IMG/VR virus record: IMGVR_UViG_3300025168_000033
Span: 1 to 64,000 of that record
Reading direction: 5' to 3' (one strand)
From: a virus
Length of the DNA stretch: 64,000 bases
In this document: positions 1-64,000 of the stretch, piece after piece
Layout: each line of letters starts with the position of its first letter
Numbering within the stretch: the stretch's first letter is position 1
Program-made: the position numbers and the translations under genes
Notes under the pieces: model-generated
What the model was told of the DNA's origin: nothing
What the model saw: the letters and a program-made list of their open reading frames with translations, nothing else
Databases searched by the model: none

Positions 1-112
1 CAGCAAGTTTTTCAAGTAAGTAAGTTTCAAACTTTTTAGGTTTATACTTACCAAGTTCTTCTTTTTCGTATTCGTGCTTTATGATAAGCATCATTGTTTC
101 TATTTCTGTCAT
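1..112 (-). CDS. Small hypothetical protein, truncated by window edge
   Basis: An open frame starts with ATG at 112 and runs off the window edge after 37 codons. The visible part begins MTEIETMMLIIKHEYEKEEL and is charged and probably helical. No family is recognised. It is the last gene downstream of the promoter-like element at 700-752 and follows the gene at 151-534 by about 40 bases. Confidence 0.5.
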   Translation of the reverse strand, partial: MTEIETMMLIIKHEYEKEELGKYKPKKFETYLLEKLA

Positions 113-150
113 AATTATATTTTAAATTGGTTAAAAACTATTCGTGTCTT

Positions 151-534
151 TCAAAATTTTTTCACCTTTACAATTTCCTTTTTTTCACTTTTCTCAACCC
201 ATTGCTTAGTTCTGCACTCTATAACTTCAATGGCTTGACAGTATTCTGTATAATATCTCATCTCTTCTTCGATATTCACATCTTTGCTAAAAGCGTTACT
301 CATATAATTATATAACTGCTCTTCGTAATCTACATCCGTTCGTCTTATAGGAGTAAACGTTTCCACATTTCTACTTTCTGTAAACAGCATTCTAACAATT
401 TGATGCTTATATTTACCAGCACATGGTAAATCGTTTTGTCTAATCCAGTTTCCTTTTTTGTTTTTAAAGTAGAAACTGTGTGTCCATCTTCTGCCATTTT
501 TTTCTTCTACTACTATTGCTTCTATTGTGTTCAT
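151..534 (-). CDS. Hypothetical protein, 127 aa
   Basis: The N-terminal half is basic with alternating hydrophobic and charged residues (VVEEKNGRRWTHSFYFKNKK), suggesting beta structure. The C-terminal half is acidic and probably helical and ends in a lysine-rich tail. There is no signal peptide or membrane segment and I recognise no family. It sits in a small-gene operon behind the promoter-like element at 700-752. Confidence 0.6.
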   Translation of the reverse strand: MNTIEAIVVEEKNGRRWTHSFYFKNKKGNWIRQNDLPCAGKYKHQIVRMLFTESRNVETFTPIRRTDVDYEEQLYNYMSNAFSKDVNIEEEMRYYTEYCQAIEVIECRTKQWVEKSEKKEIVKVKKF

Positions 535-545
535 TTTGTCGTTTT

Positions 546-677
546 TTAAGTTAATGCAAATTGAATTAATTCTCCTATCTGACTTTGAGCAGGAGTTCCA
601 TTAAGAACTTTTAGTTCTTTAAGAATTGCATTTCCGATTTGAATGATTTCGATTAATAAATTTTTGATTTGTCGCAT
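546..677 (-). CDS. Small hypothetical protein, 43 aa
   Basis: ATG at 677 opens a 43-codon frame beginning MRQIKNLLIEIIQIGNAILK, probably one amphipathic helix followed by a polar tail. It is the first gene after the promoter-like element at 700-752. Its start is preceded by the same AAATACACACA leader found before other genes with this element, which supports translation despite the small size. Function unknown. Confidence 0.5.
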   Translation of the reverse strand: MRQIKNLLIEIIQIGNAILKELKVLNGTPAQSQIGELIQFALT

Positions 678-699
678 TGTGTGTGTATTTGGTGTGTCA

Positions 700-752
700 G
701 TTATTAATTATTTATAGTTAAATATAAACAAAAAAATCGACAGTAAAAAATC
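700..752 (-). promoter_or_regulatory. Class A promoter-like element, copy 1
   Basis: A 53-base block nearly identical to blocks near 2281, 10751, 12849, 27634, 52355, 53035 and 53455. On the minus strand it reads ACTGTCGATT, a T run, GTTTATATTTAACTATAAAT, then AATTAATAAC. It always lies just upstream of a gene start. I infer a promoter for the small genes at 1-677. Confidence 0.6.
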
Positions 753-761
753 CTGCGACAC

Positions 762-989
762 TTATTTTTCACTCAATCTTTTATCGACATCCTTGATTAA
801 GTCAGAAATAGCAGATTCTATTTCCGTTCTGAACAGGCTTATGTCTTGTTTAACGACATCAATATCCTGTAATTCTTTTTTGATTTTAATGAGATCTTGT
901 TGTAATTGTTTGCGTTCATTGATATTTTGAATTATCAAATAAAATAAAACGCAAAGGGCAATAGAATATATGCCTAATAGAATTTCCAT
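762..989 (-). CDS. Membrane-anchored coiled-coil protein, 75 aa
   Basis: Residues 1-22 form one hydrophobic membrane segment (EILLGIYSIALCVLFYLIIQ). The rest is a charged heptad-like helix rich in Lys, Glu, Asp and Ile. ATG at 989 is preferred over a TTG three codons upstream because it begins directly at the hydrophobic segment. A small inner-membrane protein with a cytoplasmic or periplasmic coiled coil, possibly lysis-related, but there is no direct evidence for that. Confidence 0.55.
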   Translation of the reverse strand: MEILLGIYSIALCVLFYLIIQNINERKQLQQDLIKIKKELQDIDVVKQDISLFRTEIESAISDLIKDVDKRLSEK

Positions 990-994
990 AAGTA

Positions 995-1090
995 TCAATT
1001 TACTTCACCGCAATGAGGGCATACTGTTTGCCATTTCAATTTAGTTTTACCACAATGGGAACATACTATTATCACGTCTTTGGCTGCCAT
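995..1090 (-). CDS. 31-aa zinc-ribbon miniprotein
   Basis: ATG at 1090 opens a 31-codon frame with two knuckles, CSHCG and CPHCG, separated by 14 residues (TKLKWQTV lies between them). Paired CxxC motifs of this kind bind one zinc ion in zinc ribbons. The protein is little more than the ribbon itself, so it may act as a nucleic-acid or protein-binding adaptor. It ends just upstream of the membrane protein at 762-989. Confidence 0.55.
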   Translation of the reverse strand: MAAKDVIIVCSHCGKTKLKWQTVCPHCGEVN

Positions 1091-1179
1091 ATTTATTGTT
1101 TTGATGCTTCTGATCTATCTGAAAGACCCAAGACAAATTATAACTATTATATCCACATCTATGAATGATGTTTCATAAT

Positions 1180-1569
1180 TTATTTGATATAATTTGAATC
1201 TATGTCTTTTTCTGCGATAAAGTAAAGTACTGGATTGTCACCTACAGATAATAACATATCACCTTCAAATTCAAATATTTTCCAATTTGAATTGAAGCCT
1301 GTAGATTTGTCTCTAAGAGTTCCACTCATAATTTCTTTACCTCTCATATGCGGTGGAACTGTTAATCCATAATCCATTTGTCGCATTTGATCTACTTTAG
1401 CACCCATGTATTTTTTAACAGCACTTTTTAATGCAGTACCTCTACCATATGCTCTGCTATCATCTGTAAATGTTTCTAAGCCACCATTGTGTGCATGTGG
1501 ATTCCACCAGCCCCTGTATGTAGTTTTAGCTTCATTCAAAAATTCTTTATATGTAGGTACGTTTTTCAT
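1180..1569 (-). CDS. Putative capsid-packaged internal protein, 129 aa
   Basis: The N-terminus MKNVPTYKEFLNEAK matches the T4 capsid targeting sequence and has a candidate prohead-protease site after E13 (LNE|A). The mature 116 residues contain a Trp/His-rich stretch (YRGWWNPHAHNGG) and a basic middle part. I do not recognise the mature domain. It is the last gene of the left cargo cluster, 20 bases after the cargo gene at 1590-1919. Confidence 0.7.
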   Translation of the reverse strand: MKNVPTYKEFLNEAKTTYRGWWNPHAHNGGLETFTDDSRAYGRGTALKSAVKKYMGAKVDQMRQMDYGLTVPPHMRGKEIMSGTLRDKSTGFNSNWKIFEFEGDMLLSVGDNPVLYFIAEKDIDSNYIK

Positions 1570-1589
1570 ATTATCCGAGCTTGTTTTTA

Positions 1590-1919
1590 TTAATCCATTG
1601 CTAAATCTACTCTAACATTTTTGTATTTCTTAAGCAGCTTTTTAATATTGAATCGTTTTTCTAATTGTTTGAAGACGTTAATTTGAATAATTCCAGCCAT
1701 CCAGGTATTACCCCATCCAATATTGTATCTTACAGTTCCCGGCTCATCACTATAAGTCAATTTAAAACCTGTATCTGTAGGTTCTGCAGCTGACTCTGAA
1801 TCCATTTTAAATGCCTCATAACCTAGGTCTTTATTGATTTTATCAAGGAGATTTAGTGTGTCCTTGTTAGTTAGTTTTGATTCGTTTAAAAATTCTTTGT
1901 ATGTACGTATGTTTTTCAT
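1590..1919 (-). CDS. Putative capsid-packaged internal protein, 109 aa
   Basis: Starts MKNIRTYKEFLNESK, a capsid-targeting-type peptide with a predicted cut after E13 (LNE|S). The mature part is a mixed alpha/beta domain with motifs TGFKLTYSDE and RYNIGWGNTW and a basic C-terminus. No family recognised. Its start overlaps the stop of the upstream cargo gene by four bases, implying translational coupling. Confidence 0.7.
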   Translation of the reverse strand: MKNIRTYKEFLNESKLTNKDTLNLLDKINKDLGYEAFKMDSESAAEPTDTGFKLTYSDEPGTVRYNIGWGNTWMAGIIQINVFKQLEKRFNIKKLLKKYKNVRVDLAMD

Positions 1920-2254
1920 AATGTGTTTATGATTTGATTTGCAATTGTTTTCATATCATCTCCAGAAATATAATTTCCAGTAGCATAACCACCAGTATTA
2001 ACATAGCTTTGCAATAGATTTACAATCCATTGAACATCTGTAGATGATAAATATTCACCGATTTCATTAGCAATTTTTTGAATGTCGGCTTCTGGAATAT
2101 AAAGTCCTTTTTCTGTTCTAAGAGTTGAATATGCATTAGTAGAATAATCACCTAATATGTATCTGACTCTTTTTTTATCTTTATTTTTGCCTTCGTTTAA
2201 TTTACCGTAAGTATTCAAAAATTCTGTGTATGTACTTATTTTTTTTACCTTCAT
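1916..2254 (-). CDS. Putative capsid-packaged internal protein with extended targeting peptide, 112 aa
   Basis: The N-terminus MKVKKISTYTEFLNTYGKLN is a longer variant of the cargo peptide. The first (L)xE site is after E21 (KLNE|G). The mature protein is tyrosine-rich and contains two similar segments, IPEADIQKIANEIGEYL and ISGDDMKTIANQIINTL, which look like an internal duplication. It is the first gene behind the class A element at 2281-2332. Function unknown. Confidence 0.65.
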   Translation of the reverse strand: MKVKKISTYTEFLNTYGKLNEGKNKDKKRVRYILGDYSTNAYSTLRTEKGLYIPEADIQKIANEIGEYLSSTDVQWIVNLLQSYVNTGGYATGNYISGDDMKTIANQIINTL

Positions 2255-2280
2255 AGCGTAGCGTGTATTTAAGTTGTCTG

Positions 2281-2332
2281 TTATTAATTATTTATAGTTA
2301 AATATAAACAAAAAAATCGACAGTAAAAAATC
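2281..2332 (-). promoter_or_regulatory. Class A promoter-like element, copy 2
   Basis: Sequence identical over about 50 bases to the block at 700-752. It lies 27 bases upstream of the cargo gene at 1916-2254 and just after the stop of the HAD gene. I infer a promoter. Its use here would let the last cargo genes be expressed separately from the late operon. Confidence 0.6.
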
Positions 2333-2346
2333 ATAGTGATATTTAT

Positions 2347-2961
2347 TTATAGCTTAGGTATCCATTTTTGTTTTATTAATTTAGCATCCATTTTAATGTT
2401 TGCATGTTTCTTTACTAGGCTTTTTGCAATATCAATATTTTCTTTAGAATCATCAAAGAATTTAAAATCATTAAATCCAAGATCGATTAATTCTTTAAAT
2501 GCCATTTCCTTTTTCTGTGGAACAGTTCCTTTAAATTTATGTATCGGATCGTTTATTGCAAATATGAAATCATCATTGATATCAATTCCGTGATATAAAA
2601 AGAAGTCTTTAATTAATTTCTTTTCACCTCTAGCAGTAATAATTCCTACAGCCTTTCTTTTCTTTAATGTAGCTTTTAAAATATCAAATACCCATTCAAT
2701 AAGTTTACCAGCTTTTAAGATTTCTAATGAATCAAAATCATCATAGTTTGTTTCATGATATGACATCTTTTCATAATCATTAAATTGCTGTGGAGTTAAT
2801 TCAAATCTTTCACCAGTCTTTGTATCATGAACCTTGATTTTTGCTTTAGTCAGGACCAGAGTGTCATCTACATCAAATACATTAATTGAATTACGACGCT
2901 TTGGATCTAGAAATTTATATTTCTTGCGTTCAGTTAAATATTGTTGAAATCTTAAAAACAT
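2347..2961 (-). CDS. HAD-superfamily phosphatase with capsid-targeting-like N-terminus, 204 aa
   Basis: Residues 28-33 hold the HAD nucleophile motif FDVDDT (D30, D32). Motif II is T109 in GIITARG, motif III is K150/K151 and motif IV is FFDDS with D170 and D171. All catalytic elements are present, so this is probably an active Mg-dependent phosphatase, perhaps on nucleotides or polynucleotide 3' ends. The start MFLRFQQYLTERKK resembles a shortened capsid targeting peptide with a site after E11 (LTE|R). It shares a base with the stop of the cargo gene upstream, which supports packaging. The substrate is not deducible. Confidence 0.75.
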   Translation of the reverse strand: MFLRFQQYLTERKKYKFLDPKRRNSINVFDVDDTLVLTKAKIKVHDTKTGERFELTPQQFNDYEKMSYHETNYDDFDSLEILKAGKLIEWVFDILKATLKKRKAVGIITARGEKKLIKDFFLYHGIDINDDFIFAINDPIHKFKGTVPQKKEMAFKELIDLGFNDFKFFDDSKENIDIAKSLVKKHANIKMDAKLIKQKWIPKL

Positions 2962-3203
2962 TACTTTTTTCTTTCTATTGGTTTACCTTTATTTGGCCCA
3001 TGACGATGAATATAACTTGAAGTACCAGTTTTAAGTTGTCTTACTAGTCTTTTACGTTCTTTATCTAATGGAATTATTTTACCTTCCTTTCTATCCATGT
3101 AAATATCATGGATTTCTTTCTCTAGCTCTTTAATTCTTTTAGCAATTTCATCATCGGATTTATCTTCGTTCAAGAATTCGTTAAATGTCGGTATATTTTT
3201 CAT
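2961..3203 (-). CDS. Putative capsid-packaged internal protein, 80 aa
   Basis: MKNIPTFNEFLNEDK is a clear cargo peptide with a site after E13 (LNE|D). The mature 67 residues are highly charged. A helical segment rich in Glu, Lys and Ile is followed by a basic tail (SSYIHRHGPNKGKPIERKK) suited to binding DNA inside the head, like the basic T4 internal proteins. No enzymatic motif seen. Confidence 0.7.
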   Translation of the reverse strand: MKNIPTFNEFLNEDKSDDEIAKRIKELEKEIHDIYMDRKEGKIIPLDKERKRLVRQLKTGTSSYIHRHGPNKGKPIERKK

Positions 3204-3212
3204 ATTATCCTG

Positions 3213-3659
3213 TTATTTATTTCGTTCTGGATTTGATACACTATTTTTCTTAGCATCAATAACCCATTTTGCATTACTAGCTGAAGTTGCATTTGATATT
3301 TGTTTCAAACTTTTCATAACAGCCTTATAGTTGTTTTCATCTTCCCTTCCTTTACCTCTAAAGATTTGAATATGATGTGGATCCATTTGTCTTTCTTTTG
3401 CTGGAATCAAATATCCAACAAAAGAATCAAGATGTTTGTCTTTTTTACTTGTATGCCAAACTTCGTAATGTATTTGTAATTCATCACCAATTTCGACTGT
3501 ATCTGGACTGTCTGGAGCAGCATCATAAAAAGAACTAGTAACTGTATATGTTCCATGAACATCAAAATCATGTTCTTTTTCATTCTTAACTTTAGGCTTA
3601 AAAATATTCTTTACAAAACCTTCGCTTAGAAACTCGTTAAATGTTGGTATATTTTTCAT
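3213..3659 (-). CDS. Putative capsid-packaged internal protein, 148 aa
   Basis: MKNIPTFNEFLSEGF is the cargo peptide, with a site after E13 (LSE|G). The mature part contains a probable beta domain (YTVTSSFYDAAPDSPDTVEI, then LQIHYEVWHTS) and a helical C-terminus. No family recognised. The gap to the next gene is ten bases and its leader (AACAGGATAATATG) is the same as that before the 2961-3203 gene. Confidence 0.7.
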   Translation of the reverse strand: MKNIPTFNEFLSEGFVKNIFKPKVKNEKEHDFDVHGTYTVTSSFYDAAPDSPDTVEIGDELQIHYEVWHTSKKDKHLDSFVGYLIPAKERQMDPHHIQIFRGKGREDENNYKAVMKSLKQISNATSASNAKWVIDAKKNSVSNPERNK

Positions 3660-3660
3660 A

Positions 3661-4035
3661 TTATCCTGTTATTGATTTTTTGTCATCCTTGATATACTCT
3701 TTGATTAAATCTAGCAATAAACCTAGATCATCATATCTTCCAGCAAAACCACTATGAATTATTCCAAAGCCGTCTCTACGATAAAGTGTAGTTGAATCGA
3801 TATCAATAACTACATTACCTGTAGCTTTTACATATCCTTTTCTAGTAGCTACATCATACCATAACCAAACCTGATCGTCGTTAATTTCTACAGTATATGA
3901 ATTTTTTGCATTTGATTTGAATTTCTTTTCAATAAAACCAGCAAGATCCTCTATTGATGTTACATCAGCAAATCTAGTATTGTTTGTTATTTTTGCCTCA
4001 TTAACAAATTCATTGTATGATGGTACGTTTTTCAT
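3661..4035 (-). CDS. Putative capsid-packaged internal protein, 124 aa
   Basis: MKNVPSYNEFVNEAK gives a predicted cut after E13 (VNE|A). The mature part has a helix and then a beta-rich section (YTVEINDDQVWLWYDV, VVIDIDSTTLYRRDGF), ending in a helix. Function unknown. Its start overlaps the stop of the membrane protein gene upstream by four bases. Confidence 0.7.
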   Translation of the reverse strand: MKNVPSYNEFVNEAKITNNTRFADVTSIEDLAGFIEKKFKSNAKNSYTVEINDDQVWLWYDVATRKGYVKATGNVVIDIDSTTLYRRDGFGIIHSGFAGRYDDLGLLLDLIKEYIKDDKKSITG

Positions 4036-4271
4036 TTTATAGTTTTTAATTTTCGTTTTAATACTTTTAATCTTAGCCTTTGGAATCTTGTCAATTCCTT
4101 AGTAAAGATATATTCATCCACCTTGAAAAAAATTAAGGATCCTACAAGATTTGCAATAAATGCAGTTATCCAAAAGTTTGAAATATCATACTTGGATAAT
4201 ATAAATGGGATGATTGCCAAAATAGGCGTGCTCATTTGCCACCTAAACATATATCTAAGTAATTTTCTCAT
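4032..4271 (-). CDS. Small two-helix membrane protein, 79 aa
   Basis: Two hydrophobic segments are visible, roughly residues 14-26 (TPILAIIPFIL) and 34-51 (WITAFIANLVGSLIFF). A strongly basic C-terminal tail (RFQRLRLKVLKRKLKTIK) follows, which the positive-inside rule places in the cytoplasm. There is no capsid targeting peptide, although the gene sits between two cargo genes with four-base overlaps on both sides. Possible roles are superinfection exclusion or membrane modification, both speculative. Confidence 0.6.
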   Translation of the reverse strand: MRKLLRYMFRWQMSTPILAIIPFILSKYDISNFWITAFIANLVGSLIFFKVDEYIFTKELTRFQRLRLKVLKRKLKTIK

Positions 4272-4981
4272 AAATCTTCTAAATCTAAAAATTGTAATGC
4301 TTGTTTGTATGTACGAGCAGATTCTCCAGTTTTAGCTTTAGCTGCTGCTAAAACTATTGCCATTGCTTCTTTACGTTTTGATCCAAATTTTACTTTCTTA
4401 ACAGTTTCTATTGCGGCTAATACTTCTGGATCAGCAGCTTCATTAACCTTAGATTTATTAAACCAAGCATCAAAATTATTATCATCAAAATCATCAGGGA
4501 ATGTAGTAGATATTCCATCTTCATCCTTTAATTCTATTTTATCTAATGCGGCTTTTGTTACAATAAATATATCACCTTCATCATCACGGAATTTATCACC
4601 TTTTTTAATAGGTGTTCCTTTATATGTTATTTTTTCTTTTAATAATTTACCTTCAGCAGCTTCATTAACCTTAGATTTAATTTTTTCAAGATCAGCTTTA
4701 GCCTTTTCAATATCCTTTTTAATAAACTTAATAGTTTTTGGATTTGTTTCTGCTGCTAATTCTTTATTTAAATCGATAAGATACATTGCAAGATTGTTCA
4801 TATCTCTTTGTGCTCCTTCGTTTAGAAATTGTTCGTAGGTTGGTAAATTTTTCATCTTAACGTTATCTGTCCATTTTTTATCAAATGCCCATTTGTATTT
4901 TTCAGGTGCATCTTCCTTAGTTTTATATTTACCTCTAAGAGCATATATCAATTTTAATTGCTGTTTACTTTTAGCTGGCAT
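4268..4981 (-). CDS. Cargo protein with upstream MPAKSK-type extension, possible polyprotein, 237 aa
   Basis: The frame opens with a 42-residue basic segment (MPAKSKQQLKLIYALRGKYK onward) that resembles small stand-alone phage proteins. It is followed in frame by MKNLPTYEQFLNEG at residue 43, a normal cargo start (ATG at 4855). Either the downstream ATG is used for packaging or the targeting peptide is internal. The motif SKVNEAA occurs twice more, near residues 104 and 177. Each has a V-N-E protease-like site, so maturation could release three segments. The central piece resembles a small beta domain (FRDDEGDIFIVTKAALDKIE); the last is helical. Confidence 0.65.
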   Translation of the reverse strand: MPAKSKQQLKLIYALRGKYKTKEDAPEKYKWAFDKKWTDNVKMKNLPTYEQFLNEGAQRDMNNLAMYLIDLNKELAAETNPKTIKFIKKDIEKAKADLEKIKSKVNEAAEGKLLKEKITYKGTPIKKGDKFRDDEGDIFIVTKAALDKIELKDEDGISTTFPDDFDDNNFDAWFNKSKVNEAADPEVLAAIETVKKVKFGSKRKEAMAIVLAAAKAKTGESARTYKQALQFLDLEDL

Positions 4982-4983
4982 CT

Positions 4984-5382
4984 TTATACTTTTATTATTT
5001 TTTGATCATAACCTACTCTAAAATCAGCACCTCTATATAAAGTTATAACAACAAATGACAAAGTATTTTTATTTTTCTCCATCACACCAACAATAGTTAA
5101 TCCATCAGATTCTCTTCTTAAGATAAATCTATCTTTATTAACATCCATATTATCGTCAACAAGGTCGTTTATAATTGCTACAGTAGCTTTACTTATTACC
5201 GCGTTAACTTCTTTAAATGTAACAGGCTCATATACTGAATTTCCAGTCTTATCTTTTCTAGTAAGTCTTTCTATTGCATGAGTTGTTGACTCAATATCTA
5301 TATCAAATTTAATCTTTCTAGATACATGCCCTTCAGCCTTTTCATTTAATTTAAATTGATTATATGTTGGAATATTCTTCAT
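4984..5382 (-). CDS. Putative capsid-packaged protein, RelE/DUF4258-like pattern, 132 aa
   Basis: MKNIPTYNQFKLNEKAE is a cargo peptide with one extra residue and a site after E14 (LNE|K). The mature part has the order STTHAIERLTRKD, a helix, FILRRESDGLTIVGVMEK and FVVITLYRG. This His-Ala-x-x-Arg helix plus C-terminal beta hairpin recalls DUF4258/RelE-type small RNases. The resemblance is by pattern only. If right, it would be an RNase delivered with the DNA. Confidence 0.6.
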   Translation of the reverse strand: MKNIPTYNQFKLNEKAEGHVSRKIKFDIDIESTTHAIERLTRKDKTGNSVYEPVTFKEVNAVISKATVAIINDLVDDNMDVNKDRFILRRESDGLTIVGVMEKNKNTLSFVVITLYRGADFRVGYDQKIIKV

Positions 5383-5385
5383 GAT

Positions 5386-5655
5386 TTAAATTACAATTAC
5401 GGATTTAAAATCTGCAGCTAACGCACCATACCATCCAGATGTTCCTCCATGGTAAATATCTTCTAGAACACTTACATCAATTTCAATCGAGTATACTTTC
5501 GTTTTATCAGACCATGAGAAGTCTTTATATAATTCCCAGCCTTCATCCTTAATAAATTTTTTAAATTCTTCATACTCCTTTAGTTTATAAAAAGCCAAAG
5601 TAATTGTATTTTTAGCCTCATTCAAAAATTCGTTATATGATGGTATGTTTTTCAT
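5386..5655 (-). CDS. Putative capsid-packaged internal protein, 89 aa
   Basis: MKNIPSYNEFLNEAK gives a site after E13 (LNE|A). The mature 76 residues look like a compact alpha/beta domain: a strand (TITLAFYKL), a helix with EEFKKFIKDEGWEL, a strand (VYSIEIDVSVL) and a Gly/Trp loop (HGGTSGWYG). No family recognised. It is just upstream of the 4984-5382 cargo gene, with a three-base gap. Confidence 0.7.
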   Translation of the reverse strand: MKNIPSYNEFLNEAKNTITLAFYKLKEYEEFKKFIKDEGWELYKDFSWSDKTKVYSIEIDVSVLEDIYHGGTSGWYGALAADFKSVIVI

Positions 5656-5681
5656 TCTATTCTGCTATTTTAGTTTATTTA

Positions 5682-7451
5682 TCATTTTATAGCTATGCTT
5701 ATATTTCTAGAAGTTTTTTGTGTAGACTCGGTTTGCTTATTTTTAAAATGGCTTGCAAATACTGAAGAACCACCAGCCTGATTAAATATTTCTTCTATAG
5801 CAGCATTAGATACTTTATCTCTATCACCTTCATCACCGGGTTTAGTGCTGTTCATTCTACTTGCATCATATTCGGTATATTCAACTTTATATTTAGTTGG
5901 AAGTGTTATTTCAATATCCATGTCGTAATAATCATCATCAATTAATTTTACTGTACCGACATCACTTTTAATAACCTTATTTCCAGCAAATTGATTAAAA
6001 TCCGTCTTTGCCTTTACGTCTTTATATGCAGCAGATATTAACGGATCTTTAATATAATCCATATTATTTAAGCCTAATTCAATTACAAATTTAACCTCAT
6101 TTCTAGTTGAACTTAATATTCTTGTATTTGAAATATATTTTGTAAAGACATTAAAAAGTGGCATTTGCATATTTTGAAATGCTTCAGCATCAGTTATTCT
6201 AGAACCTGGATATTTCTTTTTAAATTCTGCTACAGTAATTTTAGAAACAATCTTAAATTGCATTCTATCATTAATTGATAACGTATCAAACGGAGAATTT
6301 AAGAAATCCATTGCTGAATCTGCTTTAGTAGTTCCCCATGCGCCACCGCCACCTTTAATAGATTTTGTAAATTCTCTAAGTGCATCATCACCTTCTTCAC
6401 CAGGTATCATTACATCGACTTCATAATCTTTAGCTTTAGGTGATACAATAATTTCCTGTTGATTCCAAAAACTATGATCGACTGGTAGATTTCTTAAGTC
6501 TGCTACTACTTGATCTGGATTTACCTTCCATTTTAATAGCATATAATATCCGCCTTTACGATCTTTAATGAAATCCTGATCAGTCATAAAACTTGCTGCA
6601 GTTCCTCGATCTATTGAAAAGCTAGTAGCCTTTCCTTGTGATACTCCTGGCTTTGCACCAGGATACCATTTCTTACTCCATTTTACTAGGTCCTTGATTT
6701 TAGCACCATCATAAAATATTCCTCGATAAACATATTTTGGAAGTTTAGATGAATCTACTGAAAGTTTTTGTAACAAAGGAAATACTTCAGGTTTTAATCT
6801 TTTACGGCTCATGCTTGTCCAGGTAACAACATGTGACATTGCAATTTTTACATCACGTTCGCTCAATCCAACCTTAAGTAACATTTTATCATATTGCTTT
6901 TGACCTAGATTTTTAGCACCATCTAAAGCGGTTGATGTCCATTTAAGAATATCTGTTACTTTATTCCAGTTTTTTTCTAGCCAATCAATAAATTCAATGC
7001 CACCTTCAAGTTCAGTTATTATATCACCAAAGTCCTGACCCGGTAATTTAAACGATGAGCCATACTTTTTTGAAATTTCCTCTTTAAACGTTTTAAATGT
7101 TTTGTGCTTTATTATTTGTTTAGCTAAATCATCATGACCATACCAGCTCCAGTTTTTATTATATCCTGCTATAATCTTAGCATAAGTCCAGTTTGCTTTA
7201 CTAGATGTGCCTTTCAATGTAAATATTGTATCAGAACCCTTGAGTTTTCCGGCTTTAGATAAAGCTTGATTTTTAATTTTTTCTTGAACTTTATATCCTT
7301 CACGGGTATCTATTTGTGGATTCCATTCGTCTTTACCCCAATCAACCCCTTTAGAATAATCCGATAAATATTCCGGATTATTCTTAAAGAATTCTACTGC
7401 TTTATTTTTTTCAGTTATTAGCCAATCGTTATAGTTAGGTAAATTTTGCAT
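5682..7451 (-). CDS. Capsid-packaged ADP-ribosyltransferase, Alt-like, 589 aa
   Basis: The N-terminus MQNLPNYNDWLITEK is a capsid targeting peptide with a site after E14 (ITE|K). Residues about 190-345 form an R-S-E type mono-ADP-ribosyltransferase domain: R243 in YVYRGIF, the S-T-S-like motif ATSFS at 275-279, and the catalytic E333 in QQEIIVSP. The residue two before the glutamate is Q, the pattern of QxE rather than ExE enzymes, so the target may not be arginine. T4 Alt is likewise packaged and modifies host RNA polymerase on injection. This is the functional counterpart, at similar size. The C-terminal 200 residues have no recognised domain. It is preceded by a late promoter box at 7471-7480. 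Confidence 0.85.
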   Translation of the reverse strand: MQNLPNYNDWLITEKNKAVEFFKNNPEYLSDYSKGVDWGKDEWNPQIDTREGYKVQEKIKNQALSKAGKLKGSDTIFTLKGTSSKANWTYAKIIAGYNKNWSWYGHDDLAKQIIKHKTFKTFKEEISKKYGSSFKLPGQDFGDIITELEGGIEFIDWLEKNWNKVTDILKWTSTALDGAKNLGQKQYDKMLLKVGLSERDVKIAMSHVVTWTSMSRKRLKPEVFPLLQKLSVDSSKLPKYVYRGIFYDGAKIKDLVKWSKKWYPGAKPGVSQGKATSFSIDRGTAASFMTDQDFIKDRKGGYYMLLKWKVNPDQVVADLRNLPVDHSFWNQQEIIVSPKAKDYEVDVMIPGEEGDDALREFTKSIKGGGGAWGTTKADSAMDFLNSPFDTLSINDRMQFKIVSKITVAEFKKKYPGSRITDAEAFQNMQMPLFNVFTKYISNTRILSSTRNEVKFVIELGLNNMDYIKDPLISAAYKDVKAKTDFNQFAGNKVIKSDVGTVKLIDDDYYDMDIEITLPTKYKVEYTEYDASRMNSTKPGDEGDRDKVSNAAIEEIFNQAGGSSVFASHFKNKQTESTQKTSRNISIAIK

Positions 7452-7470
7452 CCAGATAATAATTCTTTAA

Positions 7471-7480
7471 ATTATATATC
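7471..7480 (-). promoter_or_regulatory. Late promoter box (class B)
   Basis: Minus strand GATATATAAT, 20 bases upstream of the ADP-ribosyltransferase start. The same box occurs before portal, sheath, tube and other late genes. T4 late promoters (TATAAATA) are similarly a single -10 element. Confidence 0.55.
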
Positions 7481-7481
7481 C

Positions 7482-7907
7482 TTAAATGTTATTACTATTC
7501 ATTTCGGCTTGTGATTGTTCTAATAGATATTGATCTATATGAGATTGCTTAAAATGCTTATATAGAAGTGTACCTTCGGTGAATATTTCAAGTACCATGA
7601 ATCTTCCTTCAGTTCCAGTAAATTCTTCAGAAAATACAACATTATGAACTTTCATTGATTTTTCACCTAGATAATTTTTTACTCTTGCAACCAATTGATC
7701 AGTATTTTTTACTTGCATTTCATTTCTTACGTAATGCTCGATCATCATGGTTCTAACTTTATTTGATGAATGAAACGGCAATTCATCAGCGGGTTTTTTA
7801 ACCAGTATTGAATGATGCTTTCTAAATTCAGTAGTATCAAGTATACCGCCATCAATTTCATTATTGTGAGCTTCCTGTGATTTTAATTCTTGATTTTCTG
7901 TAGACAT
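7482..7907 (-). CDS. Hypothetical protein, 141 aa
   Basis: The first 25 residues are polar and probably disordered. The rest has a helix with MMIEHYVRNEMQVKN followed by a beta-rich part (KVHNVVFSEEFTGTEGRFMV) and a Gln/Ser/Asn-rich tail. There is no cargo peptide, unlike its neighbours. No family recognised. It ends two bases before the late promoter box of the ADP-ribosyltransferase. Confidence 0.6.
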   Translation of the reverse strand: MSTENQELKSQEAHNNEIDGGILDTTEFRKHHSILVKKPADELPFHSSNKVRTMMIEHYVRNEMQVKNTDQLVARVKNYLGEKSMKVHNVVFSEEFTGTEGRFMVLEIFTEGTLLYKHFKQSHIDQYLLEQSQAEMNSNNI

Positions 7908-7929
7908 AAGATTTGATTTTAAATGTTTA

Positions 7930-8259
7930 TTAATATTGATTTTTATTGATTTTTATTTTTAAATTTGTTTGACCTTTTATTATTCTATGAAATTTACCTG
8001 CGGGTATGAATATTTTTTGCTCGGTTATAAACTGTGGTAATTCATTGTCTAGCTGTATTTTCCAGTCAGTATCACCTATTAAAGTTAATTCACGATCTTC
8101 ATCATCCTGATGCCATTTAAGCCAGTCGGAATTAACTTTACAGTTGAATGTTCTAATTACAATAGAATCACTAATAGTTTCCTCGCTATATGGAATTCCT
8201 TCATCAAAAGAATCTTCAAATTCCTTTACTTCTTTACAATTACAATTTTCACATGCCAT
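7930..8259 (-). CDS. Cupin-like small protein with Cys-rich N-terminus, 109 aa
   Basis: The N-terminus MACENCNCKE carries three cysteines in CxxCxC order, which may bind a metal. Residues 60-105 contain LTLIGDTDWKIQLDNELPQF and IFIPAGKFHRIIKG, an arrangement like a small cupin (proline-glycine turn followed by a histidine). Only one candidate metal ligand is seen, so the cupin may be non-catalytic. Function unknown. Confidence 0.6.
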   Translation of the reverse strand: MACENCNCKEVKEFEDSFDEGIPYSEETISDSIVIRTFNCKVNSDWLKWHQDDEDRELTLIGDTDWKIQLDNELPQFITEQKIFIPAGKFHRIIKGQTNLKIKINKNQY

Positions 8260-8270
8260 TATTTTAGGTT

Positions 8271-8747
8271 TTAAGATTTCTTATTTTTATCGATCCATGC
8301 ACGAAGTATTTTTGCAGCTTCTTTCATTTCAGGAGTTTTATGCTCGTGAGTTTTAGCTTTAGTTTCCATACTTGTAGCTATTGACATTGCGTGACTATGG
8401 TCTTTTTTCTTTAATTTGTCTATCTTTTCAACAGTTCTTTTTGCTGTTGCTGCATCTTTATAACCTACACCTTTTATTGCGTTAGGACCTGCTTCAGCCC
8501 ATTCATCAAGTTCTTCAGTAACATCATCAGCTTTATCTATATTGATATAATCATCAACAGCTCTTAAATAGTTTTTAGCTAATGTAATTTTAGATTGAAT
8601 CCATGCAGGCAATTCAGCTTTACCATCAAGTTTTTTCTGTATAGATATAGCAGTATCACAACATACTTGTAATTGACTCATTGCCATATTGATTTCGTCA
8701 CCTTCATTTAAAGATAAAAATTCTTCGTACGATTTTAAATTGTCCAT
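8271..8747 (-). CDS. Putative capsid-packaged helical protein, 158 aa
   Basis: MDNLKSYEEFLSLNEGDE is a cargo peptide with a site after E15 (LNE|G). The mature part is helical and contains a motif I recall from many T4-like phages of marine hosts: AELPAWIQSKITLAKNYLRA followed by a tyrosine and Asp-rich stretch. A conserved K-KKKDHSHAMSIA segment follows. The family is phage-typical and its function is unknown to me. Confidence 0.7.
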   Translation of the reverse strand: MDNLKSYEEFLSLNEGDEINMAMSQLQVCCDTAISIQKKLDGKAELPAWIQSKITLAKNYLRAVDDYINIDKADDVTEELDEWAEAGPNAIKGVGYKDAATAKRTVEKIDKLKKKDHSHAMSIATSMETKAKTHEHKTPEMKEAAKILRAWIDKNKKS

Positions 8748-8765
8748 TTTTAATATTTGTTTATT

Positions 8766-9368
8766 TTACCAAGGATCATTTGTTTTTAATCCTAATTGTT
8801 TCCAGAACTTATGCACATTACAGCTCCACCAGCCAGATGCATACATGTTAGTTTTTTTGCTACATCCATGACGAGCCAAGAATGCTTTTCTTCTTGAAGG
8901 ATCTTGATGCTTTTGTCTAATATCATCATTGCCCGATCCAGTATCTTCACCAAATCCAATAGCTACAGCTTTAACTAATCCAGTTTCAGGATCCTTCTTG
9001 CCATCTTTATGCGGACGATATACTACAAACAATTTTCCAGGTTCATCCTTTCTTCGAATATGTGGATCATCAAGAGTAACTTCAGTTTTTTTACCTTTGA
9101 TAGTTAATGTTCCTTTCTTCCCAGTTTGTAATTTTTCTACTATAAATGTATCTTCCTCAGATAAATGAATTTTATTAGCTTCGTGTAATTCTCTTAATTC
9201 ATTAACAAAATCTAAATAAGAATCCGAGCCAATTCTAAAAATCGATTCAGATATATCTAGATTGTTTTCTATATGATATTTAATATTCTCGTTTAACGAT
9301 TCAGTATATGAATTGTAAGATTCATTTAAATCGAGACGTGAATATTCAGTAAAATTTAAAAATCTCAT
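8766..9368 (-). CDS. Putative capsid-packaged protein with C-terminal Cys/Trp motif, 200 aa
   Basis: The N-terminus MRFLNFTEYSRLDLNESYNS is a divergent targeting peptide with LNE sites after E16 and again around residue 27 (SLNE|N). The C-terminal third has a conserved phage signature: RRKAFLARHGCSKKTNMYAS followed by GWWSCNVHKFW. The two Cys and the His/Trp residues suggest a small metal-binding or structural knot. I know this signature from other phage head-associated proteins without an assigned function. Confidence 0.65.
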   Translation of the reverse strand: MRFLNFTEYSRLDLNESYNSYTESLNENIKYHIENNLDISESIFRIGSDSYLDFVNELRELHEANKIHLSEEDTFIVEKLQTGKKGTLTIKGKKTEVTLDDPHIRRKDEPGKLFVVYRPHKDGKKDPETGLVKAVAIGFGEDTGSGNDDIRQKHQDPSRRKAFLARHGCSKKTNMYASGWWSCNVHKFWKQLGLKTNDPW

Positions 9369-9381
9369 AGTATAATTGTGT

Positions 9382-9792
9382 TTAGTTATTTATCCTTAAG
9401 TATTTTAGTAAAACCTTATCTGTTGGATCAACATTTAAATTTCCGTTAACGAATATTTCATATGAATCTTCAGCATATTTACCGATACCATATAATTCAG
9501 ATACGCGTTTAAATGGCTTGTTTAGCCAGTCGTATGAAAATTTAATAATTTGATTTGCTCGCCTATTATAAAATCCTAGTGTTCGAGTTATTTCACGTAT
9601 TTCATTAAAAGATTCTTCAGTTACAGATTCAGGTGATGGAAATCTTGCAAAGAAATTATCTACAACTCGCCATACCTGTTTATTATGTGTTTGATTAAGC
9701 ATTATACAGCCGCATAACATTTGCCATGGATTATGACAATATTTTTCCTGTATTAATTGTCGAGTAAAGTAATCGCCTTCAGAATTTTTCAT
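9382..9792 (-). CDS. HhH-GPD DNA glycosylase, MBD4-like, 136 aa
   Basis: A small base-excision glycosylase. It contains PWQMLCGCIMLNQTHNKQVW, typical of the endonuclease III/MBD4 family, a helix-hairpin-helix (ELYGIGKYAEDSYEIF, residues about 101-116) and the catalytic Asp loop (NVDPTDKVLLKYL). No Fe-S cluster cysteines follow. The close resemblance is to MBD4-type thymine or uracil mismatch glycosylases, shorter than bacterial Nth (about 210 aa). It is the last of three repair genes between 9.4 and 11.6 kb. Confidence 0.8.
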   Translation of the reverse strand: MKNSEGDYFTRQLIQEKYCHNPWQMLCGCIMLNQTHNKQVWRVVDNFFARFPSPESVTEESFNEIREITRTLGFYNRRANQIIKFSYDWLNKPFKRVSELYGIGKYAEDSYEIFVNGNLNVDPTDKVLLKYLRINN

Positions 9793-9833
9793 AGTTAAAT
9801 ATTATATTCAATTAATTGTTAATAGTTTCATTG

Positions 9834-10736
9834 TTATGATAACAATAATTCGTAATCCTTTACATATTTTAATACGGCAAGTTCCTTAGCTTTTGCTTCG
9901 ACAACTATATCGATATCGTTGCCATAATCGTTTATTTTTTCGTATACATAATCCGCATGTGCAAGTAGCTTAGAAGTTTCATCTTCGTTTAATTTGCGGG
10001 ATGAAGAGTAATGTGTACATGGACGTGTTTTCCATGTTGATAAGGCTAGTTCTAGGGCTTCCTGTTCGTTTAGTTCGCCTGGATTGCAAAAATGATGTAA
10101 GTAATCGAATGTAATAGGAATTCCGATTTTTTTATGAATGCCGTCGTATAAATCCTGTACAGTATACATATTTGGTTTATCATCGTTTTCGACAACAAGA
10201 CGAGTTTTTGTAGATTCGTTAAGGCGTTTGAAATTTTCGATCCATCGTTTCATTGATGCTTGTTTATCGCCGAATGCAGCGCCTATATGAATATTAATTT
10301 TTGCCATTGTATTATTAGGCATTCCTAGCATATCCATGATTTCTGATGTTTGATTTAGTTCGTATATAGTATTATTTACGACATCGGGATTTAATGATGC
10401 TAGTTGATTGAATGCGCCTGGATGAAATGATAGACGTTGATTATTGTCGAGAGCCATTTTTCCTGTACCGCGTAATATATTGCATATTTTTTGATAATCT
10501 GGCAAATCTTTTAATTCGTATTCCGACATCCACGGGAACATTGCAGATGTCATACGATAAACCTTAATTCCGTTTTGATTATTCCAGCTTACGACACGAG
10601 CAAGATCACGAGCATTTAATAATGCTAAATCCGATGCGCCTTTAATTCCTAGTTTTTTGAATGTTGCTTTTTTCATGCTACGATTAGTTCGAAATTCAGT
10701 TGACAAATTTAAGCATGCGTATCCGTATCTTGACAT
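9834..10736 (-). CDS. uvsE: UV damage endonuclease UvsE/UVDE, 300 aa
   Basis: Cuts DNA 5' of UV photoproducts and starts alternative excision repair. Signatures: YGYACLNLSTEFRTNRS at the start, VVSWNNQNGIKVYRMTSAMF, KINIHIGAAFGDK, the Glu/Asp metal site VVENDDKPNMY (about residues 181-191) and FDYLHHFCNPG. Length agrees with UvdE (about 300 aa). CG dinucleotides look commoner here than in the flanking genes, which would fit later acquisition. Directly behind the class A element at 10751-10791. Confidence 0.92.
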   Translation of the reverse strand: MSRYGYACLNLSTEFRTNRSMKKATFKKLGIKGASDLALLNARDLARVVSWNNQNGIKVYRMTSAMFPWMSEYELKDLPDYQKICNILRGTGKMALDNNQRLSFHPGAFNQLASLNPDVVNNTIYELNQTSEIMDMLGMPNNTMAKINIHIGAAFGDKQASMKRWIENFKRLNESTKTRLVVENDDKPNMYTVQDLYDGIHKKIGIPITFDYLHHFCNPGELNEQEALELALSTWKTRPCTHYSSSRKLNEDETSKLLAHADYVYEKINDYGNDIDIVVEAKAKELAVLKYVKDYELLLS

Positions 10737-10750
10737 ATTGATTGTATTTT

Positions 10751-10791
10751 TATGATTTATTAAATATAAACAAAATAATCGACAGTAAAAA
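10751..10791 (-). promoter_or_regulatory. Class A promoter-like element, copy 3
   Basis: Minus strand carries ACTGTCGATTATTTTGTTTA followed by TATTTAATAAAT, matching the core of the other copies but shorter on its right side. It lies between the Fpg-like gene and uvsE, so the repair genes can be transcribed separately. Confidence 0.55.
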
Positions 10792-11574
10792 TTATTTTTG
10801 CAAATCTTTTACCCAATGTGTTGTTCTTTTATCTGGAGTTGTTTCTCTTACAACCTGGAATCCTTGTTCGCATATTTGACGGCCATATACATGTAATTTA
10901 AAAGTGCCGTTTGTGTATTTTGGATTTCCACGATTATATGATGACAATATTACATCTTTAGTATTTGCGTTAAGCTTTGAAAATTCATCATCAGATATTT
11001 CTTTTACTTTACGATACGGAGATATTCCAGATCTATAAAGTACTTCAGCCTTGATATAATTTCCAATTCCGCCAATGAGTCCTTGATTCATAAGTGCTTG
11101 GCATATATAGCTATTTGGCTTTTTCATTAAGCGATCTTTAAATAATTCATCACTTATAATTGAACTAATGTGATTAGGACCTTTAGATGCTATTTTGTCT
11201 TTTATCATTTCTGGATCATCTGTAAATTTTAATGTTCCAAAATTACGAGTATCACAATAATAATAATCGTTTCCGTCGACTGTAAATTTTATTCGTGTTG
11301 ATTTTGTATCTGGATTAGTTGACCATAGACCTGTCATTCCATAAGTATTAATACACCATAATGGCTTATCATTTTGCATCATTTCAAATACAACCATCTT
11401 TCCGTAAAACTTAACACTTAATATTTTTACTGGAAATTGTAATAATTCTAAGCCGGGTATAGTTCCTTTATTTCTGTATCTACCGCTTACTAGTTCTATG
11501 GATTCCAATTGCTTGGATGCTAATCTAGAATTTAATCCGTTTGCTGATCTTGCTACTTCTGGTAACTCTGGCAT
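10792..11574 (-). CDS. Fpg/Nei family DNA glycosylase with zincless finger, 260 aa
   Basis: Removes oxidised bases and cuts at the abasic site. It starts MPELPEV, giving the catalytic Pro2 and Glu3. A conserved lysine is in FYGKMVVFEM. The helix-two-turn-helix is LMNQGLIGGIGNYIKAEVLY (about residues 162-181). The C-terminal beta-hairpin (VYGRQICEQGF, then KRTTHWVKDLQ) keeps the intercalating Arg and Thr-His-Trp but has only one of four zinc cysteines. This is therefore a zincless finger, as in NEIL1 and plant FPG. Length is normal for the family (about 270). Confidence 0.9.
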   Translation of the reverse strand: MPELPEVARSANGLNSRLASKQLESIELVSGRYRNKGTIPGLELLQFPVKILSVKFYGKMVVFEMMQNDKPLWCINTYGMTGLWSTNPDTKSTRIKFTVDGNDYYYCDTRNFGTLKFTDDPEMIKDKIASKGPNHISSIISDELFKDRLMKKPNSYICQALMNQGLIGGIGNYIKAEVLYRSGISPYRKVKEISDDEFSKLNANTKDVILSSYNRGNPKYTNGTFKLHVYGRQICEQGFQVVRETTPDKRTTHWVKDLQK

Positions 11575-11580
11575 ATATTA

Positions 11581-11790
11581 TTAATTTAAGAATATATCGT
11601 TCATTGCAATTACTCGGTAATTTGCTAATCTAATTTTTTGTTTTTCGTATCGTTCTGTTAATTTTGCATCGTTTACGTATAGTCCTACTTCTTTAGCCGC
11701 TTCATAAACATTTATAGATTTGTGACAATTCATTAAGGCGTCTTCTAGTACTGTTAGCGTATTTACGATTGCTTTTGATTGATTTATCAT
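11581..11790 (-). CDS. Small helical hypothetical protein, 69 aa
   Basis: A short, mainly helical, charged protein (NTLTVLEDALMNCHKSINVY in the first half, RYEKQKIRLANYRV in the second). It lies six bases upstream of the Fpg-like gene and directly behind a divergent class A element at 11803-11850. No family recognised. Confidence 0.55.
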   Translation of the reverse strand: MINQSKAIVNTLTVLEDALMNCHKSINVYEAAKEVGLYVNDAKLTERYEKQKIRLANYRVIAMNDIFLN

Positions 11791-11802
11791 AGTATATGTA
11801 TT

Positions 11803-11850
11803 TTAAATTATAGTTAAATATAAACAATTCTGCTGGGATAAAAAAATTAT
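11803..11850 (-). promoter_or_regulatory. Class A promoter-like element, divergent copy 4
   Basis: Keeps the core GTTTATATTTAACTATAATT on the minus strand but not the upstream ACTGTCGATT box. Position, 13 bases before the gene at 11581-11790, matches the other copies. Confidence 0.45.
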
Positions 11851-12185
11851 TTCCAAAATAATTGAATACAAATTATACATAAGGATAATCCTAAGCAAAT
11901 AACTTCCTTTAACGTAATTGACTCATTATTAAAAATATAAGACAATATTGCAAATGAAATAATACCTGCACAGAATTGAATAAATTTAGGTCCCCATGTA
12001 GCACCTTCGAATGCAATTACCATTAATTCAGTTCCTTTCAAGAACATCCAAGTTATTGGTATTGCCGCTACATAAATAATCCATTTGTTATTGCTTAGCC
12101 ATTCTATTTTAAGAGGTCCGTAGCACTGGAACCAAACAATAACCTGAGCCATAAACAATATTAAAAATCCGTATATGAAATTCAT
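11847..12185 (-). CDS. Four-helix small membrane protein, DMT-like, 112 aa
   Basis: Four hydrophobic segments at about residues 2-20, 35-52, 66-85 and 93-110 make up nearly the whole protein. Size and spacing resemble half-size drug/metabolite transporter proteins (DUF486/EamA-like), although no motif proves this. Inner membrane location is expected. Its stop codon shares a base with the start of the small gene upstream. Confidence 0.6.
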   Translation of the reverse strand: MNFIYGFLILFMAQVIVWFQCYGPLKIEWLSNNKWIIYVAAIPITWMFLKGTELMVIAFEGATWGPKFIQFCAGIISFAILSYIFNNESITLKEVICLGLSLCIICIQLFWK

Positions 12186-12421
12186 TATATTGTTGCTTTT
12201 GTGTCAGGAGTTATCCAGTTGTTTTGTTTTCTTAATTCAGACAGTAAAACAATTCCAAATGCTCGGATGTCACCTACTATATCAAATCTATGTTTCAGTT
12301 CTTTATATTCTTTTGTCATTGCAGGTTTATTACAATTTCTAATAGTGTTAATGACTTCTCCTGTAATTAATAGATCTTCATTACTATAAGTCTTTCCCCA
12401 TATTACCCATTCAGTTTTCAT
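12185..12421 (-). CDS. Hypothetical protein, 78 aa
   Basis: Short soluble protein (MKTEWVIWGKTYSNEDLLIT at the start) with a helical middle and polar end. It is preceded by the ACACAAT-type leader (AAATACACACAAT before ATG) seen at other class A genes but without the promoter block itself. Function unknown. Confidence 0.55.
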   Translation of the reverse strand: MKTEWVIWGKTYSNEDLLITGEVINTIRNCNKPAMTKEYKELKHRFDIVGDIRAFGIVLLSELRKQNNWITPDTKATI

Positions 12422-12444
12422 ATTGTGTGTATTTAAGTTATTAA

Positions 12445-12825
12445 TTATTTTTTTAAGTAATTAAGCAGATCCATTATTAAGTCATCCGCAACCCATCCAA
12501 AAACTCCTCTACTATCATAAGATCGAATTAATTCTGAATATCTTGGAAAGCTTCTTATCTTTGAACTTTGTTTTGGATTTATACTTGAATAATCTTTTTT
12601 CATCAAAAGTATTTCAAACGATGAATATAATGTATATGATGATAAATTTTGTCTAGGTGTACAATAATGTCCTTTGCTAGCTTGTATACTTAACATATAA
12701 TTTCCAGCCGATATAGCAGATATAGGAAATGATGTAATAATTGATGATTCTTTTTTTCTATGAGAATCTAATAGTTCACCTAAAAGTGAAAATCTTTGTG
12801 TATTGTTGTCAATAATAGCTTTCAT
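12445..12825 (-). CDS. Hypothetical protein, 126 aa
   Basis: Serine- and tyrosine-rich soluble protein with a central segment GNYMLSIQASKGHYCTPRQN and C-terminal VADDLIMDLLNYLKK. It starts 23 bases downstream of the class A element at 12849-12899. No family recognised and no signal peptide seen. Confidence 0.6.
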   Translation of the reverse strand: MKAIIDNNTQRFSLLGELLDSHRKKESSIITSFPISAISAGNYMLSIQASKGHYCTPRQNLSSYTLYSSFEILLMKKDYSSINPKQSSKIRSFPRYSELIRSYDSRGVFGWVADDLIMDLLNYLKK

Positions 12826-12848
12826 AGTGTGTGTATTTAATGTATCTG

Positions 12849-12899
12849 TTATTAATTATTATAGTATAAATATAAACAAAATAATCGACAGTAAAAAAT
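12849..12899 (-). promoter_or_regulatory. Class A promoter-like element, copy 5
   Basis: Minus strand ACTGTCGATTATTTTGTTTA, then TATTTATACTATAATAATTA. Nearly identical to the copies at 27634 and 52355. It overlaps the stop codon of the upstream gene (12899) and is followed by the AAATACACACACT leader of the gene at 12445-12825. Confidence 0.6.
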
Positions 12900-13486
12900 T
12901 ATTTGACATCTATTTTATATCCTGCAAACAATTTTAAATAGTGCCTGATACTCACATTATTACCATCCTTGATATCTCTTTTACCACGGCTTTTAAGCCA
13001 TCTTTTAGTATTTCTTGCACCAACCAAATGTGCAGCTGCAATAATACCTGACTCGGTAATTCGAATAGAATCTATTAAAGTATTATTATAAGTCTTTATG
13101 TATCTTCTAAGGCTACGTTGATTTTTTTGAATATGTTCTTTAATCAACTTGTCTTGAAGCCATTCAGGGAACACTGATGGATCCTTTTTGAACTCTGCTA
13201 ACGTAAAGCGACCACCATAGCCTAGATCTATAAGTGCAAGTTCACCAAATTGGTATTTACCTAGATAGCCATATTTATTATATGCTGCAGGATTATTACT
13301 AGATTCACGAAATGCAAGGCTATACAAAAAATGTTCAAACGATTTATGTTTGAACATTTTATTTTCCTTTGTAGTTTCAATCTCATCGAGATGTTCTTTA
13401 CGATATTCAATAAATTCATTAGTATGTGTACTTTTATCAAATCCAAATGATAAAGCGATCGTCAATAATATTGTAGTTTTTCTCAT
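12899..13486 (-). CDS. Putative secreted peptidoglycan hydrolase (endolysin candidate), 195 aa
   Basis: An N-terminal signal-like segment (MRKTTILLTIALSFGF) is followed by a linker. The core, residues about 55-150, contains LAFRESSNNPAAYNKYGYLG and KYQFGELALIDLGYGG. This glutamate plus GxYQF arrangement is that of lysozyme-like and transglycosylase muramidases, with the Glu of RESSN as the candidate catalytic acid. A later helix GIIAAAHLVGARNTKRWLKS also fits that fold. It probably degrades cell wall at lysis. A secretion signal would bypass a need for holin pores. Confidence 0.65.
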   Translation of the reverse strand: MRKTTILLTIALSFGFDKSTHTNEFIEYRKEHLDEIETTKENKMFKHKSFEHFLYSLAFRESSNNPAAYNKYGYLGKYQFGELALIDLGYGGRFTLAEFKKDPSVFPEWLQDKLIKEHIQKNQRSLRRYIKTYNNTLIDSIRITESGIIAAAHLVGARNTKRWLKSRGKRDIKDGNNVSIRHYLKLFAGYKIDVK

Positions 13487-13510
13487 CTATAATATTATAT
13501 TCAATTTAAA

Positions 13511-13846
13511 TTACTTTGTTTCAATTTTTGATAATTGTATAATTCCGTATTCAATAAATGATTTTAATAATTCTGCAACCATAGGGCCAAAATTGTATCC
13601 TATGTCAATTGCTTCAACAATCTTATTTTCAATGCCAATAAAGTCTTTTAAATATAAATGAAGTTTTTTATCATATTCAGCTATAAAAGATTCAATTTCA
13701 AGAAATAATACTTCCACTTCCTTATAGCCAGTAATATGTACAATAAACGATAATTTACCGTAATCAACTATTATTGTTTCAATTATATAATCTGAATTAA
13801 TTAACACTTTTGCATTTTTCTTTTCCATGATGATAGTTTTAGTCAT
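13511..13846 (-). CDS. Hypothetical protein, 111 aa
   Basis: Mixed alpha/beta soluble protein. A beta-rich start (KVLINSDYIIETIIVDYGK) is followed by acidic helices (VEVLFLEIESFIAEYDKKLH) and a final helix. It is encoded between two probable cell-wall genes, but nothing in its sequence shows a lysis role. No family recognised. Confidence 0.55.
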   Translation of the reverse strand: MTKTIIMEKKNAKVLINSDYIIETIIVDYGKLSFIVHITGYKEVEVLFLEIESFIAEYDKKLHLYLKDFIGIENKIVEAIDIGYNFGPMVAELLKSFIEYGIIQLSKIETK

Positions 13847-13861
13847 TCATAGAATATCTAT

Positions 13862-14347
13862 CTACTGACCTGTTTCTATGTCCGTATATGTTATAGAAAC
13901 TTTTCCACCAGCATCAAGTATCTTAGCTACTTTCGGATAAAAATCCTTGTAAGCATTGACACTAGAGCTTCCAGTATAAGTTGCAGCAGATACAGCATCA
14001 TTAACCAAAAGACACCCCATTGTGTGGTCATCGGTATTACCTGTGTGAATAAGTATATACTGAAATTCAATGCCATTGTTTTTAAGTTTCCAATTAGGTG
14101 CATTATGTATGCAAAGCATGCCTTTATGCATTGAACCATATCTTTTAGTATATTTTGCATGGAATCCTCCTTCACGTCTTAAAGATACTTCATAAGTACC
14201 TTCAGGAACACGAGTTTCACCCATTATTTTAGTGCCTGTTATTTGTTGCTGATCTTCTACAGTAAAACATTCAAGAACACCATCAATATATAATGCGCCT
14301 AATGTTGTTTCACCGTTATCACCAAATCGTTTTACTTCTAGTTTCAT
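13862..14347 (-). CDS. DUF5675-like protein, 161 aa
   Basis: The start at ATG 14347 (MKLEVKRFGDNGETTLGALY) was chosen because the longer frame would run into thyA. The protein has the order FTVEDQQQ, ETRVPEGTYEVSLR, LCIHNAPNWK and ILIHTGNTDDHTMGCLLV. The His-x-Gly and Gly-Cys features resemble the DUF5675 family often encoded near phage lysis genes. It superficially recalls L,D-transpeptidase active sites. A cell-wall related role is plausible; the reaction is unknown. Confidence 0.65.
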   Translation of the reverse strand: MKLEVKRFGDNGETTLGALYIDGVLECFTVEDQQQITGTKIMGETRVPEGTYEVSLRREGGFHAKYTKRYGSMHKGMLCIHNAPNWKLKNNGIEFQYILIHTGNTDDHTMGCLLVNDAVSAATYTGSSSVNAYKDFYPKVAKILDAGGKVSITYTDIETGQ

Positions 14348-14420
14348 AACTGATTGTTTGTATTTTATTTTATATGCATCAAATATGCTATAAAACTGCT
14401 TCAATAATTTATATATCATG

Positions 14421-15452
14421 TTAAACGGATATTGGGACATTTTTCCAGTTATGATGTGCATCATAATTTACTATTTCAAAGTCCTCAAATTTATAATCAA
14501 AAATAGAATTTGCTTTGTTTAAATTTAGCTCGGGTAAAACATCCGTTTTAGATGTTCTTGTTAATTGAGCTTCAACAAAAGAAATATGATTGTTATATAG
14601 ATGAACATCTCCTAAGTTACCAATCAATTCTCCTGGAACCATGTTAACTTGTTGTGCAATCATTTCTAATAACATTCCATAACTTGCAATATTAAAAGGT
14701 AAACCTAAGAAAGTATCTACACTTCTTTGATTCCACATTAAACTGATTTCTCTTTTAGGAATATTTGCATTATCAAAAAGTTCATCATCCGTCATAATAT
14801 CAAGAGTAGGATTTTTTTTATTCCACATATCATATCTTTCTTTATAACTCAATTCTCTAGTCCAAACTTGAAATCCATAATGACAAGGTGGTAAAACCAT
14901 CTGTTCTATTTCACCGGCATTCCAAGCATTAACCATCAATCTTCTTGAATTAGGATTTGTTTTAAGGTCATTAATTAAATTTGAAATTTGATCAGTATTA
15001 GGAGCATCCCAATCTTCATTAGAATATCCTTTCCAACTTCTCCATTGCTTACCATAAACAGGACCTAATTCACCCCAAGTCTTTGCAAAATAATCATCAT
15101 TCTTAATTTTTTCTTTAAACCATTCCATAGATGCATTTTCCTCATTAGCACCTAAATCTTTTTGCTCTTTAAGATAATGTTTCCAAGCGTCACTATTCCA
15201 TATATTACATCCATTATCTACAAGATATTTAATATTTGTATCTCCTCGCAAGAACCATAATAGTTCTACAATAATACCCTTTAAATACATTTTCTTGGTT
15301 GTTAACAATGGGAATCCATTTTTCATATTAAAACGAATTTGTCTTCCAAATACTGAACGAGTTCCTGTTCCTGTACGATCCCCTTTTTGAATTCCATTTT
15401 CCAGAATATCTTTTAAAAGGTCATGATATACTTTATCTGTTTTATTTAGCAT
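14421..15452 (-). CDS. thyA: Thymidylate synthase ThyA, 343 aa
   Basis: Converts dUMP to dTMP with methylenetetrahydrofolate. Catalytic Cys190 lies in LPPCHYGFQVW. RTGTGTRSVFG binds phosphate; NQRSVDTFLGLPFNIASYG includes N254. That Asn is a dUMP determinant (Asp in dCMP hydroxymethylases), which argues against a hydroxymethylase like T4 gp42. Two insertions (about residues 94-125 and 200-230) make it longer than the 264-aa E. coli enzyme but are usual in many Firmicutes and Bacteroidota ThyA. ATG at 15452 is preferred; an upstream frame overlaps the previous gene. Confidence 0.95.
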   Translation of the reverse strand: MLNKTDKVYHDLLKDILENGIQKGDRTGTGTRSVFGRQIRFNMKNGFPLLTTKKMYLKGIIVELLWFLRGDTNIKYLVDNGCNIWNSDAWKHYLKEQKDLGANEENASMEWFKEKIKNDDYFAKTWGELGPVYGKQWRSWKGYSNEDWDAPNTDQISNLINDLKTNPNSRRLMVNAWNAGEIEQMVLPPCHYGFQVWTRELSYKERYDMWNKKNPTLDIMTDDELFDNANIPKREISLMWNQRSVDTFLGLPFNIASYGMLLEMIAQQVNMVPGELIGNLGDVHLYNNHISFVEAQLTRTSKTDVLPELNLNKANSIFDYKFEDFEIVNYDAHHNWKNVPISV

Positions 15453-15687
15453 CTTTTTTAGATTTATCTTCTTTAGGTTCGTCTTTAATAATTTCAGCTT
15501 TTTCAGCATCCTTAAAGAAAAGCTTAACGGTTTTTGATGTAGCAGTATCTTTAATTAAAATATACAATTCACCAGTTTTATCATCAAATTCTGAAAAGAC
15601 TTGGCTTCGGGTATATGGAATTATCAATTGATCGTTAACTGCAATTGATGCAGTTAGTTTTTTTATTCCTAATTTTTTATTTAGCAT
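15442..15687 (-). CDS. Small beta-rich protein with Lys/Glu tail, 81 aa
   Basis: Residues 1-60 alternate hydrophobic and polar residues (KLTASIAVNDQLIIPYTRSQ), suggesting a beta domain. The last 20 residues are Lys/Glu/Asp only. It overlaps the thyA start by 11 bases. No family recognised. Confidence 0.55.
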   Translation of the reverse strand: MLNKKLGIKKLTASIAVNDQLIIPYTRSQVFSEFDDKTGELYILIKDTATSKTVKLFFKDAEKAEIIKDEPKEDKSKKDAK

Positions 15688-16873
15688 TATAGTCGAATTT
15701 TAAATTGTTTCTTATTCTTTCAGCTTCACCTGGATTTGTAACTAATCCTTTATGTACTGCAGCCATACATTGATTTATAGCTTTTTTAGATTCAGATTTT
15801 CTATTAGTATACCAAGCAGCAATATTAAGACAGTCGGCAATTTTCCAGGAATATGTCTGCGGATCAAGAAATAATCCTCTTTTTGGATACGGATTTTTCT
15901 TATGAAAGTTTTTAAATGCATATGAAATTAATATGTACATGCTTTCAAATCTTCGTTGTCTTTCATAGAATTTACAAAGTATTACAAAATGTTCAGCTCT
16001 TAATGAATCAAAATCCGAGCACTTCAATAAATCATCTACAATTTCAACATTTGCATATTTGACAGGTTTTTTAGCTGCTGCAAGTTCATTATTAATTCTA
16101 ATCTTTAAATTAGCAATTTGAAATTGCGCCCAATATAATTCTTCTGTATATCCTCCTCCACGTTTAATTCTTTCACCATACCAAAATACAGATTCAATAG
16201 CATTTTCAGTAGTAACTGCATCACGATAAGATTGAGCCAAGTAAAATACCCATCGCGGATCTTTCTTAGGATCGTTCTTTACATAATCTAATAGTATTTT
16301 ACTATCTCTTTCATATTTTTCCTGTTGAGTCATTGAGGTCCAGCTATTACCATCTGGAGTTACGAGTGTATGAATTCCTCTTATAAATCCTGTAGGTTTA
16401 TCTAAAGGTTTATCGGTTTGAAGAAATTCATGAACTGGCCCATACCAGTAATATCCTGCAGTATTAGACCAGATTTGATTACGATTATATCTTGTAGAAC
16501 CATATTCAGTTTCAACAGCTGCACCTGATAATTTATCTAATGCCTGTAAGAATTGTTCTTTTTTAAATGCCGGATCTATAATTAATTGTTCATCGGCATC
16601 AATCCAAAAGCTATGTGAGCATCCTGTTTTTTCAGCCTCAACTCTTGCAAAGTTTCTTGCAGTACAAAAATTTACCCATTCATGATCGACAACTTTACCA
16701 GGAATTCCTTTTTCTTTAAAGAAATCTTCTACAATTTGTTTAGTATTATCTGTCGATCCAGTATCTACTACTATATAATGATCCAGTATAGGCCAAACCG
16801 TTTCTAGCATTCTGCGAATTACTCGTTCTTCATCTTTAACAATGATACTCAAGCATAATTTACTTTGACTCAT
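15677..16873 (-). CDS. Family 2 glycosyltransferase with C-terminal helical repeats, 398 aa
   Basis: GT-A fold transferase. The N-terminus LCLSIIVKDEERVIRRML and YIVVDTGSTDNTKQIVEDFF bind the nucleotide; WIDADEQLI supplies the DxD metal site (about residues 92-97). The C-terminal half is helical with alanine- and tryptophan-rich pairs resembling TPR repeats, as in SunS-type enzymes. Substrate unknown. It could glycosylate a virion protein, host surface polymer or DNA base. It lies apart from the main glycan cluster at 21-26 kb. Confidence 0.85.
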   Translation of the reverse strand: MSQSKLCLSIIVKDEERVIRRMLETVWPILDHYIVVDTGSTDNTKQIVEDFFKEKGIPGKVVDHEWVNFCTARNFARVEAEKTGCSHSFWIDADEQLIIDPAFKKEQFLQALDKLSGAAVETEYGSTRYNRNQIWSNTAGYYWYGPVHEFLQTDKPLDKPTGFIRGIHTLVTPDGNSWTSMTQQEKYERDSKILLDYVKNDPKKDPRWVFYLAQSYRDAVTTENAIESVFWYGERIKRGGGYTEELYWAQFQIANLKIRINNELAAAKKPVKYANVEIVDDLLKCSDFDSLRAEHFVILCKFYERQRRFESMYILISYAFKNFHKKNPYPKRGLFLDPQTYSWKIADCLNIAAWYTNRKSESKKAINQCMAAVHKGLVTNPGEAERIRNNLKFDYNAK

Positions 16874-16879
16874 ATTTGT

Positions 16880-17956
16880 TTATTTGAAATATCTAAAATC
16901 TTGATTATTTTCAATCTTAAGAAGTGTATTGTAAATTAATTCAATTACATATTCAACATCCTTCTTTTGCGCTGCTTCTACTGTTGTATGCATATATTTC
17001 AACGGTAATGAAATTAATGCTGACGGAACTCCACCATTACTATATGCAAATGCATCTGTATCGGTTCCTGTAGCTCTTGATGCTGCTGCTCTTTGAAATG
17101 GAATTTCTTTTTCAATTGCCGTATCTTTTATTAGCTTTAATAAATTATTATGAACCGCCGGTCCAACTAATAAACAAGGACCTTCACCACCAGTTACAAC
17201 GCCTTGAGCAACTTTATCAATCATTGGTGTTGAAGTATCATGACAAACATCAGTAACTATTGCAACATCAGGTTTAATTGTATGAGCCATCATATGAGCA
17301 CCATTCAATCCAACTTCTTCCTGAACTGAATTTACAATATATAATGCAAATGGTAATTTTGTTTTTCTTTCTTTTAATAATCTTGCAACTTCAGCTATCA
17401 TAAAACCACCTACTCGATTATCAAGTGCACGACCAACATAATACTTATTATTCAATATCATGAATTTATCTTCGTACGTTATTACATCACCTACATTGAT
17501 TCCCATCTTAGCAACTTCCTTTGCATCGTCAGCTCCTACATCTATTGTAATATTTTTCATTGATGGTGATTGTTCATTACCACCATGCCTTGTATGAATT
17601 GCAGGCCATCCAAAAATTCCTTTTATTACACCTTTGTCTGTATGAATATTTACTCTTTTTGATGGTGCAATTTGATGATCAGTTCCACCATTTCTTCTAA
17701 CATAAATAAATCCATCCGGTGTTATATAATGAACATACCAGGATATTTCATCAGCATGAGCTTCAATTACAACCTTGTATTTAGCTTTAGGATTAATTAT
17801 TGCAGCTACACTTCCATAGTTATCTACTATATAATCATCTACATAAGGCTTAATATAATCTAGCCATATTTTTTGTCCTTTAGATTCAAATCCAGTTGGT
17901 GATGGATTATTTATATATTGTTCTAGAAATTCTATTGATTTTTTCTTCTTACTCAT
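16880..17956 (-). CDS. M42 family metallo-aminopeptidase, 358 aa
   Basis: Di-zinc aminopeptidase of the M42 (glutamyl aminopeptidase/FrvX/tetrahedral peptidase) family. All expected ligands and catalytic residues are visible: H67 in EAHADE, D179 in RALDNRVGG, E213-E214 in VQEEVG, D236 in IVTDVCHD and H323 in YMHTTVE. Length is normal (about 350). It would trim peptides in the cytoplasm as a large homo-oligomer. M42 enzymes are uncommon in phages; here it could recycle host protein for late synthesis. Its stop is six bases before the glycosyltransferase start. Confidence 0.9.
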   Translation of the reverse strand: MSKKKKSIEFLEQYINNPSPTGFESKGQKIWLDYIKPYVDDYIVDNYGSVAAIINPKAKYKVVIEAHADEISWYVHYITPDGFIYVRRNGGTDHQIAPSKRVNIHTDKGVIKGIFGWPAIHTRHGGNEQSPSMKNITIDVGADDAKEVAKMGINVGDVITYEDKFMILNNKYYVGRALDNRVGGFMIAEVARLLKERKTKLPFALYIVNSVQEEVGLNGAHMMAHTIKPDVAIVTDVCHDTSTPMIDKVAQGVVTGGEGPCLLVGPAVHNNLLKLIKDTAIEKEIPFQRAAASRATGTDTDAFAYSNGGVPSALISLPLKYMHTTVEAAQKKDVEYVIELIYNTLLKIENNQDFRYFK

Positions 17957-18122
17957 TAACTTTATCTTTTATGACATTCTTACGTCCGTTAATACTTCCT
18001 TCTTTAAATGCAAATTTAATTATCTGCATTAATTGCAATTTACGCTCTGGATCTAAATTTAGTTTATTTGAATAAGCGTTAACTATTCGCTCTAGTTTTT
18101 CTGACAATTTTATCTCATCCAT
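17949..18122 (-). CDS. Small helical hypothetical protein, 57 aa
   Basis: ATG at 18122 (MDEIKLSEKLERIVNAYSNK) is preferred over a start 27 codons upstream, because the extra part is read from the AT-rich intergenic region and has no protein-like character. The product is helical and charged. It overlaps the M42 start by eight bases. Confidence 0.5.
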   Translation of the reverse strand: MDEIKLSEKLERIVNAYSNKLNLDPERKLQLMQIIKFAFKEGSINGRKNVIKDKVNE

Positions 18123-18202
18123 GTAAGTATAGTTTATGATAATTATATCATTGTAGTTTACAAAAGTTTCAAAAGGTAAACTAATAGTTTCTAAAATAAA
18201 CA

Positions 18203-18232
18203 AGAAAAGAACCTTTTACAGTTCCTTTCTTT
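18203..18232 (-). terminator. Possible terminator after the 68-aa gene
   Basis: Minus strand GAAAGGAAC pairs with GTTCTTTTC across an eight-base loop, then a T-rich stretch. One mismatch in the stem makes this weaker than the terminators at 34.5, 37.8 and 56.1 kb. Confidence 0.35.
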
Positions 18233-18437
18233 AATCTTGATTGAATTTTCTAAATGTTTTATTATTGAACGTCTGATAAGGTGAAGTATCATCTTTAACT
18301 TTACGCTTATGTGGATACTCATAATCTACTTCTTTATAGGGCGTGGTTTTAATATTTCGATCTTGTTCCCAATAATCGATAAAGTCCTGTAAGCTGCCTT
18401 TAAATTGTTGTATTTTACTGAGTTTTTCGTTCTTCAT
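18231..18437 (-). CDS. Hypothetical protein, 68 aa
   Basis: Short, charged soluble protein starting MKNEKLSKIQQFKGSLQDFI, with a Tyr/Lys-rich middle and a basic C-terminus. The start superficially resembles a cargo peptide but lacks the terminal (L/I)xE site, so I do not count it as cargo. No family recognised. Confidence 0.5.
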   Translation of the reverse strand: MKNEKLSKIQQFKGSLQDFIDYWEQDRNIKTTPYKEVDYEYPHKRKVKDDTSPYQTFNNKTFRKFNQD

Positions 18438-18442
18438 TTAAA

Positions 18443-18655
18443 TTATTCAGTTTCTTCGACAGCTTCCATTTGTGGAGCTTCTTCAGCACCTTCAGCACCT
18501 TCTGGTTTTTGCTTTAAAAAGTCTAAAGCGCTTTTAATAATTGCTGCATCTTCAAAAGAATATACACCTTTAGATTGTCCGATTTGTACACCTTGTACTA
18601 GTACTTGAACTGCTCCTTGCAAGTCCGTTACTTCCTGATTTACTTGTTTTGCCAT
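18443..18655 (-). CDS. Small acidic-tailed helical protein, 70 aa
   Basis: An N-terminal valine- and glutamine-rich helix (QEVTDLQGAVQVLVQGVQIG) is followed by an Ala/Glu/Pro-rich acidic tail. Reminiscent of small structural or chaperone-type phage proteins found next to virion genes. No firm family. Confidence 0.5.
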   Translation of the reverse strand: MAKQVNQEVTDLQGAVQVLVQGVQIGQSKGVYSFEDAAIIKSALDFLKQKPEGAEGAEEAPQMEAVEETE

Positions 18656-18662
18656 GATTTAT

Positions 18663-19337
18663 TTATTTAGCGGTTAAAAGATTAATTGTTACTGAGTGAG
18701 TTGTTGATACATTATTTAATTGTAAGTGTTTATGAGTATCACTCGTATTTATCATAAACACATCTTTCATTGGTATTTTTTCTGAGCTTAATGCAGTTGC
18801 ACCTAATGTTGAACTTACAGCAACAGTTGAAAATGTAGCACCAGTTGAAATTGTAGGTGAAAAGGCAACAGTTGTAGTAAGAAGTGTATCAGATGTAATA
18901 TTATTAATTGTTCTTATTTGTCCTCCAGATTCTATTCTATCACCACCTGAATAACTGGTAAATGATGTTGCAACACCGGTAACAACTGTACCAGCAGATC
19001 CTATTGTTCCAGTAGCACCAGTAAAGACATCCACATAATCAAAATCTGATAATTGTAATTCTAATTGTTTTTCTGATTCTAATGCTGTTGACGGCCATGT
19101 AGCATTAATCATGATAAAATTCATATCTTGATTAATTAATGCAGTCGGTCCAGTTCCACCACTAGGTCCTAAAACAAATGACTTAACATCATAGTCAGTT
19201 ATAGCTTGACTAAAATTACTTAGATTTCCTTCAACAAAGGATAAAAGTGTATCCTTGTTTTTTGTTATTGAAGGCGTATTTCCAATAATCTTTACAAATT
19301 TACTTGTACTATCTGTTTTACTTGAACAATTACTCAT
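18663..19337 (-). CDS. Putative virion beta-structured protein, 224 aa
   Basis: Gly/Thr/Ser-rich with the motifs GPSGGTGPTAL and TGATGTIGSAGTVVTGVATS, then SFTSYSGGDRIESGGQIRTI and ITSDTLLTTTVAFSP. This alternation (value, inequality, transition) is typical of repeating beta modules in phage structural and fibre-associated proteins. It suggests a surface or decoration protein. Start overlaps the stop of the membrane protein upstream by one base. Confidence 0.55.
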   Translation of the reverse strand: MSNCSSKTDSTSKFVKIIGNTPSITKNKDTLLSFVEGNLSNFSQAITDYDVKSFVLGPSGGTGPTALINQDMNFIMINATWPSTALESEKQLELQLSDFDYVDVFTGATGTIGSAGTVVTGVATSFTSYSGGDRIESGGQIRTINNITSDTLLTTTVAFSPTISTGATFSTVAVSSTLGATALSSEKIPMKDVFMINTSDTHKHLQLNNVSTTHSVTINLLTAK

Positions 19338-19969
19338 TAGTGTACTGTACGTTTTTTAATTGCAAGACTTTCATCTATTGATGGCGATAAAGGCTCACCA
19401 AAAGTTTGAATGTCATCTTTAGCTTCTGTATTATATGTATCTTTATTAGATTGTTTAATGTCTTGTGATGTTTCGATAATAGTTTCTACTATAGGATTTT
19501 CAGCAATAATTTCTTCACTAGGCTTAATATAATCAACTAACGATTTAATAAATCCTAATGCAACTAATGGTAAAATACCACCTGAAATAATTGAAAGTAT
19601 TCTTTTTTGATAAATTACTGGCTCTTCATTAATTCCAAATAATTCAGTCCATGCAGTAAAATCATGTAAATGAACAAATGCATAATATGAATTACCCATA
19701 GCCTGCATAAATGTTAATACCGCAAATAACGCATAGACTAAAGTCTTATTCATTTTATCTAGGGTAACTATTGATGCAAGAGATGCAGCAGCACCTATTT
19801 CAAATGCAATTGCTAATGTTACTGCCAGCCATGTATCATTTGATAATGAAAAGAAATCTATTACGTGAATCGTAGATATTAATGAAACTAATACATACAA
19901 TCCTACAAATGTACCTATAATAAAATAGTGAACAGATTTGGATTTCTTATTTAAATTTGTATTCGACAT
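19337..19969 (-). CDS. Four-helix membrane protein, 210 aa
   Basis: Four membrane segments are visible, roughly at residues 14-33, 43-63, 72-93 and 122-143. They are followed by a polar C-terminal region of about 60 residues (SEEIIAENPIVETIIETSQD). The N-terminus is basic. No transporter or enzyme motif seen. It is preceded by a late promoter box at 19973-19983, so it is probably made late. Confidence 0.6.
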   Translation of the reverse strand: MSNTNLNKKSKSVHYFIIGTFVGLYVLVSLISTIHVIDFFSLSNDTWLAVTLAIAFEIGAAASLASIVTLDKMNKTLVYALFAVLTFMQAMGNSYYAFVHLHDFTAWTELFGINEEPVIYQKRILSIISGGILPLVALGFIKSLVDYIKPSEEIIAENPIVETIIETSQDIKQSNKDTYNTEAKDDIQTFGEPLSPSIDESLAIKKRTVH

Positions 19970-19972
19970 ATT

Positions 19973-19983
19973 ATTATATATTC
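19973..19983 (-). promoter_or_regulatory. Late promoter box (class B)
   Basis: Minus strand GAATATATAAT immediately upstream of the start at 19969, the same box as before other late genes. Spacing is shorter than usual, so the transcript would have almost no leader. Confidence 0.35.
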
Positions 19984-19988
19984 AACAC

Positions 19989-20315
19989 TTATTTAAGTGT
20001 TAAAATACTATCTTTTATTGTAGCATGTAATTTCATCATTTGAGGACCTCTATCAATTCTTGATATTTTATCATCAAGATCCAGATATACTGAAAGTTTT
20101 TCATTTCTCATTATTTCTGGAAAGCTATCTAGTCTTGATTGTTGAGATTCTATAACATATTTTATGCTATCAATTAATTCAATTGTAACTATTTCCTGTC
20201 TTTCAAATTTTGAAATAGTTCTTGATTTACTGCAAGATTTTAAAAAGAATATTCCTAAAAGTATTGCTAGAATATAGACTTTATATTTATTGAGTATTTC
20301 TTTAATTTTATCCAT
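19989..20315 (-). CDS. Single-span membrane protein with long coiled tail, 108 aa
   Basis: ATG at 20315 gives MDKIKEILNKYKVYILAILL. One membrane span ends in a cysteine (GIFFLKSCSKSR), followed by a charged helical domain of about 75 residues. The single N-terminal anchor plus periplasmic coil resembles inner spanins. This is one possibility, unproven. The start overlaps the stop of the zinc-finger gene upstream. Confidence 0.55.
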   Translation of the reverse strand: MDKIKEILNKYKVYILAILLGIFFLKSCSKSRTISKFERQEIVTIELIDSIKYVIESQQSRLDSFPEIMRNEKLSVYLDLDDKISRIDRGPQMMKLHATIKDSILTLK

Positions 20316-20508
20316 GGTAATTACCTTTTTTATTTTCACCTTTAGGAGTATAATGCTTTAATGTAGCATCAAAATAATCCTCTTCGTCACATACACAATC
20401 CGTTATTGGCAATTCGCATCTTTCACAAATAGGTTCAAGAGAGGAATCTGATTTTTTATCATCAGATTCCTTTATAAATTCATTAAATTTCTTATAGGTC
20501 CTTGACAT
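20308..20508 (-). CDS. Zinc-knuckle protein with capsid-targeting-like start, 66 aa
   Basis: MSRTYKKFNEFIKESDDKKS resembles the cargo peptide, with an (I)xE site after E14 (IKE|S). The mature 52 residues carry two cysteine pairs in ICERCELPITDCVCDEE, probably one zinc site, and a basic C-terminus. It may be a small packaged DNA-binding protein. A late promoter box lies 13 bases upstream. Confidence 0.55.
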   Translation of the reverse strand: MSRTYKKFNEFIKESDDKKSDSSLEPICERCELPITDCVCDEEDYFDATLKHYTPKGENKKGNYHG

Positions 20509-20520
20509 ATAGAATTTTAA

Positions 20521-20530
20521 TTTATATATC
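20521..20530 (-). promoter_or_regulatory. Late promoter box (class B)
   Basis: Minus strand GATATATAAA, 13 bases before the start of the zinc-knuckle gene (20508). Matches the late box of structural genes exactly. Confidence 0.5.
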
Positions 20531-20537
20531 TTGATTT

Positions 20538-21023
20538 TTAACTAGGACCATTAGTTGTATCTTCACCACCTTTTAATAAAGTATCAACATCAACTCCTTG
20601 TTCAGCAGCCTGTAATTCAGTAGCTACATCTTTAAGTTCCTGTAATTCAGTTTGAATTTCCTGCATTGGTTTTGCAAATGCATCACAAAGATCTCTAAAC
20701 ATTACAGCCATTGTAATTCCTTGACCTTCAAAAGTTTTAACAAAATGAAATGTAGCTTCAATATGTTCTCTTTTAACTAATGCTTTTGTCTTAGCTTTAA
20801 AGACACTTGTCATTTCCTTTTCAAGTTCAGCAATTGCATAACACTCATATCCTTTGAATGTAATATTATTTAAGAATCCTTCTGAATAAAATTCCACTAG
20901 ATCCTTAGATAATTCAACCATATATTTTTTATCTTTAAAACCTTGTTCTAAAGATTCAAATTTAGTTGTTAATTCTTTGACTAGATTTGTGTCAACATTA
21001 CTTTTCTTTTCTACGATTTCCAT
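20538..21023 (-). CDS. Helical hypothetical protein, 161 aa
   Basis: Almost entirely predicted helix with heptad-like spacing (LVKELTTKFESLEQGFKDKK; MQEIQTELQELKDVATELQA). A Gly/Asp/Thr/Asn-rich end follows. It could be a coiled-coil structural or assembly factor. No catalytic motif, membrane span or cargo peptide. Confidence 0.55.
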   Translation of the reverse strand: MEIVEKKSNVDTNLVKELTTKFESLEQGFKDKKYMVELSKDLVEFYSEGFLNNITFKGYECYAIAELEKEMTSVFKAKTKALVKREHIEATFHFVKTFEGQGITMAVMFRDLCDAFAKPMQEIQTELQELKDVATELQAAEQGVDVDTLLKGGEDTTNGPS

Positions 21024-21074
21024 AAGTTATAGATTTATTTATTTTTAGTTATATACAATTAGATTTATTTTGTT

Positions 21075-21779
21075 TCATTTATTCCATTTATCTGTAAATG
21101 TTTTTTGTTGTCCCATTGTAATTCTTGCTTGATTTTTTGAATCTAATGTAATTCCAGTTTTACCAAGATTTCCATCGTGATGATTTACAACTGAATCGCA
21201 CACTAGAGCATGTTTAATATTGTTTGTTTCTAATGTCAATGCATAATCATTATCACAAAACCAAAATTCAAAGTTTTCATCAAGTTTGCCTCCTGGATAT
21301 GTATCATAAATATCTCGTTGCTGAAATATACACCATCCTGCTAGTTCACCTCTTACTCGATATCCTTCATAAATTTTGCCTTTATGTTGTGAATTATCTC
21401 CTTGTGTTTGAGGGCACCATGGACTTACAGATTTATATATTGGATTAGTTTCCATAAAGTCAATGATAACATTTGCCCAATCCCTTTCAAATGTCAAATC
21501 ATTATTACAAAGTGCAACATATTTTGATTTACCCGCTTTACGACCAATATTTAGATATCGATGATAACCAAAAGGTACTTCAGGATGGATAGTTGTAACT
21601 TTATGCTTCCACTTGAAATCATTATATTCATTGTATGTGATATCTGAATTAGATTCTATCACATAAACATAAAATGTACCATCGGCTTTTGTCAACGAAT
21701 TAATAGCATCTTTAGTTACTTTCTTTAACTCTTCAGTTTTTGCATCACTTATTAATACTACGTCTATTACTCTTTTCAT
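21075..21779 (-). CDS. Glycosyltransferase, GT-A fold, 234 aa
   Basis: Begins VIDVVLISDAKTEELKKVTK, with a nucleotide-binding N-terminus. A long insertion contains YVALCNNDLTFERDW, where NND replaces the usual DxD, and FEFWFCDNDYALTLE, where DND is an alternative metal site. The closing VCDSVVNHHDGNLGKTGI resembles the C-terminal His motif of GT2 enzymes. A probable sugar transferase acting on a glycan made by the neighbouring genes. Confidence 0.75.
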   Translation of the reverse strand: MKRVIDVVLISDAKTEELKKVTKDAINSLTKADGTFYVYVIESNSDITYNEYNDFKWKHKVTTIHPEVPFGYHRYLNIGRKAGKSKYVALCNNDLTFERDWANVIIDFMETNPIYKSVSPWCPQTQGDNSQHKGKIYEGYRVRGELAGWCIFQQRDIYDTYPGGKLDENFEFWFCDNDYALTLETNNIKHALVCDSVVNHHDGNLGKTGITLDSKNQARITMGQQKTFTDKWNK

Positions 21780-22230
21780 AATTTATTAAAGTTTTATATT
21801 CAGATATTTTATCGGAGCATATTCCATTGCAATTATCAATATTCCAATTTGTTGTAATTTCTGGCATAACTGCAATAGATTTCGATGTTAATTTCTTACC
21901 TGGATATGTCCATATATATTTCTTAGATGTTAATGTCACATCATCTTCTTGATGCCAAAAGTAATTAAATTCATATCCACACTCAGCCAAGAATACCATA
22001 GATTCTAGATCTTTACAATGAATCCACAGTTTAATCAGTCGATCTTTGAACCATCTAAAGTCAACCTTATATTGAGGTTTGTCATGACCTAGAAATAAAA
22101 CGTTATCAACAAACCAAACGTCAATCTCAACATCATAGCCTTCTTTAATTGCTTTGTCGATATATGTTGGCTCGTTTTCATACGATTCAAATCTACCGTT
22201 TATATTTCCTCTATGTGATATTAATTTCAT
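21745..22230 (-). CDS. GDPD-like phosphodiesterase, 161 aa
   Basis: Glycerophosphodiester phosphodiesterase type barrel start: LISHRGNINGRFESYENEPT (catalytic His, Arg and Glu region), then EGYDVEIDVWFVDNVLFLGH containing ExD and a second catalytic His. This set (HR...E...ExD...H) is the GDPD signature. At 161 aa it lacks the C-terminal part of the 250-aa barrel, so it is a minimal or partial form. It may trim a glycerol phosphate-linked polymer. It overlaps the glycosyltransferase start by 35 bases. Confidence 0.7.
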   Translation of the reverse strand: MKLISHRGNINGRFESYENEPTYIDKAIKEGYDVEIDVWFVDNVLFLGHDKPQYKVDFRWFKDRLIKLWIHCKDLESMVFLAECGYEFNYFWHQEDDVTLTSKKYIWTYPGKKLTSKSIAVMPEITTNWNIDNCNGICSDKISEYKTLINYEKSNRRSINK

Positions 22231-22964
22231 AAATACCCAGCTAATATAGTTTTTAATTTTTCAGAATTATTAATAACTCTCATGTGTTCTTGACATTTAC
22301 CAGCATAAATATTATCCTCTCGTAGATTAACTTTTATAATATTTGACACATAGTTTGGTATCCAAGTGTGGTATTGATATTTATTTGTATACATTGATAT
22401 AGAATCATATAAATACTTGAATTTATTTGCGTTCGTATGAGACATAACAAAATGAAAGTCACCTCCACAAGAACCATTCCAAGCATTACAATAAATACTA
22501 TTTGTTACATCATACATATCTAAATTCATATCAGCCCATAGTAAAATATCATATCGATACACTATTACTATATCGTATTTTATATTTTGCTCTATTTCAT
22601 AAATATCCTTTAATTCTATAGATTTCTTAATTGATAGTGATCCACTAACACCACCAAAATCAGAAGATTTCACAATGGTTGGTGTTATGACTGTATCATA
22701 TCTTGTATTGTCTTCAAACAAGTGTTTTTTAGGTTCATAAATTCGAGTTAAGTTATATGATAAATCTAGATTCCAGCCATGAAGAAAAAAATCAAATTCA
22801 TAATCTGGATTGACATTAATTATGTGTTTAAATATTGAATTTCTAACTGCAACATAATCAATATATTCACCGACTCTATAAACATCACCTGGAACACAAA
22901 ATCGTACATCATCGGCATCTTTTTTACCAACAGCTCCTTTAATACAGATTGCTACTCTTTTCAT
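22227..22964 (-). CDS. Probable glycan-related transferase, 245 aa
   Basis: The start MKRVAICIKGAVGKKDADDV is a Rossmann-like first strand and loop. It contains VNPDYEFDFFLHGWNLDLSY and IKYDIVIVYRYDILLWADMN, a pattern of phage or capsule-locus proteins acting on sugars. The closing part is aromatic-rich. No exact family; assignment rests on context in the 21-26 kb glycan cluster. Confidence 0.55.
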   Translation of the reverse strand: MKRVAICIKGAVGKKDADDVRFCVPGDVYRVGEYIDYVAVRNSIFKHIINVNPDYEFDFFLHGWNLDLSYNLTRIYEPKKHLFEDNTRYDTVITPTIVKSSDFGGVSGSLSIKKSIELKDIYEIEQNIKYDIVIVYRYDILLWADMNLDMYDVTNSIYCNAWNGSCGGDFHFVMSHTNANKFKYLYDSISMYTNKYQYHTWIPNYVSNIIKVNLREDNIYAGKCQEHMRVINNSEKLKTILAGYL

Positions 22965-22973
22965 ATTATTTTA

Positions 22974-23669
22974 TTATTTAATTATATATGCAGTTGGACA
23001 AAAATAATCTAGATATTTGAGTTCGATGCCTTTCTCTTCTATAAATCTGTCAACTCCGACAGATTCACTCCACTTATGATAGCCATATTCATCGAATATA
23101 ATAATTCCACCTTTACTAACACGATCCCATAAATTACATAACGATTCATAAGTTGGTTCATCCAAGTCTAAATCCATGTATAAAAATGAGATCTTAAATC
23201 CAGGATTTTCTATAACAAATGTTCTAGTAGTTTCTATTATATTACCTTCAATTAGTTCAAAATCGTCAGTAGTAAATCCATCAGATATCAAATTATCTGA
23301 TAATAGTTGTTTGTATGAAGTTCCATAATTAAAGTCTCTACCATTAAATAAAGTGCTCATAGCATTTTTATCGTGATCTGATTTAATAGATGATAACAGA
23401 TCATCAGTATTGAAAAAATCAAATCCAATAACTTTCTTTGATCCGTTAGGGTTCATTAAGGTTTTCAACTTTAAAAATGTATATAATCCACTACCTTTAA
23501 AAACACCGCATTCAACTATATCACCTGGAACATGTTTTACTGTATCATACAATAAAGTTCTTGCAATTAATTTATTGAAAAGTCGTCTATCAGAACTCAT
23601 TATAAATGAATTAAAACTATCATATAGTTCTTGAGTGTTTGATGTAATTTCTAAATTTTCTATTTTCAT
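22974..23669 (-). CDS. TylF-like SAM-dependent O-methyltransferase, 231 aa
   Basis: Macrocin O-methyltransferase-type protein. VPGDIVECGVFKGSGLYTFL is the SAM-binding glycine motif, IGFDFFNTDD follows, and ISFLYMDLDLDEPTYESLCN and GGIIIFDEYGYHKW supply the metal and catalytic region. Such enzymes methylate hydroxyls of sugars in antibiotic and capsule pathways. A glycan methylation step is therefore likely. Confidence 0.8.
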   Translation of the reverse strand: MKIENLEITSNTQELYDSFNSFIMSSDRRLFNKLIARTLLYDTVKHVPGDIVECGVFKGSGLYTFLKLKTLMNPNGSKKVIGFDFFNTDDLLSSIKSDHDKNAMSTLFNGRDFNYGTSYKQLLSDNLISDGFTTDDFELIEGNIIETTRTFVIENPGFKISFLYMDLDLDEPTYESLCNLWDRVSKGGIIIFDEYGYHKWSESVGVDRFIEEKGIELKYLDYFCPTAYIIK

Positions 23670-23705
23670 AATTTCTATTTAGTAAATTTGTTAATTTTTA
23701 TCTTG

Positions 23706-25073
23706 TTATTTTAATTTATTTTTAATATACGTTTTTAAATCTTCTGGGGTTCCTAATCCCCACATTTTAGGTACATCAAAAGTTTTTATTTTTTTATTAT
23801 CTGCAATTGCCTGATTAAATACAGGACAAACATAAAATTCATCATTTACTCTAACATTTTGTTCAATCATTTCTTCTGCATATTTTACAAAATCTGAACC
23901 GTTTTTCCAATAGTAATATCCTACAGTTGCAATATCAGAAATTGGATTTTTCTCGGCAACTTCAGTTACATATCCTTCTTCGTTTATTTTTGCAAAAGAC
24001 CATTTAGGATGCGTAGCTCTGAAAGTAACCATTCCACCATCAACGTTGCTTTCATTCATTTTGTACATGAATTCGTTAGAATCCCATTCTACAAATTGAT
24101 CTGAATTTGCAAAGAATAACGGAGCATCAGAATCAATAAATTCCTTTGCCAATAAAGCGGTACAAGCAGCACCTTCAGTTATGCCATCAGTTTCTACTAT
24201 CGTACAACCTGGAGTAATCAGATTTAATAACGTATCTAAGTTATATTGCTTTCTATGTGATTTCTGTACAACATAAATATAATTAGCTTCGATATTCAAG
24301 TTATCAACAACTACTTGTATCATTGGTTTGTTATCAACTTCTATTAATGGTTTTGGAAATGTGTAACCAGCTTTTACAAATCGACTACCTGCACCAGCCA
24401 TTGGAATAAGTACATTTAATTTATTATCTTTCCATTTAGGTATGTCCATAGTATGACTATTTTTGATGTTATTTGTTATGTTTTCGTATGTTACTTCTTT
24501 AGGATTTTTGACTCTTAAAATATGAGATTTACTACGAGCAGCCGCCAATAAACCTGTTGGAGAATCCTCAACAATAAGAGTTTCTTCTGGTAAATAATTC
24601 ATTTTAGACATTGCAGTCCAATACATCTCTGGATGAGGTTTGCTGTTTTGAACATCCTCATTCGATATAATCAAATCCATATATTCAATTAAACCAATCT
24701 TAGCTAACATTACAATTACTGATCGTCTAATTGAATTAGAACAGCATGCTATTTTATATCCATCGGTTCTCAATTTTATGAAAGTTTCAATTAGATTATG
24801 ATCAAACGTTAAACTTGAAATTGCTTCTATTGTTAACTGTTGTTTCATATCCCAAATAGCTGTATGAAAAGCTGCTCGGAGATTCTTTCGTTCAGTTAAC
24901 ATCTCTAATTTCTGATTAGTTTTTAAGCCATCATATAATGTCAAATGCTCATTTAAGTTAATAGCAAACTCTGAACCTGCAATATGTTCAATTGCAGAAT
25001 TTAGTGTAGTATAGTGAATATCTTTAGCTTCTACTAAGACTCCATCTAGATCAAATATTATTAGTTGTATCAT
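23706..25073 (-). CDS. Bifunctional HAD phosphatase / sugar nucleotidyltransferase, 455 aa
   Basis: Residues 1-210 are a HAD-IA phosphatase: FDLDGVLVEA (nucleophile Asp, residues 8-12), CCSNSIRRSV and EDSPTGLLAA. Residues 224-455 are a nucleotidyltransferase: VLIPMAGAGSRFVKAGYTFP with KPLIEVDNKPM, then NSDQFVEWD. Together they would dephosphorylate and activate a sugar phosphate or a related alcohol phosphate as an NDP or CDP precursor. The fusion may channel an intermediate. It ends 36 bases before the methyltransferase start. Confidence 0.88.
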   Translation of the reverse strand: MIQLIIFDLDGVLVEAKDIHYTTLNSAIEHIAGSEFAINLNEHLTLYDGLKTNQKLEMLTERKNLRAAFHTAIWDMKQQLTIEAISSLTFDHNLIETFIKLRTDGYKIACCSNSIRRSVIVMLAKIGLIEYMDLIISNEDVQNSKPHPEMYWTAMSKMNYLPEETLIVEDSPTGLLAAARSKSHILRVKNPKEVTYENITNNIKNSHTMDIPKWKDNKLNVLIPMAGAGSRFVKAGYTFPKPLIEVDNKPMIQVVVDNLNIEANYIYVVQKSHRKQYNLDTLLNLITPGCTIVETDGITEGAACTALLAKEFIDSDAPLFFANSDQFVEWDSNEFMYKMNESNVDGGMVTFRATHPKWSFAKINEEGYVTEVAEKNPISDIATVGYYYWKNGSDFVKYAEEMIEQNVRVNDEFYVCPVFNQAIADNKKIKTFDVPKMWGLGTPEDLKTYIKNKLK

Positions 25074-25735
25074 TTTCTTTTTATAATGAATTTTGTGAAA
25101 TATTTGTACTTATCATTAATTAGCATTTCAAAATTATAATCACCTTCTAATGAATCTAATGTAATTCCATAAATATCAAACAATATTGCCCAACCTCGTT
25201 CCATTCCCATTTGCTGAATTTTATTGATTGGATATATTAAATGATCAGATTTTATTCGCTTAATATCTTCAACATGAATAGAAAACATAGGACCAAAAAC
25301 ACCTTTATTGTATTTTATCTGTCCGAACGAATTAAAACAAAAATCGACTTGTTCTTGAGAATCATATAAATTAGTATTAAATTGAATTAAATTAACAGCT
25401 GTACCAGGTTTTAATTTTTCATCTATTGCTTTGAAAAAATCACTGCGTTTTATTCTAATTGAATCTTGTATAAAAAAGAATTTATCTGATTTGATGTTAT
25501 TTATCGCATAAATATATGCCCCAGTATCAAAACCCCTATATGGTGTTTTGTGAACATGTATTGTGTAATTATATGGATTTGTTTTTGCTATCGAATCTAA
25601 AAATTCTATAGTATCTAATTCATTTGATTGCGTATCAATAATAGCCACATCGTGACCTAATAAATCAATGTCTTCTAAATTTACAAGAAGCTTGGATAAA
25701 TGTAGCTTTCCGTTATGTGACGCTATTACTATCAT
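25070..25735 (-). CDS. Probable glycosyltransferase, 221 aa
   Basis: Starts MIVIASHNGKLHLSKLLVNL; contains HDVAIIDTQSNELDTIEFLD and HKTPYRGFDTGAYIYAINNI, a GT2-like order, then FFFIQDSIRIKR where the metal-binding aspartate would sit. Short for the family and divergent, so confidence is moderate. First gene downstream of the nuclease-like gene; overlaps the HAD-nucleotidyltransferase by four bases. Confidence 0.55.
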   Translation of the reverse strand: MIVIASHNGKLHLSKLLVNLEDIDLLGHDVAIIDTQSNELDTIEFLDSIAKTNPYNYTIHVHKTPYRGFDTGAYIYAINNIKSDKFFFIQDSIRIKRSDFFKAIDEKLKPGTAVNLIQFNTNLYDSQEQVDFCFNSFGQIKYNKGVFGPMFSIHVEDIKRIKSDHLIYPINKIQQMGMERGWAILFDIYGITLDSLEGDYNFEMLINDKYKYFTKFIIKRK

Positions 25736-26461
25736 TTATTTTATTTTTGCATGATAACCTTTAACATAAGATATAAATTTTGTATAGTATTCTTTTAATT
25801 CATCAAGATTCAATTTAAATATCTGTGGCACTTCATTTTGTTCATTACTAATCCAGATTTCTGCGGTCTGTGGCATTATATTATGTCTTTCATAATATGC
25901 AAATGCATAAGCAGAAGCCTGTAAAAAATAGTTTTCAATCCATTCTCGTTTCTTAGGTTTTCCTGAACTTTTAAAATCAATTACTACAAGATTTCCATTA
26001 ATCATTTTTGCTATTAAATCTACTCGACCTGCATAACCACCACCGTTAATACTCCATAGAGCAACTTCCTGAATTACAACATCGTCGATAGTATTAAATA
26101 CGCCATCACGATGCATATTCATAAATAAATTTTTACCGCTAATAAGTTGTTCCCTGCTAAAATCTTTTACTTCTTTATCATCCATTGTTTCTATGAATGT
26201 ATCCTTTAGCATATTTTCTTCAGGCAATTTTTCTTCATATTTTTTACGCAAATAATTTTCACATAATAAATGCATGAATGTTCCTCTATTAGCAGCATTA
26301 GTAGAAATTCTATTTGCTTCTTTTTTACCGACTTTTTTAATCCAGTCATCAATGCCAGATTTATCTGACATTGAACCTAATATAGTTGTGACTGAGGGTA
26401 ATTTTAAATCAGTTCCATCAGGAGTATAGAACCTTCCGTTAGGTGTTGTTACAGTTTTCAA
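25736..26461 (-). CDS. PD-(D/E)xK nuclease, RecB/Cas4-like, 241 aa
   Basis: A RecB-type nuclease. A histidine in RGTFMHLLCE (H64) and E132 are followed by AGRVDLIAK with D148, VVIDFKSSGK with D162-K164, and a Gln-Ala-Tyr motif (YFLQASAYAFAYY). Together these are the full RecB/Cas4 nuclease motifs. No iron-sulphur cysteines are seen. It probably acts on DNA ends in phage recombination or degradation of host DNA. Confidence 0.85.
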   Translation of the reverse strand: MKTVTTPNGRFYTPDGTDLKLPSVTTILGSMSDKSGIDDWIKKVGKKEANRISTNAANRGTFMHLLCENYLRKKYEEKLPEENMLKDTFIETMDDKEVKDFSREQLISGKNLFMNMHRDGVFNTIDDVVIQEVALWSINGGGYAGRVDLIAKMINGNLVVIDFKSSGKPKKREWIENYFLQASAYAFAYYERHNIMPQTAEIWISNEQNEVPQIFKLNLDELKEYYTKFISYVKGYHAKIK

Positions 26462-26973
26462 AATGGTAAATATGAGAAAATGTTACTAAAAAAGTTTGAT
26501 ATTGCACCTAAATAATCAAGACCTAAATAAGTCAATAATATATTATTTAGTGTTCCTATTAATAGCCAGTAAAATAACCATTTAATAATTTCATATGCTA
26601 TTGCCTTTAAATTTAAGTAATCAAATTCAGGAGCTAAAGTAATTAAAAAATTTATGTTATCTATGCGTTCAATTCTAGGATATACAATTTCCGAGCAACC
26701 TATTTTAGCCATTACCGTATCTAACGGCTTTAACTTTTCCATTATTGCTGGCCAGATAGAATTTGGATTTTTAGATAAATCTTCATCTATAGAAATAACA
26801 GTATACATACGACTTATATTGTCTACTCGTATATTACTTTCTTTTAATAATTCCTTAACTTTAGTTTCTTTAACTGCTTTACGTACAATATTCCATTCAT
26901 GAATATCATAATACATATTGTACGGCCATGACCATACATTAAAAATAGATAAAATTTTCAATAGTCTTTTCAT
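26458..26973 (-). CDS. Membrane-associated protein, 171 aa
   Basis: An N-terminal amphipathic segment (KRLLKILSIFNVWSWPYNMY), a soluble middle domain and two C-terminal hydrophobic spans (WLFYWLLIGTLNNILLTYLG and the final 15 residues). No family recognised. Four-base overlap with the nuclease gene. Confidence 0.55.
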   Translation of the reverse strand: MKRLLKILSIFNVWSWPYNMYYDIHEWNIVRKAVKETKVKELLKESNIRVDNISRMYTVISIDEDLSKNPNSIWPAIMEKLKPLDTVMAKIGCSEIVYPRIERIDNINFLITLAPEFDYLNLKAIAYEIIKWLFYWLLIGTLNNILLTYLGLDYLGAISNFFSNIFSYLPF

Positions 26974-26991
26974 ATTCTTTATATTATGAAA

Positions 26992-27612
26992 CTAGTTATT
27001 TGTTTCAGCTTCAATTGCGGCATTGATTCTTTGTTTACCGCGAGTTACACGATTTTTAATTGTCATTAACGGAACATCATATTTAGCAGCTAATTCTTTA
27101 TATGATAATTCATTAACAAATCTATCTATCAAAATTTCCTTGAATGAAGGTTTCATTTTTTCAATTACCGCGATTGTTTTATCATACATTTTTTTGATTT
27201 CAGTTTCTTCTTCCATCATGGCTTCATTAATTACATAATCATTTTCAACAGACATTAATGCATCTAATTTACCGCTTAATGTTTTATTACCTGCATCATC
27301 AGTATATTCCATTGCTGAAAATAAAACATGACCATTTCTTTTCTTTTTTCTTAGATATTGTCTTGCTTCGTTAGATGCAATTGTATAAATCCAAGTTGAC
27401 ATATTATACATAGGATCGAATTGATCGATCTTATTGTATACCTTAGTCATTGTCATTGCAACTAGATCTTCAGATATATTGAAGTCTTTTACAAATCCAT
27501 AAATGTGTTTTCTTAAGCCTGGGGTAATTCGATTATAAAGAACCGTGTAATCTTTGTCGGATCTAGTATTATAATAATTCAGTCCGATTTGCTTTAATGT
27601 GATTTTGCGCAT
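26992..27612 (-). CDS. ECF-type RNA polymerase sigma factor, 206 aa
   Basis: Contains sigma region 2 (ISEDLVAMTMTKVYNKIDQF, MYNMSTWIYTIASNEARQYL) and region 4 (KPSFKEILIDRFVNELSYKE, LAAKYDVPLMTIKNRVTRGK), the latter a helix-turn-helix. This is the compact layout of ECF sigma factors (about 180-200 aa). It would direct RNA polymerase to a set of phage promoters. It is itself behind a class A element, while a second, gp55-like factor is encoded at 63600-63968. Confidence 0.9.
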   Translation of the reverse strand: MRKITLKQIGLNYYNTRSDKDYTVLYNRITPGLRKHIYGFVKDFNISEDLVAMTMTKVYNKIDQFDPMYNMSTWIYTIASNEARQYLRKKKRNGHVLFSAMEYTDDAGNKTLSGKLDALMSVENDYVINEAMMEEETEIKKMYDKTIAVIEKMKPSFKEILIDRFVNELSYKELAAKYDVPLMTIKNRVTRGKQRINAAIEAETNN

Positions 27613-27633
27613 GTGCTATTAGTTTAGTTTATT

Positions 27634-27685
27634 GTTAATTAATTATAGTATAAATATAATCAAAATAATCGACAAAGTAAAATCC
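27634..27685 (-). promoter_or_regulatory. Class A promoter-like element, copy 6
   Basis: Minus strand TGTCGATTATTTTGATTATA, then TTTATACTATAATTAATTAA. It lies 22 bases upstream of the ECF sigma factor gene. Position makes this sigma gene an early or middle gene. Confidence 0.6.
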
Positions 27686-27704
27686 TGGAGCGGTTATTTT
27701 ACAT

Positions 27705-28214
27705 TTATTTTATAAACATATCCATAGTAGCCTGTATAGTTTTTAATTCAACAGGCTTTAATTCCCATTTGTCAATATTACAATTTATATTAATGTGTTT
27801 ATCTTTCATTGTTGTAAGAACCTTTGTTCCGCCATGAACATGAATAGTGTTTTTAGTTCTACCTGCCCAATCAGCTAAAGGCCAATATGATATTACTAGA
27901 TCCTTTGTATCTACATATTGAATTGTATTATCCAGCAATACGTGATTTTCAAATTTTTCGATTGTTTCATAAATAGCACTATCCCATTCACTTGTCATGA
28001 AATTTATGTTACCATTTAATCTATTCATGGCATCTTCAGATGATAACGGATCCCATGCAAAATCACCTAAATGATATACAATATCATTAGGCTTTACAAC
28101 ACTATTCCAGTTTTTTATTAAAGCATTATTCATTTCTTCAGCAGTTTCAAATCCTCTGGATTTTACTGCTTTAGGTCGTGATAGACATAGATTTGATGCA
28201 AAGAATATTTTCAT
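27705..28214 (-). CDS. Degenerate metallophosphoesterase, 169 aa
   Basis: Overall order matches phage and bacterial calcineurin-like phosphoesterases: NNALIKNWNSVVKPNDIVYH and LGDFAWDP (intact motif). However, the first metal motif, normally DxH, reads FASNLCLS, and the GNHD motif reads TSEWDS. The last GHxH-type motif is HVHGG. Loss of several metal ligands suggests an inactive or altered protein, perhaps a binding partner. No frameshift is seen, so it is selected as a protein. Confidence 0.75.
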   Translation of the reverse strand: MKIFFASNLCLSRPKAVKSRGFETAEEMNNALIKNWNSVVKPNDIVYHLGDFAWDPLSSEDAMNRLNGNINFMTSEWDSAIYETIEKFENHVLLDNTIQYVDTKDLVISYWPLADWAGRTKNTIHVHGGTKVLTTMKDKHININCNIDKWELKPVELKTIQATMDMFIK

Positions 28215-28276
28215 AATTGTACACTATTATATAAATTATATTCACGTATAATTACTTTGTTTCACAAAAATATAAA

Positions 28277-29005
28277 TTATTTTAGTTCTTCTAAATGAGC
28301 CAAGATTTTACCTACTAATTTGTTTCTTACAACATCGGAAACTCCTAATGTAATAGTACCAACACCATCAAAATCTATGAATGTTTTAATCATCCATTCC
28401 AATCCACTAGATCTTTTAGATTTTCTATCTATTTGATCTCTATCACCTAGAAATATCATTCTTGAATCATGTCCTAATCGAGTTAAAATAGTTACAATAT
28501 GATCCTGTGTAAGATTTTGTGCCTCATCAATAATTACAATAGAATTATCTAGGTTGATTCCACGCATATAGGCTATAGGAAGAACATCAATAGTTTTATT
28601 TGCTTTTAATGATTCTGTTAAACTAGGTCCTATTATTTTTTGAATGTTATGAATAAAAGAATAAATAAAAGGTTCCATCTTGTCTTCCATACCACCTTTA
28701 AGAAATCCTATTTCTTCATCTTTCAAAGTAGTTACAGATTTTACTAATATGATTTGTTTATATTTACCTGGATATGCCTTTAATAATTTTAATGCTTGAT
28801 AGCATGCTAAATATGTTTTTCCAGTTCCAGCTAATCCAGAGCATATAGTTACTTCGTTTGTTTTTATTGAATTTACCAATAATTTTTGTCCTTCAGTCTT
28901 ACACTTTAAATTAAGTGCGATATTAGATAGCATATGAGGTTTTGATTTAGATTGATTTGAAGCGATATTAGCTTCATCTTCTTCGGTTAATTTATATTTT
29001 GGCAT
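28277..29005 (-). CDS. phoH: PhoH-family ATPase, 242 aa
   Basis: Walker A is GLAGTGKT (residues 57-64), Walker B is IVIIDEAQNLT, and RLGHDSRMIFLGDRDQID closes the nucleotide site. PhoH proteins are RNA-binding ATPases, common in T4-like phages, that probably act as RNA helicases. Role in phage growth is not settled. A late box lies 20 bases before its start. Confidence 0.9.
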   Translation of the reverse strand: MPKYKLTEEDEANIASNQSKSKPHMLSNIALNLKCKTEGQKLLVNSIKTNEVTICSGLAGTGKTYLACYQALKLLKAYPGKYKQIILVKSVTTLKDEEIGFLKGGMEDKMEPFIYSFIHNIQKIIGPSLTESLKANKTIDVLPIAYMRGINLDNSIVIIDEAQNLTQDHIVTILTRLGHDSRMIFLGDRDQIDRKSKRSSGLEWMIKTFIDFDGVGTITLGVSDVVRNKLVGKILAHLEELK

Positions 29006-29024
29006 AAGTAAAACGATTTATAGT

Positions 29025-29033
29025 GTATATATC
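29025..29033 (-). promoter_or_regulatory. Late promoter box (class B), weak
   Basis: Minus strand GATATATAC, 20 bases before the phoH start and just beyond the 3' end of the tape-measure gene. The final base differs from the consensus. Confidence 0.4.
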
Positions 29034-32000
29034 TTACTGTAGTTCATCTATGTTTGAAACAGTTACATTAAGTCCACCCATCATAGAATTTTTAAGTGAT
29101 TGAATTTCTTTTGCAAATGCTGGATCTAATTTAACTACCATTCCATTTGAATCTTCTTCAGAATCGTCATTACCACCCATAAATATTTCACCTAGTCCTT
29201 GTAATTTATCAGTAATACCTGATCCTGATTCTGATGTAGTAGAATTTAATTCTTCTAAAAATTCACCTAATCTACTAAATCCTGCATCTAATGATTCGGA
29301 TATATTAGAACTAAGATTTTCTAAACCTGTATCAATTTCTGCAAGCTTTTGTAAGTTACAAAACATTTGATCCATAATAGTAAGTTTTTCAAGATCAATT
29401 CCATTTATTTCAGTTTTAAATATACCCATAGATTCACTCATATCATATAATGAATCTGCTACACTTTCCATACCACTAGCACTTTCACCAATATTTTTAA
29501 TATCCCAAGCAAAATAACCTAGATATTTCATTTGTTGATCTATATTTTTATTTGCAGATACATCAAATAATTTAAATATAGATCCGAATACCATTTTAAT
29601 AGCATCTTCAGTTTTCTTTAAATCTATAGATTGAAATACTTCTAGACCTTTAGCAATTTTTTCTAATTCCGCACCAGCACCTTTTACCTTGTCAATTCCT
29701 TCTTTAACTGGATTTTCTTCAATAGCAAATAATGTTCCCCAGAATCCGCCTTTCTTAACTTTTTTCTTTCTACCAATAGCAGCAAATGCCTCCTGAACAA
29801 ATCCAATAGATCTTGAAATTGCTCTTCCTAATGCTGACCAATTAATATCTTTCTCTATCATTGCTTGGAATTTTGTAAGGCTAGACGCAATAAGATCTAA
29901 TTCCTTACCAGCACCTGAAACAGATTTTATTCCTTCTTGAACTGCATTTTCTTTAATACCGAGTAATGATCCCCAGAATCCTCCAGCTTCAACCTTTTCA
30001 GCTCCACCAACAGCAGCAAATGCTTCTCTAATAAATCCAATTGTTGTAGATATAGCTTTACCTACTTTATCAAAATCTACTTCAGCTTCGACTAATGCTT
30101 GGAATGCTGTAAGTCCTTTAGCAATTCCTGTAAGTGCATCACCAGCATTCATCACAGAATCTATTCCTTCTTCAACTGCCGACTGTTTAATATCAAATAA
30201 TGATCCAAGGAATCCACCTTGTGCAACTGGTTCACCAGAACCAATTTCAGCAAAGGCTGTATTAATAAATCCAATTGTTGTAGATATAGCTTGTCCAAGT
30301 ACATCAAAATCTACCTCAGCATCAACTAATTCCTGAAATGCAATAAGCCCTTCAGCAATTCCAGTAAGAGCTTCACCCGCATCCATTACGGAATCTATTC
30401 CCTTTTCTGTAGCATTTGGACTAAATGTATTTCCAAATACAGCACCCATTAATCCACCTGGATTAGCAGCTTCACCACCAGCTTGAGCAAATGCAGCAGT
30501 TATAGACGATAATGCTAATGCCATTTTAGCAGAATCTTCTTCAGTAAAATCGACACCTTTAAATGCTTTAAGTCCTTTAGCTACCAGTATTAAAGCACCA
30601 CCGGCTGCAGCATATCCTGCGGCAGTAGCAATCATTTTACCACTGTCTAAAGCACCGCCTATCATTCCTTTAAATCCTTCCCATAATCCACCTTCCTTTT
30701 TTGGCGGACCCATAAATGCGAGCTTAACAGCTCCTAATGCAAATGTTAATTGTTTAGATTCCTCAGGACCAAATTTTACAGATGCAAACTTTTTTAATGC
30801 TTCCGCAATAATATAAATAGCTCCACCGGCTAAAATCATTGCAGCTGCACCGGCAGCAATAAATGGTGCGGCTAATCCAGCTAATCCCATTTCAACTCCA
30901 ATTGCAGCTACCGTAGCAGATACAAATCCTAAGAATTCCCAGCCACCCATTCCAGCGGCTCCTTGAGCAACTGCTAAGGATTCAGCAAATAATTTCATAG
31001 AGAATCCGATAATTCCTACCGCAATTCCAGATAGTATCATGACTAATGCACCTTTAGCTATTGCTTTTGCAAATATACCAGCAATTCCAAATGCAGCACC
31101 TATAACAACTACTGTTAATGCAACTGTAAAAACTTCTGCTACTTTAATATTCATTTTTTGAAATGCATATATTGAACCACCTATAGCTAATATAGAAAGA
31201 CTAGCAAAAATCATGGCTAACGATCCTTTCTTGATTGGCTTGTCAAATTTACCGATAATAGCAAATCCACCACCTATTACAACTACCGCAAGAGCAACTG
31301 AAAAAATAGATCCTATATCAATATTCAGAGCTTGAAATATAAATATTCCTAGTCCGATAGCTGCAACTGCAGCACCAGCAAATACAAATGCTTTTGCTGA
31401 TTCTTGCATTTCTTTACCACCGCCACCGAGTTTATTTAAAAGTATCATTGCACCACCAACTAATGAGATAGCTAAAGTACCTTTTACTATATCTGAAATA
31501 TCAACCATTTTAAATACTAAAAATCCAACTCCTAGAAAAAGCATTGCTTTACCTAGATGCTCTAATCCTTGAGTACCTTCTTGGAATTTTTTAACGTCTA
31601 TTTCTTCAAATAATTTACCTAATAAATATACAGCACCACCAACAAGTAACATTGCAGGAATTCCTATTAATATTAATGGTGTTGCTATTGCAGCAGCAAA
31701 TGCAAACTTAAGAATAGCCATTCCGAGACCGACTATATTTGCATTAAATTCCTTTGCATTTGCATTAAACTCTTTAGATTCATCATTAAGATTTCCTATT
31801 CCTTTTACAATTGAATCTATTACGCTATCGACCTTTTTATTATCAGCACCACCTAAAATCTTAACTAGTTCACCTATCCCAGAAAACATTTGATTGAATT
31901 CTTTACCGGAACCTTTACTTGCAGATATTTTAAGTTTACTACCTGAACTTTTGCCTACTTTTTTATCTATGCTTGTAAGTATTTCTACAGCATCATCTAA

Positions 32001-32075
32001 TAGATTATTATTGTCCTCCATTAAGACAGTAAATCTGTCAAATCCTGATATTAAAGCGCCTAATCCTTTGAACAT
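29034..32075 (-). CDS. Tape-measure-like tail protein with tandem repeats, 1013 aa
   Basis: Length, position after tube and chaperone genes, and many Gly/Ala-rich hydrophobic helices (e.g. IGLGIFIFQALNIDIGSIFS) identify a tape measure. N-terminal helices are polar (residues 1-110). From about residue 150 to 500, repeated hydrophobic blocks alternate with short loops. Residues about 550-820 form four imperfect repeats of about 80 residues. The C-terminus is acidic. In a contractile tail, length scales with this protein: 1013 residues predict about 150 nm, inferred from 0.15 nm per residue. Confidence 0.75.
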   Translation of the reverse strand: MFKGLGALISGFDRFTVLMEDNNNLLDDAVEILTSIDKKVGKSSGSKLKISASKGSGKEFNQMFSGIGELVKILGGADNKKVDSVIDSIVKGIGNLNDESKEFNANAKEFNANIVGLGMAILKFAFAAAIATPLILIGIPAMLLVGGAVYLLGKLFEEIDVKKFQEGTQGLEHLGKAMLFLGVGFLVFKMVDISDIVKGTLAISLVGGAMILLNKLGGGGKEMQESAKAFVFAGAAVAAIGLGIFIFQALNIDIGSIFSVALAVVVIGGGFAIIGKFDKPIKKGSLAMIFASLSILAIGGSIYAFQKMNIKVAEVFTVALTVVVIGAAFGIAGIFAKAIAKGALVMILSGIAVGIIGFSMKLFAESLAVAQGAAGMGGWEFLGFVSATVAAIGVEMGLAGLAAPFIAAGAAAMILAGGAIYIIAEALKKFASVKFGPEESKQLTFALGAVKLAFMGPPKKEGGLWEGFKGMIGGALDSGKMIATAAGYAAAGGALILVAKGLKAFKGVDFTEEDSAKMALALSSITAAFAQAGGEAANPGGLMGAVFGNTFSPNATEKGIDSVMDAGEALTGIAEGLIAFQELVDAEVDFDVLGQAISTTIGFINTAFAEIGSGEPVAQGGFLGSLFDIKQSAVEEGIDSVMNAGDALTGIAKGLTAFQALVEAEVDFDKVGKAISTTIGFIREAFAAVGGAEKVEAGGFWGSLLGIKENAVQEGIKSVSGAGKELDLIASSLTKFQAMIEKDINWSALGRAISRSIGFVQEAFAAIGRKKKVKKGGFWGTLFAIEENPVKEGIDKVKGAGAELEKIAKGLEVFQSIDLKKTEDAIKMVFGSIFKLFDVSANKNIDQQMKYLGYFAWDIKNIGESASGMESVADSLYDMSESMGIFKTEINGIDLEKLTIMDQMFCNLQKLAEIDTGLENLSSNISESLDAGFSRLGEFLEELNSTTSESGSGITDKLQGLGEIFMGGNDDSEEDSNGMVVKLDPAFAKEIQSLKNSMMGGLNVTVSNIDELQ
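29640..30430 (-). repeat. Four tandem ~245-bp repeats inside the tape-measure gene
   Basis: Four copies of a roughly 80-residue unit, recognisable from (E/K)EGIDSVM-AG--LTGIA-GL and ISTTIGF(I/V)--AFA-(I/V)G, lie in tandem. The middle two are the closest and the last is most diverged. Likely a product of unequal recombination that changes tail length. Confidence 0.7.
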
Positions 32076-32082
32076 TCACGTA

Positions 32083-32334
32083 TTATAATTTTATATTGGG
32101 CATGCTTGGAAACTTAGGCATGCTCATACCAGGTAGCTTTGGTGCACCTTTAGTATATTTATTCAACTGTGCCTGCGGATTTTGCATTTTATTTGCATTA
32201 TATCCTTCAGACTGTTCTGATTCAGCATCAGACTTCTTTTTAAGAAGTTCAGTTAAATTTTGAACTATATAATAATATCGCCAATAAGATAGTCTATCGA
32301 CCTCAGACGGTTGAAGTCTGAGGTGATAAAGCAA
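32083..32334 (-). CDS. Small tail-assembly protein, gp51/GT-like, 83 aa
   Basis: Begins YHLRLQPSEVDRLSYWRYYY, a helix with an aromatic centre, followed by a Lys/Glu/Gln stretch and a Pro/Met-rich end. Short, next to the tape measure and right after the gp26-like protein. Phages commonly place tail assembly chaperones here. In T4-like phages this is the place of gp51-type baseplate hub factors. Assignment is positional. Confidence 0.45.
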   Translation of the reverse strand: MLYHLRLQPSEVDRLSYWRYYYIVQNLTELLKKKSDAESEQSEGYNANKMQNPQAQLNKYTKGAPKLPGMSMPKFPSMPNIKL

Positions 32335-32347
32335 ATAGGTTTCAGTT

Positions 32348-33358
32348 TTATACCAATTCGTCAGAGAAATCTGAAATAACGAAAAGAGCTTTGATGCCTC
32401 CGGGAAACGTTATATCCGCTGAGATCTCCACACCACAGCTATTACATTTTGAATACATTTTAGTTTCAATACCCACTCTAGAATCATCACATAATTTTAA
32501 CATTAATGGAAATTTCTTCTTGGACCAGGTTGAATAATCTGCTTCTAATTGCTTAATTTTTTTAGCATTTAATCCTCGCCAATCAAGGCAAATATATGAT
32601 AGTATTTTAGCAAATGTTAAATCTAATTCTACACCTGCTTGACGTTGATCAGCAATATATGTTGAAATAGCTTGCATTATTCCTATTGTTGGCGGCTTAA
32701 TTTTTATTTCGCCGTAGGTTTTTGTCCTTACAACAAATAATTTTTCCTGTCCATCGTAATATTTTTTCATTGTAGAATTGATTTCAACAGACCTAAAATT
32801 ATCATTACTTAATTTCATGTTATTTTCATGTCCGTCACTACAAGATACCTTAAATGTTAATTCATTTTCAGGTTCAGGAAAAGTAAGCTTACGAATTTCT
32901 AAAAGTACATAGATTCTATCTTCTTCAAGAATATCTTTATATGATCCACCTCTGTCACCATAAGTAACTTTAGCACAAGATTTTAACATATTGTTAAAAG
33001 CTTCATCAATAGACATTCCATTAGATTCGTCAATTTCTGACCATTGTCTTACTTCCGGTGTATCACCGGCACGTATCATTAATTTAAATCCTGTATCGTA
33101 AAATAAAAATCCTTTACGAGCACTAGGTAAATTATTAACATCTATAAGTTGCCAACCATATTTATCAACAACATCCATGTGAGTTTCTTGTCTATACTCA
33201 TATTCTTTATTAGGCATTTTTCCAAATGATGTAACAGGTTCTTGTTCTTCAATCACAACTTTATCGGATTCATTATTTACCCCTCCTTGATAAGCATTGC
33301 CTAGTTTAGCTTCTTGCTCTTCAATATGTTTTTTCATTGCTTCGTCTTCTGTACTCAT
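32348..33358 (-). CDS. Gp26-like tail/baseplate assembly protein, 336 aa
   Basis: Has features I associate with the T4 gp26 group: a long N-terminal acidic part, a middle with SARKGFLFYDTGFKLMIRAG and LTFKVSCSDGHENNMKLSND, and a C-terminus with CNSCGVEISADITFPGGI. The CxxC pair may be one half of a zinc site. It is longer than T4 gp26 (208 aa). It is placed between the tube and tape measure, fitting a chaperone for the tape measure or hub. Confidence 0.45.
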   Translation of the reverse strand: MSTEDEAMKKHIEEQEAKLGNAYQGGVNNESDKVVIEEQEPVTSFGKMPNKEYEYRQETHMDVVDKYGWQLIDVNNLPSARKGFLFYDTGFKLMIRAGDTPEVRQWSEIDESNGMSIDEAFNNMLKSCAKVTYGDRGGSYKDILEEDRIYVLLEIRKLTFPEPENELTFKVSCSDGHENNMKLSNDNFRSVEINSTMKKYYDGQEKLFVVRTKTYGEIKIKPPTIGIMQAISTYIADQRQAGVELDLTFAKILSYICLDWRGLNAKKIKQLEADYSTWSKKKFPLMLKLCDDSRVGIETKMYSKCNSCGVEISADITFPGGIKALFVISDFSDELV

Positions 33359-33600
33359 TTCTTTGCTTTGTTTATTTTTAATTCTTCTAGATTTCGTATA
33401 AGTCTTTTTGCTTCTTCATCAACAAAAGATTTTTGATCTTCACCTTGATATTCTTTAATATGATTTAAAAGTAATTCTCTTATATATTGTGGTTGTGAAA
33501 TATGGTCTCCTCTAGAATAAGCTACTAAGTGAATTATTCTATTTAGCTTTGTTTCTTCCTCAGCCGATAGCATAGTTTGTAATTTTCTATCTCGTGACAT
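33355..33600 (-). CDS. Ribbon-helix-helix-like protein, 81 aa
   Basis: Start at 33600 (MSRDRKLQTMLSAEEETKLN) is preferred over a start two codons upstream. A short strand (KLQTMLS) followed by two helices (EEETKLNRIIHLVAYSR and ISQPQYIRELLLNHIKEY) is the order of Arc/MetJ ribbon-helix-helix DNA-binding proteins. It may regulate transcription of the tail region. A late box lies at 33615-33624. Confidence 0.55.
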   Translation of the reverse strand: MSRDRKLQTMLSAEEETKLNRIIHLVAYSRGDHISQPQYIRELLLNHIKEYQGEDQKSFVDEEAKRLIRNLEELKINKAKK

Positions 33601-33614
33601 GATCAATTGTTTGA

Positions 33615-33624
33615 ATTATATATC
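33615..33624 (-). promoter_or_regulatory. Late promoter box (class B)
   Basis: Minus strand GATATATAAT, 14 bases upstream of the ribbon-helix-helix gene start. It would start the transcript for the gp26-like, 83-aa and tape-measure genes. Confidence 0.5.
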
Positions 33625-33879
33625 AAGAACAATATGATTATTTGATCAAATGAACATTATTTTATTGAGGCGTTTGAATCTTGTTATCTGATACTAACCT
33701 TTTCACTCATCTGATAACTATTATATACTTACGTGACACGCAATGTTTCAAAAAAATCATCTTTTTTAAAGATAGTTTTAAGGCGAATGATGACACTTCA
33801 AAAATTATTAAATTACCTATTGTCATATTATTTATAAGTCCTTAGAAGCCATCTTATAATACGTCATATATACCAGAAA

Positions 33880-33905
33880 GACCTGTACAAATAAATGTAC
33901 AGGTC
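33880..33905 (-). terminator. Terminator after the tail tube gene
   Basis: Perfect 10-base stem GACCTGTACA/TGTACAGGTC with a six-base loop. It follows the tube gene stop (33929) on the minus strand, but only a short T run follows on that side. The symmetric stem could also stop plus-strand RNA. Confidence 0.7.
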
Positions 33906-33928
33906 AAAAAATAAAAGTAAAAAAAATA

Positions 33929-34480
33929 TTATACCATTGATTCTGACCACCAGTCAGCTCTAAAATTCATTTCCATTCCTACAGGCTCAGCTGCATCATA
34001 AGCTAATGCTAATTCAGGAACATCTCCAGTTGGAAAGCATTCATGGAAAGTACGTACCCAAAAAATATCACCGGTTCTAGTATAGCATGTAACTATTATA
34101 GTTCCAATATAATCTTTTTTAAGTGATTGTTCACCCGTTAATGGATTCCAAATTAATCTCTTCCAGTCTCTAATTTTCTTGTATGTGTATACTTCGTTTC
34201 CTGCATTAAGATTTAAACTAAATCCTATTGTTAAATCACAAGTAGTTTTAGTTGGTACACCAGATGCATAACTTCTTGTTGCTTGCTTGTATTTTTGCTC
34301 TGCAACCTCTTGTCCTGGTTCAGTAATCAATCCACCAATTGAAGTAACATGTTCTAGTAAAAAACTTCCGTCTCCTACAGATGCAGGCGGCAAAATATTT
34401 ACTTCGAATAGGTTTCCATAAAATGGTTCATGTGCATTACGTGCAGCATTTGCGTTATTATAGTGTGGTAATCCAGCCAT
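33929..34480 (-). CDS. 19: Tail tube protein gp19, 183 aa
   Basis: Forms the inner tube of the contractile tail. T4 gp19-like features: GNLFEVNILPP, a Gly/Val-rich domain LEHVTSIGGLITEPGQEVAE, and DLTIGFSLNLNAGNEVYTYK, ending in GMEMNFRADWW. Length (183) is close to T4 (163). It follows the sheath gene, with terminators on both sides and a late promoter box of its own, so high expression is expected. Confidence 0.88.
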   Translation of the reverse strand: MAGLPHYNNANAARNAHEPFYGNLFEVNILPPASVGDGSFLLEHVTSIGGLITEPGQEVAEQKYKQATRSYASGVPTKTTCDLTIGFSLNLNAGNEVYTYKKIRDWKRLIWNPLTGEQSLKKDYIGTIIVTCYTRTGDIFWVRTFHECFPTGDVPELALAYDAAEPVGMEMNFRADWWSESMV

Positions 34481-34502
34481 ATTGTAAGTTTATTTTAATT
34501 AA

Positions 34503-34512
34503 TTTATATATC
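34503..34512 (-). promoter_or_regulatory. Late promoter box (class B)
   Basis: Minus strand GATATATAAA, 22 bases before the tube gene start. It lies between the sheath terminator (34518-34545) and the gene, the natural place for a new promoter. Confidence 0.6.
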
Positions 34513-34517
34513 AAAAA

Positions 34518-34545
34518 CTGGAAGTGATATTTCTATCACCTCCAG
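34518..34545 (-). terminator. Terminator after the tail sheath gene
   Basis: Minus strand hairpin CTGGAGGTGATA/TATCACTTCCAG with a four-base loop, then a run of five T. The single G-T mismatch does not disrupt the stem. It sits 16 bases after the sheath stop codon. Confidence 0.75.
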
Positions 34546-34560
34546 AATTTTAAGTATTGT

Positions 34561-37500
34561 TTATATGAAATCTCCAGTTGAGATAGCTCCAGTTTTAAGA
34601 ATAGTAGTTCTGTGAACCAATATTCCCATTCCTCTTGCAGGTTCTATGTAAGTATCAAGAATACCCATATTAGAATCAATTATATCTGCAGTGTTATTTG
34701 TTGAATCCATTATATTTTGGAAGTCATAAACACCAGAATCATTAAGAATCTGTCCAAGGAATCCATCAGCTAAAGTTTTAATCTCTAATCGATTTTGAGC
34801 AGTATTGAATTCCCATCTGTAGTTTTTCAATATAGCTTCAATTCCATCTTGAATGTAAATTATTAATTCTCTTACGTGAGCTTGAGATAAAGCAGATTTA
34901 ACTGATTGTTGTGCAGTTTGATTAGCGTTAATTACAAATCCTAATCCTTTCTTTGCAACAATTGCATTGATTCCAAATGGTTCAATGAAATCTAGATCAG
35001 CTCTATCAAAGTTGTATTCCAATCCAACAACTCCACCACCACCGATGACACCTCTTCTAGGTCCTGCAATGATTGACCAAGGCAGTGCAGAAGTAAATTT
35101 ATCAATGTATAGGTTAGATACCCATGCAGCTTGTGGAACCGAGATATTTTTACCTCTTTCTCTTACTATTAAGTTAGGTCCGTAGAATGCACAGAAGTTA
35201 CCACCTTCAGAATTTGGAGGCAATGAATATTGTACAGTCGGATTCAATGATTGATTTCCACCGTCAGCAATAAATCTAGCATCAAATTTCTTAGTAACAT
35301 CAGCCTTAAATAATGGATCCGTAGAATCTTTAAAGTTCTTAACCGACGGTGTATTTAATATTGCAAATGCGTTTTGTCTGTCTTTTGCAATTTTAGATAA
35401 CTTTGATTTTGAACTTCCTTCAATACCACCATTAAATGTGTCTATGATGTATCTAAAGTTAATTACATCTCTATCAATTAATGCATTTTTAATGTTAGTA
35501 GTATACATAACATTAAGAATTTCATTTTGTCGATCATTTTGTCCATTAGGGATCTGTGCATCTCTCATAGTGAATCCTTTAAGGGATTTCATTTTATAAT
35601 GAGTTGCAAAAGAATCTATTTCTTCATATTTTTCAATTGCGCCTGTAGCAGATGTTCTATAAATCGGTCCAAAAGCAGTAATAGTATAAATGTTCGTAGT
35701 AGAATTATAAGATACCGATTTTACTTTTGTTAATCTTGATTTACCGGTTATAGCATCTATATTAGTTGTTGTCCCAGTTGAAGTTCCACTTACTAAGTAA
35801 TCACCTTTCTTAATAACTCCAGCTGCTAGATTTGTACCAGAAACTCTAGCAACATTTTCAGCATCCGTTGCATTGTCTAGTACTGGACTAATAGTTTGAT
35901 TTAAGTTTCCAGTAAGTGTTTGTATAATCCACGGTCCGTTGGCATCAGTAGCAAATCCTGTTGTCATAGGAGTAGTAAATGCAGCATCAGTATAAGGAAT
36001 TAATTTTACATAATTTACTGGATGAGAAAATACTCCTAATGCTTCTCCGTCAGCTGTGCTTGCATTAGTACCTACAGCTAAAGTATATTGAGTAAATTTA
36101 ATCGGATAATTTACACTTCCAGTTCGATAATTATCACCAGTTGTAATTCCACCATTTGCCCAATCAGTATATAATCCTGAATCTTTAAATGCAATTAATT
36201 CTGTAGAATTGTCATCAACAAAATCTAATTGTGGAATAACATCAGGTAATGCATCTTCTGCAATAAATAGAAAGTTTGAACTAGAGCCAGCAATATAATT
36301 TCCAGCAGCACCTCCAGTAGTAATTTCAATTTGTATCGAGATTTTTTCCGTTGTTGCAGATACTGATTTTACTAATGCATGATTAGGAGCAGTTCCAGTT
36401 GCAGAAGTAGATAATGCAGAACATTCAACATAAGATTTACCAGCTGCTACTGCATTTACAAATGCAGTATATGCTGCAGTCGTTGCAAATGGAGATAAAA
36501 CTGAATTAGCAATAACTTCCGTAGAACCAGGTGCATAAAATGTAACAATATCAAAATGAGCTACAGAAGAATAACCCGCAGCGCCTGCTAAAGTAGTTGA
36601 TGCAGTTAATAAACCACCTTTTAATGAATTTAATGCAGATGAAACCGTTGCACCAGTTACCGCATTTGCAGTAGTATTAATAGCATTTTGTGTAGTATAA
36701 GAATTATCAGCCTTAATAGATCCTGAATAAGATAGGAAATTTAATGTGCTAATAGATCCATTTTCTATTTGATGTCCAATGAAATCAATCTCATCACCAG
36801 AAACATAAGCTCCAGCATCATCAAATTTAGATTTATCAATAGTACATAAAGCACCAGTAATAATTGAATCTGCATTTACCATATCCTCAATAAATAGGTT
36901 TGTACCATTTTTATCAACGAAATCTGGAATTATAGATCCGATATATTTTCCAAGAACTTTAACTTCTGGAAGATTTATAAATGAATCAATACCATCTATT
37001 TTAGTACCAAAATTATCTGTATATGTTTTCTTTAATCCTTTATCATCAAAATAAGGACCAAATACTGGATCATTTTGTAATGCGGCATTATTTGAATAAT
37101 CACCTTCAATAATTAATGTTTCTAGCATGTAATCAGATATTACATCTGCACCATTTAGAAATTCAGGTAATTCAGCAACACCATACCATTCTTTAGCAGT
37201 TATATCAAAACCAGTTACATCTGCCTTTCTTACTAATACCGAAATATTTTTTCTACCAACATTGGCAAAATTAAGTAAATTAGGTGTAGAATCTACTGAT
37301 TTTATATTTGCAAAAGCATCTTCTTCATCCAAGAACCAGAATTTATCACTATTGTAATAACCAGCCAAAGGAGCAGATTGAATTGCTTTATTAGCTGTAT
37401 CCGGTGCAGTAGAAAATGATATAAAATCAGTTTTATCTGTAGCGTCATTTAATGATAATAGGTTTAATACAATGATCGGACCTCTGTCAAGACATTGCAA

Positions 37501-37737
37501 TGCAGTTCTATGGAAGAACGAACCTTTTCTTTCTAATTTTCTATCAATATTTCCAAAAACTGATGTAAAAAATTCTGGGTCTGGAACAAATATTGGAGTA
37601 TTGAAAGGACCTTTCTTTGAGAATCCTACAACTAACCTGATAGTCTCAGCTGGTATACTAGCTGTTTGTGACTTATCAAAAGTTAACCTATATATGCCAG
37701 AGCTTTTAAATTGTTGTAAATTTGCGTCTATAGCCAT
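34561..37737 (-). CDS. 18: Tail sheath protein gp18, enlarged, 1058 aa
   Basis: Contractile sheath. The N-terminus contains SGIYRLTFDKSQTASIPAET and VGFSKKGPFNTPIFVPDPEF; the conserved C-terminal domain begins near residue 880 with ALPWSIIAGPRRGVIGGGGV and ends with IEPARGMGILVHRTTI. T4 gp18 has 659 residues. The extra about 400 lie mainly in the middle (residues about 270-700), a Thr/Ala/Ser/Gly-rich beta region that would face outwards. Late box at 37757-37766 and terminator at 34518-34545. Confidence 0.88.
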   Translation of the reverse strand: MAIDANLQQFKSSGIYRLTFDKSQTASIPAETIRLVVGFSKKGPFNTPIFVPDPEFFTSVFGNIDRKLERKGSFFHRTALQCLDRGPIIVLNLLSLNDATDKTDFISFSTAPDTANKAIQSAPLAGYYNSDKFWFLDEEDAFANIKSVDSTPNLLNFANVGRKNISVLVRKADVTGFDITAKEWYGVAELPEFLNGADVISDYMLETLIIEGDYSNNAALQNDPVFGPYFDDKGLKKTYTDNFGTKIDGIDSFINLPEVKVLGKYIGSIIPDFVDKNGTNLFIEDMVNADSIITGALCTIDKSKFDDAGAYVSGDEIDFIGHQIENGSISTLNFLSYSGSIKADNSYTTQNAINTTANAVTGATVSSALNSLKGGLLTASTTLAGAAGYSSVAHFDIVTFYAPGSTEVIANSVLSPFATTAAYTAFVNAVAAGKSYVECSALSTSATGTAPNHALVKSVSATTEKISIQIEITTGGAAGNYIAGSSSNFLFIAEDALPDVIPQLDFVDDNSTELIAFKDSGLYTDWANGGITTGDNYRTGSVNYPIKFTQYTLAVGTNASTADGEALGVFSHPVNYVKLIPYTDAAFTTPMTTGFATDANGPWIIQTLTGNLNQTISPVLDNATDAENVARVSGTNLAAGVIKKGDYLVSGTSTGTTTNIDAITGKSRLTKVKSVSYNSTTNIYTITAFGPIYRTSATGAIEKYEEIDSFATHYKMKSLKGFTMRDAQIPNGQNDRQNEILNVMYTTNIKNALIDRDVINFRYIIDTFNGGIEGSSKSKLSKIAKDRQNAFAILNTPSVKNFKDSTDPLFKADVTKKFDARFIADGGNQSLNPTVQYSLPPNSEGGNFCAFYGPNLIVRERGKNISVPQAAWVSNLYIDKFTSALPWSIIAGPRRGVIGGGGVVGLEYNFDRADLDFIEPFGINAIVAKKGLGFVINANQTAQQSVKSALSQAHVRELIIYIQDGIEAILKNYRWEFNTAQNRLEIKTLADGFLGQILNDSGVYDFQNIMDSTNNTADIIDSNMGILDTYIEPARGMGILVHRTTILKTGAISTGDFI

Positions 37738-37756
37738 AATTTTATTGTTATTTTAG

Positions 37757-37766
37757 TTTATATATC
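37757..37766 (-). promoter_or_regulatory. Late promoter box (class B)
   Basis: Minus strand GATATATAAA, 19 bases before the sheath start at 37737. Same spacing as the tube promoter. Confidence 0.6.
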
Positions 37767-37803
37767 ATTTGTATGATTTGAAACTTTCATGTATGTGCAC
37801 AAA

Positions 37804-37827
37804 AAAGGTCGACAAAAATCGACCTTT
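37804..37827 (-). terminator. Terminator after the 214-aa cargo gene
   Basis: Minus strand stem AAAGGTCGA/TCGACCTTT with a six-base loop and a following T run. It separates the terminase operon from the sheath promoter at 37757. Confidence 0.75.
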
Positions 37828-37870
37828 AATATTTTATGATTATTTTATTATTTAATATATCTGAGTCTTA

Positions 37871-38515
37871 TCAGTCTTCATTCATCTTTGGTTTTTCATG
37901 AACGTAACCTAATTTACTAAACTTTTCGTGATCTTCTTGAGTTTCTGCTTTATATTCCTTTCCAGACTTAGGACAGTACATCATATGAGGTTCAAAATCT
38001 TTTCCTTCATTAGTTTCATCGTCATCACCATGTTTCTTACCACATGATTCATTTACAAAAACACCTTTAGGTACATCCATTAAAGTAACAGTTTTTCCGT
38101 CCCATGATATTACACCTACAGTATTTTTTTTCTTATCTACAATATAATAAGTATCTTTGTCTTCATCACCACCTTCTAAATTATGATCATCGTTAGATAA
38201 CATATCTTCTAGTTGATTAATGTCACCATCAAATTTGAAACTATTTTTACCTTCGTTAACTGATTCATTTGCTTTATACCATTTTGACAATTTTTTAACG
38301 TCTTTAGGCTTTAATTTGCTTGTTGAATCTGTTAATTCATAAGTAATCTTAGCAATAAAGTCTTTCTCATTATTAGCAACCTTTAAGGTATCTTCTAATG
38401 AAGCTTCTATTTGATCGTAATCTAAGGTTACTGTTTTACCTTCATATTCTGAATCTATTGAAAATTCATGTGAACTTTCATTTAACCATTCTTCGTAGCT
38501 TTGTAAATTTTTCAT
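37871..38515 (-). CDS. Putative capsid-packaged protein with several protease-like sites, 214 aa
   Basis: MKNLQSYEEWLNESSHEF is the cargo peptide, cut after E13 (LNE|S). Further V-N-E sites occur in ESVNEGKNSF and FVNESCGKKH, with a T-N-E in DETNEGKDF, so maturation may cut it into three or four segments. The last segment, HMMYCPKSGKEYKAETQEDH followed by a Gly-Tyr-Val-His end, is a phage-typical small domain, probably Zn-binding at best through Cys/His. Function unknown. Confidence 0.7.
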   Translation of the reverse strand: MKNLQSYEEWLNESSHEFSIDSEYEGKTVTLDYDQIEASLEDTLKVANNEKDFIAKITYELTDSTSKLKPKDVKKLSKWYKANESVNEGKNSFKFDGDINQLEDMLSNDDHNLEGGDEDKDTYYIVDKKKNTVGVISWDGKTVTLMDVPKGVFVNESCGKKHGDDDETNEGKDFEPHMMYCPKSGKEYKAETQEDHEKFSKLGYVHEKPKMNED

Positions 38516-38535
38516 TTGTATAATGCTTTTGTTTT

Positions 38536-38545
38536 ATTATATATC
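38536..38545 (-). promoter_or_regulatory. Late promoter box (class B)
   Basis: Minus strand GATATATAAT, 21 bases upstream of the cargo gene at 37871-38515 and one base beyond the end of the terminase gene. Confidence 0.5.
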
Positions 38546-40354
38546 TTAGTCAACTATTTCATATATGTTAAAAGTATCACCTCCGCCATCATGAATTTCT
38601 AATATTTGATTTATTGATTCAGATATTGCCGGATCAATATAATCCAGTAATTCTTCTACCATTTCAGAATAATCTGAAGTATCAAAAATAGAAGTTACAG
38701 TTACACATGTCATTATTGCATCGTCATTTCCAGACTGAGCTGCATAGGATCCATTTTTAGTTCGTGAAAAGGTTGTAGCTTCTTCAATAGTTTTTATTTC
38801 CTGTATTACTAATCTATTCTTTCTAATACTTTCTTTTAATGCTTGACAATAAAGTTTTTTATTTTCACCGTTTAATCTTACACCATGTGAAGTTTTTTTA
38901 GAATTTAATCTGTGTCTATATTTTACAATTATTTCTTCGTCAAATTCATTTCTTGCAGGATAAAGTGTTTGTAGATTTTTAATTAATTCAGATCCGTATG
39001 TATTATATTCCAATACAACTCGTAAATTTTCTGGTTCAAAAATTGATACACATAATTCATAAATAATCTTAGATAAATCTGGGATTGACATTACATTGCA
39101 TCTAAATATTCCAACCTGTTTTAATTGAAAGAATTCATAAATCGATCCTGGATTTGTAATTTCCTTATGATATTTAGGGTCTATAGGAACAACCTTGAAT
39201 ATGTTTAAAATAGAATAATCCAGTCCCACACCCTCAGCTAAATCAATAGACAATACAAAGAAATTTTTATTGTCCTTTAATTCATCATCTACATTAAAAT
39301 CTGGATGCCATTTTAAAAATGAATAATCTAATCCAAGATCGTCCAAATCATCAAATTCATAAAACTTAAAATGAGTTTCATGCTTTTTAAGTTTCTTTAT
39401 TTCATTAGATCCTAATAATAACGAATCCGCATTTATAAATTGACAACCATATTGCTTATTAAATTCTTCTACATCACCACCAAGATTTGAAATTTCTCTT
39501 GCTTTCCAGACTTCATCACGGCCAGGCACATCCCACCAGTCTACTTTAAATCCAACATAATCTGAATCACCATCTAGAGCATCCTGCCATAAACGCTGAA
39601 ATAAATTATAGCCGTTCGGTGTTGATGTAATAATTATTTTTGATATTTCTGATGATGATAAAGTTGGATAAACGTTACCATAAAATTCTTCTGCTATATT
39701 AGCTTCTACGTGAGCAAATTCATCTAAAAATAATAAATGAATAGTAAAACCAATACCGGCATTTTTTGTAGTATTTTGACCCATTATTCTACATTCATTA
39801 TCAAACTTCATAGACATTACATCCTTTTTGATAACTCCTGGTTTCATGAAAAATGGAAGTCCTTCAACTACAGCTCTAATCTTATCTAGAATTTCTCTAG
39901 TAGTTGCGCCTTTATTTGCAAGTAACATTACATTCTTATCAAAGTTAAAAACTAAAAACCAGGTTAAAAATATTGCTGAACAAATAGTTTTACCTACCTG
40001 TCTAGGAGCAAGACAAATATTGAATCTATTTGCCTGAAAAGATCTAAGCATATCCTCCTGATAAGGTCGTAATTCAATTTTTGTATATCCTTCGTCAGTC
40101 ATTACCTGACAATATTTATTTGCAAAATATACAATATCTCTAGCACATTTCTTTAATTCTGACATCTCCATGTCAGTATATTCATATACTATATTTCCTT
40201 TCTTATATGCACTATGCCCCTCATAAAACGGATGTGGTACTTCATATCCATTTTCAATAGCTTCTATAGTTTGTTCAACCTTTTCAGTTGTCCATACTAC
40301 CCTATTGTCCTGTTCTTCTTTTTCTGGTTTAAACTTTGGTATTTTAAAACTCAT
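38546..40354 (-). CDS. 17: Large terminase gp17, 602 aa
   Basis: ATP-driven DNA-packaging motor and nuclease. Walker A is APRQVGKT (residues about 116-123), Walker B is LLFLDEFAH, and the coupling motif follows as IIITSTPNGYN. The C-terminal RNase H-like nuclease has SIDLAEGVGLDYS (first Asp), ENLRVVLEYNTYG and QSGNDDAIMTC (last Asp). Length matches T4 gp17 (610). Four-base overlap with the cargo gene upstream. The cargo gene downstream has its own late box. Confidence 0.95.
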   Translation of the reverse strand: MSFKIPKFKPEKEEQDNRVVWTTEKVEQTIEAIENGYEVPHPFYEGHSAYKKGNIVYEYTDMEMSELKKCARDIVYFANKYCQVMTDEGYTKIELRPYQEDMLRSFQANRFNICLAPRQVGKTICSAIFLTWFLVFNFDKNVMLLANKGATTREILDKIRAVVEGLPFFMKPGVIKKDVMSMKFDNECRIMGQNTTKNAGIGFTIHLLFLDEFAHVEANIAEEFYGNVYPTLSSSEISKIIITSTPNGYNLFQRLWQDALDGDSDYVGFKVDWWDVPGRDEVWKAREISNLGGDVEEFNKQYGCQFINADSLLLGSNEIKKLKKHETHFKFYEFDDLDDLGLDYSFLKWHPDFNVDDELKDNKNFFVLSIDLAEGVGLDYSILNIFKVVPIDPKYHKEITNPGSIYEFFQLKQVGIFRCNVMSIPDLSKIIYELCVSIFEPENLRVVLEYNTYGSELIKNLQTLYPARNEFDEEIIVKYRHRLNSKKTSHGVRLNGENKKLYCQALKESIRKNRLVIQEIKTIEEATTFSRTKNGSYAAQSGNDDAIMTCVTVTSIFDTSDYSEMVEELLDYIDPAISESINQILEIHDGGGDTFNIYEIVD

Positions 40355-40608
40355 TTAGCCTTTTTTAAAGTAATACTATCAACATTGACTTTTGAAACAT
40401 TAACTTTATCCTTCTTTGCGACCTTCTTGATTTCCATTTCGACCTTTTTGAATATCTTGTTTTTAACGCCTTCAAGTTCGCCACCAGGACCTAATAATTT
40501 TCTAGTAGCCTGTCCTTTTACGGCATTAGCTTTACGCTCTTTAGATTTTAATTTTGGTGGTCTTGCTCTTTCATTTAAGAATTCTTCGTATGATTGTAGA
40601 TTTTTCAT
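40351..40608 (-). CDS. Putative capsid-packaged basic protein, 85 aa
   Basis: MKNLQSYEEFLNERARPPK is the cargo peptide, with a site after E13 (LNE|R). The mature 72 residues are very basic (KLKSKERKANAVKGQATRKL, then KVEMEIKKVAKKDKVNVSKV) without acidic clusters, typical of a DNA-condensing internal protein like T4 IPI-III. Stop overlaps the terminase start. Confidence 0.75.
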   Translation of the reverse strand: MKNLQSYEEFLNERARPPKLKSKERKANAVKGQATRKLLGPGGELEGVKNKIFKKVEMEIKKVAKKDKVNVSKVNVDSITLKKAK

Positions 40609-40616
40609 ATTATATT

Positions 40617-41207
40617 TTATAGTTCAATTGATTTTATATCATATGCTGACGGACCCCAAAATAATACTTGTTCAACATCGTCACCAAAGTGATAATTTTT
40701 AATTGCATCAGTGGATTTAAATGTAATAGGATAAGATCCCCAATGCTTTGCGCCTTTTTGTAAAGTTCCGTATTTTTCTAACATATCATCATAATCAAGA
40801 CCATAGTTGTATCCAATATCTCTTTTAGGCTTATGTCGTGAAGACCAATTCATACCTAATTTAAGATAATCAGATTCACCGTAAATAAAGCCGTTTTTAA
40901 CAATATTTTGTCGAATTTTTTCTGATGATACAAAATGTACAATTAGTTTATCTGATGGATGATCTTCAGCAGGTGCATCAAAGAAATACATAGTTGGCAG
41001 TTTACTATAGTATTTTCGGTTATTAACTTTTGTAATTAGCTTAGCTGCATCAGACTCAGAATCAAGTTTTTCTTGAGGTAATATATGATCTTTGATCCAT
41101 TTTGCAAGTGACATATTGGTTCTATCAAAATGTTTCTTTAGAACATCAGTCCTTTTTCTACTAGCAGATTCATTCAAAAATTCATCGTATGACTGTAGAT
41201 TTTTCAT
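40617..41207 (-). CDS. Putative capsid-packaged protein, possible ADP-ribosyltransferase fold, 196 aa
   Basis: MKNLQSYDEFLNESASRKR is the cargo peptide, cut after E13 (LNE|S). The mature part has the order KLIVHFVSSEKIRQNIVKNG, IGYNYGLDYDDM, WGSYPITFKSTDAIKNYHFG and EQVLFWGPSAYDIKSIEL. This resembles the H-(Y)-E type of ART-like domains (His-Ser, Gly-Tyr, C-terminal Glu-Gln-Val strand). Resemblance is weak and an unrelated fold is possible. Confidence 0.6.
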   Translation of the reverse strand: MKNLQSYDEFLNESASRKRTDVLKKHFDRTNMSLAKWIKDHILPQEKLDSESDAAKLITKVNNRKYYSKLPTMYFFDAPAEDHPSDKLIVHFVSSEKIRQNIVKNGFIYGESDYLKLGMNWSSRHKPKRDIGYNYGLDYDDMLEKYGTLQKGAKHWGSYPITFKSTDAIKNYHFGDDVEQVLFWGPSAYDIKSIEL

Positions 41208-41208
41208 G

Positions 41209-41580
41209 TTATTTCTTTTTTATGTCATCATGTTTAGGCTTTGGTCCTTTACCTTTTAACCAATCTGCAATATCTTTATCCGCAGTTTTATATGCAGTTC
41301 CTTTTTCTGTAAATACCGTCATTCTAGCATTACCCCATGCATTAAATGCAGCCGGCTTTCCTAGCTTTTTTATGTGTGGTCTTACAGCACCCCAGTTAGT
41401 AATTGCTGCACCATATCCTCTTAAAAATGCTGCCATTAATGCATATTCTAAATCTTTTGCATTTTTAGCTCCTAATGATTTTTGTAATTTTGGATCTTTT
41501 GAAAGTTTTTCTGCTCTTGATTCTGCTGCACTTTGCTTTGCTTCATTCAAGAATTCATCATACGATTGTAAATTTTTCAT
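41209..41580 (-). CDS. Putative capsid-packaged internal protein, 123 aa
   Basis: MKNLQSYDEFLNEAKQSAA gives a site after E13 (LNE|A). Mature residues are helical (SKDPKLQKSLGAKNAKDLEY) with an Ala/Gly-rich middle (LMAAFLRGYGAAITNWGAVR) and a basic C-terminus (KGKGPKPKHDDIKKK). No family recognised. Confidence 0.7.
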   Translation of the reverse strand: MKNLQSYDEFLNEAKQSAAESRAEKLSKDPKLQKSLGAKNAKDLEYALMAAFLRGYGAAITNWGAVRPHIKKLGKPAAFNAWGNARMTVFTEKGTAYKTADKDIADWLKGKGPKPKHDDIKKK

Positions 41581-42242
41581 ATTGTATATTGTGCTTTTGG
41601 TAGATTTTTTTTAGCAAATGTAATCCAGGTTTTAAGTACCTTATTTCTTTCAGTTTTAGTCATTAATTTTTGATCGATAAAATAATCAAGATATTCATTA
41701 AATACATCATTTAACGGTCGCTTTTCTGTTTTTGCTTGACGATACATTCCGTTTGCCATTGCTGGAACTTCATCCTTTAATAGAAAGTATTTATATAGAT
41801 TTCCTTTATCTCCGCTTATTTTATTTCTAATAATCGATCCAGTTATTTTAACCTTACTTGGACGTCTATTTTCACCGCCTTGAGTTAAATGTTCTATTTC
41901 ATGCCTAGCTGCATCCTGTAAAACTGCATTTAATTTTTGATAGCTTTGCGGTTCTTTAGCCGGATCCAAAGTAACAATAAATTCTATACCATTTACTGAT
42001 GGATAAGCACCAGCATCAACAATAACTCCTCGAGAATTTGATACCGCTTCACGTTTTATAAATAATTGTGCGTCATCAATAAATACCTTATCATTAAATT
42101 CACCTAAATCAAATTGTAACATTTCATGCTCTCCTTTAGGACTTGTTAATTTGATTATTGGCCAAATAGCATCTACTATTTCACCGGCAAGTTTATCATA
42201 ACTTCCTTCATTTAAGAATTGATTGTAATTTTTATATCTCAT
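41577..42242 (-). CDS. Capsid-packaged HExxH metalloprotease, 221 aa
   Basis: MRYKNYNQFLNEGSYDKLA is a cargo peptide cut after E12 (LNE|G). HEIEH at residues 114-118, in AARHEIEHLTQGGENRR, is the HExxH zinc-peptidase motif. E158 in LLKDEVPAMANG is a candidate third ligand, as in gluzincins. The region before it (KREAVSNSRGVIVDAGAY) resembles the beta sheet edge of such enzymes. Substrate unknown; it may cleave a host protein on ejection. Four-base overlap with the next cargo gene. Confidence 0.8.
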   Translation of the reverse strand: MRYKNYNQFLNEGSYDKLAGEIVDAIWPIIKLTSPKGEHEMLQFDLGEFNDKVFIDDAQLFIKREAVSNSRGVIVDAGAYPSVNGIEFIVTLDPAKEPQSYQKLNAVLQDAARHEIEHLTQGGENRRPSKVKITGSIIRNKISGDKGNLYKYFLLKDEVPAMANGMYRQAKTEKRPLNDVFNEYLDYFIDQKLMTKTERNKVLKTWITFAKKNLPKAQYTI

Positions 42243-42246
42243 TTAA

Positions 42247-43026
42247 TTATTTATCTTCATCAGGATCAAAATCTACATCCTGAATATCTGCCTGAATTTG
42301 TTGCATCATATTTCTATTGCCACGATTAATATGACCGTCTGTTGATTTTGCCGGAGCATCACCTGTTTCAATAGCTTCTGATGGCGAATAAATATCTATA
42401 TCATGTTTAAGCTTTTTAGCACCTTCTTCCATTGCATGTAAATGTAATGTTTGATGCTTCATAATATCTAGCATTGTTTTTTGTAATCCTCCCAGAACTT
42501 CAAACATTCTTGGATGTAATTCACCACTATCAATAGTTCTTAATAAGGTTGTAAGTGCATGTTCAGCAGTTTGCATTTGAAACATTAATGATGCTAATGT
42601 CATTTCATCGACATGAGCTTTCATTTTAATATATTCGTTAGTTTCTATGACGTCAGCACTTAAATATAATTTAAGCAATGAGTTCATTAATTTTTTCCCT
42701 TTCTTTGCTGAATTAGATTTTACTTCCAGATAATCCATTTGTGGAAGGTCAATTCTTGCAGGAAGGTCTGAATCATTAGCTGTTTCCACCGGTAATGATG
42801 ATGCTTCAGCCTGATCCAATAAATCTTTAATTGAATCTCTAGCTTCCTGTTTTGCCGGATCAACTTTATTTTCTTCTGGATTTTCCATAAGTTTTTGTTT
42901 TATATGTATTAATGCTAATTCCTGTGATTTGAATTCTATTGTTTCTAGATATGCATTATCAGGCATATCAAATAAATCTACGGCCCAGTCCTTTCCGTCT
43001 TTATATGGCTTAGAATATCTTATCAT
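42247..43026 (-). CDS. 16: Small terminase gp16, 259 aa
   Basis: Start at 43026 (MIRYSKPYKDGKDWAVDLFD) avoids a 44-base overlap with the upstream gene. Motifs comparable to T4 gp16: LPQMDYLEVKSNSAKKGKKL (T4 has LVEVKSNPQNR) and HPRMFEVLGGLQKTMLDIMK (T4 has SPRHVEVFATLMQQM), followed by KHQTLHLHAMEEGAKKL. A central coiled coil would form the ring; the N-terminal part is longer than in T4 (164 aa). It recognises DNA for packaging with gp17. Confidence 0.75.
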   Translation of the reverse strand: MIRYSKPYKDGKDWAVDLFDMPDNAYLETIEFKSQELALIHIKQKLMENPEENKVDPAKQEARDSIKDLLDQAEASSLPVETANDSDLPARIDLPQMDYLEVKSNSAKKGKKLMNSLLKLYLSADVIETNEYIKMKAHVDEMTLASLMFQMQTAEHALTTLLRTIDSGELHPRMFEVLGGLQKTMLDIMKHQTLHLHAMEEGAKKLKHDIDIYSPSEAIETGDAPAKSTDGHINRGNRNMMQQIQADIQDVDFDPDEDK

Positions 43027-43027
43027 T

Positions 43028-44797
43028 TTATCTACGACTATTTCTTGATAATCTAAGAGCTGGTAATGCATTATCTACAAGTGTAGCTTTATGACTATCA
43101 ACAACAACATATTGATTTAATATGAATGGTTGTTTTTCTTCTTCAATGCTTTCAGTAAATACTCTTAAATTTGTAAGTGAAATTTCACCACCATGCAATT
43201 CATAATATGTATTAGCTGGTTTTTGCGCACCTATTGAAATAGATTTTGTTTCACTAAATACTAATTTTAAATCTGTTGTTTGTGCTGTAGTTGGATTATT
43301 TTCATGTAAAGTCGGATTATATTTCATTTCCCATAAATATACAGATCCTTGAGAATATTTATTTGATAGATTTACAACTAACCCATACCACTTATTTGTG
43401 CTTAATGCAGTAAACGGGCCGTATGAATATGATGTAGCACCTATTGTTACATTTATTCCTGTAGTTCCTGTAGCACCAGCTCCTGTAGTATGTGCAAGAT
43501 CGATTGAAATTCCTGTAGTACCGTCAGTTCCATTTATTATTTTTGATGATGTTGCCCCAGTAGCTCCCCATACAGTTTTAGAAATATTGAACCATCCAGT
43601 ATAAGCTCTATTATCTGTAGCTTTTATGTCTACAGCTTTTTTATATTTTACAGCCAATGATCCGGTTGTAACAGTATTTAATTGATATCTGTATTTAGCT
43701 ACAATTGTCCAATAGTTATTGATGTCCTCATTATCAATTTTAAGTAATGTGCTCATCTCGGATCTAATAAAATCATATCCGCCTGTGCTAATAACATTAT
43801 ATTGTAACGGCTTTGTAACTTCTAGAAATTCATCATTGCGTTCAACACCTAATATTTCTTCAAAGTCATTAGTCAGATCTTCTACTATGGTATCAACGGC
43901 ATCTGTTCGTTTTACATTTTTTCTATCCTGCCATTTACGTAATGAAACTTTATAATAGATTCCTTCCTGCATAAAATCTTTAAAAAGATATGCGGAATTT
44001 ATTTCATACATTCTATCGGTCAATGGAAAGTATAAATAATCTCTTTCTTGTGGCCTTGCAACCTGACCGAATACAGTTTCAAATACTTCCTTTACAATAT
44101 GAATTTCAAAGTCCTGTTCAAAATCCATGTCAAGCGGTCCAAAATTTATTGCATTTTCTGGAAATTCATTATCGGGTACAACTATTTTTATTTCTTTTAC
44201 GTCAGTAACATCATATAATGAATATTCTCTAAGAATAACGTCTTTAGATCTTTGTTGTGGATCTACTTTAAAGTACTTTACACAATGTCCAAATAAATCA
44301 GAAATTCCTAATGCTAGCTGTTCCTGAAGACAGGCAGCTTTGGATGCAGTTTCATAAGGATTCCATAGATTTTTATCACATTTTATTCGTACTCCAGCAC
44401 AAAAATTTGGCTGTCCACAAGCTGTACCGACTGGCGGTAATTGAACAGTTTCAGTATTATTTAAAGTTATATTTGTTGTAATAGATTCTACTGAAAGATT
44501 TCCTATTCCAGTTCCTCCACGAGTATATCGATATTCTACCCAGATATCAGTTCCAGCAACACCTGGAATTCCATTAAATGAAGTAGCACCAGTACCAACT
44601 AATGTACTCCAAGCCGAGAATGAAATTGAATCATCCGACCATCTAAATTCTTTAGTAAAAAATTTATCTGAAGTTTCACCGACAATAACATCACTATAAG
44701 AATCTATAGATAGTACATCTAAATATGCACTATCAAATGATATAATTATTACTTCGCCTGTGGTTGTGGTATTTGTAGTACCTGAGATTGTAGGCAT
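43028..44797 (-). CDS. 14: Neck protein gp14-like with LamG-type insertion, 589 aa
   Basis: The middle, PDNEFPENAINFGPLDMDFE to RDYLYFPLTDRMYEINSAYL, matches T4 gp14 (GDLIYFPMDNSLFEINW) in order and motif. The start is Thr/Ser/Gly-rich with beta repeats, and residues about 385-560 form a concanavalin-like (LamG) domain: GTTGISIDLAHTTGAGATGT, SKYSQGSVYLWEMK-like end. It likely joins head to tail with an outward-facing carbohydrate-binding-like domain. Length compares with 256 in T4. Late box at 44812-44821. Confidence 0.6.
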   Translation of the reverse strand: MPTISGTTNTTTTGEVIIISFDSAYLDVLSIDSYSDVIVGETSDKFFTKEFRWSDDSISFSAWSTLVGTGATSFNGIPGVAGTDIWVEYRYTRGGTGIGNLSVESITTNITLNNTETVQLPPVGTACGQPNFCAGVRIKCDKNLWNPYETASKAACLQEQLALGISDLFGHCVKYFKVDPQQRSKDVILREYSLYDVTDVKEIKIVVPDNEFPENAINFGPLDMDFEQDFEIHIVKEVFETVFGQVARPQERDYLYFPLTDRMYEINSAYLFKDFMQEGIYYKVSLRKWQDRKNVKRTDAVDTIVEDLTNDFEEILGVERNDEFLEVTKPLQYNVISTGGYDFIRSEMSTLLKIDNEDINNYWTIVAKYRYQLNTVTTGSLAVKYKKAVDIKATDNRAYTGWFNISKTVWGATGATSSKIINGTDGTTGISIDLAHTTGAGATGTTGINVTIGATSYSYGPFTALSTNKWYGLVVNLSNKYSQGSVYLWEMKYNPTLHENNPTTAQTTDLKLVFSETKSISIGAQKPANTYYELHGGEISLTNLRVFTESIEEEKQPFILNQYVVVDSHKATLVDNALPALRLSRNSRR

Positions 44798-44811
44798 AGA
44801 TATACTTTTAT

Positions 44812-44821
44812 TTTATATATC
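44812..44821 (-). promoter_or_regulatory. Late promoter box (class B)
   Basis: Minus strand GATATATAAA, 15 bases upstream of the neck gene start, in the gap between it and the cargo gene at 44839. Confidence 0.5.
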
Positions 44822-44838
44822 TACGCCTATGAATGATG

Positions 44839-45426
44839 TTATTTTTTTTGAGCTAAATAACCTTTAATTGCATCTATTGCATTATCATCGCCCATTGTAT
44901 ATCCAAGGCCAACAAATTTTCCAGTATCAACTTTTTTACCGTTTAATGATAATGTCCACGTTGTGCGTTGACCCATTTCTTTATAGTGGTCACTCCAAGC
45001 CTCACCTCCAGATACTTCAGTATACTTCCATTTATCTCTACCCCATTTAGCTTCAAAATAATAATCAGTATCATCATAATCATCTTTTGTGATTTTGATT
45101 TTATCATGCTTAGGTTTTTCTTTATTAATTTTATCGACTTTACCATATTTTTTCTCTAGGCCTTCAATATATTCAACAAGTTCTTTTTCATATTCTATTG
45201 TTAACTGCATATTAGTATCCCAACGGTTTGGCTCGTTATTCAATAAATTAATACTAAATTCAACACCACGCTGATAATATTTGTAGACTTTAAGAATTTT
45301 ATTTTTTTCTTTTTTAAAAGTAACATAAAGATCCTCATTGTAATTGGCATCTTTTAATGCTGCTAAAACTGAATTTATTTTAACAGCTTCATTTAAAAAT
45401 TCATCGTATGATTGTAGATTCCTCAT
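44839..45426 (-). CDS. Putative capsid-packaged internal protein, 195 aa
   Basis: MRNLQSYDEFLNEAVKINS is the cargo peptide, with a site after E13 (LNE|A). The mature part has a helix-strand start (VLAALKDANYNEDLYVTFKK), a basic region with many Lys/Asp (KPKHDKIKITKDDYDDTDYY) and a beta end (TWTLSLNGKKVDTGKFVGLG). No recognised family. Confidence 0.7.
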   Translation of the reverse strand: MRNLQSYDEFLNEAVKINSVLAALKDANYNEDLYVTFKKEKNKILKVYKYYQRGVEFSINLLNNEPNRWDTNMQLTIEYEKELVEYIEGLEKKYGKVDKINKEKPKHDKIKITKDDYDDTDYYFEAKWGRDKWKYTEVSGGEAWSDHYKEMGQRTTWTLSLNGKKVDTGKFVGLGYTMGDDNAIDAIKGYLAQKK

Positions 45427-45428
45427 AA

Positions 45429-46127
45429 TTATTTTGTTACTTTTCCTACGACTTTATAGATATATCCTTTATGACCATCTCTCATTCGGGCTTCTCCTTC
45501 GTTTTTTCTTTCTGTTATTTTGAATTTTGCACTACCAAAAATATTTTTGAAATATTCCATAGCAAGCTTTACTACATGGAATCCTTCTAATTCAGTTTCT
45601 ATTTCTTTTTCGTTTTTCTTGATTTCTGAACTGGATTGTGTATCACCATGTCCTTTTTCGTAATGTATCCAGGTCAAGACAAAATCACTAATATTAAATA
45701 TATATTCTTCCTTCTTTTCATCATATTTAAACATGACGTCATTACTATTGCCATATTGATATTCCTTGTTTTTGATGCCTTCTATCATTTCAGCAATCTT
45801 TCTATCTAGGTCGATTGATTTGCCTTCTTTACCATCAGGTGACATGAAAAAAACTTTTCTTCCTTTCTTTGCTGCTATTAGCTCACCATGTTCAACCAAT
45901 GAATCCACCCATTCATATCCATATTGAGTACCTCGATTAACCTTGAAATGATTTCTAGGAAGTTCTTTTACTTTACCTGAAAGAATATCTTTTACCGATT
46001 GAATCCAGCCTTCTAAATAAGTTGATCTTTTATGATTGCTTCTTAATGCATTATAATAGTCATCCATACTGGATCTTTTATAATAGCTCTCGTTTAAAAA
46101 TTCGTCGTACGATTTAAAATTTTTCAT
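45429..46127 (-). CDS. Putative capsid-packaged internal protein, 232 aa
   Basis: MKNFKSYDEFLNESYYKRS gives a site after E13 (LNE|S). The mature part is large, with KKGRKVFFMSPDGKEGKSID in the middle and a C-terminal acidic-then-basic segment (LEGFHVVKLAMEYFKNIFGS). No enzyme motif found. It is separated from the next cargo gene by two bases. Confidence 0.7.
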   Translation of the reverse strand: MKNFKSYDEFLNESYYKRSSMDDYYNALRSNHKRSTYLEGWIQSVKDILSGKVKELPRNHFKVNRGTQYGYEWVDSLVEHGELIAAKKGRKVFFMSPDGKEGKSIDLDRKIAEMIEGIKNKEYQYGNSNDVMFKYDEKKEEYIFNISDFVLTWIHYEKGHGDTQSSSEIKKNEKEIETELEGFHVVKLAMEYFKNIFGSAKFKITERKNEGEARMRDGHKGYIYKVVGKVTK

Positions 46128-46129
46128 TT

Positions 46130-46564
46130 TTATCTATGTATTTTATTTTCTTCACCTTGAATTAATTTACCTTTTGATGTAAACACCATAGGTCCGTAAA
46201 TATCATAAGATTTGCTTGAATTAAAAACAATCTTCATGTTAGCTACTACTTTACGCATAGCTGATAATGATTCCATGAAAAGAAAGTATTTACCATTTTC
46301 TCTTCTATCATCTAACAAATTAATGTGTCCAAATCGATTTAAATCCATCCCAGCTGTTATTTCTTCTATCATGTTAGATAATTCAAACCCTTTAGGTTTT
46401 TTTACTTTATCATCTTCACTTTGACCAAAATCTTCGCGATCAATAAACACACCATAATAATCAGTAGCATTATTAACATTAAATCCTTCTAACCATGGTG
46501 AATAAATAGATTTAGGTTTTCTTGCTTCGTTTAGAAATTCATCGTATGATTGTAAATTTTTCAT
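46130..46564 (-). CDS. Putative capsid-packaged internal protein, 144 aa
   Basis: MKNLQSYDEFLNEARKPKS is the cargo peptide; site after E13 (LNE|A). The mature part contains YSPWLEGFNVNNATDYYGVF, a glycine- and arginine-rich region (ENGKYFLFMESLSAMRKVVA) and a basic C-terminus. No family recognised. Confidence 0.7.
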   Translation of the reverse strand: MKNLQSYDEFLNEARKPKSIYSPWLEGFNVNNATDYYGVFIDREDFGQSEDDKVKKPKGFELSNMIEEITAGMDLNRFGHINLLDDRRENGKYFLFMESLSAMRKVVANMKIVFNSSKSYDIYGPMVFTSKGKLIQGEENKIHR

Positions 46565-46573
46565 ATTATATTT

Positions 46574-47041
46574 TTATTTACGCCAGTCCCAAACACTGTC
46601 TTTGTTTTTAATTCTAGAAGAACTACCATAGTCAATTGATGTTCCTCGATTTATAAAAAGTACTTTATTATATAGCAAGGCATCACCAAAGTTAGTTCCA
46701 AAAAAATCAGACACTTGTCCATATTCTTTAGCACCTTTTTCTTTAAGAAACTTAAAAAATTTAGAAATCATTTCTAATTTTATGTTTTTATTAGGTTCAA
46801 GATTTCCTTTACGCGTTGGTTTAGGAACTATTGAATCCATTTCTTTGCTTTTTTTACCATCACCCCTTTTATACCATTGATGTTTTACTTTTTGTTCAGG
46901 AACAATAACGAATCCACTTTCTATATATGAATCATCGCTTTCATCATTAAATTCCATAGAAATAGTATAAGCTACTTTCATTAGTCTTTCTTCGACTTTA
47001 CTTTCATTCAAGAATTCATTATATGAATGTATATTTTTCAT
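46574..47041 (-). CDS. Putative capsid-packaged internal protein, 155 aa
   Basis: MKNIHSYNEFLNESKVEER gives a site after E13 (LNE|S). The mature part has AYTISMEFNDESDDSYIESG, basic KHQWYKRGDGKKSKEMDSIV and an end rich in Asp/Arg/Trp. It may be a mixed alpha/beta domain. No family recognised. Confidence 0.7.
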   Translation of the reverse strand: MKNIHSYNEFLNESKVEERLMKVAYTISMEFNDESDDSYIESGFVIVPEQKVKHQWYKRGDGKKSKEMDSIVPKPTRKGNLEPNKNIKLEMISKFFKFLKEKGAKEYGQVSDFFGTNFGDALLYNKVLFINRGTSIDYGSSSRIKNKDSVWDWRK

Positions 47042-47046
47042 GAATA

Positions 47047-47214
47047 TTATTCGATTTTTGTATTGGATTTTTTATTTTTTTTATCATCCAAAAGGCAGGT
47101 CGTCTTATTAAAAATGAAATTTTCGTTATCTCTATAATTTGGATTTCCTCCCATTATAATATACATGTCTTGAAATTTAGGAGGTATTTTTGCTTTGTTT
47201 TTTCTTTTACTCAT
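47047..47214 (-). CDS. Small basic protein, 55 aa
   Basis: ATG at 47214 opens MSKRKNKAKIPPKFQDMYII and runs 55 codons, ending in a Lys/Asn-rich stretch. A basic N-terminus, a short central hydrophobic patch and a basic end. Fills an otherwise empty 210-base gap between the last cargo gene and the holin-like gene. Confidence 0.45.
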   Translation of the reverse strand: MSKRKNKAKIPPKFQDMYIIMGGNPNYRDNENFIFNKTTCLLDDKKNKKSNTKIE

Positions 47215-47252
47215 TGCTAAATCATCTCTTTTCCAGTATGTAACGGATGTAA

Positions 47253-47552
47253 TTACGAATTTAATATTTCTTCTGGCGGTTTATTATCTTTAGGTTTTTT
47301 TATTTTTTTATATGCATCAATAAATTTTCCACCGAATACATAACCACCAAATAAGGTCATTGCATATTCCAATGCATTTATTATAATTTTAAATTTGTCG
47401 ACCTGGACTTCAGACTTAAATATTCCTGCATAAAGTAATATTCCTAACGTTAAATAATATGCAGCAACAGACCACAGCAAATATACCCTACCTTGAGAGT
47501 ATTTATTATTTTCTGTTAGCATGTCCTTGAAAATATTCAAAACCTTGTTCAT
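47253..47552 (-). CDS. Two-span membrane protein, holin-like, 99 aa
   Basis: Two hydrophobic spans, roughly residues 25-42 (LLWSVAAYYLTLGILLYA) and 58-75 (IINALEYAMTLFGGYVFG), with a basic C-terminal tail (KKIKKPKDNKPPEE). Size and layout suit a class II-type phage holin that would let the endolysin reach the wall. It lacks a clear holin motif. A late box lies at 47574-47583. Confidence 0.55.
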   Translation of the reverse strand: MNKVLNIFKDMLTENNKYSQGRVYLLWSVAAYYLTLGILLYAGIFKSEVQVDKFKIIINALEYAMTLFGGYVFGGKFIDAYKKIKKPKDNKPPEEILNS

Positions 47553-47573
47553 TCTTTTTGCTTTAAAGTATAG

Positions 47574-47583
47574 ATTATATATC
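47574..47583 (-). promoter_or_regulatory. Late promoter box (class B)
   Basis: Minus strand GATATATAAT, 22 bases before the holin-like gene start, touching the stop codon of the gene at 47583. Confidence 0.5.
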
Positions 47584-48236
47584 TATTCTTCTAGCATCAA
47601 AAGTATCTTAGTATTGTCTCTTTCTAGTTTTTCATCAATAACTTCCAGAATTGGAATCATTGTTTCATCGAAGTTTTCTTCAAACATACCTATTTGATCG
47701 TTATCACCAAAAATTGAAAATAATTGATCGACACTTAAGGTAACATAAGGAGTCTTGAAGATTTTAGATTTAGGAATAAAGTTTGATTTTCTTAATAGAT
47801 TTTTAATTATCTCTAGATATTCTGTATCAACGGCTTCAACAAGATTTAATTTTGCATAGCCAACAGTATATTCAAAGTTTATATTCTTTTTATTCTCGTC
47901 CAATCGCGTATAATTTCTTGTATTTGAAATTTTAACCTTGAAATACCGCAATTTAGAAAAATGAGATATCATTTGATTGATATGATAAATTGAACTGGAA
48001 TTATCAAATAATTCATTTTGCGACATGGAATTTAATTCAGCTAATTGAGTGCTAAATTTTGAATCTATTACGTTTGCCATGTCTCGCATAGAAAGATAAT
48101 AAACTGAAGGCGCGCCAGGCAAATTAAACATTGCTGATGAATTTTTAAGAGCCGCTATAAGTTTATTATCACGCCAGTTATGACGATACAAAATTATTTC
48201 TATGACTATTGGATGTACGTGATTAATTTTTATCAT
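47583..48236 (-). CDS. Hypothetical protein, 217 aa
   Basis: Soluble mixed protein, with HPIVIEIILYRHNWRDNKLI at the start and an ordered region NFEYTVGYAKLNLVEAVDTE. Leucine and phenylalanine-rich end. No recognised family. It overlaps the gp62-like gene by 14 bases. Confidence 0.55.
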   Translation of the reverse strand: MIKINHVHPIVIEIILYRHNWRDNKLIAALKNSSAMFNLPGAPSVYYLSMRDMANVIDSKFSTQLAELNSMSQNELFDNSSSIYHINQMISHFSKLRYFKVKISNTRNYTRLDENKKNINFEYTVGYAKLNLVEAVDTEYLEIIKNLLRKSNFIPKSKIFKTPYVTLSVDQLFSIFGDNDQIGMFEENFDETMIPILEVIDEKLERDNTKILLMLEE

Positions 48237-48660
48237 AAACCGCTAATTGTTGATCGATCATTTTAAGGTAATTATTTATCTCTACAGGAAATAATCTATT
48301 AGCTTCAAGAAATTGATCTTTGGAAATTTGATTTTTTTCAATATAGAATTCTATTGCTGCATCAGTAGGTTTGTATTTTAATTTCTTAACTGTTATTTTA
48401 TCAGCCTTATTCATTTTTGTATACAACCAACCTGGTGAACGTTTTAATTGTTTTGCTATAGTTCGCCAGGTTTCAATAGTGGAAAGTGGATTCATGCCAT
48501 TGACATTCATATATTGAGCCTGAATAGGAAATTGAATAGCCATCATACGATTTAACATAAATGCATGTTTTGACTTATCATGATTTTTATGTGATCGCCA
48601 TTGAATATCCGAGTCAGTAAAAATCTTAGTCATTATGCCATTCTTTCCAAATAAATCCAT
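48223..48660 (-). CDS. Possible clamp-loader small subunit gp62-like, 145 aa
   Basis: Contains HAFMLNRMMAIQFPIQAQYM followed by NVNGMNPLSTIETW, comparable with the Asn-Arg and M-N motifs of phage gp62 proteins (xFxxNRxLS ... N-MN). A large-subunit gene (gp44) lies at 50596, which makes a gp62 here plausible. Alternative: a protein of unknown function with a helical core. Length is shorter than T4 gp62 (187). Confidence 0.45.
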   Translation of the reverse strand: MDLFGKNGIMTKIFTDSDIQWRSHKNHDKSKHAFMLNRMMAIQFPIQAQYMNVNGMNPLSTIETWRTIAKQLKRSPGWLYTKMNKADKITVKKLKYKPTDAAIEFYIEKNQISKDQFLEANRLFPVEINNYLKMIDQQLAVYDKN

Positions 48661-48691
48661 AGTTATTTTATTATTGTAATTCTAATTTGTT

Positions 48692-49126
48692 TCACACATA
48701 TATGTAATGTCTATCATTATATTGTGAAGGTATAGCATTTCTTTCCATATACTCTTTTGTTTTAGTATATAGATATTTGTATCCATCTGATGTTTCTTGC
48801 ATTATAGCATATTCATCAGCATTTAAATAATTCATATTGATTGTAACAGTTTTAGCATCCACACCAATAGTTTTTACATCAATTTTAGTTCCTTCAACAG
48901 TTACAAAATCCCATCCGGGATCTGCATTTTTTGATATAGTTAAATCCGGCTCATTTTCTAGAAATCCTTCATGTAATCTATGGAATGCTACTTCACCGCA
49001 TTTTCCTTGAACAATATTAGATTTTATTTTATCTAGTGTTCTTCCGTTTCGTTGATGATATTTTGCAGTATTTTTTGCAAATTCACAACATTCGTTAATT
49101 TCCGCTTTCGTTAATCTTATTTTCAT
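48692..49126 (-). CDS. PD-(D/E)xK nuclease-like protein, 144 aa
   Basis: Start at 49126 (MKIRLTKAEINECCEFAKNT) is preferred. NIVQGKCGEVAFHRLHEGF has E45, DPGWDFVTVEG has D73 and TKIDVKTIG has D83-K85. Together these form the catalytic triad E...D...DxK of a restriction-like nuclease. Small size suggests a single catalytic domain. Target not deducible; not a packaged protein (no cargo peptide). Confidence 0.65.
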   Translation of the reverse strand: MKIRLTKAEINECCEFAKNTAKYHQRNGRTLDKIKSNIVQGKCGEVAFHRLHEGFLENEPDLTISKNADPGWDFVTVEGTKIDVKTIGVDAKTVTINMNYLNADEYAIMQETSDGYKYLYTKTKEYMERNAIPSQYNDRHYIYV

Positions 49127-49280
49127 TTCTTTGTTTTTTAGCTTCAAGGACAATTTTTTTCTCCTCGATTTTAGTATAATTTTCTAATGCTTTGGCTAAT
49201 CGATTGTTAGATTCGATTAACGCGGGTATGTCCTTTTGATAGTACTTTCTACCCATTAATGATTTTTCAAAATCTGCCAT
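49095..49280 (-). CDS. Small coiled-coil protein, 61 aa
   Basis: Helical and charged: MADFEKSLMGRKYYQKDIPA, then Leu/Asn/Lys/Glu repeats. It overlaps the nuclease-like gene by 32 bases, so both may not be translated equally. No family. Confidence 0.45.
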   Translation of the reverse strand: MADFEKSLMGRKYYQKDIPALIESNNRLAKALENYTKIEEKKIVLEAKKQRNENKINESGN

Positions 49281-49307
49281 AGTTTATGTTTATGTTTAGT
49301 TTAATTT

Positions 49308-50525
49308 TTAGTCAAGATTGAATGAATTAAAGAATCCACCTGAACTTTGTTTTTTCTTTTCTTTTTCTTCGTAGCTTGTTTCGTCTAGTATATTTTTGAA
49401 ATCTTTAAGTGCATTTAATTCTGATTTATTTATTTCAAGATTTGAAAATACCGCAATATTATTAGTCATTGATTCCATGATAGGAGTTGGTATAGCCTTT
49501 TCATGTAGAATCATAAGATTCCTATTATCTGCATAATTTTTTTCCAGTTGTTTCATTGAAACATCATTATATTTGCAGGTCATTTTAACTAATCCACAGA
49601 TTTCACTTATGATATCTTTATTCCAGAACATTACAGGATTTATAGTATCATATCTTTCATTGAATGTTTTCAATACTTCATTGATTTGTTTATCGCTTGG
49701 AGTTGAAAAATATTCTTGACCCTTTTTCTTACCTGATTTATATACTTTAGGTTGAGCATAAATCGGTGCAACATTATCACCTGAATCTCCTTTGATTATT
49801 TTTTTGAATTGAAATTCCGCTGTATTTACATCCGTAGAATCTAGAGATTTAACAATAGATTTTAATCCGTCTTTAGAATTGTCTGTAATATCTATAGGTT
49901 GATTGAATATATCTATTGCCTGTATTTTAGTTTTAGAGACCCAATCAGTGAATCCTGGGGCTACATATAGGGTCTTTGCAAATTTATTATAGTATATAGT
50001 ATTGGCATTATTAGTATCATCATGATTAACTAATTGGGTTAAATCGCCATCACCTGATATAACTAAAGCGTTACGACCTTTAGCATTTAAAACCGATGAA
50101 TATGCAAATATTAAATCATCGGCTTCACATCCATCTAAACGAACAGTTTTAATTCCTAGCTTTTCAATACCTTTAGCAAATTCCTGATGAGTTTCATAGA
50201 TTAATCCCCAGTCTATATCATTTGATTGTACGCGATTTGCTTTATATTTTATGTTTTCGCCTTGTTCAATATCCGCTTTAGGAAAGTAATGCTTTCGCCA
50301 TGATGAGCCATCAATACAATAAATTACGTTTTCTATTATTGCATCAAACCTTTTTAATTCTGATGCAAAATCCATAGATAGTTTCCATAGCAATAAATTT
50401 TTATCCGCAGCCGGATCTTTAATAAAATCGAATTTTCCGTTTGAAATATGCTTAGCTACATGATAAGTTTTATGTAACAGAAAGTTTCCGTCTATTAAAA
50501 TTGTGTACTTGTCGTTTTTAGTCAT
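49308..50525 (-). CDS. rnh: 5'-3' exonuclease / RNase H (T4 rnh-like), 405 aa
   Basis: FEN-1/RNase H-like nuclease that removes RNA primers. YTILIDGNFLLHKTYHVAKH supplies the N-terminal Asp; the signature GCEADDLIFAYSS and VISGDGDLTQLV contain the metal-binding aspartates. KIIKGDSGDNVAPIY matches the helix-hairpin-helix. Longer than T4 Rnh (305); middle extra segments are seen. Behind a divergent class A element, which fits early replication expression. Confidence 0.88.
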   Translation of the reverse strand: MTKNDKYTILIDGNFLLHKTYHVAKHISNGKFDFIKDPAADKNLLLWKLSMDFASELKRFDAIIENVIYCIDGSSWRKHYFPKADIEQGENIKYKANRVQSNDIDWGLIYETHQEFAKGIEKLGIKTVRLDGCEADDLIFAYSSVLNAKGRNALVISGDGDLTQLVNHDDTNNANTIYYNKFAKTLYVAPGFTDWVSKTKIQAIDIFNQPIDITDNSKDGLKSIVKSLDSTDVNTAEFQFKKIIKGDSGDNVAPIYAQPKVYKSGKKKGQEYFSTPSDKQINEVLKTFNERYDTINPVMFWNKDIISEICGLVKMTCKYNDVSMKQLEKNYADNRNLMILHEKAIPTPIMESMTNNIAVFSNLEINKSELNALKDFKNILDETSYEEKEKKKQSSGGFFNSFNLD

Positions 50526-50532
50526 TTGTCTT

Positions 50533-50580
50533 TATTTTAATTATAGTTAAATATAACAATAATAGTTGAAATAAAAAAAT
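50533..50580 (-). promoter_or_regulatory. Class A promoter-like element, divergent copy 7
   Basis: Keeps the core GTTATATTTAACTATAATTA on the minus strand but has lost the ACTGTCGATT box, as in copy 4. It lies eight bases before the exonuclease gene start. Confidence 0.45.
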
Positions 50581-50595
50581 ATTTTAACACTTATT

Positions 50596-51546
50596 TTATG
50601 TATTTATAATCGAATTTAATTTGAAAATTAATGAAAGTAAACAAACATAAGGGTCAATTACAAATCTGGATTGATATGAATGTTGATTGACTTCATATGC
50701 AATTAATGGTAATTTAGATGTTGCAGCTGGATATTCAGCCTGAATAAATTCTATAAATTCAGTTCCTAGTGATCCTATTACTTCATCGGTTTTAGATGAA
50801 TATTTACCTAGTTCTTTATAGAAATCTTTAGGTGCTTTTTTGCTAAAGATTAATTGATAAACATCTTTATGAGCTCCATGAAATTTTACAACAGTATCTT
50901 TTGTAATTGATGTTGTGCCTTCCATTTTATAGCCATGCAATGCCTTTATTGTCGATCTTAAATCTGGAAATTTTCTTCTTACTAATTCGACCAATGCATC
51001 ATTTTGAATTGTAAGGCCTTCAACAGAACAAATCTTATGAACACGACGCATATAGGATTTTTCAACCTCTTTGATTTCATCTTCGTTAAAATCAAAATTA
51101 ATACATTCAAATCTTGATTGTACGTTATCTGGTATTTTATTAAAGTAATTACAGGTTGCTATAAATCTTGTTGTCATGTGAAATTGTTCGATTGTTCCAC
51201 GTAATGCTTTAAAATATGCATCGGACACACCATCAAGCTCATCAAGAATTATGATTTTTAATTTGTCGGCACCACCCATAAGTGAATATGAAGATGCAAA
51301 ATCAGTAATTTTATTTCTTACACTATCTACGCCTGTTTCGTTAGAACAGTTGATATAAATGCTATCATGTGATTTTGCTAATACTTTGGCAGCCGATGTT
51401 TTACCTGAACCTGGAGGACCATGTAATAAAAAATGTGTATATGCGCCTTTGCGTATTTTTTCATCCACTCGATCGGGTAAAATTAAATCATCGAATGATT
51501 GAGGGCGATATTTTTCTTCCCAAAGTAATGTTGAAATGTGGTCCAT
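50596..51546 (-). CDS. 44: Sliding clamp loader large subunit gp44, 316 aa
   Basis: AAA+ ATPase that loads the DNA polymerase clamp. Walker A is GPPGSGKT (residues 43-50), Walker B is IIILDELDGV, followed by sensor 1 (FIATCNYFNK) and the SRF arginine finger (VQSRFECINF). Length matches T4 gp44 (319). Possible partner is the small subunit-like gene at 48223. Confidence 0.93.
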   Translation of the reverse strand: MDHISTLLWEEKYRPQSFDDLILPDRVDEKIRKGAYTHFLLHGPPGSGKTSAAKVLAKSHDSIYINCSNETGVDSVRNKITDFASSYSLMGGADKLKIIILDELDGVSDAYFKALRGTIEQFHMTTRFIATCNYFNKIPDNVQSRFECINFDFNEDEIKEVEKSYMRRVHKICSVEGLTIQNDALVELVRRKFPDLRSTIKALHGYKMEGTTSITKDTVVKFHGAHKDVYQLIFSKKAPKDFYKELGKYSSKTDEVIGSLGTEFIEFIQAEYPAATSKLPLIAYEVNQHSYQSRFVIDPYVCLLSLIFKLNSIINT

Positions 51547-51590
51547 AAATGTTTATTATTAATATTAAAATCTATTTAATTTGTTTCATT

Positions 51591-51740
51591 TTAGTCAAAG
51601 CTTTTCATCCAAATAGATAATATTTCTCTAGCTTCTTTTTTGCTTATGTCGAATACTCTTTCTAAGTAAGGTGCAGCACCTAACATATTAGTGATTCCTG
51701 AGTCTCTTAATTTATTTAAGTAATTGAAATATTCTATCAT
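51591..51740 (-). CDS. Small helical protein, 49 aa
   Basis: ATG at 51740 opens MIEYFNYLNKLRDSGITNML and runs 49 codons, with a second helix ISKKEAREILSIWMKSFD. It lies 44 bases upstream of gp44, overlapping the preceding gene stop (51737) by four bases. Likely co-transcribed with the clamp loader. Confidence 0.5.
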   Translation of the reverse strand: MIEYFNYLNKLRDSGITNMLGAAPYLERVFDISKKEAREILSIWMKSFD

Positions 51741-52000
51741 GATTTTTGATTTTTAATGTGTTCGATTATATCTCCTATTGTTTCTATTCCTTGAGCTGAA
51801 TTATCTAATGCAACTACCTCAGTGTCTGGTGGTAACAGATTTGCAAGTTCATTTGTGAAGTGCATTTGAGCTCCGTTTTTTGTACCGACTCTTCTTGCTA
51901 TTTCAACTTTTTCCATAAATGGTGCATTATCAAATGCAGTGTCATCTGTGGTACTTACTATATCATTTCCGATTTTGAATATTCCGAATGTTGTGCTCAT
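51737..52000 (-). CDS. Hypothetical protein, 87 aa
   Basis: Small soluble protein, beta then alpha (TTFGIFKIGNDIVSTTDDTA, FMEKVEIARRVGTKNGAQMH). Possible partner of the replication genes by position only. Overlaps the 49-aa and 57-aa neighbours by four bases at each end. Confidence 0.5.
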   Translation of the reverse strand: MSTTFGIFKIGNDIVSTTDDTAFDNAPFMEKVEIARRVGTKNGAQMHFTNELANLLPPDTEVVALDNSAQGIETIGDIIEHIKNQKS

Positions 52001-52170
52001 GATTCTTTGTTTTTATGTTTTGGTTTCCGTGTATACGTCTTTTTACTTTTGTGAACCTTGTGAGGAGGTTGACTACCACCTTGTTCTATCTCAATATTTC
52101 TTCGTGCAGCTCTATCCATTTTGTGGATTTGCTCTTTAGTAATTTTGAGTGATTTGATTTTCTTAGCCAT
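51997..52170 (-). CDS. Small basic protein, 57 aa
   Basis: The ATG at 52170 (MAKKIKSLKITKEQIHKMDR) is preferred over an ATG 6 codons upstream, whose extra residues overlap the upstream gene more. The C-terminal half is very basic (KVHKSKKTYTRKPKHKNKES), indicating nucleic-acid binding. Confidence 0.5.
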   Translation of the reverse strand: MAKKIKSLKITKEQIHKMDRAARRNIEIEQGGSQPPHKVHKSKKTYTRKPKHKNKES

Positions 52171-52336
52171 TACAATAATCTTTTGCATCTTCTAAAAGAC
52201 CGTTGAAATATCCGAGTAAATCGTATAGTTCCTCTTCGTTAATGAATTCTACGTTTGGAACTGTGAGAGTATCAAGACCGTTAACATCGATAAAATCTTG
52301 AACTTTTGCTGTTGGAATTGTTTTTGCGTTTGTCAT
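52163..52336 (-). CDS. Small acidic protein, 57 aa
   Basis: ATG at 52336 opens MTNAKTIPTAKVQDFIDVNG and ends at 52163, a 57-residue acidic helical protein. Preceded by the class A element at 52355-52410 and its AATACACATACACATG leader, which supports translation. Function unknown. Confidence 0.5.
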   Translation of the reverse strand: MTNAKTIPTAKVQDFIDVNGLDTLTVPNVEFINEEELYDLLGYFNGLLEDAKDYCNG

Positions 52337-52354
52337 GTGTATGTGTATTTGTGA

Positions 52355-52410
52355 GTTATTAATTAATTTATAGTATAAATATAATCAAAAGGATCGACAG
52401 TAAAAAATCC
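52355..52410 (-). promoter_or_regulatory. Class A promoter-like element, copy 8
   Basis: Minus strand GGATTTTTTACTGTCGATCC, then TTTTGATTATATTTATACTA and TAAATTAATTAATAAC. Its downstream part is followed by the ACACATACACATG leader of the 57-aa gene at 52163-52336. Confidence 0.6.
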
Positions 52411-52429
52411 TGCCGAACCTTTTTTTTCA

Positions 52430-52519
52430 TTAAAAGTATTTTGATTTGTAATAATCTTCAAGACTTTGACAGCTTACTCCTAGAGCAATTACTGATAGTA
52501 TTATAAATGTTGTCCACAT
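52430..52519 (-). CDS. 29-aa membrane/lipoprotein-like peptide
   Basis: ATG at 52519 opens MWTTFIILSVIALGVSCQSL and ends after 29 codons. A hydrophobic stretch ends in G-V-S-C, like a lipoprotein signal box (LSVIALGVSC). Very small; translation is not proven. Confidence 0.4.
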   Translation of the reverse strand: MWTTFIILSVIALGVSCQSLEDYYKSKYF

Positions 52520-52546
52520 AGTGCGTATATTTAGTGTTAGTTAAAA

Positions 52547-53011
52547 TTATTTTATTTTGATTCTATTCATGTATGTGATCTTGTGTCCCATCTGTTCGTA
52601 ATGTTTAGTTGGGGTTCCGTCGATAGTAATTTCTTCACCTAACTCAGCAGAGATGTAAAGTTTGATTTTGTTGCCATCGGCAGTTTCAGCTATCACACCT
52701 TCATATTGCGTTTTTGTGATAGTTAATTTTAAATCTTTAATTCGCTTCTTAAGAGTTCCAAAGAATTCGCTTGTAGAATTTTCTTTGTTTCTTTTTGCGA
52801 TTGAATCGAAGTATTCAGAAACCTTTGCTTTTGCAGCACTCAACAAATTTAATTTTTTGTTGATTGTTGCTTGACCAACTCGCCAACCAGATTGAGAGTA
52901 ATATGGATCGTAATTTTTAGTGAACCAGATTAGCCAATTGATATCACTTAATGCGATTTCAGCGATTGTTCTTCCTGTGTGTTTTCCGAATGTAATTGTC
53001 AAATTTTCCAT
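52547..53011 (-). CDS. Exonuclease-X-C-terminal-like domain protein, 154 aa
   Basis: The start LTITFGKHTGRTIAEIALSD, then INWLIWFTKN, resembles the small C-terminal domain of exodeoxyribonuclease X and related proteins (FGKHKGK...DPGYLxW). The rest is basic helical (FGTLKKRIKDLKLTITKTQY) and beta. No exonuclease active site is present, so it is probably a DNA- or protein-binding factor. Class A element upstream at 53035-53090. Confidence 0.6.
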   Translation of the reverse strand: MENLTITFGKHTGRTIAEIALSDINWLIWFTKNYDPYYSQSGWRVGQATINKKLNLLSAAKAKVSEYFDSIAKRNKENSTSEFFGTLKKRIKDLKLTITKTQYEGVIAETADGNKIKLYISAELGEEITIDGTPTKHYEQMGHKITYMNRIKIK

Positions 53012-53034
53012 GTGTGTGTATTTATGTGTTATCA

Positions 53035-53090
53035 GTTATTAATTATTTATAGTTAAATATAATCAAAAAAATCGACAGTAAAAAATCCTG
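53035..53090 (-). promoter_or_regulatory. Class A promoter-like element, copy 9
   Basis: Same core as the others: minus strand AGGATTTTTTACTGTCGATT, T run, GATTATATTTAACTATAAAT, AATTAATAAC. It lies 24 bases before the exonuclease-X-like gene start, with an AAATACACACACATG leader. Confidence 0.6.
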
Positions 53091-53100
53091 GTGAACTTTT

Positions 53101-53430
53101 TTAAAAATCTTTATTTTTAAGCTCTGCTATTTCGTATTCCCAGTTCTTATCGAGTTGTAGTAATGCAAATACCAGATCCTTTTTGCGTTCATAGCTATTG
53201 TAATCTTCGAAGTATTCATATAGATTTTCATCTACATTATCATCAAGTATTGCAACTTCCCACCAGGTAGTTTCGCAACTATCTTCGTTGAAATTAACTG
53301 TGAAATTTTTTCCTGTGTATGTGTAGTAACCGGGAAGTTTAGTAATTTTGTCGTTAATAAGAAGTTCGGCTTTAGTAACTCTACTTCCGAAATCTCTTAC
53401 TTGTTGTGCAACTGTACGATATTTTTTCAT
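53101..53430 (-). CDS. Hypothetical protein, 109 aa
   Basis: Soluble protein with beta content (KITKLPGYYTYTGKNFTVNF) and acidic helical end (NLYEYFEDYNSYERKKDLVF). It begins 25 bases after the class A element at 53455-53510. No family recognised. Confidence 0.5.
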   Translation of the reverse strand: MKKYRTVAQQVRDFGSRVTKAELLINDKITKLPGYYTYTGKNFTVNFNEDSCETTWWEVAILDDNVDENLYEYFEDYNSYERKKDLVFALLQLDKNWEYEIAELKNKDF

Positions 53431-53454
53431 GATGTGTGTATTTATGTGTTATCA

Positions 53455-53510
53455 GTTATTAATTATTTATAGTTAAATATAAACAAAATAATTGACAATA
53501 AAAAATCCTG
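53455..53510 (-). promoter_or_regulatory. Class A promoter-like element, copy 10
   Basis: Minus strand AGGATTTTTTATTGTCAATT, TATTTTGTTTATATTTAACT, ATAAATAATTAATAAC. Minor differences from consensus at the CTGTCGAT part. It directs the gene at 53101-53430. Confidence 0.6.
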
Positions 53511-53516
53511 ATGAAC

Positions 53517-54014
53517 TTATTTTTTGGATTTTTTCAAATACTCCATGAATGCCTTCTGGTCTTTACGTAATAAGGCTTTACAGTAATGTGTGAATGCTAA
53601 TGAATCTTCAAGTATTAAATTAGGCACCATTTTTGCATCCTTGACATAACGCTCGTTACATGATTCACACACAAAATTATCAGGCTTAAAATAATCCATC
53701 TGTGATTCTATCGGAATTTTACAGTATGCACAATCCCATTTTACTAGTTTAAGATTTCTATTCATCTCAACCAGATTAGTAATTTCTTTTGTGTGCGGAT
53801 CTACATAAACTTTTCTAAACATTGGATTGTCTAGAATTTGATCCTCCATTTTAAATATGATTTTTAATGCGGCATCATCGGGTGAGATTTCATCCAACAA
53901 TTTATCTTGTGTTAATAGCTTTACGTGCCTAGGCAAAAGAAGGTCCAGAATAATTCTGAACCTTGTTTTTCTTCTTCCTTTATTTTGTCTTTTTATAATA
54001 GACTTTCTAGCCAT
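53517..54014 (-). CDS. Double CxxC zinc-binding protein, 165 aa
   Basis: A basic N-terminus (KSIIKRQNKGRRKTRFRIIL) is followed by helices and a zinc site built from KWDCAYCKIPIES and NFVCESCNERYVK. The two pairs are 21 residues apart, as in zinc ribbons or treble-clef folds. It may bind nucleic acid or RNA polymerase. Gene lies at the boundary of late head genes. Confidence 0.6.
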   Translation of the reverse strand: MARKSIIKRQNKGRRKTRFRIILDLLLPRHVKLLTQDKLLDEISPDDAALKIIFKMEDQILDNPMFRKVYVDPHTKEITNLVEMNRNLKLVKWDCAYCKIPIESQMDYFKPDNFVCESCNERYVKDAKMVPNLILEDSLAFTHYCKALLRKDQKAFMEYLKKSKK

Positions 54015-54021
54015 TTATTAA

Positions 54022-54903
54022 TTAACCTTTAAGTTCCTTAATTTTTGCTTTAAGCTTTTTAAGAGCCGTTGCAGAAGTTGCAAGTTCCTTTTCAGCTTTA
54101 TTTCTTTCAGAACCAGCTTCTATATCTGCAAGTTCTTTCTTTTGGAAATCTATATCTATCTGAGTTTCGTCAGCTTGATCTTGCAGTTTTTCAATTTTTT
54201 CCTTGTTTTCCTTGTCACCTTCAGATTTCTTTTCATCATCTTCAGATTTCTTACCTTCGTCTTCTTTAGCTTTTTTAGCTTTTTCTGCTTTTGCTAATTT
54301 ATCAAGTTCCGCAGATGCTTCTTCTTCACGTTTTTGTGTTTTATTTATTTGAGCTTTTAAAGATGTTCTTTCTGCATCACTTGCAGATTCTAGATCCGCT
54401 TCTAAAGCAGCTAATGTACCTTTAATTCTTAATTTAGCCGTAAATTTTTTCAAAAACGGCGTCGTAGCCTTTTCATCTGCGACAGATTCTAATTCACTTA
54501 CTTTTGATGAAATAACTTTTTGTTTTTTAGTTACCATGTCATCAATCTTTTTCTTTTGATCAGATCTTGAAGTTCTATCTAGATTTTTATTATCATCAAG
54601 CTTTTGCTTTCTTTTATCACCAGAAGATTCTACTTCAACAGAATCTAGCTTAGCCTTATTAGCTTTTTTCTGAGTCTTTTTAATTTTTCTTGCCTTTAAT
54701 AAAGTACCAACAACCTCATTAAGTTCATCAAAATTTTCCATTGATTCGGTAATACCACCGTCATGGCCATTAAAATAAATTGCCTTTATATAATGTTGCA
54801 ATTCCTTTTCAGTTAATCCTGGATGTTGCATTTTTAACTCATCCAATAAACTATTACTGGTTTCAGTTAATTCTATATGCTCATTTAAGCTATGTAATTT
54901 CAT
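54022..54903 (-). CDS. Coiled-coil, probably prohead-core or packaged protein, 293 aa
   Basis: ATG at 54903 gives MKLHSLNEHIELTETSNSLL, which may be a diverged cargo peptide (a site after E14, LTE|T). The rest is long Lys/Glu/Asp/Ala helices (KKKIDDMVTKKQKVISSKVS; EEEASAELDKLAKAEKAKKA). It looks like a scaffold or core protein. T4 puts a core protein between protease and capsid genes; here the location is downstream of the capsid gene. Confidence 0.55.
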   Translation of the reverse strand: MKLHSLNEHIELTETSNSLLDELKMQHPGLTEKELQHYIKAIYFNGHDGGITESMENFDELNEVVGTLLKARKIKKTQKKANKAKLDSVEVESSGDKRKQKLDDNKNLDRTSRSDQKKKIDDMVTKKQKVISSKVSELESVADEKATTPFLKKFTAKLRIKGTLAALEADLESASDAERTSLKAQINKTQKREEEASAELDKLAKAEKAKKAKEDEGKKSEDDEKKSEGDKENKEKIEKLQDQADETQIDIDFQKKELADIEAGSERNKAEKELATSATALKKLKAKIKELKG

Positions 54904-54918
54904 AATATTATTTGTTTT

Positions 54919-54931
54919 ATTTATATATTTC
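54919..54931 (-). promoter_or_regulatory. Late promoter box (class B), variant
   Basis: Minus strand GAAATATATAAAT, 16 bases before the coiled-coil gene start. One base differs from the consensus box. Confidence 0.45.
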
Positions 54932-54954
54932 AATTTTTTTAATTATCTATAGAA

Positions 54955-55671
54955 TTAACTAAAACTATCTTCATCCCAGTCGTCTTCGTTATTAATCCAA
55001 CCTTGATCTGGATCGCTTTCAGCAGATGTAGTAAAATCATGACGCTTCCAGTTAAAATTACTTTTAGCTACTAAAGCAGGATATAAAATTTTTCCTCTTG
55101 GTGCTTTTGTTTTTTTCTTACCAAATTCAATATCTATTCCAATTGATCTGTCTGCATCAGGATATCCGTTCATTTTAGCAAGTAATTCATAGTAATCCAT
55201 ACCACCAAATTCACCGTATCCTTCATATTTATTTTCAGCCCATTTATTACCTTCATTATCAAACATAAACATTTTGATTCTATTTCCAGGCATGTTACCT
55301 ATTTGCTGACCTGTGTCCTGAGTAAACCAAGAATATTGTCCTTCGTTTAATTCATTAGATTCATTTACAGGTTCCATACCTGTTCGGCGTTTAACATATT
55401 CCATTATTTCTGTATAAGAAACAGATTCAGGATATTCAGGTTTTCCAGTAGTAGTTAAAGATTTCTTTTTAAAATCTGCAGTTATTGTAAAGCTTCCTGA
55501 TGCTGGTGTAATTTCTAAAATATCACCGCTTACTGAGGCAGTAAATCTTTTAGGCTTTAAAAATGAACTAAAATGTTTAGATTCTTTATTTAAGAAATCT
55601 GCAAGAGTCGATGGAGATTCATCATGTTTAGATTCATTAACGAATTCGTCAAATGACTGTATATTTTTCAT
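54955..55671 (-). CDS. Putative capsid-packaged protein with second protease-like sites, 238 aa
   Basis: MKNIQSFDEFVNESKHDES is the cargo peptide, cut after E13 (VNE|S). Around residue 100 a second block, PVNESNELNEGQYSWFTQDT, holds two more sites (VNE|S and LNE|G), which would release a separate C-terminal domain beginning GQYSWF. The N-terminal mature part has FTASVSGDILEITPASGSFT. The C-terminal part has basic KKTKAPRGKILYPALVAKSN. No family recognised. Confidence 0.7.
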   Translation of the reverse strand: MKNIQSFDEFVNESKHDESPSTLADFLNKESKHFSSFLKPKRFTASVSGDILEITPASGSFTITADFKKKSLTTTGKPEYPESVSYTEIMEYVKRRTGMEPVNESNELNEGQYSWFTQDTGQQIGNMPGNRIKMFMFDNEGNKWAENKYEGYGEFGGMDYYELLAKMNGYPDADRSIGIDIEFGKKKTKAPRGKILYPALVAKSNFNWKRHDFTTSAESDPDQGWINNEDDWDEDSFS

Positions 55672-55690
55672 GTTATAATATTGTTTTTAA

Positions 55691-56098
55691 TTAGTATGCA
55701 AGTTTAATTTCTAATGCTTGTCTTTTTTTGATAGCTTTTTCTATTTTATCGTCTATGGCATTTAATTCATTACCATATCTATTTGCATCATCATCGGTCC
55801 AATCGTCTCCTTTTTGACCAGCTTCATTTTCCATGTCTGAAAAAATTTCACTTTTGTTAGAATATAATTCTTTGAGGTCTGCAATAATATCATCAAGCTC
55901 ATCTTCAATAGCTTGTCTTTTCTTACCATATACTCTCTTTTTCATTCGTTGCTTATAGTATTGCTTATAGTCTGCCATTTTCTTTTCACGTTCCATTTTA
56001 GCGGCACGAATAGCAATAAGTACTGGATCATTATTTGATATTTCATTTAATTCATAAGATTCATTTATGAAATCATCAAAAGACTCAAAGTTTTTCAT
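55691..56098 (-). CDS. Putative capsid-packaged helical protein, 135 aa
   Basis: MKNFESFDDFINESYELNE gives an (I)xE site after E13 (INE|S) and another LNE at E19. The mature part is a basic and acidic helix bundle (YKQYYKQRMKKRVYGKKRQA; IEDELDDIIADLKELYSNKS). It is the first gene after the major capsid terminator and starts behind a late box at 56117-56126. Confidence 0.7.
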   Translation of the reverse strand: MKNFESFDDFINESYELNEISNNDPVLIAIRAAKMEREKKMADYKQYYKQRMKKRVYGKKRQAIEDELDDIIADLKELYSNKSEIFSDMENEAGQKGDDWTDDDANRYGNELNAIDDKIEKAIKKRQALEIKLAY

Positions 56099-56116
56099 AT
56101 TGATTTTATTTATTTA

Positions 56117-56126
56117 TTTATATATC
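56117..56126 (-). promoter_or_regulatory. Late promoter box (class B)
   Basis: Minus strand GATATATAAA, 18 bases before the cargo gene start (56098). Located just after the capsid terminator. Confidence 0.6.
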
Positions 56127-56143
56127 TTTTAATAGAGCACAAA

Positions 56144-56172
56144 AAAAGGTCAGGACAAAGTCCTGACCTTTT
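56144..56172 (-). terminator. Terminator after the major capsid gene
   Basis: A 13-base stem AAAAGGTCAGGAC/GTCCTGACCTTTT with a three-base loop and a T run on the minus strand. The strongest terminator in the window, matching the very high expression expected for the capsid. Confidence 0.85.
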
Positions 56173-56192
56173 AAATATTAAAAAACTATTGA

Positions 56193-57854
56193 TTAATATA
56201 TTCCGTATTGAGAGAATATACCAAAAGTAATATAGTTTGTTTCTGGGTGATGTCCAGCTTCAACTAATGCGAATCTAGATTTAACCGCAATTTTAGGAGC
56301 CATTGTTCCTTCAGCGATAGTTTCTACTGATTCAGCCATTAAGTAAGGCATGAATACCAATCCAGGTGAATTACCATCTCCTTTTCTTCCAACTAATACT
56401 CTGTTGTCAGACCAAGCCATGTTAGGATCAACATAAACAGCTACACCTCCAATTGTTCCAACTGGGTAAAGTGAACCACCTACTTGATTTAAAGTATTTG
56501 CCATTGGCGCAGCGATAAAACCAGCACTATCTTGTAAAGCAGTAGCGATTTGACCGTTTGTTACCATGAAGTTAGCATTACCTCTTCTTCCTCTGATAGC
56601 AATCATGTTAGCACAAGCAAGAACCTTACTAAAGATCTTTCTTTGTCTTGTATGAATGTTTTCTGAAGTAGATATAGTAGTACCTTCAGTTGCAGGAACA
56701 GGAGTAGTAAAATCACCTACTCTGTTAGCTCCAGTAGAATCAATTGCAGATCCAAAAGAACCAATTGCAGTTGTAGTATTAGATAAGTTCAAGTGGAAAT
56801 GAACATTTTGAGTTTTAGAAATATTTGCATGGTTTTTAACACCTAATTTAAACAATCTTTCTAAGATGTTTTTGTTGATTGATTGAGTCAATTCATTTGC
56901 AAGAACAGCTTCAACCTGAGCAACAGCATCAACACCAAATTGTTTTAAATCTTGAACTTGTTCTCTTGTAACTGCAGCAGCAACTTGGAAAGTTTTAGCT
57001 TCAACAGATTGATTGAACAATGTCAAGTTCATGATATTATCTTGAGTTGTTTCACCAGCATCTCTTGAATAAGGATCATTAGATCCATAAGAATTACCAG
57101 AGAATCCAGTAATATGATCTTCTAGAGATTTTACTAATGAAGCAGCAGAAGTTTGATCAGCTCCGTCTTGAACACCAACTGCGGTTGCAGAAGTAGCAGC
57201 ATAAACAGCCCATGAACCATCAATACAATCAGCAATTGAAGGAGCAGTAGTAGTATTACCTACACTATAAACATTACCAGTAGCAATAGTACCAGTAGAA
57301 ATTACTTCAAAGATACTAAATCCATCAATTCTAGAAGTTCCTAAGAATTTAGAATAAATTGCGTTAGCATTGTTACCAGTTGTTCCAGCAGAAGCTAAGA
57401 AGTGATTATCATTAACAACAAGAGTTGAATCAGTAGTATCAACCTTGATTATAGCAGGATTATTATCAGTTCCTTTAGCATCCAATTTTCCACCTCCGTA
57501 AACGAAGTCTAAATAAGTTAAAACACCCATTGGTCCAGGCATTGGTATAACTGGTACTAGGTCTAAACCTACAGTATTTGCAGCAACTTGCATTGCTAAA
57601 GGTAATAAAGTGTGAGCTTTATCTCCTGATCCTTTTACACCACCGGCAAAACCGTCTTGTGATCCTGGGGGTCCAGGGAATTTTGTTGCTCCCATTCCGT
57701 TTACACCACCTAAAGTTGCGTAAGCGTTGTTTTCGTAAAGCTCATGGTTATGACAGTATTTTGACATCCATTCAACAGTATTACGGTCTTTAATTCCCGT
57801 AGTAGACTCGATGATCGGTGCCCATTTACTCATAACCTCAGCTTCGTTAATCAT
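56193..57854 (-). CDS. 23: Major capsid protein gp23, 553 aa
   Basis: Forms the icosahedral shell. N-terminus MINEAEVMSKWAPIIESTTG corresponds to T4 gp23 (AELLNKWKPLLE). The start at 57854 is used here; an ATG five codons upstream is also possible. The predicted maturation cut by the gp21-like protease is after HELYE (L-Y-E, residue 41), leaving NNAYATLGGVNGMGATKFPG. The body contains LFNQSVEAKTFQVAAAVTRE and QVQDLKQFGVDAVAQVEAVL. The end (GHHPETNYITFGIFSQYGIY) is typical. Confidence 0.9.
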   Translation of the reverse strand: MINEAEVMSKWAPIIESTTGIKDRNTVEWMSKYCHNHELYENNAYATLGGVNGMGATKFPGPPGSQDGFAGGVKGSGDKAHTLLPLAMQVAANTVGLDLVPVIPMPGPMGVLTYLDFVYGGGKLDAKGTDNNPAIIKVDTTDSTLVVNDNHFLASAGTTGNNANAIYSKFLGTSRIDGFSIFEVISTGTIATGNVYSVGNTTTAPSIADCIDGSWAVYAATSATAVGVQDGADQTSAASLVKSLEDHITGFSGNSYGSNDPYSRDAGETTQDNIMNLTLFNQSVEAKTFQVAAAVTREQVQDLKQFGVDAVAQVEAVLANELTQSINKNILERLFKLGVKNHANISKTQNVHFHLNLSNTTTAIGSFGSAIDSTGANRVGDFTTPVPATEGTTISTSENIHTRQRKIFSKVLACANMIAIRGRRGNANFMVTNGQIATALQDSAGFIAAPMANTLNQVGGSLYPVGTIGGVAVYVDPNMAWSDNRVLVGRKGDGNSPGLVFMPYLMAESVETIAEGTMAPKIAVKSRFALVEAGHHPETNYITFGIFSQYGIY

Positions 57855-57897
57855 TTTATGTCCGTACATAATATTTTGATTTTTTTAAGTTTGGTTT

Positions 57898-59736
57898 TTA
57901 AATTTTGTTTGTTTTGAATCGTTTTGCTAATCCTTCAGTAACTGCATCCATATAAGAACTTGTAACTTTAACTTCGTTTATCGATTCAGAATTTGCAATT
58001 GCAGATTCATTAATCGGTTGAATTATTTCAGATCTCAAATCTCTTGTCGACCAAAAATGATCGATTTGATATTGTGATTCTAAAACACTAACAGAAGCTT
58101 GTAATTTAATTTCTTCTTGTTTGCTTTCACTTAAAGAATCATAAGACTCTTTATATTTAGCTGGGATATTTTCCAACCAATTTAAAACTTTAGGTTCGGG
58201 TGTTGTTGCTGATTCCCATATTCTTTCAACATCTCTAGTTCCGAAGTATTTGTTATTTTTAAATGCAAGTATCAAGTCACCTTGAGAGCTTTCATTTAAT
58301 TTTGCAAATTCACTTCTCTTAGATTCCGTTACAAAATGTAGGAAATGCAAGTCCTTATCTTCAGTTACTGCTTTTTGCTTCTTAGCAGATTCAAGTAAAG
58401 TATTTATCTTAGTACTGATATCATTCTTAAAGTTATCATTACTTTCTATAATTAAATTTTCTTTAGGTTCCGATTGCTTACTTATTCTACCATTACCTTC
58501 ATTAATTAATTTTGCACCGTTAAGTTCAGCAAAATTTTCATTAATATCGTTAATAGAATGTTCGGTATATGAACCTAGAGTTTCTAGATTTTCTTTAATA
58601 TATTCAGTAAAATTAGCAACATGTTCCATGTTCTCAACAATATAATCGTTATGAGAAATAAGAGTATCTACTGATTCATTAATTGTAGTTTGATATTCAA
58701 ATCTTGAATTAACTTCTTCACTAATGTGTTTAGAATATTCAATTGAATTATCAACTGATTCAGCAACCATTTTACTATATTCGATTGAATTATCAAGGTT
58801 TTCAGCCAATGATTTACTATATTCAATTCCTTGATCGGTCTTAAGAGCAACCAATTCACTATAATCTTTAACTGATTCAAGACCTTCAACAATATAATCA
58901 TTATGTGCAATTAGGTTGTCTGTATTTTCTTCAACCTTATTGATTTTTGAATTCATTGAATTTACTTCCTTAGCAATAGTTTCAACCCACTCTACAATTT
59001 GTGATTGTTCCTTTGTATTATTAGAAGGTATATCAGATTCGTTTATAGATTTGATTGATTCCTGGATCTTATTGAATTGTTCAGTGATATATTTTGAATA
59101 TTTATCGAACTGATCCATTGAGATGAATGATTCACCTTTAGTTTCGTTTATTGCAACTTCTGGTGCGTCAACTTGAGTTAAACCGTTATTTGTGTTATCC
59201 ATTTCAAATATTTGTATTGTATCGTCGTTTTGTAAGCCAAATGATTCATTGACTCTGTTTAATTGTGCATTTTCAAATCCTGGATCTGCAACCAAATCAT
59301 AAGTAAATAATCTTTTAACTTTTACATGATTATTTGATTCAACAACACCAGCTGCTCTAGATGAAATATGTATTGGAACTCCTGCATCAACTAATGCCTT
59401 TGCTTGTTTTCCAGCATCAGTATCAAGTAGCTTAATTCTACCTCTTACTTGTTTTGAAGATTTATCGTAAGATATTTCTTCTATAACATGTGATACATTT
59501 TTTAATGATACTTCGAATTGTTTTGGATGATCCAGTTCTCCTAGAATTTTTCTATCTTTAACTTTTTTAGCTAATTCTTCCACATGAGGAACAAATTCAG
59601 CTTCATCGTAAATTCGATTGTTTTTATTTTTTGTGCCTATTTCCGAAAAAATTCCTTCCAGTATATAATCGCCATTAGCGGTTTTCTGGAATTCTGCCTC
59701 AGAAACTGATCTTTCAAGAATCAGTAAGTTTTTCAT
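57898..59736 (-). CDS. 21: Prohead protease gp21 fused to scaffold-like (gp22) domain, 612 aa
   Basis: ATG at 59736 (MKNLLILERSVSEAEFQKTA) is preferred: an upstream frame overlaps the promoter box. Residues 1-160 are the gp21 serine protease with KILGELDHP (H70) and VPIHISSRAAG (S125/S126). Residues about 160-612 are coiled-coil, with repeats like SLAENLDNSIEYSKMVAESV and NDYIVEGLESVKDY, and hold many protease sites (RVNE, AINE, INES, LINE). T4 has separate gp21 (212 aa) and gp22 core (269 aa). Here one protein could supply both. Confidence 0.85.
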   Translation of the reverse strand: MKNLLILERSVSEAEFQKTANGDYILEGIFSEIGTKNKNNRIYDEAEFVPHVEELAKKVKDRKILGELDHPKQFEVSLKNVSHVIEEISYDKSSKQVRGRIKLLDTDAGKQAKALVDAGVPIHISSRAAGVVESNNHVKVKRLFTYDLVADPGFENAQLNRVNESFGLQNDDTIQIFEMDNTNNGLTQVDAPEVAINETKGESFISMDQFDKYSKYITEQFNKIQESIKSINESDIPSNNTKEQSQIVEWVETIAKEVNSMNSKINKVEENTDNLIAHNDYIVEGLESVKDYSELVALKTDQGIEYSKSLAENLDNSIEYSKMVAESVDNSIEYSKHISEEVNSRFEYQTTINESVDTLISHNDYIVENMEHVANFTEYIKENLETLGSYTEHSINDINENFAELNGAKLINEGNGRISKQSEPKENLIIESNDNFKNDISTKINTLLESAKKQKAVTEDKDLHFLHFVTESKRSEFAKLNESSQGDLILAFKNNKYFGTRDVERIWESATTPEPKVLNWLENIPAKYKESYDSLSESKQEEIKLQASVSVLESQYQIDHFWSTRDLRSEIIQPINESAIANSESINEVKVTSSYMDAVTEGLAKRFKTNKI

Positions 59737-59768
59737 ATTTGTAGGTTTATTTTTAGCTTGGCTATTTG

Positions 59769-59779
59769 TTATATATATC
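59769..59779 (-). promoter_or_regulatory. Late promoter box (class B)
   Basis: Minus strand GATATATATAA, 32 bases before the protease-scaffold start at 59736. Would drive protease and capsid genes together, since no box precedes the capsid gene. Confidence 0.55.
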
Positions 59780-59819
59780 AAGTTCACATTTACAAATGTG
59801 GTATCATTTTATAATACTT

Positions 59820-61418
59820 TTAAAAACCATCGTCATCCGATGTTAATTTTGCTTTCTCTGCCATTTCTTTCTCCTCTCTCTCTTTTAATTTAGCATTTAA
59901 TTTCAAATCATCCGCGGATAATCCAAGATATTTTCTAACTAAGAATTCAGATGAAAAGAATTTTGATTCATTCATATCAGCATCAGTATCAACTAATCCG
60001 TCTTTCATTGTTTGAATAAAATTGATTTCTTTCTCTAATACTTCCATTTCCTGCATCTTAATAAACATATTATTCTTCTGATATACTATACCTATTTGCT
60101 GTTTAAAATTATCATCATTGGCTAATTCTGGAAAGTCTAAGGCCATTTGTTGCCATAAAGGTTTTACAAGTATTTCTTGGAATTGTGTTCTCATACGATC
60201 AATAAAACGACCAAATTTTAACTCATCTCTAGTAGCACCTTCAGCCTGCATTTCCCATGATGGCGGCGATTCCTGATCAAATCTAGATAAAGGAATCTTA
60301 GTAACTTTATGAAATTCTTCTCTAAAATATCTAATTGCATCCGTATCACTTAAATCAGGACCATCATTTGCAAGTGTTTCAATTTCTGGTTGACCTGCAT
60401 CATTAGATGGTAACCAGTATTCCTTATTGAAAGGCATCATAGGTTTTCCATTTACCTGCAATTCACCAGATTCTACATCAAAATCCATTACTTCACGATA
60501 AGATTGCATTAGTACTCCTAATGATTGTTTTGCTCTAGTTTTTGATTTACCTCCTACTGGAATTATAAATTTAGTTTTAAATGATGAATTTACAACAGAC
60601 CATATAATTCTGGAATGTTCCATGATTCGTAAGATATTAAATGTTCTTACTAATCGTTCTACATAACTTACACGTCCAGGTGAATTAATTTGAGAATAAG
60701 AAAGATAAATTACTTGAGAATCATATAGTTCTCTTTGTTTTCTTACGTCACCTTTAAATTGAGTCCACATTTTCTTACCATCACTGTCTAGACCAGGCTC
60801 AATTGATGAGGGGTCTATTTCTTTGAATCCAATGATGTTTCTCATGTTCTTATCATAAATGATTTCAAACGCAAGATATCCATCAATCAACCATTTTCTA
60901 AAAAAGTTCCATGCAGAAATATCGTTATTGAATCCAAAATATTGATAGATTTTTTTGAAATTAGTTTGTACTGCATCAGAGATTTTCTTGTTAACATCAA
61001 CGGTAATTAATTCATCATCAAATATTTTTGGATATGCAAAGAAATTGGTTGCATCATATACAATAGCTTCATCCGCAAGTACATCCAATACATCTTCAAT
61101 TTTATCCTGAACAGAAAAGCGTCTTAAGTCTTCTCTTTTCTTTACATAGTTTCTATCATAAATAGAAATATTTTTACGAAGATTTATATCTGCCATTGAA
61201 AGATTAGCAAACATTCGATATTCATCATATTCGCCACCCATAAGGTTTGCCTGATCATATCGCCAACCATATTCATCTTCAGTAATACCGATAGATCTGG
61301 AATTTCTTAATACCATATCGTCATACTTCATTCCAAATGAACTAAGCTTCTTAATGAATTTTGTTACTGGATTTTTACTTTCCAAATAACTACCATTCCT
61401 ATTTACAAATCCTGACAT
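59820..61418 (-). CDS. 20: Portal protein gp20, 532 aa
   Basis: The vertex ring for DNA entry and exit. Recognised by T4-like motifs: EYRMFANLSMADINLRKNIS, VDVNKKISDAVQTNFKKIYQ and FRKWLIDGYLAFEIIYDKNM, followed by EIDPSSIEPGLDSDGKKMW, SYVERLVRTFNILRIMEHSR and QESPPSWEMQAEGATRDELK, then a Lys/Glu-rich end. Length is near T4 gp20 (524). Has its own late box. Confidence 0.93.
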   Translation of the reverse strand: MSGFVNRNGSYLESKNPVTKFIKKLSSFGMKYDDMVLRNSRSIGITEDEYGWRYDQANLMGGEYDEYRMFANLSMADINLRKNISIYDRNYVKKREDLRRFSVQDKIEDVLDVLADEAIVYDATNFFAYPKIFDDELITVDVNKKISDAVQTNFKKIYQYFGFNNDISAWNFFRKWLIDGYLAFEIIYDKNMRNIIGFKEIDPSSIEPGLDSDGKKMWTQFKGDVRKQRELYDSQVIYLSYSQINSPGRVSYVERLVRTFNILRIMEHSRIIWSVVNSSFKTKFIIPVGGKSKTRAKQSLGVLMQSYREVMDFDVESGELQVNGKPMMPFNKEYWLPSNDAGQPEIETLANDGPDLSDTDAIRYFREEFHKVTKIPLSRFDQESPPSWEMQAEGATRDELKFGRFIDRMRTQFQEILVKPLWQQMALDFPELANDDNFKQQIGIVYQKNNMFIKMQEMEVLEKEINFIQTMKDGLVDTDADMNESKFFSSEFLVRKYLGLSADDLKLNAKLKEREEKEMAEKAKLTSDDDGF

Positions 61419-61420
61419 TA

Positions 61421-62014
61421 TTATCTTGTTTTATTTATATATTCAATAAATAATTTGTCTCTTTCGGCTTCTCCGAGCTTGACAAAATTAGGGTTATTAA
61501 TTAACATTGCGCTTGCCCAAACATCTATATTATTTGAAAAAACGTATGAATTACTTATTCTTTTATTTATGTATTTTCTTGTTGCAAATCCAATACCATA
61601 TTGTTTATATGTCGCCATAAATGATTTAGGTGAAAATTTATTATATGACTGATCTCTTGCTGGGGTGTTTCTTTTGCTGTTATAAGCACTTCCATATCGT
61701 GTCCAGAATGCATCTATAAATTGATACTTTATTTTTTCTGGAAAAAAGTTTAAATTAACACCAATATCCATAAAACCTTCAGCTGACATTAATTCATCAA
61801 TCTTTATTATGAGTGGGTTAGTATTCCAATATGCTAATTTATCTCGAGTCTTTGGGTCATAATAATTAAACGAATATAATCTACCATATTGCATACGACC
61901 ATTAGTTGATCCAATTATTTTACCTCTCGCACCGTCGCCTTTAGCTTTAGATGCCCAACCAGAAGCATCAAATTTTGAGCCTTTAAGATCGTTAATTTTT
62001 CTAGCCATTTCCAT
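61421..62014 (-). CDS. Conserved T4-like phage protein of unknown function, 197 aa
   Basis: Contains GRLYSFNYYDPKTRDKLAYW and IGVNLNFFPEKIKYQFIDAF, a motif set I recall from head or neck regions of T4-like phages of marine hosts (GRxYxFxYDPKTxDxLPYW). Here it lies between the portal gene and the head-completion nuclease. It is a probable virion or assembly protein. Nothing catalytic is seen. Confidence 0.6.
   Translation of the reverse strand: MEMARKINDLKGSKFDASGWASKAKGDGARGKIIGSTNGRMQYGRLYSFNYYDPKTRDKLAYWNTNPLIIKIDELMSAEGFMDIGVNLNFFPEKIKYQFIDAFWTRYGSAYNSKRNTPARDQSYNKFSPKSFMATYKQYGIGFATRKYINKRISNSYVFSNNIDVWASAMLINNPNFVKLGEAERDKLFIEYINKTR
61434..61444 (-). promoter_or_regulatory. Late promoter box (class B), variant
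   Basis: Minus strand GAATATATAAA, 15 bases before the portal start (61418). Confidence 0.5.
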
Positions 62015-62022
62015 ATTATCAA

Positions 62023-62496
62023 CTATTTGAATCCATTAAAAAATCCTTCAGTAACAATCTTAAAAATATATCCGCGACTATCACACCATTTTTTAGCTGC
62101 GGCAAACTTTGCCATATTTAGAATATATTGTTCAGACAAATATTTAAAGTTTTTAATTGTTTTAGGAGTTTTTCTTTTAGGTTGTTTAGGTTTTTTAATT
62201 TGAGCTTCCGGCTTTACTTCTATTACAAGTTTCTTACCATCATCCAATAACATAAAGAAATCTGGATGATATTTAGAATACTTTTCTCTTAGTGGATTCC
62301 AATATTTTATTTCAAACGGTTCAGATGACCATTTAATTACTTTAGCATTTGATTCACAATAAATACAAAATTTTTGTTCCCAGCTACTTCTATAAATAAT
62401 AGGACCGTTACCAATATATTTAGCACATTCATTCAACGGAAAATATCCTTGTTTGAATCTGGATTTTTTGGTTGGCTTATTATTCTTTATGCTCAT
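62023..62496 (-). CDS. 4: Head completion nuclease gp4, 157 aa
   Basis: T4 gp4/50/65 family, TnsA-like nuclease fold. IIYRSSWEQKFCIYCESN has E40; KYHPDFFMLLDDGK has D79; KLVIEVKPEAQI has E93 and K95, completing the PD-(D/E)xK triad. Also conserved are AKYIGNGP and VIKWSSEPFEIKYW. Needed at the portal for head completion. Length is normal (T4: 150). Confidence 0.88.
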   Translation of the reverse strand: MSIKNNKPTKKSRFKQGYFPLNECAKYIGNGPIIYRSSWEQKFCIYCESNAKVIKWSSEPFEIKYWNPLREKYSKYHPDFFMLLDDGKKLVIEVKPEAQIKKPKQPKRKTPKTIKNFKYLSEQYILNMAKFAAAKKWCDSRGYIFKIVTEGFFNGFK

Positions 62497-63578
62497 ATTT
62501 TAATATCACCTATTGACGCACCAACTCGAGTTTGAGCTGCATCTCCCCATTCAATTTGATTATTAAAATATGTGCTTGTAAATTTGTGTATTTGTTCAAA
62601 ATTTGAATCTTTACAATTTAATGTACACAAATGTTTTCTGTCATTAGTAGTAGTAAATAGCCAATCAAATCTTTCTTCTCTATAATATCCGTCTAAATGA
62701 ATAGCGGTTATAATTGCTTTAAGTTTATTACTTGCCTTTGATGAATTCGCTTCGTTTATGAATACAGTACTAATATAATTTACAGTTGTTTTTGATAATA
62801 ATTCGTTACTAGCGGTATAATTAGATAATGCTACTATAAGTTTTTTAGTAAGGAGCTTTGTTTGATTTATATCTAATTTTTGAATTGTATCTGAAAAAGT
62901 TTTGGCTAAATCAAGTAATGCACCTGGCCCAAATGATTTAGTTTTAGATTTCCAAGAAACACCATGAGGTTTAAATGCCTTCTGTATTTCTGATTCAGAT
63001 TTAGACCAGTTTTTAGTATTTTTTGTTCCGCCAAGACGACCTCTACGTTGCTTAACTTCGATCAATTCATTATTTGGACCTTTTATATCACCACCAGTTG
63101 TAGAATTACTAAAATGTGATAGCATACAATAATATAATTCTGTACGACCGACTACTGGTAATCCAAGCCCTGATAATTCTATTAATTTTTCAAAGAATTT
63201 TTTATCAAATAAATGAGCAAAATGATTTTCTATTTCTGCTAACGGTATATGACCGCCATTAGTTGGATTTAATTTAAATTCATTTTTTGATGGATTAGCT
63301 AACCAATTTAATAAGTCATTATCATTACCAATAAAATGTTTTTCCATAAGATTTAATATAACAGGTATATTAGATTTAGGAATTTTTTTATCATCCAAAA
63401 AATTACCTATTGGTCCTTTTAGATCTGGTATCAGTATATTTTTAATTTGAGTAATCTTATTAGAATCTTTAGTTGTATCTAATTGTCCTAATGTTATTTG
63501 ATCGTTTTTTATTGTATCTAAATTAACATAATTCAATGCCTCGGATAAAAACTCACTATAATTTTTGTATCTTCCCAT
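62493..63578 (-). CDS. Capsid-packaged PD-(D/E)xK nuclease, 361 aa
   Basis: MGRYKNYSEFLSEALNYVN is a cargo peptide cut after E13 (LSE|A). Residues 145-185 carry a restriction-like nuclease core: GRTELYYCMLSHFSN with E147, TGGDIKGPNN with D164, and ELIEVKQRRGRLGG with E174-K176. A possible nuclease delivered into the host with DNA, where it could destroy host or defence DNA. The C-terminal 150 residues are helical then beta. The C-terminal end (TRVGASIGDIKI) is unknown. Confidence 0.78.
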   Translation of the reverse strand: MGRYKNYSEFLSEALNYVNLDTIKNDQITLGQLDTTKDSNKITQIKNILIPDLKGPIGNFLDDKKIPKSNIPVILNLMEKHFIGNDNDLLNWLANPSKNEFKLNPTNGGHIPLAEIENHFAHLFDKKFFEKLIELSGLGLPVVGRTELYYCMLSHFSNSTTGGDIKGPNNELIEVKQRRGRLGGTKNTKNWSKSESEIQKAFKPHGVSWKSKTKSFGPGALLDLAKTFSDTIQKLDINQTKLLTKKLIVALSNYTASNELLSKTTVNYISTVFINEANSSKASNKLKAIITAIHLDGYYREERFDWLFTTTNDRKHLCTLNCKDSNFEQIHKFTSTYFNNQIEWGDAAQTRVGASIGDIKI

Positions 63579-63591
63579 ATTAAGGATTTAT

Positions 63592-63601
63592 TTTATATAT
63601 C
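63592..63601 (-). promoter_or_regulatory. Late promoter box (class B)
   Basis: Minus strand GATATATAAA, 13 bases before the nuclease gene start. It touches the stop codon of the sigma-factor gene. Confidence 0.5.
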
Positions 63602-63968
63602 AAATTGAATAGATGCCATCACCATTAGAATTACTCAATGATATAGTTCCTTTATATTTCTTTGGATGTAATTTATGCCAGCCTTTTGCATATCCGTTCA
63701 TACACATTGATGTAAAATATGAGAATGCATTTGTAGTTTTTTCTGGCTTAAAACTTCTCCAATATTTCATTAAATCTAAAATAGCAAATGATAAGCAATC
63801 TTCTTGATCCTGTGGATTAGCATATTTTAATTTTCTTTGCGCTCGTTCGGCTAACATTGTTAACATTTTAACTGCTGTTCGAGTTAATTCATCCTGCTCT
63901 TTTGATAAAACAATTTGATCATATAAATCTCTATTGTTTAAATAATTCTTTGATTTTCTTCGTGCCAT
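63600..63968 (-). CDS. 55: Late sigma factor, gp55-like, 122 aa
   Basis: Short sigma-70 region 2-like protein. NPQDQEDCLSFAILDLMKYW and RSFKPEKTTNAFSYFTSMCM, then NGYAKGWHKLHPKKYK, match T4 gp55 (DPEKSNNPFAYFTQ, ending in basic KEKKQ). T4 gp55 is 185 aa; this lacks the C-terminal clamp-binding tail seen there. It would recognise late promoters (class B boxes) for the head and tail genes. It is the first complete gene in transcription order. Confidence 0.72.
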   Translation of the reverse strand: MARRKSKNYLNNRDLYDQIVLSKEQDELTRTAVKMLTMLAERAQRKLKYANPQDQEDCLSFAILDLMKYWRSFKPEKTTNAFSYFTSMCMNGYAKGWHKLHPKKYKGTISLSNSNGDGIYSI

Positions 63969-64000
63969 AATAATTGTTATCTTTGATTTGTTTATACTTC

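Follow-up and report, generated by a model that had tools for sequence, protein, structure and literature searches.

A putative head-packaged ADP-ribosyltransferase with a QxE motif in a virus with many capsid-targeting N-termini

The window analyzed here comprises positions 1 to 64,000 of the virus record IMGVR_UViG_3300025168_000033, which is 166,532 bases long. As judged from their Pfam matches, the head genes of the virus are of the T4 type, with a Gp23 capsid protein, a Gp20 portal and a gp21-type protease. The protein of interest is encoded by a minus-strand open frame of 589 amino acids, in which a central candidate ADP-ribosyltransferase (ART) domain is preceded by a predicted capsid-targeting peptide (CTS) and followed by a long C-terminal region that may be a target-binding part.

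5682 to 7451, minus strand: candidate packaged R-S-E ADP-ribosyltransferase ORF; open frame, ATG at 7451, 589 amino acids
7410 to 7451, minus strand: predicted capsid-targeting peptide MQNLPNYNDWLITE, residues 1 to 14, predicted cleavage after E14 (I-T-E)
6867 to 7409, minus strand: N-terminal region, residues 15 to 195, without recognized fold or relatives; no database match
6393 to 6866, minus strand: candidate ART domain, residues 196 to 353; 15 to 24% identity in ModA/ModB alignments
5685 to 6392, minus strand: C-terminal region, residues 354 to 589; no relatives found
1180 to 5655, minus strand: co-directional ORF run downstream, most with a CTS-type N-terminus; starts 5655, 5382, 4855, 4035, 3659, 3203, 1919 and 1569
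56193 to 57869, minus strand: major capsid protein Gp23 (Pfam Gp23, E 6.1e-36)
57898 to 59787, minus strand: prohead protease, gp21-type, the expected CTS-cleaving enzyme (Pfam Peptidase_S77, E 6.2e-11, above cut-off)
59820 to 61418, minus strand: T4-type portal protein Gp20 (Pfam Portal_T4, E 1.8e-68)

The nearest annotated phages by terminase were large uncultured phages, Sphingomonas phage PAU and the Tenacibaculum phages PTm1 and pT24 (32 to 44% identity), and terminases 51 to 55% identical were found in about 79 other metagenomic contigs. The record IMGVR_UViG_3300001450_009970 was dropped as an independent relative since its 100% identity over 24556 to 132966, a span that leaves out the 5682-7451 ORF, marks it as the same virus. 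In one uncultured phage of 462 kb (LR756500.1), the terminase gene is apparently split by an intein-like insertion, its second part following ...NHRLYTNGILSSQ.

To score the N-terminus, a CTS matrix (PSSM) was built from 22 other N-termini of the virus and applied to 1,131 candidate starts. MQNLPNYNDWLITE reached 14.2 bits and rank 26; all starts scoring above it were of the CTS type, whereas the highest score of any clearly unrelated start was 3.5 bits. The peptide is among the most divergent CTSs of the set (core members scored 30 to 46 bits), and it retains the N-L-P-x-Y-x-[DE]-[FW]-L pattern as well as an I-x-E cleavage site. T-even internal proteins have only the CTS in common (PMC3012670), and MQNLPNYNDWLITE likewise resembles the N-termini of other CTS-type ORFs of its own virus, as expected of T4-type capsid-targeted internal proteins. 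In addition, ITE-14 fits the [L/I]-x-E protease site, a gp21-type Peptidase_S77 is encoded in the genome, and T4 Alt itself is cleaved by gp21 after ITE-6 (PMC5694885). The CTS score and the ITE end thus bear out the initial annotation, which had described a capsid peptide like that of T4 Alt. The 5682-7451 ORF furthermore heads the run of CTS genes. From its sequence, packaging of the protein in the phage head appears likely.

The same annotation had assigned R243, an ATSFS motif and E333 to one R-S-E catalytic set, with glutamine two residues before the glutamate. All of these residues are exactly in place in the ORF translation, where QQE is read directly at positions 331 to 333.

6723 to 6725, minus strand: R243, candidate NAD-binding Arg, in YVYRG; aligns with the ModA/ModB R of LYRG/LWRG
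6621 to 6623, minus strand: S277, candidate Ser of an STS-type motif, ATSFS-x-D-xx-TAASF; aligns with ModA VVSAS and ModB-type VxSFS
6453 to 6476, minus strand: putative ARTT loop, residues 326 to 333, HSFWNQQE; direct reading against the consensus of PMC7827354
6414 to 6416, minus strand: D346 in YEVDVMIP, rival catalytic position in some ModA/ModB alignments

R243 in YVYRG shows the (Y/F)R context at a strand end that characterizes the R-S-E class, and S277 in ATSFS corresponds to the STS-type serine, with the motif (A275-T-S-F-S) reading TSFS, not STS. HSFWNQQE agrees at every defined position with the ARTT-loop consensus, X-X-aromatic-X-X-[E/Q]-X-E (PMC7827354), a loop that is common but not universal among R-S-E ARTs; F328 takes the aromatic position, Q331 is the sixth residue, and E333, the candidate catalytic Glu, has Gln at -2 within NQQEIIVSP. 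We then used an R-S-E pattern so loose that T4 Alt, ModA and ModB all fit it. Among the 1,445 ORFs of 100 amino acids or more in the virus and 16 relatives, it matched only the 5682-7451 protein, and it was found in 46 of 20,000 shuffles of that protein's own sequence. The R-S-E motif set exceeds chance. The rarity of the pattern, the profile register of R243 and S277 and the ARTT loop all support the catalytic set proposed at the outset.

With a ModA/ModB profile, hhalign ranked the domain first of 352 proteins, at a probability of 34% versus 10% for the next unrelated protein, and the resulting alignment paired R243 and S277 with the catalytic Arg and Ser, respectively. Against a larger profile, the domain scored 30.2, while 150 shuffles and the reversed domain did not exceed 23.9; Alt domains, which are true but distant ARTs, scored 16 to 35 and thus bracketed the candidate, and true ModA/ModB members scored above 160. 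In hmmsearch with a ModA/ModB model, the protein obtained an E of 1.9, no better than unrelated ORFs. These comparisons suggest a weak profile link to ModA/ModB at the superfamily level, and not membership of that group. Homology to the Alt family was rejected, as tblastn gave no match and Alt-only profiles, which placed the candidate at rank 211 of 352, did not recover it. Of the initial comparison with Alt, the packaging peptide and the contrast with ExE held; packaging peptide apart, the candidate is not an Alt homologue as far as profiles can tell, the nearer profile being that of ModA/ModB.

Searches for closer relatives returned nothing. No Pfam, PHROGs, NCBIfam or PDB entry matched the candidate at a meaningful E-value, nor did PF01129 or PF03496 match when searched on the genome. 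No homologue was detected by tblastn against phages to an E of 10, in plasmids, in viral contigs (four queries), in bacterial and archaeal genomes (two queries), in 57 related phage records searched by single sequence or in 50 searched with a ModA/ModB-plus-query model. By these searches the candidate is a sequence orphan. A family-model match is a criterion of detection only, and some ARTs escape it. AlphaFold gave a pLDDT of 37.5 without an alignment and of 39.0 with one (20 ModA/ModB N-halves, picked to leave the choice between E333 and D346 unbiased), values too low for a usable fold.

The position of the catalytic glutamate is ambiguous from sequence alone. When the candidate was aligned by MAFFT with domains of ModA/ModB and Alt, this position fell on E333 or on D346, depending on the sequence set. 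We prefer E333 since it is a glutamate, since it puts F328 at the aromatic position of the ARTT loop (which K341 would occupy if D346 were catalytic), and since the stretch behind it, IIVSP-KAKD-YEVDVMI, looks on direct reading like the strand-turn-strand of ExE-hhhPxG motifs, with weak strand predictions. The stretch past D346, VMIPGEEGDDALREF, lacks this look on the same direct reading.

Set against known systems, the candidate shares with T4 Alt its large size, a capsid-targeting propeptide at the N-terminus with ITE at its end, the R-S-E set and the expected injection with the DNA, but its ART domain is central instead of forming the C-terminal part, it has QxE where Alt has ExE, and the two show no detectable sequence similarity. 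By profile, the best match was to T4 ModA and ModB, and it takes in the SFS-x-D-xx-TA-xx-F segment and the helix that precedes the R motif; ModA and ModB differ in being about 200 amino acids long, in being without a CTS here, in being all ExE and in having additional residues that separate the Ser motif from ExE. C3 and ScARP, likened here from the literature only, have the same aromatic-x-x-Q-x-E ARTT loop (PMC7827354), whereas QxE ARTs of the C3 type and of the ScARP/Scabin/pierisin type are secreted toxins or cellular enzymes and not virion proteins. Virion-carried ARTs are common in contractile-tailed phages, head-packaged ones are well documented, and for about 44% of phage ARTs the context suggests head packaging (PMC9503650). 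Delivery by the virion is also shared with polyvalent and MuF-fused phage ARTs (PMC9503650), but the candidate would use a CTS, and no MuF or multidomain polyvalent architecture was recognized in it. Provided that the fold is confirmed, it would be a packaged ART working like T4 Alt but outside the Alt family, given the lack of detectable homology, the central ART domain and the missing ExE.

What the QxE loop implies for the target is a matter of probability. In every Alt and ModA/ModB copy in which the motif was read, the -2 position is Glu, and the candidate departs from this. Whether C3 modifies Asn or Arg depends on the sixth ARTT residue, and its Gln contacts the acceptor Asn; in ScARP, a QxE ART that modifies guanine, the Gln contacts the guanine (PMC7827354). 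A published rule assigns QxE enzymes to Asn, Gln or Cys (PMC3000352). Certhrax, however, is a QxE ART (PMC6628389), yet it modifies vinculin at Arg-433 (PMC7866387), so that "not arginine" is only a probability for the candidate. The initial proposal that QxE enzymes modify Asn, Gln or Thr rather than Arg is therefore too strict as a rule, given Arg-433 for Certhrax and guanine for ScARP. The target of the candidate more probably differs from that of Alt than coincides with it, and guanine bases, in nucleic acid or GTP, are further candidate targets that the initial proposal had not named.

Taken together, these data suggest that the protein is probably a mono-ADP-ribosyltransferase of the R-S-E class that is packaged in the virion and has a QxE ARTT loop. 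For its fold, activity, packaging, cleavage and target, we infer the following course. The N-terminal peptide would bring the protein into the prohead core, and the gp21-type protease would, by the example of T4, remove residues 1 to 14 after ITE. Ejected along with the DNA, the mature protein would act on the host at once. R243 and S277 would serve in NAD binding and E333 in the cleavage of nicotinamide from NAD, with F328 and Q331 selecting the acceptor. Because of the QxE loop, this acceptor is expected to be other than arginine somewhat oftener than not, being either a side chain (for example, Asn, Gln or Thr) or the guanine of DNA, RNA or GTP. The full picture, namely, a head-delivered R-S-E ART that spares arginine and instead modifies guanine (of host nucleic acid or GTP) or the side chains of Asn, Gln or Thr, within an unusually large capsid-targeted arsenal of about 30 proteins, is put forward as a tentative one, less probable than not.

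A packaged R-S-E ART could instead modify arginine despite its QxE, with a function near that of T4 Alt on host RNA polymerase or translation proteins. We consider this rather unlikely: it has the precedent of Certhrax and its Arg-433 target (PMC6628389, PMC7866387), and the nearest profile is that of ModA and ModB, which have the hallmarks of R-S-ExE ARTs specific for Arg (PMC10468400), but every Alt and Mod copy read has Glu and not Gln at -2, and in C3 it is this sixth loop residue that decides between Asn and Arg (PMC7827354). That the domain is derived from an ART but is catalytically dead or altered, for instance with D346 at the position of the catalytic Glu and a fortuitous QQE, is improbable. 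Many alignments do set D346 on the ModA/ModB glutamate; F328-xx-Q331-x-E333, however, fits the full ARTT loop, D346 would bring K341 to the aromatic position, and the strand-turn-strand look is found behind E333 and not behind D346.

Two further explanations give up either the fold or the packaging. The protein could be an internal head protein of another fold, an inhibitor or a DNA-binding protein like T4 IPI, in which the R-S-E match arose by chance. The absence of any family match, the low pLDDT and the basic character of the mature protein (pI of about 9.2) are compatible with such a protein, but the rarity of the R-S-E pattern, the profile rank and register and the complete ARTT loop make it unlikely. 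Conversely, the N-terminal peptide might not be a packaging signal, and the enzyme might be made after infection and stay intracellular like ModA and ModB. The divergence of the CTS, with its 14.2 bits, points in this direction; against it, the CTS pattern and the I-x-E site are kept, the gene heads the CTS gene run, and its start outscores all clearly non-CTS starts, so that we regard this explanation, too, as having little probability. The preferred reading remains a packaged R-S-E ART with a QxE loop. The characterized packaged ARTs of T4 are of the ExE, arginine type. Such an enzyme, if real, would widen the chemistry that phages inject as infection begins, with nucleic acid or nucleotides as possible additions. 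It would also offer a fresh test of a widely applied but imperfect rule, according to which the target is set by the residue at -2 from the catalytic Glu.

The CTS-type N-terminus is not confined to this gene. About 30 ORFs of the virus begin with variants of MKN-x-x-S-Y-x-E-F-L-N-E, with the following starts.

CTS-type starts in the window: 1569, 1919, 3203, 3659, 4035, 4855, 5382, 5655, 7451, 8747, 38515
CTS-type starts in the window, continued: 40608, 41207, 41580, 42242, 45426, 46127, 46564, 47041, 55671, 56098, 63578
Beyond those listed: further CTS-type starts up to record position 96829

The same pattern picked out 30 such ORFs in the virus and 0 to 2 per record in 16 related records, among them contigs of 181, 140 and 122 kb; as it was derived from this virus, and as the 16 records are mostly fragments, relatives are possibly undercounted. 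Read from N-termini, capsid-targeted proteins thus appear to have expanded massively in this virus. The count is striking and may be of greater interest than the enzyme alone, as it suggests that N-termini can directly reveal entire sets of injected host-manipulation proteins.

Some of these ORFs carry features of their own. In the 196-residue CTS protein encoded at 40617 to 41207 (minus strand), LIVHFVSSEKIRQNIVKNGFIYGE resembles by eye the first motif of DarT/KptA-like ART-fold enzymes; the protein has no Pfam or PHROGs match. The CTS protein at 41577 to 42242 (minus strand) contains RHEIEHLTQG, a possible HExxH-like metal-binding site of a packaged peptidase, and has no family match. Within the CTS cluster, the minus-strand ORF at 2347 to 2961 encodes a HAD/polynucleotide-kinase-like protein (PHROG 415, E 1.6e-05), whose N-terminus, MFLRFQQYLTE, resembles a short CTS.

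Elsewhere in the window, the minus-strand ORFs at 21075 to 25735 form a cluster that, by eye from the translations, is glycosyltransferase-like, methyltransferase-like and HAD/nucleotidyltransferase-like, perhaps serving glycosylation of a virion or host component. Finally, dispersed AT-rich repeats of about 90 to 100 bp, mostly 83 to 94% alike, occur in about 17 full or partial copies, many of them apparently near gene boundaries.

AT-rich repeat copies in the window: 678 to 755, 2263 to 2347, 12827 to 12899, 52334 to 52424, 53004 to 53102, 53423 to 53522
AT-rich repeat copies at record positions: 154576, 158610, 161400, 163303, 164566 and others
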